This document shows, piece after piece, positions 1-33,928 of a stretch of DNA of 33,928 bases. A program made the position numbers and the translations under genes. Below the pieces are notes generated by a model. The model searched no databases. It saw nothing but the letters and a program-made list of their open reading frames with translations, and had not been told where the DNA came from. Every line of letters starts with the position of its first letter. The first letter of the stretch is position 1. This stretch comes from a virus. The stretch spans positions 3,103-37,030 of the IMG/VR virus record IMGVR_UViG_3300008113_006596; one strand, written 5' to 3'.

Positions 1-819
1 ATATCAAATAGTTATCAACAAGTTAATTATTTAACCAATCCATCTTATGCTAGTGCTAGTTTCCAAAACCAAGGAGGAACGTGGTATTATAATGTACCAG
101 CAACATACACAAACAAACCACAGTGGTTTTGTAGTTCTTCTGTATACGCACCACTCGCAAATCAAAGTTTGATATGTAGTCAATCATTTAGTTACGGACA
201 ACAAAGTGATGTTTCTATGGACATAACTCAAATTGTAAGAGGATGGTTATGTGGATGCGTTCCAAATCAAGGACTTATGTTGTTGTCATCATTGGAGATA
301 TCAACTCCTCCATTACAATCAACTAATGGCCTATTACAATTCTTTAGTAAAGAAACTAATACAATTTATAGTCCATATATTGATGTAGCCTGGGATGATA
401 GTGTATTCAATACCGGAAGTTTATCTCCCGTTACAGGATCAATTCAAAATTTAATTACATTAAACTATCTAAAAGACGCTTATAAAGCTGGTAGTCTTCC
501 TAAGATCTATGTGTTTGCTAGAGATAGATATCCATTAAAGAACTTTCAAAAGGCTTATCAACAACCAGCAATGGTCACTCCTAAATATCTTCCAACCAGT
601 TCTTATTATATGATTAAAGACGCTGAATCGGAAGAAGTATTAATTAATTTTGATAAATATACAAAGTTAAGCTGTGATCCAAATCAAGGAAATTATTTCA
701 AATTGCAAACCACTGGATTGCCACAAGAAAGATATTTGAAAATATTTATAAAATCGGAATATGCCGATGGTACTATAGATATTACAGATACTCAAAAGAT
801 ATTTAAAATAACAAGATAA
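1..819 (+). CDS. 5'-truncated virion protein with DNRLRE-like segment
   Basis: The reading frame is open from the first base of the window, so the gene starts upstream; the first in-frame TTG (169) lies inside the reading frame and is not a credible start. About 272 residues are visible, ending in TAA at 817-819. The middle holds a segment of the type D-I-T-x2-V-x2-W-L followed by P-N-x-G-L and, further on, F-F-S-K-E and a Y-S-P-Y strand. This pattern resembles DNRLRE (disaggregatase-related repeat) beta domains of surface and fibre proteins. That match is by eye and tentative. The rest is rich in Tyr, Ser and Asn, like the genes after it. The next gene starts one base after the stop, so the two are probably co-transcribed. 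The likely role is a baseplate, tail-fibre or other virion surface component, inferred from the neighbours. Confidence 0.6.
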   Translation: MSNSYQQVNYLTNPSYASASFQNQGGTWYYNVPATYTNKPQWFCSSSVYAPLANQSLICSQSFSYGQQSDVSMDITQIVRGWLCGCVPNQGLMLLSSLEISTPPLQSTNGLLQFFSKETNTIYSPYIDVAWDDSVFNTGSLSPVTGSIQNLITLNYLKDAYKAGSLPKIYVFARDRYPLKNFQKAYQQPAMVTPKYLPTSSYYMIKDAESEEVLINFDKYTKLSCDPNQGNYFKLQTTGLPQERYLKIFIKSEYADGTIDITDTQKIFKITR

Positions 820-820
820 C

Positions 821-1294
821 ATGGCAAATATACCATTAAATTATGATGTAGCTACGGATGAAGTTTCCAGTTTTAAAAATTTTGGAAATTTCACTAATAA
901 TATTGATTCATTTGGAAATGTTCAATTGGTATTTTCCGTAGCTCAGTCTGTAAACGGAAACGTTAATTACGTTAAAGTACCATTAAAAACATTTGTATAC
1001 AACGAAAATAAAATAGTTGATGCAAATACTACTGAATTTACAGAATTGCAAACTGTTCAACAAGAAGAAAAACGTAATGTTGACGAAGTGTTAACTCAAT
1101 ACAACAATCTACTTGAAGAAAATAGAATTCTAAATCAAACCGTTAACGATTTGGTTGAAAAATATGAGAATAATGATGATAAACAAGTTATCAATGCGTT
1201 GAAAACTACTATCATTAATCTTAGAATAGAGTTAGGTCAGGGAGCTGTTCCTTCCGACTTTTCAGATGACTTTCCGTTCTTACCACTAGTATAA
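821..1294 (+). CDS. Hypothetical virion-associated protein with coiled coil
   Basis: This 157-residue protein is not recognised. The N-terminal half (about 1-75) looks like a beta-rich segment with Phe, Asn and Val. From about residue 80 to 140 there is a heptad-like, Glu/Asn/Leu-rich stretch that should form a coiled coil (for example L-L-E-E-N-R-I-L-N followed by V-N-D-L-V-E-K). The tail is acidic and hydrophobic (D-D-F-P-F-L-P). No signal peptide or membrane segment is visible. It sits one base after the preceding structural gene and one base before the 1486-residue gene. That spacing suggests translational coupling and a role in the same tail or baseplate assembly, perhaps as a trimerising connector or chaperone; the role is inference only. 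Confidence 0.6.
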   Translation: MANIPLNYDVATDEVSSFKNFGNFTNNIDSFGNVQLVFSVAQSVNGNVNYVKVPLKTFVYNENKIVDANTTEFTELQTVQQEEKRNVDEVLTQYNNLLEENRILNQTVNDLVEKYENNDDKQVINALKTTIINLRIELGQGAVPSDFSDDFPFLPLV

Positions 1295-1295
1295 T

Positions 1296-4200
1296 ATGCC
1301 TTACGATTATTTAACAATTAACGAACTAGATCTTACCAACGGTATAGTAAGTGCTTCGTATTTGCCTCAAGATTTACAATCTTTGTATGAACAACAAATT
1401 TTGAATTCTGAGAAATTTTTTGGAGATTCAAACGATGATATATTAGAACTCAGCATTTATAATAGCAATCAAGAACCAATTCTTTTCAACAGAGTAATTC
1501 CAAAGACAACTTTTAGTATCGTACAATCAACATACAGAGATGTTAATAACGTACAACGTTCATATACAGTTGCAAATCCATTTACAAATTATGCTTTGTA
1601 TGGAAATGAATTATTATTGCATACGCAATTTGATCTTAAATTTGACGAATTAAGCCCTGGTTTATATTATGTTTTGTATAACCCAATTAAAAATATTGCG
1701 GGTAATACCACAAACAGATTATTCATAAAAGAAATCTCACCAAGTAGAACGGAAATAAGATTATCTTATGCATTTAATCCAAATTTAAATGAAGTTAATA
1801 GATTAGACTCTGTAAAGATTTCTGCGTTCGCAGACAAGAAGTTTGTATTTTTACAAATAATAGATGAGATAATTCCAATAATAGACCGAAATCCAGTTGA
1901 CGAATCATTTAACGTGAATTCTGAAAATTTCAACTATTTGAAATATGCTCAGTTCTTAGGATTTAAATCTTCAGCTGAACTTCAAGAGTTTATTAATTCT
2001 GTTTACGTGGGATACAATAAAATTGTAAATTTATCAAATGATCCGGATTCAGTTATTAGTCAAAATGTAAAGTTTTCGGGTATAGCTGAACAAATTAAAA
2101 ACTTTATTTACACTTATAACGAAGTTGAATTTTCAAGCAATGAAATTTTAGATGCAATATCATTGATAGTGGCTAAAGTTAGCCAGGACGCAATACTACA
2201 AAGAACAACACTGACCGATGCCGACTTGGTTGAAACAGTAAATATGTTTGTTCAAGTTGCGTACAATTACTGGCTACAACCAAAAATAACAGAATTATTA
2301 ACTGATTATAGTCAGAAGTTTTACGGATTCTATAAAAACTCATTGAACTTTGATAATGGCAATTTAATCAAGATATTAACCCATACTAGCTATCTTAATG
2401 TTGTTGACGGTCGTGTAAATGTACAAATTAAATTGGATAGTCCATTGCCATCACAATATTCGTTGAAAGATACATGTTGGATTTCTAATATTTCTCTTTC
2501 ACCTTTATATTTTAAAGTTAATCTTTATACAGCTCCAGTTTCACGAAAAGTTTATTTAAATGGCGTGAACTTTACAGTAGCAACTCCTACTGTTAATCCA
2601 ACCAATGATAAATTTAAAGCGTTAGATACTAATACATTGTTTGCTGCTAAATCAAGATTACAACAAAAAATAAACGATTTGTTGATCAATTATGACGATT
2701 TTAATAATTTCATCAACTTTTCTTCAGCCGAATTAAGAACCAAAATTGCTAAGAGTAAAATATCAAAATATAATTCGTATGAAGTTTCAAAGAATCAAGC
2801 AAAAAATCAGGCTTCTTCTACGGATAACAGTTCGATTTCTGCTTCTTACTCAAATCAAGTAAAAACGATCACAAATGAACAGATTTCGTTGTTAGATAGT
2901 TTTGACGAGTATGAATCTTATTTGTTCTATTACACTTCTAGTATAGACCAAAAAATAGAAGACGGTGTTAGTTTTGATAAGAGCAATTATAATTCTTTAT
3001 TTTATCAATTGCCGGAATATATTAAAACCGAAGAATCTAATGCAGATTATTTAAAATTTACCGCAATGGTAGGTCATTTCTTTGATAACATTTTGGTATT
3101 TGTTAAAAAATTTCCAAAGGCATATCCTATAAGTTGGGATGATGGAAATAGTTATCCAAAAAATTATATAGAAGAGTTGTTAAATAACTTTAACTGGGAT
3201 GTAACTAATTTCAAGTTTAATAAAAGTGATATAAATCAATTATTGTTTAATAACACACAGATGACTGGCAGTTTGTCGTCTTCATATTTTGATTACGCAA
3301 AATCTATATTCAACAGAATCACAAATAATTTAAGTTACATTTATAAAACCAAGGGAACATCTACATCATTTAATCTAATAAGATCAATTTTCGGAGTATC
3401 TTCAGATTTGATAAACGTTGTAGAATATAGTAGCCCAAATGTTTTGATAAACAGAAACGTTTATTATGATTTTGATGATATAATCTATGCTACCAAGTAT
3501 GGTAAAGATCAATATATAAATTTTAATTTTACCAGTAGTGAATATAAATACTTTGATGCTCAACAATATTCCAGTGGAAGTTATAGTGGAAGTATGTATC
3601 CATCAACGCAGTTGACAAGATCCGTAATAGAAAGATTTACGGGTATATCAACTGTAGAAATGACATTCAGATCCAATGAATGGAACAAGTATAATTACAA
3701 AGATAAAATCCCGTTGATTAAAAAGACAAGAAACAAAAACTTAGACTGGCAAATCTATTTGTATAAAACCAAACAAAAAGAATCTGCAAAATTGGTTTTT
3801 GAACTATGTCCTACTGGATCTGTAAAATTTACGTCTAGTATTGAGAGTATAGAGATGCCTTATTTCAATGGAGATTTTTATACTTTCATGTTGAGAAAAC
3901 AACCAAATGACAGTATTATTTTCGATTCGTTGCCAATTATTACTCAATCGTATAATCAAACCAGATCTTTAAGTTCATCTGCCGCTGAAAAATATGTTCC
4001 ACATACGTATACATTGAGTGTAAATCAATATTACGGAAGTCAACTTAATTTCACAGATAAGAAAAATAAGACAATATTGTATGATCAAAATCAATATTTT
4101 TCATCCGGAAGTTATTATGTTGGAAATTTCTCTTCATCTGTTCAATTCTACGGAAACATTGATAAGATAAAAGTTCAAAAATACGCATTGAGTGATGAAG

Positions 4201-5756
4201 ATTTCCAAGAACATTCTTATAACTTAAATTCTATTTCTATACCTGAAAAGTCTTTGGTATATGAAAATATGTATTATTTATGGAGCTTCGATACACCTGT
4301 AAATTTATGGGGTTCTCCAGCTATTATACCAAATCAAAATAATAGATATAAAACCAATTTTTACGCTTATAATTTTCAAAGAACTCCAGTTGTATGTGGC
4401 GCTCCTATTTGCGATACAATATTGGCAGATATTTTCCCATACCAATTTGAAAAATTTAATGTAAAACAAGCTATTAATTCAAATAGATTTGGGCCAAACT
4501 ATAAAGATAATGCTAATATAAATAAGATAACTCAAGATGTAAGTTCTAATTTGGTACCATACGGATATTCTACGTATACAACAGATATAATTGGAAGTGA
4601 TTCTAATTTGGTAGGTTACTATATTTCCCCATACAGATATTTGAATGAAAATATAGAAGACTTTTTAGGAAAAGAAGGTATAGCCGATATAATTGGCGAT
4701 CCTAAATACTTAACATCAAGAAATTATCCAGAATTAAAGTTAAGACAAGCTGAATTTGCTGCTGCTAATAAAAAATATATTTATCCACAGGAATATTATA
4801 GCACATATAAATTCTATATTGATTTTTCTATATTTGACTTTGTTAAAAATTTAACCCCTTCACGTAGTACATTAAAAACTGGTTTATTATTAGAACCATC
4901 TATATTTGAACGTGTAAAATTTAATTATAAAGATGCCGACTTTACACCGTTGGATCCAAATAATCCATCTAGTTTAATGTCATATGAAATCAAACCATTT
5001 TTTACTCCTACGTTAATTAACACAGATTACTCATCAAGTAATACTTTAATAAACGTAGATGTTATCAATGGTATTGATACGGACAGAGATACTTATAATT
5101 TTTCCAGATTTGAAATTAAAGATAAAATTGACAATAGAGATTTTATATTTGCTAAATATGGAAAGTATATTAATGTAGAAAAGAACGGATATAGTGTTAG
5201 AGATACTGTTATTTATCCTGAAAATGATTATTATCAGTCTAGAAATGACAACGGAAAAGTTGTAACTTTTACATCAAGTTATTACGCCGTACAATCAATT
5301 GGATCTGGTTCTGGTCAATTGAACAATCAGATTACAGGAAGTACGTCATTAAAGAATATTTATCGTGGAGACATGAATAGTGGATATTCACAAAGACACT
5401 TAAGCAAATTTGTTCGTGTGGGAAGCAGAGCTAAATATCAAGCTGTATCTGGATCTTTTTATCGTATAACTAACGGAATAAAATCCGTGTCTCCTGGTCA
5501 ACTCACATATTATACTTATACTAAAGGTCAAAATGATTATACCACAACAGTTAACCGTAAAGGTTTACCTAATGGATCATCTCCTATTATAACAATACCA
5601 GGATATCTATCTGTAGATATTGAAAGTGACAATTTCCCTAAATATGGAACATTAACTGGATCAGTTGGATTACCAAACAGTTTGTTTATACAACAACCAC
5701 TAACATGTTCTACGTGTACCAGTGCTAGTATGAATATGTATATTATGAATTTATAA
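1296..5756 (+). CDS. Giant baseplate/tail structural protein with LamG-like segment
   Basis: This 1486-residue protein is the largest in the window. Residues about 685-715 contain Y-K-T-K-G-T followed by a hydrophobic helix ending in I-F-G. That arrangement recalls the 'KGT...FG' segment of phage baseplate/tail proteins of the gpI kind, though the likeness is weak. Residues about 775-995 alternate beta strands with aromatic residues and end in a W-S-F-D motif; this looks like a LamG/concanavalin-type jelly roll, which would bind sugar or surface ligands. The C-terminus contains Ser/Thr/Gly-rich stretches and a late C-S-T-C pair. The protein is far longer than any T4 baseplate wedge protein. 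It lies directly after the coiled-coil gene. The most likely role is a baseplate wedge or fibre-anchoring protein that contacts the host. Domain calls are by eye; the structural role is inferred from context. Confidence 0.6.
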   Translation: MPYDYLTINELDLTNGIVSASYLPQDLQSLYEQQILNSEKFFGDSNDDILELSIYNSNQEPILFNRVIPKTTFSIVQSTYRDVNNVQRSYTVANPFTNYALYGNELLLHTQFDLKFDELSPGLYYVLYNPIKNIAGNTTNRLFIKEISPSRTEIRLSYAFNPNLNEVNRLDSVKISAFADKKFVFLQIIDEIIPIIDRNPVDESFNVNSENFNYLKYAQFLGFKSSAELQEFINSVYVGYNKIVNLSNDPDSVISQNVKFSGIAEQIKNFIYTYNEVEFSSNEILDAISLIVAKVSQDAILQRTTLTDADLVETVNMFVQVAYNYWLQPKITELLTDYSQKFYGFYKNSLNFDNGNLIKILTHTSYLNVVDGRVNVQIKLDSPLPSQYSLKDTCWISNISLSPLYFKVNLYTAPVSRKVYLNGVNFTVATPTVNPTNDKFKALDTNTLFAAKSRLQQKINDLLINYDDFNNFINFSSAELRTKIAKSKISKYNSYEVSKNQAKNQASSTDNSSISASYSNQVKTITNEQISLLDSFDEYESYLFYYTSSIDQKIEDGVSFDKSNYNSLFYQLPEYIKTEESNADYLKFTAMVGHFFDNILVFVKKFPKAYPISWDDGNSYPKNYIEELLNNFNWDVTNFKFNKSDINQLLFNNTQMTGSLSSSYFDYAKSIFNRITNNLSYIYKTKGTSTSFNLIRSIFGVSSDLINVVEYSSPNVLINRNVYYDFDDIIYATKYGKDQYINFNFTSSEYKYFDAQQYSSGSYSGSMYPSTQLTRSVIERFTGISTVEMTFRSNEWNKYNYKDKIPLIKKTRNKNLDWQIYLYKTKQKESAKLVFELCPTGSVKFTSSIESIEMPYFNGDFYTFMLRKQPNDSIIFDSLPIITQSYNQTRSLSSSAAEKYVPHTYTLSVNQYYGSQLNFTDKKNKTILYDQNQYFSSGSYYVGNFSSSVQFYGNIDKIKVQKYALSDEDFQEHSYNLNSISIPEKSLVYENMYYLWSFDTPVNLWGSPAIIPNQNNRYKTNFYAYNFQRTPVVCGAPICDTILADIFPYQFEKFNVKQAINSNRFGPNYKDNANINKITQDVSSNLVPYGYSTYTTDIIGSDSNLVGYYISPYRYLNENIEDFLGKEGIADIIGDPKYLTSRNYPELKLRQAEFAAANKKYIYPQEYYSTYKFYIDFSIFDFVKNLTPSRSTLKTGLLLEPSIFERVKFNYKDADFTPLDPNNPSSLMSYEIKPFFTPTLINTDYSSSNTLINVDVINGIDTDRDTYNFSRFEIKDKIDNRDFIFAKYGKYINVEKNGYSVRDTVIYPENDYYQSRNDNGKVVTFTSSYYAVQSIGSGSGQLNNQITGSTSLKNIYRGDMNSGYSQRHLSKFVRVGSRAKYQAVSGSFYRITNGIKSVSPGQLTYYTYTKGQNDYTTTVNRKGLPNGSSPIITIPGYLSVDIESDNFPKYGTLTGSVGLPNSLFIQQPLTCSTCTSASMNMYIMNL

Positions 5757-5764
5757 TATAATTT

Positions 5765-5793
5765 TTGATTAAAAACCTAAAACAACTGATAAT
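5765..5793 (+). promoter_or_regulatory. Possible sigma70-like promoter
   Basis: A TTGATT box (5765-5770), a 17-base spacer and a GATAAT box (5788-5793) precede the ATG at 5804. The match is weaker than at the two other sigma70-like sites in the window, and a TATTTAGT element overlaps the same gap, so this could be chance. Confidence 0.3.
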
Positions 5794-5803
5794 TATTTAG
5801 TAT

Positions 5804-6445
5804 ATGGCATACCTTAATAATAACGTTCTCACTGTTAACGCGATATTGACCAAAAAAGGTCGTGAAGTATTGGCAAAAACAGGTGGGCTGAACATTACAG
5901 CATTCGCTCTAGCTGATGACGAAATAGATTATACTCAATTTAACCCAAACCATCCAATGGGTAGTGCTTACTACGATATTGCTATTCGTAATACTCCTAT
6001 AATGGAACCTATCACAGATGAGTCGCAAACAATGAAGTATAAATTGGTTACTTTAAACGATGGTGTTACATCAGTGCCAACAATAACCATTGCACCTCCG
6101 GTAATTTCTGTACCACGTACTTATACAGCTGCAATTGACATTATTCCAAATACAACTCCAGTTTATAATGTGACTCTTGGATACACAGCAATTTTGGCAA
6201 ATAAAAATGTTGGTACACTAGTAGTCACTGAAACCAATAGTTTGAATTCTACATCCGCAACGATTCCATCATTTACAGGAGATTTAGCTTCTCAAGCTTC
6301 TCAAGTTGTGATAGGTAATAAGTTTAGATTTATTCCAAACAGTTCATTGTCTAAGACAACTACAACTAACATCACCATAATTGGAAACGAAAGCGGTGGA
6401 AGTTCTGCAATCAACGTAACTATCAGTGTTCCTACCACAACTTAA
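5804..6445 (+). CDS. Conserved phage structural protein with LTKKGRE N-terminus and Ig-like C-terminus
   Basis: This 213-residue protein opens with a segment I recognise from uncharacterised phage proteins: L-T-K-K-G-R-E at about residue 15, then F-A-L-A-D-D-E-I-D-Y, and a stretch predicting a compact alpha/beta fold up to about residue 85. From about residue 95 to the end it is rich in Thr, Ile and Val and looks like one or two Ig-like beta sandwiches, with an N-I-T-I-I-G-N-E-S-G-G strand pair near the end. Such proteins are usually annotated as hypothetical or structural. It has its own 47-base upstream gap with promoter-like sequence and is followed six bases later by another structural gene. 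The function is unknown; a virion adaptor or decoration role is inference. Confidence 0.65.
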   Translation: MAYLNNNVLTVNAILTKKGREVLAKTGGLNITAFALADDEIDYTQFNPNHPMGSAYYDIAIRNTPIMEPITDESQTMKYKLVTLNDGVTSVPTITIAPPVISVPRTYTAAIDIIPNTTPVYNVTLGYTAILANKNVGTLVVTETNSLNSTSATIPSFTGDLASQASQVVIGNKFRFIPNSSLSKTTTTNITIIGNESGGSSAINVTISVPTTT

Positions 6446-6451
6446 TAATAT

Positions 6452-7561
6452 ATGATATTCACACCATTTACTCCAGACGATATAGTAGCAGGAAGAATTA
6501 ACCAAGTATCATCGGGTATGTTTGGTACTGGTAGTTTGACAGTAGCTCAATCATCTTTCACAACATCATCCGCACAAGCAAACGTAATGACAGGATCAAG
6601 TCCGTTCGATGTACGAAATGGACAATATTATATTGATATATACAGTGGAGGAGACCAATATTTTGCAGTTGCTTATGGAGATTATTATAATTCAGGCAGT
6701 AGCTATTTTGACTGGACAGGTCAATCTACAGCAAAAGTCTACACTAACGAAACAAAAATAATTTATAGTCAATATAAAAACACATTGTTACAACCAGGCG
6801 ATACATTCTTCAGTTTTGCATCTGGTAGTGTCGATTCGCCAACAGATAGTTCAGCCATTTTCGTATTAAATTACGTAGCTGATAAGTTCCAAGATCAAAT
6901 CGATCCGGGTCAAATTCAATTGAATTTTAGTGGAGCACTTGGTCAATTTTCATATATTGATGATTCACAAGTTGTTAACACTCAACAAAATGTTTATAAC
7001 ATGATCTCAGGATCAATTATAAACGGAGTTCCTACACCATATACTAAAAACGGAACTGTTTCTGCTGTTTACGAAGGTATAGGGTTATTTTATCCAACAA
7101 ATGGCATTGTTGTATTGAACGCTCTAAAGTTAGATGCAAAAGTTGGTATTACAGGAAATCCACCTGAAATAACAAGTGCTAGAACATCCAATCAATATTC
7201 AGTAAACTGGGAAAGTTATTGGAGAAATTGGTTACGTAAATTCTTCTTAAGTCTTAAGATGTCTAATAAAAATATGGCGGTACGTAAGTCGGAATTTGTA
7301 CCTTCTACAAACTACTTTATTAGAGTTAAAAATAAAGAATTTAATTATAGCAACAATCCAACATTTGTATCTGATGGTACAGACGGACAAACAAAAGGCA
7401 CCATTATTTATCCAGAGTTGATTAGCAATCCCCGTACATATATTACTACGATTGGATTGTATGATTCTAATAATGAATTATTAGCCGTTGGCAAATTAAG
7501 CAGACCAACTCAAAAGTCTTTTGACAATGAATTGTTAATTAAGTGTCGTATTGATTTTTAA
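6452..7561 (+). CDS. Tail/baseplate protein sharing a C-terminal module with the 885-aa protein
   Basis: This 369-residue protein is Ser/Gly/Tyr-rich in its N-terminal two thirds (many S-G-S and T-G-S turns), consistent with a beta-rich fibre or baseplate shaft. A W-E-S-Y-W-R-N-W-L segment at about residue 250 marks an amphipathic linker. The last 40 residues read Y-I-T-T-I-G-L-Y-D, then L-L-A-V-G-K-L-S-R-P, then a final beta strand. The 885-residue protein encoded at 8355-11012 ends with an equivalent block (Y-I-T-T-V-G-L-Y, then L-V-A-I-A-K-L-A-Q-P). The shared end suggests a common docking or capping module on the particle. No enzyme motif is visible. Confidence 0.65.
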   Translation: MIFTPFTPDDIVAGRINQVSSGMFGTGSLTVAQSSFTTSSAQANVMTGSSPFDVRNGQYYIDIYSGGDQYFAVAYGDYYNSGSSYFDWTGQSTAKVYTNETKIIYSQYKNTLLQPGDTFFSFASGSVDSPTDSSAIFVLNYVADKFQDQIDPGQIQLNFSGALGQFSYIDDSQVVNTQQNVYNMISGSIINGVPTPYTKNGTVSAVYEGIGLFYPTNGIVVLNALKLDAKVGITGNPPEITSARTSNQYSVNWESYWRNWLRKFFLSLKMSNKNMAVRKSEFVPSTNYFIRVKNKEFNYSNNPTFVSDGTDGQTKGTIIYPELISNPRTYITTIGLYDSNNELLAVGKLSRPTQKSFDNELLIKCRIDF

Positions 7562-7596
7562 TCTAAATAAGTTTAAATCTTCCTATTTATATTGGG

Positions 7597-8343
7597 ATGA
7601 TTAAGTTTCTCAAAAATCAAGACATACAAATCACTACGTTCGCAGTGGCAAAATCGAAAGTTGCTAATAACATCTTTTCAGATTTGTTATTGGCAAGTGA
7701 TGGAACGTATAATTTTCCTTTGATTATTCCTTTGGAAGATTGTGACTATAATTTTAACTCATTATCTACAGGATCATTTGCTACCGTCAATAACAATCAA
7801 AATTGCGATGGATCGATTGTAAATGATAATGGATTTTTAGCTTGTTCACCAATAAATGATCCGAATAATCCACAATTTCAATTGGGAATAAAAATCCCAT
7901 CTAGCTCGGTTTTTTATCCAGTTGGAAGTCAATTTTATAATGCACAAGACAATCCAACTAATTTAGACGGAACTTATCAAGGTCAAGTTTATAATACTAT
8001 CAAAAAAATGTATTATAATAATTACAATAATGCATATAACATTTTTGGATTTGATGGTTATGATACATCTAGAGCTGAATTGAATTTGGATGACAAATTT
8101 GTAAGTTATACATTAAACGTAACTCAGAGCGGAGATAAAATCGGACCATTAAGTGTAATAATAAACAACCAAACTGGTGATATAGTAGCTGATATTTTAG
8201 ATGACGGATTAAATAATTTATATTTATCTGGATCCTATTTTATCAACGATTTCGAAGTATATACTAATAATACACAAAGCGTAGTTAACTATGGAATTAC
8301 AGGTTTAGGACAATATTTGTATTATGGTTCGATTTCTACATAA
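7597..8343 (+). CDS. Hypothetical virion protein
   Basis: This 248-residue protein is not recognised. It opens with M-I-K-F-L-K-N-Q-D-I-Q-I-T-T-F, probably an edge beta strand, and continues with alternating beta segments rich in Asn, Tyr and Asp. There are three cysteines in the first 85 residues. No signal peptide, membrane helix or catalytic motif is visible. The start is the ATG at 7597, preceded by GGG and by a TATTTATA element at 7584-7591. It lies between two genes whose products share a C-terminal module, and 11 bases before the FG-GAP gene, so a role in the same fibre or baseplate assembly is likely. That role is inferred only from position and composition. Confidence 0.6.
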   Translation: MIKFLKNQDIQITTFAVAKSKVANNIFSDLLLASDGTYNFPLIIPLEDCDYNFNSLSTGSFATVNNNQNCDGSIVNDNGFLACSPINDPNNPQFQLGIKIPSSSVFYPVGSQFYNAQDNPTNLDGTYQGQVYNTIKKMYYNNYNNAYNIFGFDGYDTSRAELNLDDKFVSYTLNVTQSGDKIGPLSVIINNQTGDIVADILDDGLNNLYLSGSYFINDFEVYTNNTQSVVNYGITGLGQYLYYGSIST

Positions 8344-8354
8344 GTATATAAAAT

Positions 8355-11012
8355 ATGAATTTGGAAAATATATATAACCAAAATTACGGAAGTGTGGTAG
8401 TTACCAACGGAGATCTTGTTGCTATAGGAAATCCCCCATCAAGTACATACACATCGTGCGAAGGTTTTAGTAGAGTGGGTCAAGTTTTTTTGATTAAAAA
8501 AGATAACTTTAAATCAAATTATTCTGTTTCTAAGATACTTAAAAAAAGAATTTATCCTGAAAATGGAACGTTAGTTCCTTATTATACCGAACAAAGTTCT
8601 AGCGCTGCATTAACCGCTTCTTTTATAATCGAAAGTGGATCTAAGAATGACGCTCTTTCAAATTGTAATTTTATAGTTGTTGAAACGGACAATATAAAAG
8701 TTAATCAGTCAAATTATGGATCTGCAGTTGATTTATCCACATACTTTTTAGCAGTAGGCGATACAGGAATTTCATCTAGTTTTTACTTGGGAAATTCAAA
8801 TAATTTTGCGTGTGTAGACGTATTCAAGATAAATCCAAATTATGTATTCGATCCAATAAATGGGATCGTTCCATCTTCAGATCAAAATTCGATAAGTGTC
8901 GATCAGTATAACATAAGTGATATTCCTTTTTGTAGTATTACGGGATCTATTTCCGATAAGTTTGGGACATCGGTGTCAATTACCAATAACTACTTAGCAG
9001 TCGGATCGCCTGGATATAATAATGGCCGAGGAGCTGTTTATATATACAAATACACAGATGCTGATTGTACTTATTCTTTTCAAACAATATTAAGCTGTAG
9101 CACTGTTAACTATCCAAATCAATATGGATTCGGATATTCAATTTCTTTGGACAAAAAAAATGAAAACACATTAGTAGTTGGAAGCAATCAATTATCTCAA
9201 TCTAATGTCTATTTATTTTTTAATTCGGGATCTTCAAATAATTGGAAATTAAGTCAAGTATTATCTCAAAATACAAGTTCACAATATTATACGATACAAA
9301 ATACAAATTTCGAATTAATTCCAAGTGGAAGTCAAAACAATACGCGATATGGATATGCGGTTTCACTATATGATACTATTTTGGCAGTTGGTGCTCCAAA
9401 TGATTTAGTATACTGGGAATATTCAGGATCAAACGTTTTAAGACAACGTGGATCTGTATATATTTATAATAACGAACAGTGTCCAAAAGATATTAATTGT
9501 GGATTTCGATTAATAACTAAATTGTACGGAGACGAAGTAACATTTAAAGACAATTTATTTGGATACTCTGTATCTGTTTTCAACAAGAAAGTATTAATAG
9601 GTTCTCCTAAACCATATTTCCCATTTAGTTCGTTATTTATTTCAAATTCTATTGATTATTATGACAAAACATTTAATCAGTATGACTTTGGAGAATCAAC
9701 ATATTGTGGACAAAGTTTACTTTACAAAATAACTGAATCTATTGTAGATGGAAAAATATTTAGCTCATCTGTAATTTATCAGATGACTACCGATCCAATT
9801 TCAAAAAGAAAAGAAGTGGGTAAACCATTTACTGCATATGGCTATTCTGTATCTCTTTCAGATGAAAACTTAGTAGTAGGTGCTCCTATTCCATTAAATG
9901 ATGATTTTTATTTATCGGCACCATTAATAACTGAGTCCGGAAGTGCATTTGATCCAATATATCGTTATACATCATCATATCAAAGTGACGATTGTTCAAT
10001 AACTTCTAGTTTTGTTTACTTACAAATGGAAGATTGTTTAAGTTGTGATGGTTCGCCACTTTCAGGAGCATTTTCAGGCGCATGCGACAATTTGATAGTA
10101 TTTGTGGATGAACAAGGTGAGTATGAATACGCATCTAACAAGATATTTGGAAAATCATACATTTATAACATGTCTGATTTACAGACTAATTTCAAAGTTG
10201 GAAATGTATTCTATAACACCAATAAATTGATCATAAATAACACGGGCAGTGTATTGAATAATTTGACATTGGATCCTACCGATCCAAATAATACGTACTT
10301 GTACATGAAGTACCAAAGCCAAATAACTTTACACGAAAAACAATATATATGTACCGTGGAGCCTGGTGAATTTAATGTATCTACTAATCCATCCGCAGTT
10401 ACATCATCACTATTTGATTACGGGGTTATTAATACAGATACATTTGATTTTAACAATTTAGATATAATATTAAGATATATTAATACAAGAATTACTGTTA
10501 ACCACTCTGAACAATGGTGGAATAATTTTGTTTCGGGTGATATTGAAGAATCTATATTTAATTTCTATTCATCTTCTTATACCAATTATACATCGAATAG
10601 ATTAACAAATGAACTTAAGTCGAAGTGTAGTGTTTTAAATTTTGATGTTAATAACGATGGAACAGCTAATTATCAAGATGGCACATTAATTTGGAAGTAC
10701 TTTGTCCAAGACTTGACTATAAACAATTATCAAAGTTATCTAAATCCAAGAGCCCGTCGTAATAAGTATGATGACATCATTTCGTTTTTAAATCAGAAAA
10801 CTGGTAAAACCAATAAAAAATTAATCAAACAAGACTTTTTTGGTTATAACTACAGTAGTTCGTTGGATCCAACTGGATCATATTTAGCCCCATATATTAC
10901 AACAGTTGGATTATATAGTGGAGCTGAATTGGTAGCTATAGCTAAATTAGCACAACCAATTAAAAATACTGGAGAAATTCCTATTAATATTGTAGTTAAA
11001 TGGGACACTTAA
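8355..11012 (+). CDS. FG-GAP beta-propeller tail protein with EF-hand/dockerin-like motif
   Basis: This 885-residue protein has seven repeats of the type (Y/F)-G-x-x-V/I-S/D followed about 8-12 residues later by L-A/V-V/I-G. They begin near residues 10, 121, 203, 257, 332, 402 and 495. This is the FG-GAP/integrin-alpha-like signature, and seven copies fit a seven-bladed propeller. Several blades end in a V-Y-I-Y strand. Residues 764-775 (D-V-N-N-D-G, then D six residues later) look like an EF-hand loop of the dockerin type and should bind calcium. The last 40 residues match the C-terminal module of the 369-residue protein at 6452-7561. The layout suggests a receptor-binding or adhesin-like tail protein that docks by its C-terminus. 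The propeller call rests on repeats read by eye; binding to a host receptor is inference. Confidence 0.75.
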   Translation: MNLENIYNQNYGSVVVTNGDLVAIGNPPSSTYTSCEGFSRVGQVFLIKKDNFKSNYSVSKILKKRIYPENGTLVPYYTEQSSSAALTASFIIESGSKNDALSNCNFIVVETDNIKVNQSNYGSAVDLSTYFLAVGDTGISSSFYLGNSNNFACVDVFKINPNYVFDPINGIVPSSDQNSISVDQYNISDIPFCSITGSISDKFGTSVSITNNYLAVGSPGYNNGRGAVYIYKYTDADCTYSFQTILSCSTVNYPNQYGFGYSISLDKKNENTLVVGSNQLSQSNVYLFFNSGSSNNWKLSQVLSQNTSSQYYTIQNTNFELIPSGSQNNTRYGYAVSLYDTILAVGAPNDLVYWEYSGSNVLRQRGSVYIYNNEQCPKDINCGFRLITKLYGDEVTFKDNLFGYSVSVFNKKVLIGSPKPYFPFSSLFISNSIDYYDKTFNQYDFGESTYCGQSLLYKITESIVDGKIFSSSVIYQMTTDPISKRKEVGKPFTAYGYSVSLSDENLVVGAPIPLNDDFYLSAPLITESGSAFDPIYRYTSSYQSDDCSITSSFVYLQMEDCLSCDGSPLSGAFSGACDNLIVFVDEQGEYEYASNKIFGKSYIYNMSDLQTNFKVGNVFYNTNKLIINNTGSVLNNLTLDPTDPNNTYLYMKYQSQITLHEKQYICTVEPGEFNVSTNPSAVTSSLFDYGVINTDTFDFNNLDIILRYINTRITVNHSEQWWNNFVSGDIEESIFNFYSSSYTNYTSNRLTNELKSKCSVLNFDVNNDGTANYQDGTLIWKYFVQDLTINNYQSYLNPRARRNKYDDIISFLNQKTGKTNKKLIKQDFFGYNYSSSLDPTGSYLAPYITTVGLYSGAELVAIAKLAQPIKNTGEIPINIVVKWDT

Positions 11013-11038
11013 TTATATTTATTATAAAATAGACTCGT

Positions 11039-11518
11039 ATGGCACTAGATACAAAAATTAATCGTGAATCCCTAAAAACGGGATTGGTTGGCAGATATCT
11101 CTCTGGACAAAAAGCGGGGGGAGCATTTGACGCATATAGATCGACGGGCAATACGATGTTAGACGCTGGAAATGGCAGTATACAATCTACATTGTCAACG
11201 ATTAATCCAGGATTCCAAGTAGCTGGACCATATCCAAATAAGCCAAAAGAAAATTTTAACGATAAGTATTTAAAATATAGTGATAATACATCTAATGGTC
11301 CAGTTTTGACTACCGGAGTTAATAAAATTTCTACAAATTGGAATGGTCAATCATCACTTCAAGATGCATTATATACTAAAGATCCAGGTTTTAGATTGAA
11401 TGCTTCATTCGGTGCCACTCAATTTAAAGATGTAGGAGATCAGAGATCTTTAGAACTTTCACGATTCGTTAAAGGTTTTAATAGTAACAAATATACTAAC
11501 GGTTCATTCCGCCGTTAA
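11039..11518 (+). CDS. Hypothetical small virion-associated protein
   Basis: This 159-residue protein is not recognised. It is basic and rich in Gly, Asn, Ser and Lys, with little predicted hydrophobic core, and looks partly extended. It contains two related G-F-x-x-N/A-type turns (P-G-F-Q-V-A and P-G-F-R-L-N) about 60 residues apart, possibly a degenerate internal repeat. It starts 26 bases after the FG-GAP protein and precedes the RuvC-like gene by 12 bases, so it may be the last structural gene of this block. An AT-rich element (TATAAAATA at 11023-11031) lies just before the start. The function is unknown; a tail-completion or injected protein is possible but unsupported. Confidence 0.55.
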   Translation: MALDTKINRESLKTGLVGRYLSGQKAGGAFDAYRSTGNTMLDAGNGSIQSTLSTINPGFQVAGPYPNKPKENFNDKYLKYSDNTSNGPVLTTGVNKISTNWNGQSSLQDALYTKDPGFRLNASFGATQFKDVGDQRSLELSRFVKGFNSNKYTNGSFRR

Positions 11519-11530
11519 TATATATTCTAA

Positions 11531-12040
11531 ATGGTTATATTAGGATTAGATTCATCGACATCTACAACTGGTTGGTCTTTCTGTGAAAATGGAAAGATTC
11601 TTTCTGCTGGTTTCGTAGATACCAAAAAATTAGAAACAACTAAAGAAAAAACGTTTCACGTTATATCTGTTCTAGAAAAGATAAAAGAAATAGAGAAATT
11701 TGATCAGATTAATTTAGAAGCAGCTCTTAGTGGTTTTGCTGGGGGATTTACTAGTCAACAAGTTATTATTACATTGGCTAGACACAATGCTGTTTTTGCA
11801 TATATTATAGAAGAACATTTTAAAAAGAAAGTTAATTTGTTATCAGTTAATACTATGAGAAAACAACTGTTTGGTAAGTGTAGAATTAAAGGAATAAAAT
11901 CCAAAGATTTTGTAAAACAAGAATTGGAATCACTAGTTCCAGATGTTGTTAAATTTACCGTACAAAATAAAAAAGGTAATTGGGATGAACGTAATGGCGA
12001 TATGTACGATGCTGTTGTAGCAGGTTTATATAAAAATTAA
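11531..12040 (+). CDS. RuvC-like Holliday junction nuclease
   Basis: This 169-residue protein has the RNase H-fold layout of RuvC-type resolvases. The first strand carries G-L-D-S-S-T-S-T-T-G-W with Asp7. The second acidic residue is Glu63 in N-L-E-A-A-L. The C-terminal pair is Asp157 and Asp160 in G-D-M-Y-D-A-V-V-A-G-L-Y. These are the expected metal-binding positions, and the length fits RuvC (about 170 residues). It would cut four-way or branched DNA before packaging, a task done in T4 by the unrelated endonuclease VII (gp49). It lies upstream of the primase and the Mre11-Rad50 fusion, consistent with a recombination role. Other RNase H-fold nucleases cannot be excluded from the motifs alone. 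Confidence 0.8.
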   Translation: MVILGLDSSTSTTGWSFCENGKILSAGFVDTKKLETTKEKTFHVISVLEKIKEIEKFDQINLEAALSGFAGGFTSQQVIITLARHNAVFAYIIEEHFKKKVNLLSVNTMRKQLFGKCRIKGIKSKDFVKQELESLVPDVVKFTVQNKKGNWDERNGDMYDAVVAGLYKN

Positions 12041-12045
12041 ATCGA

Positions 12046-12074
12046 TTGACTTAATTTAAATTACTCGTTATACT
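12046..12074 (+). promoter_or_regulatory. Sigma70-like promoter before the primase gene
   Basis: TTGACT (12046-12051), a 17-base spacer and TATACT (12069-12074) form a near-consensus bacterial housekeeping promoter in the only gap of this block. The expected transcription start, about seven bases past the -10 box, falls near 12081, two bases before the ATG at 12083. No Shine-Dalgarno sequence is visible. It should drive the primase and the overlapping recombination nuclease early in infection. Confidence 0.55.
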
Positions 12075-12082
12075 GGCTGTAA

Positions 12083-13000
12083 ATGATTAACAGTTCAGTC
12101 ATAGAAACACTCTCAAAGTTGTTTAAGCAAAAACCACATGTTCAAAAAGGTGGAGCTGAAATACTTGTGTTTTGTCCTAGCTGTAAACACCACAAGCGAA
12201 AGCTAAACATTAATACTACAACAGGATATTATCAGTGTTGGGTATGTGGATTTAGTGGAAAAAGTTTTTCTTCGTTACTTAAGAAATTAAAAGCCACATC
12301 TGATTATTATCAGATCTTGTGCAAGAATAAAATCAAAATAAATTATGAAGTAACAGAAGAAAAGAAAACATTAATTTTGCCGGAAGAGTTTAAACCACTT
12401 TGTAAGTCTACTAATGACATTATATATAAACATGCTTTAAATTATTGTCTTAAACGCAATTTAACTGTACATGAAATCGTCAGATATAACATTGGTTACT
12501 GTGCATCAGGTTCATTTGTTAACAGAGTAATCATTCCCTCTTATGATGAAGATGGAAATCTAAACTTTTATTGTGGTAGAGATATTTACAATAGTAAGTT
12601 AAAATATAGACTGTGTGACGGCAGCAAAGATATAATAGGATTTGAGTTATTTACAGATTTTACTAAACCCATCACTATTGTAGAAGGTCCATTCGACGCA
12701 CTTTCTGTAAAATATAACGTAGTGCCTTTGTTTGGCAAAACCATGTCCAAGAAATTAAAAATGAAGTTGATCGATTACAGACCACCATATGTTAATGTAC
12801 TTTTGGACAATGATGCTTTAGATTCTAGTTTGAAAATCTGTGACTTTTTACTTTCCAACAATATAGAAGCTCGGTTGATTTTATTGGATGGAAAAGATCC
12901 AAATGAAATTGGTCACGAAAAAACTTGGCAAACCATCAACAGTAGTGTTAGAATAGATGAAAGTCTATTGTATAGATATAAATTAACAAATAAATTATGA
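12083..13000 (+). CDS. Zinc-ribbon/Toprim DNA primase
   Basis: This 305-residue protein makes RNA primers for DNA replication. A zinc ribbon is formed by Cys31, Cys34, Cys52 and Cys55 (C-P-S-C and C-W-V-C), as in CHC2-type primases. The C-terminal half holds a Toprim domain: Glu201 in V-E-G-P-F-D-A-L, then Asp242 and Asp244 in L-L-D-N-D-A, and a D-P-N-E-I-G segment after it. No helicase domain follows, so this is a primase only, comparable in length to T4 gp61 (342 residues). The gene overlaps the next by four bases (ATGA), indicating translational coupling with the recombination nuclease. A replicative helicase partner must be encoded outside this window. Confidence 0.87.
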   Translation: MINSSVIETLSKLFKQKPHVQKGGAEILVFCPSCKHHKRKLNINTTTGYYQCWVCGFSGKSFSSLLKKLKATSDYYQILCKNKIKINYEVTEEKKTLILPEEFKPLCKSTNDIIYKHALNYCLKRNLTVHEIVRYNIGYCASGSFVNRVIIPSYDEDGNLNFYCGRDIYNSKLKYRLCDGSKDIIGFELFTDFTKPITIVEGPFDALSVKYNVVPLFGKTMSKKLKMKLIDYRPPYVNVLLDNDALDSSLKICDFLLSNNIEARLILLDGKDPNEIGHEKTWQTINSSVRIDESLLYRYKLTNKL

Positions 13001-16000
13001 TTGTATTAAAAAATACAGACCAAAAGATCAACTGCGTAATGCATATTGCGGATATTCATATTCGTCTCACTAAGAGACACGATGAATATACATCCGTATT
13101 CGAACGTTTTTATGTTGCGTTAGATAAAGCCAAGACACTTGGTGCAATTCTAGTTATCGCAGGTGATGTATTTCATAATAAATCAGATTTGAGTCCCGAG
13201 TGCGTTAAGATCGGCAGTGATTTTTTGAAAAACTGCGCTGATAGAGTTCCTGTTATTTTGACAGCTGGTAACCATGACGCTACGTTAGCTAACAAGTCTA
13301 GATTAGATTGTTTAACTCCAATCGTGGATAGTTTAAACCATTCAAATTTATATTATCTTAAGAACACAGAAGTTTATAGATTTGAAAACATACTATTTAA
13401 CAATTTTAGTGTATTTGATGATCCAGATAAGTACATAAGATACGAGGATATTCCATCTAAATATCGTGTCGAGACTGATCATCATATCGCATTATTTCAT
13501 GGTCCGGTAAATAATGCAGTTACTGACGTTGGGTATACTGTTAGCAATCGTGCTATTACAAACGAATTGTTTGATGGACATCATATTGCAATGTTGGGTG
13601 ATATTCATAAACATCAGATTCTACAAGAGTTTGATGATAATGAAAACAAACCAATTATTGTATATGCCGGATCTATGATTCAACAAAATCATGGTGAAGA
13701 ACTCAAAGGACACGGATTTTTGATGTGGGATCTAAAGAGAAAGATCTATAAACACTATGAATTAAAAAATGATTATGGATTTTACACTATTGAAATCAAT
13801 AAGGGCAAGTTAATAACTGACATCAGTGACATCCCTAAGAAAGTTCGTATTCGTACACTTTGTTGTGAATCCATTCCATCTCAGGTAAAAGAGATTATTA
13901 ACGAAGTAAAGAATAAATGTGACATCATCGAAACTACATTCAATCGGATTGATGAACCCACAACTGATTTAACTTTAAAATCTGGTCAGATATTTGACAT
14001 CCACAATATTTTTGATGTGGATTATCAAAATAAATTAATTGAAGAAAATCTTCTTTCAAAGAACGTCTCCGCTGATCTCGTCTATAAAGTCAAAGAGTTG
14101 AACAAAACCATTAATTTGGAAATTCCAAAAGATAAAGCTCCAAAGAACATTCGTTGGAAACCAAAAGTATTTGAATTTGACAATATGTTTAGTTATGGAG
14201 AAGGAAACGTAATTGACTTTACCAAACTAAAGGGTACAATTGGATTATTTGCGCCTAACGCAAGTGGTAAATCCAGCATCATGGATGCCTTGGCATTTTG
14301 CGTATTTGATAAATTCAGTAAAGGATATAAAGCAGTCCATGTATTGAATACTCAGAAAATGAGCTTTCGTTGTAAGTTCAACTTTGAAGTAAACGGAGTA
14401 GATTATTTCATCGAAAGAGATGGTAAAGCCGATAAAAAAGGAAATGTCAAAGTTGATGTTAAGTTTTATAAAATTGAAAATGGCGAAGAAGTTCCATTGA
14501 ATGGAGAAGCTCGTAGAAGTACAAATGATATCATTCGTGATTACGTTGGTACATATGAGGATTTTATTCTTACAGTTCTGAGTATCCAAAATAGCAAATC
14601 TGGGTCATTTATTGATTTGGGTCAAACTGAACGTAAGGATCTACTGTGCCAATTTATGGGTTTAACTGTATTTGATCAGTTGTATACAATTGCGAATGAT
14701 AAATTCAAAGAAACAAATACACTACTTAAGAATATTAGTAAAGATCAGTTAATTGAGGAGTTACAGAATGTATCTGGTAGTATTGATTCAAATAACATCA
14801 AAATATCAGAGTGCAATGATAAAATCAAAGAGTATGAAACTTCAAAGGAAACGCATAACAATAAATTATTAGAGTTGTCTAATGACATTGTAAAAACTGC
14901 ATCATTTGATTTTGATATAACTGTATTAGAAGAAGAAAAAGTAAATCTTGATAACAGTATTTCTTCTTGTCAAGTCGATATTGGTCTAAAAAAGACTAAA
15001 TTTGCTGAAATAGAATTACAGCTGAGTAACTTGTCATCATCATTAAAAGCTTGTGAGAATATCGATGATGAATACGAGCAATATAAGTCTTGCAAAGATG
15101 AGGAAGTTAAAAAATCATCTGAGATAGACAAACTTAAAGTTGTTGTCAAGAATAAAATCGACAAGCTTAAAAAGTTGGAAGATCATAAATACGATCCAAA
15201 CTGTACTTATTGCGTTAATAACGTATTCGTGAAAGATGCTATCAAAACAAAAGAAGAGATTGAATCTGACAAAAACAAAGGAAAAGTTTTGGTTGACGAA
15301 TACAATTCTATCAAGAAGAAATTAGAATCATTTGGCGATATAGATCTTCGTTACAAAGAATGCCAACGAGTTAATTCGGAAAAAGTTAAATTGGAAAAAT
15401 CAAGAGAAGTTTTGTCTACTGCAATATTGCGTGATGAAAATGTTTTGATTACCCGTCAGAATAAGTTAAAGACTGTTGTGGACAATATTGATATTTTTTA
15501 TAAGAACAAAGATATCATTGAAAACAACTCTAAATTATTAAAAGAAATAAACGAAGTTAAAAATATTATAAAATCAATTGAAACAGATATTAAAAATATT
15601 AATAGTCGATTGTTTTCAGCTTCTACTGAAAAAGGAAAGTTGGAGCTTCAATACAAGAATACAACCGATCAACTAAACAAAGTAAAAGAGTTGGAAGACT
15701 CGTATGAGGCATATAAGTTGTATACTAATATTATAAGTCGTGATGGTATTCCATATGAAATTATCACTAAGACTCTACCTGAAATTGAGAAAGAAGTTAA
15801 TAACATTCTTCAACAGATTGTAGAATTTACCATCACTCTACAAACTGATGGAAAGAACATAATGACTAATATCGTTTATGACGATAAACGTTGGCCATTA
15901 GAAATGGCAAGTGGCATGGAGAAGTTTGTTAGTGGTTTGGCTATCAGAGTAGCATTAATCAATATTAGTAATCTACCAAGACCAAATATTATTTGTATAG

Positions 16001-16182
16001 ATGAAGGATTTGGCTGTGCTGATAGCGATCATTTAGGTCAGATGGGTGCTTTGTTCTCATATTTAAAACATCAATTTGATTTTATTTGGGTAATTAGCCA
16101 TTTGGATCAGATGAGAGATATGGTAGACGAACAAATTGAAATAAAAAAAGATAATGGATTTAGTAAAGTAGTATATAAATAG
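12997..16182 (+). CDS. Fused Mre11-Rad50 (T4 gp47-gp46 type) recombination nuclease
   Basis: One uninterrupted 1061-residue frame carries both subunits of the SbcCD/Mre11-Rad50 complex. Residues 1 to about 350 are a calcineurin-like nuclease: Asp19 and His21 (D-I-H), Asp57 (G-D-V-F-H), Asn92-His93-Asp94 (G-N-H-D), then later F-H-G-P and G-D-I-H-K-H. Residues from about 385 on are Rad50-like: Walker A A-P-N-A-S-G-K-S-S at 419-427, long coiled coil, a zinc hook C-T-Y-C at 736-739, a return coil, a signature region near 970, and Walker B I-C-I-D-E-G with Asp1002-Glu1003. In T4 these are two genes (gp47, 339 aa; gp46, 560 aa). The product resects DNA ends for recombination-dependent replication. 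It overlaps the primase gene by four bases. The function is firm; that the single chain stays uncleaved is inferred. Confidence 0.95.
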   Translation: MIVLKNTDQKINCVMHIADIHIRLTKRHDEYTSVFERFYVALDKAKTLGAILVIAGDVFHNKSDLSPECVKIGSDFLKNCADRVPVILTAGNHDATLANKSRLDCLTPIVDSLNHSNLYYLKNTEVYRFENILFNNFSVFDDPDKYIRYEDIPSKYRVETDHHIALFHGPVNNAVTDVGYTVSNRAITNELFDGHHIAMLGDIHKHQILQEFDDNENKPIIVYAGSMIQQNHGEELKGHGFLMWDLKRKIYKHYELKNDYGFYTIEINKGKLITDISDIPKKVRIRTLCCESIPSQVKEIINEVKNKCDIIETTFNRIDEPTTDLTLKSGQIFDIHNIFDVDYQNKLIEENLLSKNVSADLVYKVKELNKTINLEIPKDKAPKNIRWKPKVFEFDNMFSYGEGNVIDFTKLKGTIGLFAPNASGKSSIMDALAFCVFDKFSKGYKAVHVLNTQKMSFRCKFNFEVNGVDYFIERDGKADKKGNVKVDVKFYKIENGEEVPLNGEARRSTNDIIRDYVGTYEDFILTVLSIQNSKSGSFIDLGQTERKDLLCQFMGLTVFDQLYTIANDKFKETNTLLKNISKDQLIEELQNVSGSIDSNNIKISECNDKIKEYETSKETHNNKLLELSNDIVKTASFDFDITVLEEEKVNLDNSISSCQVDIGLKKTKFAEIELQLSNLSSSLKACENIDDEYEQYKSCKDEEVKKSSEIDKLKVVVKNKIDKLKKLEDHKYDPNCTYCVNNVFVKDAIKTKEEIESDKNKGKVLVDEYNSIKKKLESFGDIDLRYKECQRVNSEKVKLEKSREVLSTAILRDENVLITRQNKLKTVVDNIDIFYKNKDIIENNSKLLKEINEVKNIIKSIETDIKNINSRLFSASTEKGKLELQYKNTTDQLNKVKELEDSYEAYKLYTNIISRDGIPYEIITKTLPEIEKEVNNILQQIVEFTITLQTDGKNIMTNIVYDDKRWPLEMASGMEKFVSGLAIRVALINISNLPRPNIICIDEGFGCADSDHLGQMGALFSYLKHQFDFIWVISHLDQMRDMVDEQIEIKKDNGFSKVVYK
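16174..16181 (+). promoter_or_regulatory. T4-type late promoter element TATAAATA
   Basis: A perfect match to the T4 late promoter box sits across the stop codon of the recombination nuclease gene, nine bases before the ATG of the first glycosylation gene. A start about six bases downstream would give an almost leaderless message. In DNA this AT-rich an eight-base match can occur by chance. Confidence 0.35.
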
Positions 16183-16190
16183 TATAATCT

Positions 16191-18656
16191 ATGAAAATAT
16201 TATTTATAGCACCACATTTGTCCACAGGAGGATGTCCTCAATATCTTCTTAAAAAAATCGTAGAATTAAAGGATTCAAATGAAGTGTATTGTATAGAATA
16301 CACAGACGTTACAGGTGGAGTTTTAGTTGTACAGAGAAATCAAATCAAAGAAATATTAGGCCCCAAATTGATTACGTTGTATGAAGATAAGTCTACTTTA
16401 ATAGAACATATTAAAAATATAAATCCGGATGTAATTCATTTTGAAGAACTCCCCGAATATTTTTGTGATATCGAAGTAGCTAAACGTATATATGTTGAAA
16501 ATAGAACGTACAAGATTATAGAAACATCTCATGATAGTAGCTTTGATCCGAATAATAAGATGTTTATTCCAGATAGATTTGCGTTTGTAAGCGAATACCA
16601 AAAGGAATTAATGTCGCCATTAGGAGTTAAATCAGATGTTGTGGAATATCCAATTGAATACAAAACTAAGACGGATAGAACTAAAGCATTAAATGATTTG
16701 GGTTTAGATCCAAATAAAATTCACTTTTTGAATGTCGGATTGTTTACTTCTAGAAAAAATCAAGCAGAAATAATTAGATATGCCAAACAACTATTAAATT
16801 ATCCAGTACAATTCCATTTTGTTGGAAATCAAGCTGATAATTTTAGATCTTATTGGGAACCGTTGATGAAAGATTTTCCACATAATTGTAAATGGTGGGG
16901 AGAACGTAGAGATGTAGATACATTTTACAATGCAATAGATGTTTTTCTCTTTACTTCCAGAGGCACGGCAAACGATAAAGAAACAAGTCCATTGGTCATT
17001 AGAGAAGCTATAGGATGGAATTTACCTCTACTGTTATATAATTTACCAGTATATTGTGGAATGTATGATAAATACAAGAATATAACTTGGTTAAAACAAT
17101 CTGAAGAAGACAATATTCAGATTATAAAGTCATTCTTACCCGACACACGTAACAGTTCTAATGAATTATTCAGAGTCGCAACTGTGGACGAAGAAAATAA
17201 AATAGTATTAGATTATCTTGGATCAACATCGTTGAATAGTTGTCTATTATCTATCAAAGATATGGATTCAAGAGCGTGTATCTATTCTAATAATATGGGA
17301 TTAATAAACCCGTCTACTAGTTTTTGGACTATTCCTCTACCACTTCATATAACACACTTTGCATCCGAACCAACGTTTGGTGGATATTTAATTCAAATAT
17401 TTTCAGAAAACAATTTAGTGTTTGAGAAAAATATAAAATATAGAGATATATCAGTAAATAAGCCAATCGTAGATTTCACTAACGAAGAGCCAATTTATAT
17501 GAACTATAAAGAGTTTTTTGTAGACGGTATTTATAATAGTCTAAACTTAGACAATTTAAATGTTGTCATCGATATAGGCGCCAATGTTGGTTTATTCACA
17601 AAATACATGTTATGTAAAAATGCAAAAAAAGTTTTTTGTTATGAACCAAATAAATCAGCATTTGCATCTCTTTCTAAGAACTACAAAAATAATAATTCAG
17701 TATCTTTAAACAATTTGGCAGTATCCACTAACAATGATAAGTTAAGGTTGTATTTAGATCCAAATAATACATTAGTAAGTTCTGCTAAGAGAAATACATC
17801 TAACTTTTATGACGTTGATTCTATCACACTAAAACAAATCTTTATTCAAAATAATATTGACAAAGTAGACTTGATCAAGATTGACATTGAGGGTATGGAA
17901 TATGAACTCGTAGAAAATATGGATGATGATATTTTTAATAAAGTCGATAGTTTTATAATTGAGTATCATGATTTACAATCAATGGATAAATCTACCGGAG
18001 TAAAAAAACTAATTAAAAAGTTAAAAGATCAAAAATACTCTGTAAAATTTGGAGATAATATTTTCAAAAATTGTAGTTATCTTTACGCACATAAAGATGA
18101 AAATGTGAATGATCTCACATTAACAGAAATACAAACTATTAATAATTTTGACACTGATAAGCTCTGGCTTCATTCATATTTGGATACTTATGAAAATTTG
18201 TTTTCTAAATATAGAAACAAAGATATAAAATTATTGGAAATTGGATTTTGTCACGGAGGAAGTTTAAAACTTTGGTCTGAATATTTTGGTAGTAAATCGA
18301 ATATTTACGGTATAGACATTACACTTGAAAATTTACGTTATGATCTTGTAAGACATGATAATATAACATTAGTATGTAAAGATATAAATAATTGTGATGA
18401 ATCCATACTATCTCCGATTATGTTTGATATAGTAGTTGACGATGCAAGTCACATGTTAGAACACCAAATTAAAGCATTTGAATTGTTTAAAAACAGACTT
18501 AATCCAGGAGGTATTCTGGTAATAGAAGACATTGCACCAGAAGCATATGATTATTTCTTAAAACTTGCAGAAAGAACTCCAAACTCTAAATTAATTGATC
18601 TAAGACACATTAAAAATAGATTTGATGATGTTTTATTTGTGTATGAAAATAGATAA
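16191..18656 (+). CDS. Three-domain fusion: GT4 glycosyltransferase, FkbM methyltransferase, second class I methyltransferase
   Basis: This 821-residue protein joins three enzymes. Residues 1 to about 300 are a GT-B glycosyltransferase of the GT4 kind, starting with I-A-P-H-L-S-T-G-G and ending in an E-x7-E element at Glu264 and Glu272. Residues about 430-640 are an FkbM-family SAM methyltransferase: V-I-D-I-G-A-N-V-G with Asp461 and K-I-D-I-E-G-M-E at about 563-570. Residues about 655-821 are another class I methyltransferase-like domain: L-L-E-I-G at 681-685, then V-D-D-A-S-H with Asp750-Asp751, the form seen in CmcI-like and polysaccharide O-methyltransferases. Such a chain could add a sugar and O-methylate it. 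It opens the 8.3-kb cassette just after a T4-type late promoter box. The sugar and the acceptor are unknown; each domain call is by motif. Confidence 0.85.
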   Translation: MKILFIAPHLSTGGCPQYLLKKIVELKDSNEVYCIEYTDVTGGVLVVQRNQIKEILGPKLITLYEDKSTLIEHIKNINPDVIHFEELPEYFCDIEVAKRIYVENRTYKIIETSHDSSFDPNNKMFIPDRFAFVSEYQKELMSPLGVKSDVVEYPIEYKTKTDRTKALNDLGLDPNKIHFLNVGLFTSRKNQAEIIRYAKQLLNYPVQFHFVGNQADNFRSYWEPLMKDFPHNCKWWGERRDVDTFYNAIDVFLFTSRGTANDKETSPLVIREAIGWNLPLLLYNLPVYCGMYDKYKNITWLKQSEEDNIQIIKSFLPDTRNSSNELFRVATVDEENKIVLDYLGSTSLNSCLLSIKDMDSRACIYSNNMGLINPSTSFWTIPLPLHITHFASEPTFGGYLIQIFSENNLVFEKNIKYRDISVNKPIVDFTNEEPIYMNYKEFFVDGIYNSLNLDNLNVVIDIGANVGLFTKYMLCKNAKKVFCYEPNKSAFASLSKNYKNNNSVSLNNLAVSTNNDKLRLYLDPNNTLVSSAKRNTSNFYDVDSITLKQIFIQNNIDKVDLIKIDIEGMEYELVENMDDDIFNKVDSFIIEYHDLQSMDKSTGVKKLIKKLKDQKYSVKFGDNIFKNCSYLYAHKDENVNDLTLTEIQTINNFDTDKLWLHSYLDTYENLFSKYRNKDIKLLEIGFCHGGSLKLWSEYFGSKSNIYGIDITLENLRYDLVRHDNITLVCKDINNCDESILSPIMFDIVVDDASHMLEHQIKAFELFKNRLNPGGILVIEDIAPEAYDYFLKLAERTPNSKLIDLRHIKNRFDDVLFVYENR

Positions 18657-19044
18657 TTTAAAACTTGTCGATTGTACCAGCGAATATTGGCAGTTCGTTC
18701 GTCTTTTGAGACTCGATCCGAGAAATTTATCGGGTTTTGTAAAAACAACTGATATATCCGAACAACAACAAATCGAATATATGAAAAAATATAGTGATAA
18801 ATATAAGATCTGTTTAATGGAAAATATTCCGGTTGGATTTATAGGGGAGATAGATGGGGATATAAGAATTTGTACAGATCATGAGTATAAAAATAAAGGA
18901 ATAGCCAAGTTCATGGTCTGTGAATTTTTGAAAACGAATTCTAATGTATTTGCCAAAATAAAATATGATAATCTACCCAGTTTAAAACTTTTTGAGTCAT
19001 GCGGATTTAAAATTAAATACTTTGTACTTGAGCCTGTTATATAA
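18643..19044 (+). CDS. GNAT-family N-acetyltransferase
   Basis: This 133-residue protein is a compact GNAT. The acetyl-CoA loop is at residues 83-88 (K-N-K-G-I-A, a variant of the R/Q-x2-G-x-G/A motif) after a beta strand ending D-H-E-Y. The C-terminal N-x2-S-L-K-L-F-E-S-C-G-F block is typical of the family. The ATG at 18643 is chosen over one 21 bases upstream (18622) because it gives the usual GNAT N-terminus and a shorter overlap with the preceding gene, 14 bases instead of 35. It lies directly before an aminotransferase-like gene. The pair could make an N-acetylated amino sugar, as in Fuc3NAc, Qui3NAc or related pathways. The substrate is inferred from context. Confidence 0.75.
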   Translation: MKIDNLKLVDCTSEYWQFVRLLRLDPRNLSGFVKTTDISEQQQIEYMKKYSDKYKICLMENIPVGFIGEIDGDIRICTDHEYKNKGIAKFMVCEFLKTNSNVFAKIKYDNLPSLKLFESCGFKIKYFVLEPVI

Positions 19045-19049
19045 ATTAT

Positions 19050-19691
19050 ATGTCTACTAAAAAAACGATTCACAATCCATACAAAGTTGTACAAATGTTT
19101 GAAGAGGAAATAGCTGGTTATACAGGTGCGCCTTATGCCGTGTCCGTGGATAGTTGTACAAATGCTTTGTTTTTGTGTTGTAAATATTTAAATGTAAAAG
19201 AGGTTATAATTCCATCGAAAACATATTTGTCTGTGCCTATGTCCATCATACATTCAGGCGGAGATGTTATTTTTGATACAACTGAAGAATCAAATCATTG
19301 GAGTGGACTCTACCAATTAAAACCATATCCAATATGGGACAGTGCAAAAAGATTGACCAGCAACATGTATATCCCAGGTCAATTCATGTGTTTATCATTT
19401 CATATTAAAAAGCCACTAGCGATTGGAAAAGGTGGTATGATTTTGACAGACAATTTAGATGCGGTAAATTGGTTTAAACGTGCTAGGTATGAAGGTAGAT
19501 CCGAAAAGTTTTATAAACAAGACGATATTGAATTTTGTGGATGGAATATGTATATGTTTCCGCTCTTAGCAGCAAGAGGATTGGAGTTAATGCAAAACTA
19601 TCCAGAACACGTTACAGATGTACAAGAAATAAACGGATATAGGGATCTAACCGAATTTACAGTCTTCAAAACTAAAAAGACTATAAAATAA
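19050..19691 (+). CDS. Short DegT/DnrJ/EryC1/StrS-family sugar aminotransferase-like protein
   Basis: This 213-residue protein matches the N-terminal half of PLP-dependent sugar aminotransferases. The Asp expected to contact the pyridine nitrogen is Asp97 (I-W-D-S-A-K), and the Schiff-base Lys is Lys121 in S-F-H-I-K-K, followed by the usual Gly-rich turn I-G-K-G-G. The family is normally about 370-400 residues, so the C-terminal small domain is absent. No remnant of it appears downstream, where the next gene starts two bases after the stop. It could be a dimeric half-enzyme, a reduced active form or a degenerate one; the retained catalytic residues argue against simple decay. It is flanked by a GNAT and glycosyltransferases, consistent with amino-sugar synthesis. 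Confidence 0.75.
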   Translation: MSTKKTIHNPYKVVQMFEEEIAGYTGAPYAVSVDSCTNALFLCCKYLNVKEVIIPSKTYLSVPMSIIHSGGDVIFDTTEESNHWSGLYQLKPYPIWDSAKRLTSNMYIPGQFMCLSFHIKKPLAIGKGGMILTDNLDAVNWFKRARYEGRSEKFYKQDDIEFCGWNMYMFPLLAARGLELMQNYPEHVTDVQEINGYRDLTEFTVFKTKKTIK

Positions 19692-19693
19692 TA

Positions 19694-21502
19694 ATGAAAT
19701 TAAGTATACTTTTACTAAGTTATAATTATAAACATTATATACAGCAATGTTTAGATTCGTTATTATCTCAAAAAACTAATTTTGCGTTCGAAATTTTAGT
19801 CAGAGATGATGGATCTAATGATGGCACTGAATCTTTTGTAAAAGAAAAGTATGTTGGGGATAGTAGGGTTAGAGTATTTGATTGTTCCAAAAATTTAGGA
19901 GTTTTAAATAATATTCTGTTTTTAATGGACAATGCAAAAGGTGAGTATTTTTGCCATATTGATGCCGATGATTATTTGACGGACAATGATTATTTTCAAA
20001 GAGCCATAGACTTCCTTGACAATAATAACGACTTTAATATATATTGCAGTGGGTATAGATATATAGAGGAGGGTCGTATATATCCAGAAAATTGTTGGAT
20101 GACAAGTCCTATACAGATTATAACCATTGAAAATCTTTTATCAGAAAATTATGTTTCTTTTTGTAGAATATTTAGAAGATTAAAAGTTAATAAAGATATA
20201 TTCGGATCTGTTTATCCCGACTGGATGCTTAATTTTGAATGTTTAAAAAATGATAAAAAAGCGTTTTGTGACGTAAATAGTTGTATCGGAATTTATAGAA
20301 TACATAATAATAGTATGTTTTCTAAAAAAAGCGTCGAAGAAAAAAATCAGATAAACAATACTATGCGCAATGAGTTATTGAACAGATACAACTTATATAA
20401 AAATAATTTATCAAATAGAATGGACAATATAATAGTACACATACATTTATTTCTAAATAAACCCAATTTAGAACAAATCGCTTATGATAATATCAAATTT
20501 ATTAAACAATGTGGATTTAAAGTTTTAATCACTTCTCCTAAAATTTTGCCTGAACAATTTTACGACATAATAGATATATTTTACTATGATAAAGAAAATC
20601 AATTATTTGAAGACTCTTATACCGATGTAGAAGTAATGTATCATTACACTAAGACTCCAGATTTATCATTGTATTTAGGAGTTAAAGAAGTTCAAAAACA
20701 CGGTTTAGCAGTTTTGAGATCGATGATAAAAGGATGTGAAGTAGCATCGTTAAATAATATTAAGTATATAATGAGAATAGAATTCGATGATATACTTGGA
20801 ATTAAATCTATAGAAAATATAAAAAATGTAATTCACGATCTAGAAAACAAAAGTTATGATTTTGATTTAATAAGAAACATATATTCTTACTACACAGATA
20901 TTTCTGTACACTTGATGTTCTACGATTGTAAGAAGTTTTTAGAAGTTTTTGGTCAAATAAAAAACGAATCTGATTACAAGAAAGAATTGTGCAATTTAGG
21001 CATTTGTAATAAAAGCACAATGCTAGAAACATTTATATATTTAATGGTCGAATATTATAAAAATGATAAGAAATTAAATATTAACTATCACAATACATCC
21101 GATCTAAATTCTTTGTATTATGATACCAATTTTAATGTACATCAAAACTGTTTCAGTCTAGTAGATGGGTTGTTAACAGATGTGTGTTATGTGTATAACA
21201 ACGGAATTATACAAAATAGATTGGGTCTTTCTTCTAGAAATTTTGCAAATGAAAATGGATTAATGATTCAATTTTACATCATTTATAAAAATGGAGGAAC
21301 ATATACTTTATATATGAACTCCGGCGGTATAAATTGTTGGAATGTTCATTACATAGAAAACGCCGATACAGTCAATTATGTTTATATAAAACATGGAGAG
21401 AAAGATTTTTACAAAAAATATTCGATTTCAAATTCAGAATCGACATTGACTATTACAGATCTGAATACCAAAGAAACTAGTTTGTCGAAAATCGAATACT
21501 AA
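19694..21502 (+). CDS. GT2 glycosyltransferase with long uncharacterised C-terminus
   Basis: Residues 1 to about 215 of this 602-residue protein are a family 2 GT-A glycosyltransferase: S-I-L-L-L-S-Y-N-Y at the start, V-R-D-D-G-S-N-D-G-T with Asp38-Asp39, and the metal-binding D-A-D-D at 90-93. Residues about 235-480 form a second alpha/beta region starting I-I-V-H-I-H-L and containing R-I-E-F-D-D; it may be another sugar-active domain, but I do not recognise it. The last 120 residues are beta-rich (Tyr, Gly, Asn) and could be a carbohydrate-binding sandwich. The gene is more AT-rich than the sheath and uses mostly AGA for arginine, like the rest of the cassette. It would add a sugar to the growing glycan. 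Donor and acceptor are unknown. Confidence 0.8.
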   Translation: MKLSILLLSYNYKHYIQQCLDSLLSQKTNFAFEILVRDDGSNDGTESFVKEKYVGDSRVRVFDCSKNLGVLNNILFLMDNAKGEYFCHIDADDYLTDNDYFQRAIDFLDNNNDFNIYCSGYRYIEEGRIYPENCWMTSPIQIITIENLLSENYVSFCRIFRRLKVNKDIFGSVYPDWMLNFECLKNDKKAFCDVNSCIGIYRIHNNSMFSKKSVEEKNQINNTMRNELLNRYNLYKNNLSNRMDNIIVHIHLFLNKPNLEQIAYDNIKFIKQCGFKVLITSPKILPEQFYDIIDIFYYDKENQLFEDSYTDVEVMYHYTKTPDLSLYLGVKEVQKHGLAVLRSMIKGCEVASLNNIKYIMRIEFDDILGIKSIENIKNVIHDLENKSYDFDLIRNIYSYYTDISVHLMFYDCKKFLEVFGQIKNESDYKKELCNLGICNKSTMLETFIYLMVEYYKNDKKLNINYHNTSDLNSLYYDTNFNVHQNCFSLVDGLLTDVCYVYNNGIIQNRLGLSSRNFANENGLMIQFYIIYKNGGTYTLYMNSGGINCWNVHYIENADTVNYVYIKHGEKDFYKKYSISNSESTLTITDLNTKETSLSKIEY

Positions 21503-21508
21503 AATAAT

Positions 21509-21526
21509 AAAAAGTTGACACTTTTT
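21509..21526 (+). repeat. Perfect inverted repeat over a promoter -35 box
   Basis: AAAAAGT (21509-21515) and its exact complement ACTTTTT (21520-21526) flank a four-base loop TGAC. The repeat spans the TTGACA box of the promoter before the gene at 21551. It could be an operator, a weak terminator for the preceding gene, or chance in AT-rich DNA. Confidence 0.35.
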
Positions 21527-21543
21527 GTTAACATAAGTATACT
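21515..21543 (+). promoter_or_regulatory. Strong sigma70-like promoter before the GT4-heptosyltransferase fusion gene
   Basis: A consensus TTGACA (21515-21520), a 17-base spacer and TATACT (21538-21543, five of six to TATAAT) lie in the 48-base gap. The predicted start is near 21550, one base before the ATG at 21551, so the message would be leaderless. It would let the last two cassette genes be expressed early and apart from the genes upstream. Confidence 0.6.
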
Positions 21544-21550
21544 ATAAAGA

Positions 21551-23686
21551 ATGAAAATCGTACAAGTTCATACTGGGATTCATCCTATACCACCAAATGG
21601 ATGGGGAGCTGTTGAAAAAATAATTTGGGAATATAAATGTTGTTTAGAAAAGTTAGGCCATAAGTGTGACGTTTTGTATTTAAATGACATAGATCCTAAT
21701 AGATACGACATTGTACACGTTCATCTTGCAAATTTAGCATTGGAATTACACGAAAGAAAAATTCCCTACTACTTTTCATTCCACGATCATCACGCTTACA
21801 TTTACGGAAAAGATTCTTACATATTCGATTTAAACCGTAAAGCGATGAAATATTCCATTAAATCTTTTGTTCCAGCAAAGTATTTAGTTGAGTATTTTGA
21901 CCTTCCAAACGTTGAATATTTGAGCCACGGAGTCAATAATTTTACTTTTCAATCATCGAATAAACTTATCGATAATCATAAACTGTTATGTGTTGCTAAC
22001 AACGGATTTATACATAATCAATCAGAGGACAGAAAAGGATTTGCCTATGCGATTGAGGCGGCTAAAGCATTAAATCTTCCAATCACTGTGGCTGGTCCTC
22101 ACAATAATAGACATTTCTTTGAATCTTATAATTCGGATTACGATAAACTTACGATATTATATAATCTTTCCGAAAAAGAATTGTCAGAATTATATAGAAA
22201 ACATACTATATTTTTACATCCTTCTATCTCCGAAGCAGGTCATCCAAATTTAACTTTATTAGAGGCTATGGCATCTGGTTTACCAGTAGTTGGGACATTT
22301 GAAGATAATAATGAACTAAATGGATTGTGTAAAATAACCAGAGATATAAATGTAATTGTGAATGGAATCACAGATGTCATAAACAATTATAGCGAGTTTC
22401 GTGATAGAGCTTTAAAAACAGCTAAAGAAAAAGATTGGAATAAAATAGTAGAAAATAATTTGTTATTGGGATATAATATGGATGCTAATGTTAATATGAA
22501 AGATAAACTTTTAAAAATTTATACCGAGACCACTATTAAACATTTACCCGTCAGAACAGGTACTAATAAGATTTTGGTTGATTATAATGATGGCTGTAAA
22601 GTTGAAATCGTTGGATCGCATTCTAAAAAATACAAAGTGAGGTTTATAGATAACAAAAATAATAACGTTATATACGAATCCACAATTTCCAATAATATGT
22701 GGTCCAAACCCATAATAAAGTATTTTGTTGATTGGAGAATTGAAGTAACTGATCTGGAAACAAATAGTTGTACAATTTATAATTTCAATTTAAATGGCAA
22801 ACGAGTGAAAATTGTTAATGAGTCCGGAGCACTTGGTGACGGAATAGCTTGGATTCCATGCGTAGATGAATTTCAAAAGAAACATAATTGCATTGTAGAT
22901 TACTATTCCCCTCTTAAAGAGTTATTTCAATCTGAATACGAAAATATAAATTTTTACAATTATAATCACGTTTCCAATTCTGAATATTTTGCTTCTTACA
23001 AGATTGGATGTTTTGATCCAGAAGATCGATCAACAGCCGCAATTGATTGGAGAACGCAAAGTTTACAACAAATGGCAAGTAATATATTAGGAGTAGATTG
23101 TCTATCAACGAAACCTAAATTTACAATGCCAACGAATCTAAAAAACAATTTTGACAAAAAATATGTTTGTATTGGATCGTTATCAACAGCGCAAGCAAAA
23201 TTCTGGAATAACAAAGACGGATGGACTAAAGTAGTTACTTATTTAAATTCTTTGGGATATGATGTGGTTTCCATAGATAAAGGAAATAACATAGGAAGTG
23301 GAATTTATCATAATAAAATACCAGAGGGTACTATTGATAAAACCGGAGAACTACCATTAATTGAACGTATAAATGATCTTCATTTTTGTGAATTTTTTAT
23401 AGGATTGGGATCAGGTTTATCTTGGTTAGCGTGGATGGTTAATAAACCCGTCATTCTAATTTCAGGTTTTTCAGATCCTAAATCAGAATTCTATACTCCA
23501 TATAGGGTACATAATAAAAACGTATGCAATAGTTGTTGGAATGATACAAGTTTTAAATTTGATACGGGTAAATGGGATTGGTGTCCAAGAAACAAAGATT
23601 TCGAATGTTCTTCTAAAATTACATTTGAAATGGTTAAAGAACAAATTGATAAGGTAATTTATAGAAAAAATGAACACGGTTATTAA
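21551..23686 (+). CDS. GT4 glycosyltransferase fused to a TibC/Aah-type (BAHT) heptosyltransferase-like domain
   Basis: This 711-residue protein has two enzymes. Residues 1 to about 325 are a GT4/GT-B domain: N-terminal G-W-G-A-V-E-K loop, H-V-H-L-A-N, and a C-terminal S-E-A-G-H-P followed by L-L-E-A-M-A-S-G-L-P-V-V. Residues about 330-415 are a beta domain ending in Y-F-V-D-W-R-I. Residues about 416-705 begin S-G-A-L-G-D-G-I-A-W and end with four Cys: Cys659, Cys662, Cys678 and Cys686 (C-N-S-C, W-C-P, F-E-C). This layout matches autotransporter heptosyltransferases (TibC/Aah), where cysteines hold an iron finger and the enzyme O-glycosylates Ser in beta-helix proteins. It has its own promoter. 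A role in glycosylating virion or host surface proteins is inferred; the donor sugar is unknown. Confidence 0.8.
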   Translation: MKIVQVHTGIHPIPPNGWGAVEKIIWEYKCCLEKLGHKCDVLYLNDIDPNRYDIVHVHLANLALELHERKIPYYFSFHDHHAYIYGKDSYIFDLNRKAMKYSIKSFVPAKYLVEYFDLPNVEYLSHGVNNFTFQSSNKLIDNHKLLCVANNGFIHNQSEDRKGFAYAIEAAKALNLPITVAGPHNNRHFFESYNSDYDKLTILYNLSEKELSELYRKHTIFLHPSISEAGHPNLTLLEAMASGLPVVGTFEDNNELNGLCKITRDINVIVNGITDVINNYSEFRDRALKTAKEKDWNKIVENNLLLGYNMDANVNMKDKLLKIYTETTIKHLPVRTGTNKILVDYNDGCKVEIVGSHSKKYKVRFIDNKNNNVIYESTISNNMWSKPIIKYFVDWRIEVTDLETNSCTIYNFNLNGKRVKIVNESGALGDGIAWIPCVDEFQKKHNCIVDYYSPLKELFQSEYENINFYNYNHVSNSEYFASYKIGCFDPEDRSTAAIDWRTQSLQQMASNILGVDCLSTKPKFTMPTNLKNNFDKKYVCIGSLSTAQAKFWNNKDGWTKVVTYLNSLGYDVVSIDKGNNIGSGIYHNKIPEGTIDKTGELPLIERINDLHFCEFFIGLGSGLSWLAWMVNKPVILISGFSDPKSEFYTPYRVHNKNVCNSCWNDTSFKFDTGKWDWCPRNKDFECSSKITFEMVKEQIDKVIYRKNEHGY

Positions 23687-24515
23687 TTTTTGCACAGATG
23701 CTCTTGGCGATAGCATTGCTTTTTCGCCATATGCAGATGAATACCAAAAAATTTATGGGGGAAGTGTTTACGTAAAAACAAAGTATTTTAAGATCTTAAC
23801 ATCAGAAAACTCAAATGTTTATTTCGTTGATCCTAAAATGGAAATGAAATACGATAAATATTATGAGATACACTTTCATTTCAAAAACGTGCCTATTCAA
23901 AAGTTAGCGTGTGATCAATTGGGTATAGAATATAAAGAAATTATACCCACAATAAAACAAACAGGCATACACAAGTTTAATAAAAAGAAAAAATACGTTT
24001 GCATAGGTACACATTCAACTGCTCAATTAAAGTACTGGAATAATTCAGCTGGTTGGGATTCTGTAGTCAAGTATTTAAAATCAATGGGGTACGATGTTTA
24101 TGTCATAGATAAAGATGAAGTATTTGGCTCTAAAGAAAAATGGAATACGATTCCTAAGAAAGCATTTAACGAAACAGGCAACTATCCAATAGAATATAGA
24201 ATAGAACAGTTAAAAAATTGTTCTTTCTTCATAGGACTAAGTAGCGGTTTAAGCTGGCTAGCTTGGTCATTGAATAAAAAAGTAGTATTAATTTCAGGCT
24301 GTACAGATGAGTATAATGAATTTACAAGCAATTGTTATAGAGTTATTAATAAAAATGTATGCCATGGATGTTTAAACGATCCGTCCATAAATAACAAAGA
24401 TGGCATATTAAGTGGTTGGATGTACTGCCCAAGACAAAAAGACTTTGAATGCAGCAAAAAGATTACATTTGATATGGTAAAAGAACAAATCGACCGAGTT
24501 ATACGAGAATTATAA
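23670..24515 (+). CDS. Stand-alone TibC/Aah-type heptosyltransferase-like protein
   Basis: This 281-residue protein is a paralogue of the C-terminal half of the preceding gene product. It keeps the opening A-L-G-D-S-I-A-F loop, the H-S-T-A-Q-x-K-Y-W-N-N segment, the F-I-G-L-S-S-G-L-S-W-L-A-W nucleotide-sugar region, and four Cys at the same places: Cys231, Cys234, Cys253 and Cys261. It lacks both the GT4 part and the N-terminal beta domain. The gene overlaps its neighbour by 17 bases. Two diverged copies side by side suggest different acceptors or a hetero-oligomer; known TibC is a dodecamer. The fold and iron finger follow from family knowledge; the sugar donor need not be a heptose. Confidence 0.8.
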   Translation: MNTVINFCTDALGDSIAFSPYADEYQKIYGGSVYVKTKYFKILTSENSNVYFVDPKMEMKYDKYYEIHFHFKNVPIQKLACDQLGIEYKEIIPTIKQTGIHKFNKKKKYVCIGTHSTAQLKYWNNSAGWDSVVKYLKSMGYDVYVIDKDEVFGSKEKWNTIPKKAFNETGNYPIEYRIEQLKNCSFFIGLSSGLSWLAWSLNKKVVLISGCTDEYNEFTSNCYRVINKNVCHGCLNDPSINNKDGILSGWMYCPRQKDFECSKKITFDMVKEQIDRVIREL

Positions 24516-24608
24516 TAAAATAATAAAAGATATAATAAATAGTTTCATCTTCGAATTTTTTGATTATATTTATAGATTAAATATAACTTTTGAAAGGATA
24601 TTAAAATT
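24516..24608 (+). promoter_or_regulatory. Leader region of the tail sheath gene
   Basis: This 93-base gap is the longest in the window and almost pure A/T in its first half. It holds a late-promoter-like ATAATAAATA around 24532-24541, a TATTTATA box at 24567-24574, and a weak TTGATT-16-TATAAC pair (24560-24587). A Shine-Dalgarno sequence GAAAGGA is at 24592-24598, ten bases before the ATG, the clearest such site seen in the window. This combination fits a highly expressed late gene. Which element is the promoter cannot be decided by reading. Confidence 0.5.
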
Positions 24609-27600
24609 ATGCCAATACAAGAAGGTGGAACATTCGCACCAACACAAAATATAGTAAGTCCGGGAGTTTTTACCCGTGAAAATGACCTTTCGGCACTAGC
24701 CCAAGGAGTCGCAAACATAGGTGGAGCCATAGTTGCTCCATTTGCAGACGGTCCAGCATTCTTCCCAGCAACAATTTCTGATGTTTCTACATTGGAAAGT
24801 ACATTCGGTGTAGCTGATGGAGTATACTACGGACCATATACCGCTAAAGAATATCTACAGCAACAAGGTATCGTTACCGTTGTTCGTGTAGGTGGTCTTA
24901 CTGGTTACTGGCAGAAGAATCCATTGATTGTATATGCTCAACCAGGTATATGGCAACGTGCTGGTAGTGCGGGTGCTCTACAAAGAACTAAATCATATGT
25001 ATTTGTAGATTATACTTCTACCACTGATTTAAATAGTGTATTTAACTATACACCAGCGCTCAATACTACTACTGGTATATTGACAATCAATAGTGGATCT
25101 CAATTTCTTGGTACATTTCAAGTACAAGCAGCTGAAGATCCAACTTTGAATCCAAATTCCACAAGTGGTAGTACATTGTATGCAAATAAACAAATACAAT
25201 TTACATTCTTACAACAAGCTACTTTAAGTGGTTCTGGTAAACTATTTGTATCTAGTAGCGTACAAGGTACGAATTATAGCGGATCTACAAAATTACAATA
25301 CGCTTTATCTGAAGCAGGCGGCGGAACAAACGCTGGTATAAGTGGTTCATTTGGATCAACTTCTATTTTGATTGAAAGCACAAATGGGGATCTAATTTCA
25401 TCTGATACCATTTATCTAAGAAATGCTGCTATTTCGTCATCCCGTGTAAGTGGCGGATGTAATGCACAAATATATGTTGTTGGTGTAATAAGTGGTTCAT
25501 TTGGTAAATTTACCGGTAAATTCACTCCAAGTACAGGAGTCGTTGCGGATCCATGTAATCCAAATATCGACGGCCGTCAAAATATGATATTGTCAGTATT
25601 AGCAAATACTCAAAATGCTGCTACACAATTTAGCAGTGATTATGAAGTATATGGATTTAATACTAGTACATTATCACAATTAACAAGTAGTGTATTCCCA
25701 TATAAGGGATTGATCAATCCAAATGAAAATGTTTACAATTTGGCATTGAGATATAGTTTCTCAAATCCAAATGGTAGTAATAGTTCAGGTACATACGGTT
25801 ATTATGATTTCAGTTTGAATGAAAATGATAATAACTATATCAAAGATGTATTTGGAATTGATCCAACCGTTGGAAATCCAGATAAACAAATTGCGGGTCA
25901 AAAAGTAGAAGCTGCTTACAACTATGTACTGTTCGAAGACAGTATCAAGAAGTTCGTAGCTGAAAAGACTAATGCGCTTGGTTGGAAATTGCAAATTGGT
26001 ACAAATAATCTATCAGGTAGTGCAATTGTAGGCGAACCACTTAAATTCGTAGACGAATATAGCACCAATCTAAACGCTGGCGACAGTCAATTTGGTATTA
26101 CTAATGCTTACACTCCATGGGTATACAGTCAAAAGATTGCTCCATTCAAAGGTAGTGCAAATGAAGCTGCTGTACCAACTAAGTTCCAATTGTTCAAAGC
26201 TCATACTTTGAGTGATGGTACATTGAGCAACCGCAAGTACAAGATTGAAATTAGTAATGTTAAGTTGGCAGGCACAGTACCAGGCAGTGATTGGGGTTCA
26301 TTCACACTAGGAGTTCGTGCTTACAGTGACACTGATAAAAAGCCTAAGTATTTGGAAATCTTCCAAAACTTGAATCTTGATCCAGACAGTGCAAACTTCA
26401 TTGCACGTAGAATTGGCGATAGATATGCTTATATTACTTACGCAGGTAAGATTATTCAATATGGCACTTATGCTAATTTGAGTAGATATATTAGAATCGA
26501 AATGGCAGATGTAGCTTATCCAGTTGCATGTGTACCATACGGATTTGAATCTTATACTACTCCAATCGACAGTACAGCTAGTATTTATGTACCATATGTA
26601 CAATATAGCAAAGCTAGTATCTATGGATTAGCACCAGGCAAATATCCATCTGGAACAGTATTTGGCGCCGTCCCAGGTTCAGATTCAGAAATTCAATCTC
26701 TATATCCAACCTCTTCTTTTGGAGTTGGTGTAGATAACAACACAAAACAATACTTCAACCCACTACCATATTTTGGAAGTGCTGATAGTAATGGTTTGAA
26801 TATCGACTTCGATCTTGAAGATAAGGTTTATGGTACATCTACTGCTAAATATTATGCTCAAGGTACCTCAGCATGTACTGGTTCTCTACTAGCTCCAAGT
26901 TTGAGCGGTAGTATTCCTTCAGTATATGACGCTGTAAATGAATCTACTTATGTTAAACTACGTAAATTCGTAATTGGATTCCAAGGTGGATTTGAAGGTC
27001 AATGGCCAGCAATTCCAATCAATGTAGGTAGTAACATTACCGCTGGTAATACACAAGGTCTAGATTGTACAAATATCAACAGTCCAGGTAGTATCGCATA
27101 CAAACAATGTATTGCTGCTCTAAGTAATGCTGATGAGTTTGATATCAATTTGATCGTATTGCCTGGTATCTTCCGTTCTCTACACAGTTATGTTACCGAA
27201 TTGGTAATTGATATGTGTGGAACTCGTCAAGACTGTTTCTACATCATGGATAACGTAGTATTCCCAGCAAGTAACCAAACTGTAGGATTGATCGACGCTG
27301 CTATCAACAGTGTAGCTGACATCGACAGTAATTATGTTGCCACTTATTATCCTTGGGTTAAAATCCTAGATACTAATACCAACAAGATTATCAGTGTTCC
27401 ACCTTCAGTAGTATTACCAGCAGTTTATGCTGCTAACGATAATGCTGCTGCTGAATGGTACGCTCCAGCCGGTCTAAACCGTGGTGGTATCCCACAAGCC
27501 GTACAAGTACTCGATAGAGTAACACACGGTGAACGTGATACACTATATGAAGGTCGTGTAAATCCAATCGCAGCATTCCCTGGCCAAGGTATCGTAGTTT

Positions 27601-27956
27601 GGGGTCAAAAGACTCTACAAATTCAACCAAGCGCTTTGGATCGTATCAATGTTCGTCGTTTGTTGATCAACTTGAAGAAGTTTATCGCAAGTTCAAGCAA
27701 CTACTTGGTATTCGAACAAAACGTTGCTTCTACACGTAACCGTTTCTTGAATATCGTAAATCCATATTTGGAATCGGTACAACAACGTAACGGTATCTAC
27801 GCATTCCAAGTTAAGATGGATGCTGAAAACAATACTCCTGACTTGATTGATCGTAATATTCTATATGGTCAAATCTATATCCAACCAACTAGAACTGCTG
27901 AATTCATCATACTTGACTTCAACATTCTACCAACTGGAGCAAGTTTCAACGTATAA
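24609..27956 (+). CDS. gp18: Contractile tail sheath protein (T4 gp18 type), enlarged
   Basis: This 1115-residue protein forms the contractile outer sheath of the tail. The N-terminus (residues 1-105) shows the sheath start: S-P-G-V-F-T-R-E, then a strand with G-P-A-F-F-P and V-V-R-V-G-G. The C-terminal 250 residues are the conserved sheath core: P-S-V-V-L-P-A-V-Y-A, then A-P-A-G-L-N-R-G, N-P-I-A-A-F-P-G-Q-G, W-G-Q-K-T-L, and the L-I-N-L-K-K-F-I helix. T4 gp18 has 659 residues; the extra length lies mainly at about 110-480, a Ser/Gly/Thr-rich beta region that should protrude on the sheath surface. Its arginines near the C-terminus are nearly all CGT, unlike the upstream cassette, which fits high expression. 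It has the best ribosome site here and a strong terminator behind it. Confidence 0.97.
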   Translation: MPIQEGGTFAPTQNIVSPGVFTRENDLSALAQGVANIGGAIVAPFADGPAFFPATISDVSTLESTFGVADGVYYGPYTAKEYLQQQGIVTVVRVGGLTGYWQKNPLIVYAQPGIWQRAGSAGALQRTKSYVFVDYTSTTDLNSVFNYTPALNTTTGILTINSGSQFLGTFQVQAAEDPTLNPNSTSGSTLYANKQIQFTFLQQATLSGSGKLFVSSSVQGTNYSGSTKLQYALSEAGGGTNAGISGSFGSTSILIESTNGDLISSDTIYLRNAAISSSRVSGGCNAQIYVVGVISGSFGKFTGKFTPSTGVVADPCNPNIDGRQNMILSVLANTQNAATQFSSDYEVYGFNTSTLSQLTSSVFPYKGLINPNENVYNLALRYSFSNPNGSNSSGTYGYYDFSLNENDNNYIKDVFGIDPTVGNPDKQIAGQKVEAAYNYVLFEDSIKKFVAEKTNALGWKLQIGTNNLSGSAIVGEPLKFVDEYSTNLNAGDSQFGITNAYTPWVYSQKIAPFKGSANEAAVPTKFQLFKAHTLSDGTLSNRKYKIEISNVKLAGTVPGSDWGSFTLGVRAYSDTDKKPKYLEIFQNLNLDPDSANFIARRIGDRYAYITYAGKIIQYGTYANLSRYIRIEMADVAYPVACVPYGFESYTTPIDSTASIYVPYVQYSKASIYGLAPGKYPSGTVFGAVPGSDSEIQSLYPTSSFGVGVDNNTKQYFNPLPYFGSADSNGLNIDFDLEDKVYGTSTAKYYAQGTSACTGSLLAPSLSGSIPSVYDAVNESTYVKLRKFVIGFQGGFEGQWPAIPINVGSNITAGNTQGLDCTNINSPGSIAYKQCIAALSNADEFDINLIVLPGIFRSLHSYVTELVIDMCGTRQDCFYIMDNVVFPASNQTVGLIDAAINSVADIDSNYVATYYPWVKILDTNTNKIISVPPSVVLPAVYAANDNAAAEWYAPAGLNRGGIPQAVQVLDRVTHGERDTLYEGRVNPIAAFPGQGIVVWGQKTLQIQPSALDRINVRRLLINLKKFIASSSNYLVFEQNVASTRNRFLNIVNPYLESVQQRNGIYAFQVKMDAENNTPDLIDRNILYGQIYIQPTRTAEFIILDFNILPTGASFNV

Positions 27957-27979
27957 GTTGAGTTAAACGCAATAACGAA

Positions 27980-28007
27980 CCCCACTTAGAAATAAGTGGG
28001 GTTTTTT
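27980..28007 (+). terminator. Rho-independent terminator after the sheath gene
   Basis: A nine-base-pair perfect stem (27980-27988 with 27993-28001), a GAAA tetraloop and six T residues (28002-28007) follow 23 bases after the sheath stop. It is the only strong intrinsic terminator seen in the window and isolates the sheath message from the packaging genes. Confidence 0.95.
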
Positions 28008-28030
28008 ATTTGATTGGTATATTTATATTT

Positions 28031-28321
28031 ATGATACTATTAACACGAATCGTTGAAGATTTAACTAAACCACAAGTTAAAGAAAACGTAGACCCATCTC
28101 TTTTAAAATTAATCGATGAAGTAATTGACGATACAAATGTTTTAGTTGTTAATAATTTAAAGATGATAAAAGATATTATATCAAACGAACCCATCGATAA
28201 AGCAAAGTTAGACGTAGCATTAAGTAATTATAAAAGATATTTTAATAGAGACAATGGCGGTACACCTGAAGTTATTCGTGGGATGACCATGCAAAGTAAA
28301 TTAGAAGATCTAACCAAATGA
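28031..28321 (+). CDS. Hypothetical small protein
   Basis: This 96-residue protein is not recognised. The ATG at 28031 is chosen because the in-frame TTG 21 bases upstream (28010) lies just behind the terminator T-tract. The sequence is mainly helical and charged (I-D-E-V-I-D-D, K-A-K-L-D-V-A-L-S-N-Y-K-R-Y-F), with no cysteine, signal or membrane segment. A TATTTATA element at 28020-28027 immediately precedes the start and may be its promoter. The gene overlaps the next by four bases (ATGA), so it is translated together with the flavodoxin-like protein. A small regulatory or structural partner is possible, but nothing in the sequence decides this. Confidence 0.6.
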   Translation: MILLTRIVEDLTKPQVKENVDPSLLKLIDEVIDDTNVLVVNNLKMIKDIISNEPIDKAKLDVALSNYKRYFNRDNGGTPEVIRGMTMQSKLEDLTK

Positions 28322-29103
28322 TTAGTTTATCTGACCTATTATTAGAAGCAAAACTTCCTCAAAGTGAGCAAGACATGGATCTTTATGCTCGTAAATACAA
28401 GAAGACTATAGACTATTTACGAACTAAAAATAAAGTATTATTGCTTACAACTAGTAATAGATGGAGTAAACATAAAGATGATGTTCCCAAGAGTACACAA
28501 TTAGCAATTAAAATACAAGAACTATTAGGTAAAGAGAAAGTAACACTAATAGAAGTACCCAGTTTAAATATAGCTCCATGTGAAGGTAATGTAAGTAGTA
28601 ATATGAAATATGGAGGAAATCACTGCGGTGCAGCAGGCGCTTTATTAAAAGATAAAGATAAAAATCCAAGTGGATATCATCGTTGTTGGGCTAGTTTAAA
28701 TGAAAAAGGAGATGAACTTTGGAAGATTACCAAAGAATTGTTTGAAAGTGACTGTGTTGTATTTTTTGCTAGTATAAGATGGGGACAAGCAAATGGATAC
28801 TACCAAAAGTTAATTGAGAGATTGACTTGGATTGAAAACAGACATTCCACGATGGGAGAAAAGAATATAGTAAAAGATATTGAAGCTGGATTTATTGCGG
28901 TTGGTCAAAACTGGCACGGAAAACAAGTTGTAGATACACAAAAATTTGTGCTTGGTGAATATTATAAATTTCAAACTCCAGATCAATTATTTTGGAACTG
29001 GCAGTTTACACAAGATGATACAGACGAAACCAAACGATCCTATGATAAAGCAATTAGAGTATTTGATAAAACATTTTTAAAACCATATGATAAAGCTGAA
29101 TAA
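28318..29103 (+). CDS. Flavodoxin-like NAD(P)H-dependent oxidoreductase
   Basis: This 261-residue protein resembles the NADPH-dependent FMN reductase/flavodoxin-fold family. A first strand K-V-L-L-L-T-T-S-N-R at about residues 39-48 should hold the FMN phosphate. C-V-V-F-F-A-S-I-R-W-G-Q-A-N-G-Y-Y-Q-K-L-I-E-R at about 144-166 matches the family's 'P-x-W-x-G-x-x-K-x-x-D-R' region. Extra features are a 30-residue insertion with three Cys (in A-P-C-E-G, H-C-G-A-A-G and H-R-C-W) and a Trp-rich tail. It overlaps both neighbours by 4 and 17 bases. A redox enzyme inside a packaging operon is unusual; it may serve nucleotide or cofactor metabolism, or thiol chemistry. The substrate is unknown. Confidence 0.7.
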   Translation: MISLSDLLLEAKLPQSEQDMDLYARKYKKTIDYLRTKNKVLLLTTSNRWSKHKDDVPKSTQLAIKIQELLGKEKVTLIEVPSLNIAPCEGNVSSNMKYGGNHCGAAGALLKDKDKNPSGYHRCWASLNEKGDELWKITKELFESDCVVFFASIRWGQANGYYQKLIERLTWIENRHSTMGEKNIVKDIEAGFIAVGQNWHGKQVVDTQKFVLGEYYKFQTPDQLFWNWQFTQDDTDETKRSYDKAIRVFDKTFLKPYDKAE

Positions 29104-30121
29104 TATTTTAAATGAAGTAATACAAGAAGGCGGTGCCGGAGGTCATATGGCACATCCATTTGATTTTGTCAATACAGGCGCAAAATTAGTTGACGTATTT
29201 TCAAAAGCAGTCAAATCACTAAAACAAGGCGCTGGTAGTGTAAAAATTGATGGTGTAAATGCTAGTATTCGTCTTGTGAATGGTCAATTTGTGATGGATC
29301 GTGGTAGTGCAAAGCCATTGGATCTTAAAGGAATGAGACCCGAAGATCTAGAAACAAGATTTGGAACTGGACATGGATTTATTAACATAGGAACAAATGT
29401 TATTAACATATTTGACGAAGCAATTCCATCTACAAGATCTGAATTAAAGACATTAGGATTGTTGGATAATCCAAATATACTATTTAACGTTGAATATGTA
29501 GAAGGTCAAACCAATGTTTTGGGATATGGTGAAATTGGAAACTTTTTAGCTATTCATGGATTAAAAGAAATTAAACCAAAAACATTTGGTAAAGACGGTA
29601 GTGTTAAATCAAGAGAAGCAGTTGAAATACCATATGACAAATCAGCAATGCAATCTTATATCAATAAATTAAATAAGGTTGCTATGAAACGTGGTTTTAA
29701 AGTGTTGGGTAGCATTGACACTACTTTCAAATCAGAACCAAAACTAGCTAGTGTTTTAACACAACCAGTTACATTGTATCCAACGGGTGAAGCTGTAACT
29801 AAGTCTCTAAAAGATTGGTTGAAAGGATTAAAGTTTAAAACTCCACTTATTACCCGCGAACAATTTTTGAAAGCAGTTGATAGTAAAAATATTAGCCAGG
29901 ATTTTCCAGGTCAAGATATAAATAAAATAGTTAATGATACAATCGTTTATTTAACCACAATTAAATTAGGCGACGAAGTGTTGAGAAATGCTACAAGTGA
30001 AATCGGAGATTTGGATAAACACGAAGGAATTGTGGTAAGAGATTCTAGTATTTACGGAAATCCATTTAAAATTACAGGAAGTTTTATTATAAAAGGTCTC
30101 GGCAGCAAGTTTAAGAAATAA
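29087..30121 (+). CDS. Covalent nucleotidyltransferase (DNA/RNA ligase-like) protein
   Basis: This 344-residue protein carries the motif order of ATP-dependent ligases and capping enzymes. Motif I is K-I-D-G with the candidate AMP-accepting Lys53 and Asp55. N-V-E-Y-V-E-G with Glu136 fits motif III. H-E-G-I-V-V-R-D with Glu313 fits motif IV. Lys328 and Lys336 near the end (F-K-I-T, F-I-I-K) fit motif V. A distinctive N-terminal E-G-G-A-G-G-H-M-A-H-P-F-D precedes them, which I have seen in uncharacterised phage proteins. It likely seals or adenylylates a nucleic acid end, perhaps in DNA or tRNA repair. The gene overlaps the oxidoreductase gene by 17 bases and lies 18 bases before the zinc/coiled-coil gene. 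DNA versus RNA specificity cannot be read from sequence. Confidence 0.7.
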   Translation: MIKLNNILNEVIQEGGAGGHMAHPFDFVNTGAKLVDVFSKAVKSLKQGAGSVKIDGVNASIRLVNGQFVMDRGSAKPLDLKGMRPEDLETRFGTGHGFINIGTNVINIFDEAIPSTRSELKTLGLLDNPNILFNVEYVEGQTNVLGYGEIGNFLAIHGLKEIKPKTFGKDGSVKSREAVEIPYDKSAMQSYINKLNKVAMKRGFKVLGSIDTTFKSEPKLASVLTQPVTLYPTGEAVTKSLKDWLKGLKFKTPLITREQFLKAVDSKNISQDFPGQDINKIVNDTIVYLTTIKLGDEVLRNATSEIGDLDKHEGIVVRDSSIYGNPFKITGSFIIKGLGSKFKK

Positions 30122-30139
30122 ATTAAATACGTATTTGTT

Positions 30140-30781
30140 ATGAAAAAAGCATCAGGTAAAAGTAATCTGGGTATTGTTAAAGATTACCTAGAAGGTAATC
30201 GTCCATTCGTACAAGTTGGTTATGATCCCAATTTGGAAAACGGTAAACGTAAAGAAGGTGAACAATGGGAGGATAGTCAAGGTCGTAAATGGATTTGGAA
30301 AAATGGTAGTAAACGTAGAGTTCCAAAACGAGCGATGATTATCAACGAACAACGTTGTAAGAAATGTAATATGGATGTTCGTTGGGGTAATTACTTAGAT
30401 GATAGAGTTTGGCCAAAAACAGGATATTGTTATGATTGTTTTGTAAACTTTCAAACCGAATTGAAGATGATGGGAATGTTTGAAGTATATAATGAACTTC
30501 AAGATCTTAAAAATGAACGTAGTATTTTGGAAGACTATAAGAAAAAGTTTGAAGAAAGTCAAAAGTTTTGTCAAGAAAATCAAGGTAAACCGGTAGAGTT
30601 CTTAGAAGAAGATGGTTCGTTTGAACGTTGGGAAGGCGTACAAGATTATACTAAAATACTTGAGGATGTAACCAATGATTTAATTAAAATCAACGACGGT
30701 TTAACTGAAATTAATGCTAAGATAAAAGATTACGAAGAGAAATATGAGTCAGCCAAATCTAAGAGAAATAATAAAAAGTGA
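30140..30781 (+). CDS. Zinc-ribbon and coiled-coil protein, candidate small terminase or packaging factor
   Basis: This 213-residue protein has a basic N-terminus with W-E-D-S-Q-G-R-K-W-I-W-K, then a four-Cys zinc site (C-K-K-C near residue 73 and C-Y-D-C near residue 97). A long, highly charged coiled coil from about residue 112 to the end is broken by a short Gly/Glu/Trp segment near 150-165. Its stop overlaps the terminase start by 38 bases, so the two are tightly coupled. In T4-like phages the small terminase (gp16) sits just before gp17 and has a coiled coil, which makes this the positional candidate. The zinc ribbon is not a feature of T4 gp16, so the assignment is inference. Confidence 0.6.
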   Translation: MKKASGKSNLGIVKDYLEGNRPFVQVGYDPNLENGKRKEGEQWEDSQGRKWIWKNGSKRRVPKRAMIINEQRCKKCNMDVRWGNYLDDRVWPKTGYCYDCFVNFQTELKMMGMFEVYNELQDLKNERSILEDYKKKFEESQKFCQENQGKPVEFLEEDGSFERWEGVQDYTKILEDVTNDLIKINDGLTEINAKIKDYEEKYESAKSKRNNKK

Positions 30782-32333
30782 ATATAAGAAGTGTATAGAA
30801 GATCCTATATACTTCATGAAAAAATACGTTAAAATCCAACATCCTATCAGAGGCACCGTTGGATTTGAACTATATCCATTCCAAGAAGAGGCTTTACAAG
30901 ATTTCGTTGATAATCAGTTAAACATCGTTCTTAAAAGCCGTCAGATGGGTATTAGTACTCTTACAGCGGCTTATAGTTTGTGGTTAATGACATTCCACAA
31001 CGATAAGAATATTCTTTGTATTAGTATTACACAAGAAACCGCAAAAGAAATTGTTACCAAAGTTAGATTTGCTAACGATAACTTGCCATCTTGGTTAAAA
31101 GTACCATGTGTGGAAGACAATCGTTTGTCACTTCGTTTAAAGAATGGATCACAAATCAAAGCAGTATCCTCTGCTGGTACAGCTGGTCGTTCATCAGCAC
31201 TATCGTTACTAATCATTGACGAAGCTGCATTCATCGATGGTATTGAAGAAATCTGGTTGTCAGCACAATATACACTATCTACTGGCGGTAGAGCTATTAT
31301 ATTGAGTACGCCAAACGGTGTAGGTAATTTCTTCCATAAAACGTGGGTAGAAGCTGAAGAAGGCAAGAATAATTTCAAGACTATAAGATTGCCATGGCAT
31401 TTACATCCAGAAAGAGACCAAGTTTGGAGAGATAAACAAACAGAACTATCAGGTGCAAAAGGTGCAGCACAAGAATGTGATTGCGACTTTAGTACATCTG
31501 GTAATCAAGTTGTGAGTGTAGATGTTCTTGAGTTTTATAAACAGACTTATTTGAAAGATCCCATAGAAAAACGAGGTAACAATCAAGATTTATGGATATG
31601 GGATTATCCAAATTATAGTAGAAATTATCTATTAACGGCAGACTGCGCTAGAGGTGACGGAGGAGATTTCAGTGCATTTCATGTAATCGATGTTGAAACC
31701 ATGGAACAAGTTGCTGAATACAAAGGACAATTAACTACTAAAGATTATGGAAATCTATTGGTTAGCGTTGCAACGGAGTATAACAATGCTTTATTGGTCG
31801 TAGAAAATAATAACGTAGGATGGGGAACACTTCAACAAATTATAGATAGAGATTACCAGAATACATTTTATAGCGCAACAGATCTTACTATTGTAGATGT
31901 AGAGAAATCATATAGTAATAAGTTAAATACTCAAGATAAAAAATTAGTTGCGGGATTTACTACAACCAGTAAAAACAGACCATTAATCGTAAGTAATTTA
32001 GAGTTATTCTTCAGACAAAAACAAGTTATTATGAAGTCTAGAAGATTGTTTGAAGAACTAAATGTGTTTATATGGAACGGACCTAAAGCCGAGGCAATGA
32101 GAGGTTATAATGATGACTTAGTGATGTCTATGGGCATTGGTTTGTGGGTGCGTGAAACTGCACTAAGACTTAGAAATGATCAAATTGCTTATAATAAAGC
32201 AATGATCTCAAAGATATCAAAAGTCTCTAGTCCAGTTATTATGCATAAAGATGTAAGTCCTATTGCCGATCATCATAAGACAATGGATTTTACCGTAAAT
32301 GATAAAAAAGAAAGTTTAACTTGGTTGTTGTAA
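30744..32333 (+). CDS. gp17: Large terminase subunit (T4 gp17 type)
   Basis: This 529-residue protein is the DNA-packaging motor and headful nuclease. The ATPase domain has Y-P-F-Q-E near residue 44, a P-loop K-S-R-Q-M-G-I-S-T at 64-72, and Walker B L-L-I-I-D-E-A-A with Asp159-Glu160, followed by the I-L-S-T-P coupling motif. The nuclease domain (RNase H fold) has Asp300 (T-A-D-C-A-R-G-D), Glu354 (V-V-E-N-N-N) and Asp457-Asp458 (Y-N-D-D-L-V). The P-loop has Ile where T4 gp17 has the usual Lys; Lys64 at the loop start may take its place, as in lambda-type terminases. It starts inside the zinc/coiled-coil gene and is followed 23 bases later by the portal, its docking partner. Confidence 0.97.
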   Translation: MSQPNLREIIKSEYKKCIEDPIYFMKKYVKIQHPIRGTVGFELYPFQEEALQDFVDNQLNIVLKSRQMGISTLTAAYSLWLMTFHNDKNILCISITQETAKEIVTKVRFANDNLPSWLKVPCVEDNRLSLRLKNGSQIKAVSSAGTAGRSSALSLLIIDEAAFIDGIEEIWLSAQYTLSTGGRAIILSTPNGVGNFFHKTWVEAEEGKNNFKTIRLPWHLHPERDQVWRDKQTELSGAKGAAQECDCDFSTSGNQVVSVDVLEFYKQTYLKDPIEKRGNNQDLWIWDYPNYSRNYLLTADCARGDGGDFSAFHVIDVETMEQVAEYKGQLTTKDYGNLLVSVATEYNNALLVVENNNVGWGTLQQIIDRDYQNTFYSATDLTIVDVEKSYSNKLNTQDKKLVAGFTTTSKNRPLIVSNLELFFRQKQVIMKSRRLFEELNVFIWNGPKAEAMRGYNDDLVMSMGIGLWVRETALRLRNDQIAYNKAMISKISKVSSPVIMHKDVSPIADHHKTMDFTVNDKKESLTWLL

Positions 32334-32356
32334 ATACTTATATAGTAGAATAATAT

Positions 32357-33928
32357 ATGTCAGATCAATCATTTCAGGAATTAAGAAATCGTTCATTATT
32401 TGCACGTTTGAAACGTCTATTTTCGAACGACGTAATCGTCCGCAATATTGGCGGTAAGAAACTAAAAGTTATTGACACTGATGAAATTCAATACGCTACA
32501 GATCGTAATAGTTTAAGAGATCGTTTTAATAGATTACGCACAACCTCCTATAATCAATATACAAGAGATTTCAATTTATCATATCAAAGTAGTCGTGTAG
32601 AACTATTTCGTGATTATGATACAATGGATATGGATCCGATTCTTGCATCTGCATTGGACATTTATGCTGATGAATGTACTACAAGAAATGAATTGGGAGA
32701 TATTCTACAAATCAAATCTACCAATGATGAAATCAAGAACATATTGCATAACTTATTCTATGATATTTTAAACATAGAATTTAACTTATGGAGTTGGACT
32801 CGTTGTATGGTTAAGTATGGAGATTTTTATCTACGTTTGCATATTAGTCCTGAATATGGTGTATACATGGTAGAACCACTAAGTACTTATTATGTAACCC
32901 GTGTAGAAAATGCACACATAACTAATAAAAACTTTGTAAAATTCCAAGTTAATTTGCCATACGGAAATAAGATTGAAGATTTGGAAAATTATCAAATTGC
33001 ACATTTTCGTTTGTTGAGTGACAGTAACTTCTTGCCATATGGTAAGAGTATGTTGGAAGGTGCCCGTCGTGTTTGGAAACAATTGAGTTTGATGGAAGAC
33101 GCAATGTTAATTCATCGTATCATGCGCGCTCCTGAAAAACGTATTTTCAAAGTTGATATTGGTAATATTCCTCCAAATGAAGTTGATAATCACATGGAGA
33201 GAATCATGACCCAAATGAAAAAAACTCCATATTTGGATCAACAAACCGGCGATTACAATTTACGTTTTAATTTACAAAACATGGTAGAAGATTTCTTCTT
33301 GCCTGTTCGTGGCAGTGATAGTGGTACGAGTATTGATAATTTGCCAGGTCTTGAATGGACTGGCACAGACGATATCGAATATCTTCGTAACAAAATGATG
33401 GCAGCACTTAAGATTCCAAAAGCATTTTTGGGATATGATGAAAGTTTAAGTGGTAAAGCTACATTGGCAGCAGAAGACATTCGTTTCGCTCGTACAATTC
33501 AACGTATTCAACGTATTATTGTTAGTGAGTTGAATAAGATTGCAGTTATTCATTTATATAGTCAGGGATATAGAGATGAGTCATTGGTTGACTTTACATT
33601 GGAATTAACAAATCCATCTACTATATTTGAAAAAGAAAAGATTGACGTTTGGAAGAGCAAAGTCGAGGTTTCCAAAGACATGCAAGAAAATAAATTCTTT
33701 AGTAAAAAATGGATTTATGAAAATGTCTTTGGACTATCAGATCAAGACATGATTGATCTACAAAAACAACTTGTCGATGATGCTAAAGGTACATATAGAT
33801 TTAAGCAAATTGAGGAAGACGGTAACGATCCAGCTATTAAGTTCTTACAATCTAAAGAAGAAGGAGATAAAGGAGAATCTGATGCAGGCGCAGCCGCTGC
33901 GGATACAGAAGCTTCGGATACTCCTCCA
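32357..33928 (+). CDS. gp20: Portal protein (T4 gp20 type), 3'-truncated
   Basis: The frame opens at ATG 32357 and is still open at the last base, giving 524 residues with no stop. It is the dodecameric portal through which DNA enters and leaves the head. Diagnostic stretches include D-P-I-L-A-S-A-L-D-I-Y-A-D-E near residue 95, L-P-Y-G-K-S-M-L-E-G-A-R-R near 230, M-R-A-P-E-K-R-I-F near 256, and a Y-L-R-N-K-M-M-A-A-L-K-I-P-K-A-F-L-G-Y block near 343. These match the T4 gp20 core; T4 gp20 is also 524 residues, but the reading frame here continues, with an acidic Ala/Glu/Asp-rich tail just before the edge. It follows the terminase by 23 bases. Prohead protease, scaffold and capsid genes would be expected downstream. 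Confidence 0.95.
   Translation, partial: MSDQSFQELRNRSLFARLKRLFSNDVIVRNIGGKKLKVIDTDEIQYATDRNSLRDRFNRLRTTSYNQYTRDFNLSYQSSRVELFRDYDTMDMDPILASALDIYADECTTRNELGDILQIKSTNDEIKNILHNLFYDILNIEFNLWSWTRCMVKYGDFYLRLHISPEYGVYMVEPLSTYYVTRVENAHITNKNFVKFQVNLPYGNKIEDLENYQIAHFRLLSDSNFLPYGKSMLEGARRVWKQLSLMEDAMLIHRIMRAPEKRIFKVDIGNIPPNEVDNHMERIMTQMKKTPYLDQQTGDYNLRFNLQNMVEDFFLPVRGSDSGTSIDNLPGLEWTGTDDIEYLRNKMMAALKIPKAFLGYDESLSGKATLAAEDIRFARTIQRIQRIIVSELNKIAVIHLYSQGYRDESLVDFTLELTNPSTIFEKEKIDVWKSKVEVSKDMQENKFFSKKWIYENVFGLSDQDMIDLQKQLVDDAKGTYRFKQIEEDGNDPAIKFLQSKEEGDKGESDAGAAAADTEASDTPP

Follow-up and report, generated by a model that had tools for sequence, protein, structure and literature searches.

We consider it probable, with modest confidence, that the gene cassette lying between a recombination gene and the tail sheath gene in the 33,928-nucleotide stretch of viral DNA analysed here (the window) is virion-glycosylation machinery, acting on the shaft of the phage's own fibre by O-glycosylation and methylation. 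In relatives, TibC-type protein O-glycosyltransferase genes go with genes for Ser/Thr-rich fibres, which makes fibre proteins the likeliest targets; the window's own record (37 kb) does not extend to the fibre locus, and the acceptor is accordingly deduced from those relatives.

Cassette organization and conservation

As the sequence-only reading had described, six adjacent same-strand open reading frames (A–F) occupy the interval between an SbcD-SbcC fusion and the tail sheath gene, overlapping or abutting one another with a largest gap of about 50 bases. The order A-B-C-D-E-F is kept in a related locus (L006), with one additional gene ahead of A and an E protein 78% identical to that of the window, and the cassette is therefore not an assembly accident. 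The window derives from a freshwater phage. Its features are as follows.

12997-16182, + strand: SbcD-SbcC fusion, upstream flank (phrog_100, phrog_77)
16174-16181, + strand: TATAAATA, weak evidence, starting 17 bp before gene A
16191-18656, + strand: gene A, 821 aa (Pfam, PHROGs and NCBIfam matches)
~16191-17150, + strand: GT4 domain of A (PF00534, 5e-12)
~17169-17438, + strand: all-beta domain of A (strands predicted at residues 327-416)
~17562-18041, + strand: FkbM methyltransferase of A (TIGR01444, 1e-28)
~18120-18566, + strand: second, C-terminal SAM methyltransferase of A (phrog_21658, 3e-21)
18643-19044, + strand: gene B, GNAT-type acetyltransferase (weak match, PF00583), overlapping the end of A
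19050-19691, + strand: gene C, compact DegT/DnrJ/EryC1-type aminotransferase, 213 aa (PF01041, 3e-23)
19694-21502, + strand: gene D, GT2 glycosyltransferase with a long C-terminal extension (PF00535, 5e-26)
21551-23686, + strand: gene E, 711 aa, GT4 plus full TibC-type O-glycosyltransferase (TIGR04414, PF21129, phmmer, fold)
~21551-22495, + strand: GT4 domain of E
~22544-23662, + strand: TibC-type domain of E, including the N-terminal barrel, the catalytic Asp and the iron finger of four cysteines
23670-24515, + strand: gene F, 281 aa, a further catalytic domain of the TibC type, overlapping the end of E (TIGR04414, phmmer)
24609-27956, + strand: tail sheath with large insertion, a neighbour and a possible but unsupported acceptor (PF04984, PF17482; Ser/Thr comparison)

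The conserved core of the system is the A + E pair: in 42 of the 43 loci having upstream DNA, an A-like gene precedes E by no more than 7 kb (near-identical contigs counted). GNAT and DegT genes form a rare, optional layer: with a C-like gene in only 4/43 of these loci and a B-like gene in 2/43, the window's own contig (L005) included, the N-acetylated amino sugar once proposed does not hold as a general product. Ahead of A, the site TATAAATA has the same sequence as the T4 late-promoter core; in the 100 bp preceding A-like genes it occurred in 6/44 distinct upstream stretches, against 11/21 for sheath genes and 29/2620 for background, and with only 6 of the 44 relatives having it before A it is weak evidence for late expression. 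Sigma-70-like sites were near the shuffled level (72 observed against 63.2, sd 6.7).

The tail sheath as acceptor

Within 3.5 kb downstream of E, a sheath or repeat gene was found in 37 of 45 loci (near-identical contigs counted), linking these glycosyltransferases to virion genes. The sheath itself is that neighbour in 28 of the 45, also where the SbcDC flank is unrecognised, and the same gene order recurs in a locus drawn by its repeat rather than its sheath (L358). One could accordingly propose the tail sheath, chiefly its large Ser/Thr-rich insertion, as the acceptor; in the L005 sheath, identical to the window's, the insertion holds 19.6% Ser+Thr against 11.0% in the termini. We regard this as fairly unlikely. 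Among 59 distinct complete sheaths, middle-region Ser+Thr is 17.7-28.0% without an upstream E and 19.6-24.9% in long sheaths with E, and co-variation of the insertion with the cassette is unsupported by this comparison. Long sheaths of cassette-free relatives have the insertion too, and 569-aa sheaths, too short for it, still follow A-E in two loci of another lineage (L022, L037). The sheath insertion is thus unsupported as the specific acceptor proposed earlier. In many cassette-free relatives, gene maps place the SbcD-SbcC gene immediately 5' of the sheath.

Enzyme families of the cassette

Profile searches matched all six proteins and upheld the domain calls made from the letters, that of B (GNAT) only weakly. 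The TibC calls for E and F, named beforehand together with the DegT call as a test, were examined with TIGR04414, the NCBI equivalog model for Aah/TibC protein O-heptosyltransferases (curated cut-off 200 bits), and both passed: E scored 358.5 bits (3.8e-107) and F 214.5 bits (2.2e-63). E also matched PF21129 (1.6e-8), both matched 4rap by phmmer (E, 1.8e-75; F, 4e-44), and the predicted structure of E aligned to TibC with Z 43.6 over 366 residues at 1.8 Å. Judged by sequence and active-site residues, E and F are assigned to the TibC/Aah-type (BAHT) enzymes, E by its predicted fold as well. PMC4358343 gives Asp110 as the catalytic residue of TibC and Thr226, Lys230, Arg286 and Trp305 as sugar-binding; all five are aligned and present in E and in F, as are the four iron-finger cysteines (Cys339, 342, 358 and 370). 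Arg286 is substituted in many other viral TibC members, and the Pro300 position holds Gly in E and Ser in F. Because F is without the N-terminal barrel of the TibC fold, taken alone it is a partial family member, and the fold support comes from E only. Viral TibC domains are at most 45% identical to the sampled bacterial representatives and split from the 10 sampled at a branch with SH-aLRT 100 (quick tree, no bootstrap).

Gene A had been read as GT4-FkbM-methyltransferase; GT4 and FkbM stand, and the methyltransferase domains number two. Its AlphaFold model (mean pLDDT 74) has a GT4 portion resembling HepE (Z 26), and the second methyltransferase is modelled poorly, residues 638-726 falling below pLDDT 50. 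A beta domain common to A and E was unconvincing (hhalign probability 4%) and remains a lead only. For B, the PF00583 match (E 2e-4, 21.9 bits, cut-off 20.7) was obtained on 18622-19044, and the ATG at 18643 may be the better start. The short DegT-like call for C agrees with its PF01041 match and its length, and both of its ends align to PDB entries, including the catalytic-lysine motif SFHIKKPLAIGKGG (best 2 of 13 matches); we take the aligned lysine to be the catalytic lysine of DegT-type enzymes.

Surface-polysaccharide loci commonly hold GT2/GT4 and DegT genes, and D also matches PHROG 841 (GtrB-like O-antigen conversion), both consistent with enzymes that alter the host envelope for superinfection exclusion, as suggested for pelagimyophage glycosyltransferases. 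PMC7029224 argues such a role for SAR11 phages, the best represented family there being GT8. E and F, however, are members of a family whose targets are serines in proteins (PMC4358343), none of the six cassette proteins matched a flippase-like Pfam family, and an envelope role leaves the co-occurrence and adjacency of TibC and repeat genes, set out below, unexplained; we judge it unlikely.

Co-occurrence of TibC domains with repeat fibres

The repeat gene of the window's relatives encodes a collagen-like (Gly-Ser/Thr-Ser/Thr)n protein of about 2,000 aa with 53% Ser+Thr, and an S74 chaperone at its end was shown in one relative. Its tracts contain 380 Gly-X-[STA] triplets (counted in the relatives' protein, the window's record ending ahead of that locus). 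Two pieces of the protein scored 26.8 and 21.9 bits against PF01391, below the 27.2 cut-off, and the product of the neighbouring gene scored 28.6 bits, above it.

Across 53 viral records, repeats were found in 25/37 with TibC and 0/16 without. In the sheath-drawn subset (30 long contigs hand-picked out of 80) the corresponding counts were 10/14 and 0/16, and among sheath-drawn contigs extending 27 kb or more beyond the start of the sheath they were 8/8, one of them weak, against 0/7, giving a Fisher value of 1.6e-4 that assumes independence between records which are in fact related. The 27-kb rule was fixed after the fibre position had been seen in three records (G002, G004 and G008), and coverage was computed by hand. 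At the same place in the fibre region, TibC-positive relatives encode repeat proteins and TibC-negative relatives non-repeat proteins. One TibC-positive record (G028) runs against this, with only 2 pattern matches in its fibre gene, the C-terminal half of which resembles the TibC-negative protein of G024.

Contigs drawn without reference to the sheath gave a similar association. Each draw comprised 80 loci, out of 120 stretches (repeat), 100 stretches (random) and 120 stretches (Gly-Pro-X), and the analysis covered contigs of 30 kb or longer (47, 34 and 36, respectively), with two repeat-drawn contigs previously found via TibC (L200 and L211) excluded from the repeat set. TibC was present in 19/47 repeat-drawn contigs, compared to 1/34 random ones (E<1e-50; 3/34 at E<=1e-3) and 1/36 drawn by Gly-Pro-X, the last contig also having 356 Ser/Thr repeat matches. 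Adjacency points the same way: the repeat gene lies directly 3' of E in L032-L036, L050, L028, L030 and L043 and directly 5' of A in L015, L018, L019 and L052, and in an isolate phage (L003) repeat and cassette genes are no more than about 2 kb apart. A point against the fibre as acceptor is that in the window's lineage the cassette and the fibre are about 27-30 kb apart, while the sheath adjoins the cassette.

Could the co-occurrence of TibC and repeats reflect no more than the frequency of each in a single type of large aquatic phage, with another protein or a small molecule as the acceptor? We find this quite improbable. A common host or habitat might account for part of the association. 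In favour of this alternative, the sheath tree has few independent changes behind the pattern (2-3 in the sheath lineage, near-identical records included), 28/47 repeat-drawn contigs are without TibC, and the small random set holds no co-occurrence, with two repeat contigs lacking TibC and one strong-TibC contig lacking repeats. FkbM over cut-off is likewise commoner in repeat-drawn than in random contigs (17/47 versus 5/34). Twelve of the 37 TibC-positive records are without the repeat; eight of these stop before its expected position by contig coordinates, and four long ones count against the fibre model (G046, 228 kb; G047, 154 kb; G050, 133 kb; W03, 636 kb). Mere co-occurrence is opposed by the dispersal of repeat-drawn TibC domains across the viral tree, the 11 domains extracted (10 repeat-drawn, 1 Gly-Pro-X) forming 8 clusters at 60% identity, and by the one sheath lineage in which TibC and repeats change together. 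The co-occurrence, seen in whole records, favours, indirectly, the virion-protein target of the sequence-only reading over the host surface.

Proposed mechanism

Under the fibre-glycosylation model, E and F would use their TibC domains to place the first sugar on Ser/Thr of the shaft while virions are being produced, a reaction located in the cytosol. This sugar may be a heptose or another nucleotide-activated sugar of host origin. Synthesis of heptose by the phage itself was rejected, as TIGR02199 (ADP-heptose synthase, rfaE domain II) had no match over cut-off in the 39 of the 53 records that were searched (14 left out), 30 of them TibC-positive, the single sub-threshold match being in G040. 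Extension of the glycan would fall to the GT2 enzyme D and to the GT4 domains present in A and E, both methyltransferases of A (FkbM and the second one) would cap it with O-methyl groups, and C and B would supply an N-acetylated amino sugar where those genes occur. Glycans would then stand in for proline/hydroxyproline by keeping the long fibre stable and soluble, and might vary its surface.

A more specific version is possible but more doubtful: that a phage-specific branch of TibC, a ring-forming family, fused to GT4 and paired with the GT4-FkbM-methyltransferase, coats proline-poor collagen-like fibres, with their hundreds of Gly-Ser-Ser/Gly-Thr-Ser triplets, with O-linked, O-methylated glycans that replace hydroxyproline structurally. 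If true, enzyme and substrate would together form a mobile fibre system spanning several aquatic phage lineages, including a 735-kb huge phage.

Comparison with known systems and significance

E and F share catalytic and iron-finger residues with bacterial TibC/Aah (TIGR04414, PDB 4RAP/4RB4), and E shares the fold; unlike those enzymes they are phage-encoded, E carries an N-terminal GT4, F has no barrel, and none of the window's genes was recognised as an autotransporter. The bacterial enzymes form a dodecameric ring, take ADP-D,D-heptose as donor and have autotransporters as acceptors. BclA of spores and mimivirus collagen-like proteins also have Gly-X-Y shafts, sugar-bearing there and putatively so here, whereas in the phage fibre-like proteins X and Y are mostly Ser/Thr; no hydroxylase was detected among the six cassette proteins by Pfam profile search. 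The glycans of BclA include O-methylated and amino sugars. Its glycosylation is believed to improve the hydration network (PMC8968730). In mycobacteriophages, phage-encoded glycosyltransferases are similarly believed to modify virion proteins of the same phage; PMC12619734 cites glycans on the C-terminal ends of capsid and tail-tube subunits, and the word TibC has no occurrences in it. E. coli prophage EPclA/B likewise use collagen triple helices in phage fibres, but recombinant EPclA was not glycosylated in that work (PMC3368898), whereas glycosylation is proposed here.

Large phages hold many glycosyltransferases with guessed targets (DNA, host surface or virion), and tying one enzyme type to one kind of virion protein by co-occurrence and position yields a testable enzyme-substrate pair. 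In the open-access literature, none of the matches listed described enzymes of the TibC type at work on the fibres of a phage; if true, the model would carry this kind of protein glycosylation over from bacterial adhesins to viruses and suggest a stability route for a collagen-like fibre nearly without proline, of interest in turn to glycoengineering and biomaterials. Both TibC and repeat genes occur in an isolate, Microcystis phage Mel-JY01, making the pair testable now.

Domain architecture of the cassette and its two TibC-type enzymes

The virus record from which the window derives comprises 37,030 bases, of which the window spans 33.9 kb, and comes from a T4-like phage (gp20-type portal, terminase, sheath and SbcD-SbcC fusion). 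Between the SbcD-SbcC fusion and the sheath lie six genes, encoded on a single strand and abutting or overlapping. Profile searches bore out the domains that the sequence-only reading had assigned to them, with a weak match for the GNAT domain of B:

12997-16182: SbcD-SbcC fusion
16191-24515 (+): cassette genes A-F
A: GT4, FkbM and a second methyltransferase
B: GNAT (weak match)
C (19050-19691): short DegT-type aminotransferase
D: GT2
E: GT4 and full TibC
F: TibC catalytic part
24609-27956 (+): sheath

The SbcD and SbcC (gp47/gp46-like) recombination nuclease subunits form one 1,061-aa fusion, of similar size in many relatives, and FG-GAP repeats were observed in an 885-aa protein of the presumed tail-protein block (8355-11012). 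C comprises only 213 aa, and its homologues in loci L006, L009/L112 and L039 are similarly short (209-213 aa, 48-95% identical), so its small size is not the product of a truncation in the window alone.

Both E and F scored above the NCBI equivalog cut-off for Aah/TibC O-heptosyltransferases and matched the TibC structure in sequence comparison (1.8e-75 and 4e-44, respectively). The predicted model of E (mean pLDDT 88) aligned with TibC over 366 residues (Z 43.6, 1.8 Å). According to the available text of PMC4358343, TibC is a 12-mer ring that transfers heptose to autotransporter serines, and the catalytic, sugar-binding and iron-binding residues named there were all found in E and F. The same text gives Pro300 of TibC, a Ser in AAH, as the determinant of donor stereoselectivity; since E has Gly and F has Ser at this position, the donor of E may be unlike that of F. 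In a quick tree, with the bacterial side taken from the best 80 bacterial loci, one branch (SH-aLRT 100) split 31 viral TibC representatives from 10 bacterial ones.

A conserved core of A and E

Scanning viral contigs with E returned 48 loci, including near-identical contigs and the window's own, and in 47 of these the homologue extended to the catalytic C-terminus (39 of 47 exceeding 600 aa, the length of a GT4-TibC fusion). Among the 43 loci with 2.5 kb or more of DNA upstream of E, 42 have an A-like gene no more than 7 kb before it, versus 16 with a D-like, four with a C-like and two with a B-like gene. A and E therefore form the core, to which close relatives of the window optionally add the amino-sugar genes. 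Downstream of E, 28 of 45 loci encoded a sheath within 3.5 kb, nine a Gly-X-Ser repeat protein and eight neither (L040, L041, L044-L049). An extra ORF of ~547 aa separates E from the sheath in L091 (7746-9389), L093, L097 and L100; in L091 it begins MKIVGSYIGAHDVGFSLIENN and encodes what presumably resembles a carbamoyltransferase.

The sheath insertion had been proposed as a glycosylation target. Among the best 80 loci of a sheath-based scan, many relatives had no recognised gene separating SbcDC from the sheath. In a set of 59 distinct complete sheaths, Ser and Thr together made up 17.7-28.0% of the middle region without an upstream E gene and 19.6-24.9% in long sheaths with one, and A-E still adjoined 569-aa sheaths (L022, L037). 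These overlapping ranges, together with the 569-aa sheaths, argue against the insertion as the specific target, although the sheath itself may still be modified.

Co-occurrence of TibC with Ser/Thr-rich repeat fibres

In several lineages, A-E adjoin a giant gene built of GSSGTSG-type triplets; this open frame measures 3,326 aa in L032-L035 and L050, where the locus end cuts it (S 40%, G 30% and T 15% in L033). Elsewhere, the repeat gene comes after E (L028, L030, L043) or before A (L015, L018, L019, L052), and it lies near the cassette in L042 and the isolate Microcystis phage Mel-JY01 (L003). Repeats were therefore counted across records, using a DNA pattern that requires four Gly-[Ser/Thr]-[Ser/Thr] triplets in a row; when reversed, it had no matches in the records counted (whole records, 17-mer set and Gly-Pro-X set). 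In the 735-kb huge phage LR756501.1 (L002), with 1,439 + 7 pattern matches, A- and E-like genes adjoin and a repeat-bearing ORF lies beside A on the opposite strand.

Of 53 whole records, 37 encoded TibC and 25 contained repeats, all 25 within the 37. Among 30 long contigs hand-picked from the best 80 of the sheath scan (G006-G035), repeats occurred in 10 of 14 TibC-positive and none of 16 TibC-negative records. Restricting this to records extending at least 27 kb beyond the sheath start, a rule set after locating the fibre in G002, G004 and G008, gave eight of eight (G006-G009, G023, G028, G030, G035) and none of seven (Fisher 1.6e-4, treating records as independent). As the TibC label needs just 2-3 changes on the sheath tree, the sheath comparison alone proves little. 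Twelve TibC-positive records lacked repeats: six (G001, G003, G011, G021, G027, G033) end at most ~18 kb beyond the sheath start, two (G037, G040) end just upstream of A, the repeat-gene site of that lineage, and four long ones (G046, G047, G050, W03) had none by the strict pattern. The G002 record stops within its repeat gene, so repeats may break assemblies.

Contigs of at least 30 kb were also drawn independently, with similar median lengths (repeat-drawn 60, 17-mer-drawn 54, Gly-Pro-X-drawn 58 kb). Those found by a more specific repeat pattern encoded TibC in 19 of 47 cases, every best hit at E<1e-100; the remaining 28 are possibly fragments or phages with other enzymes. Random controls found by an arbitrary 17-mer encoded TibC in 3/34 at E<=1e-3 and 1/34 at E<1e-50, with repeats only in G115 and G122, both without TibC. 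The strong match, G111 (L286, L368; 35109-36284), has a TibC-like 784-aa protein and no Ser/Thr repeats. The Gly-Pro-X-drawn set yielded TibC in one of 36, G146, which had 356 Ser/Thr repeat matches; G143, with a single match, lacked TibC. FkbM exceeded its cut-off in 17/47 repeat-drawn versus 5/34 17-mer-drawn contigs, an association less specific than that of TibC. Eleven extracted TibC domains (10 repeat-drawn, one Gly-Pro-X) formed eight clusters at 60% identity. Beside or near the TibC gene, repeat-drawn L361 (657-1475) and L363 (1-819) carry an ORF that we take, from its motif SSLPRSGSTL, to be sulfotransferase-like, hinting that glycans may be sulfated in other phages.

Position of the fibre locus

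The repeat gene of G002, G004 and G008 is found past the capsid gene (called as Gp23 by Pfam on the G020 homologue), ~27-30 kb after the point where the sheath begins. The locus immediately follows a gene for a protein similar to the gp15 sheath stabiliser (in G009 a PF16724 match of 26.7 bits versus 25). Here TibC-positive G009 and G035 encode a 2,002-aa repeat protein (53% Ser+Thr, 380 triplets); repeat genes of other TibC-positive relatives are cut by contig or fetch ends. No such tracts occurred in the fibre-locus proteins of TibC-negative G012, G018, G020, G024 and G031. In G025/G026, identical in sequence, the gp15-like gene was not found within the stretches examined, and a 459-aa homologue of the G012 and G020 proteins (49-54%) lacks repeats. 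TibC-positive G028 is a weak case, with just two of 14 pattern matches at the fibre-locus gene. Its protein (L505:14668-17319) and that of TibC-negative G024 (L511:4047-6521) have their C-terminal 370 residues in common (45% identical) and N-terminal parts without a match to each other, as if fibre halves had been swapped. This C-terminal kinship suggests that the TibC-positive and TibC-negative genes represent alternative forms of a single fibre locus. A Peptidase_S74 chaperone domain (1.2e-10), of the kind usual in phage fibres and spikes, is present in the C-terminal piece of the repeat protein from G008.

Proposed acceptor and mechanism

The window's record stops at the portal, and no repeat tract was detected in the window or the record's first 3.2 kb. 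We infer the acceptor of this phage from its near relatives, among them G002 (76% identity in E and 83% in the sheath), which point to the repeat fibre. E and F would begin glycans on fibre serines and threonines, GT4/GT2 domains would lengthen them and the two methyltransferase domains of A would cap them, with C and B contributing an amino sugar in some phages. No ADP-heptose synthase scored above cut-off among 39 related records. Glycosylated collagen-like proteins are already known; in the literature searched, no paper came up that pairs TibC-type enzymes with phage fibres. A stabilising role has been proposed for sugars on the collagen-like shafts of BclA (available text of PMC8968730), and virion glycosylation is already known in mycobacteriophages (cited in the available text of PMC12619734). 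Separately, a ~250-aa gene splits the terminase large-subunit gene in L010 (15599-18273), L011 (19210-22007) and L494 (13966-16763), which suggests an intein or homing element.
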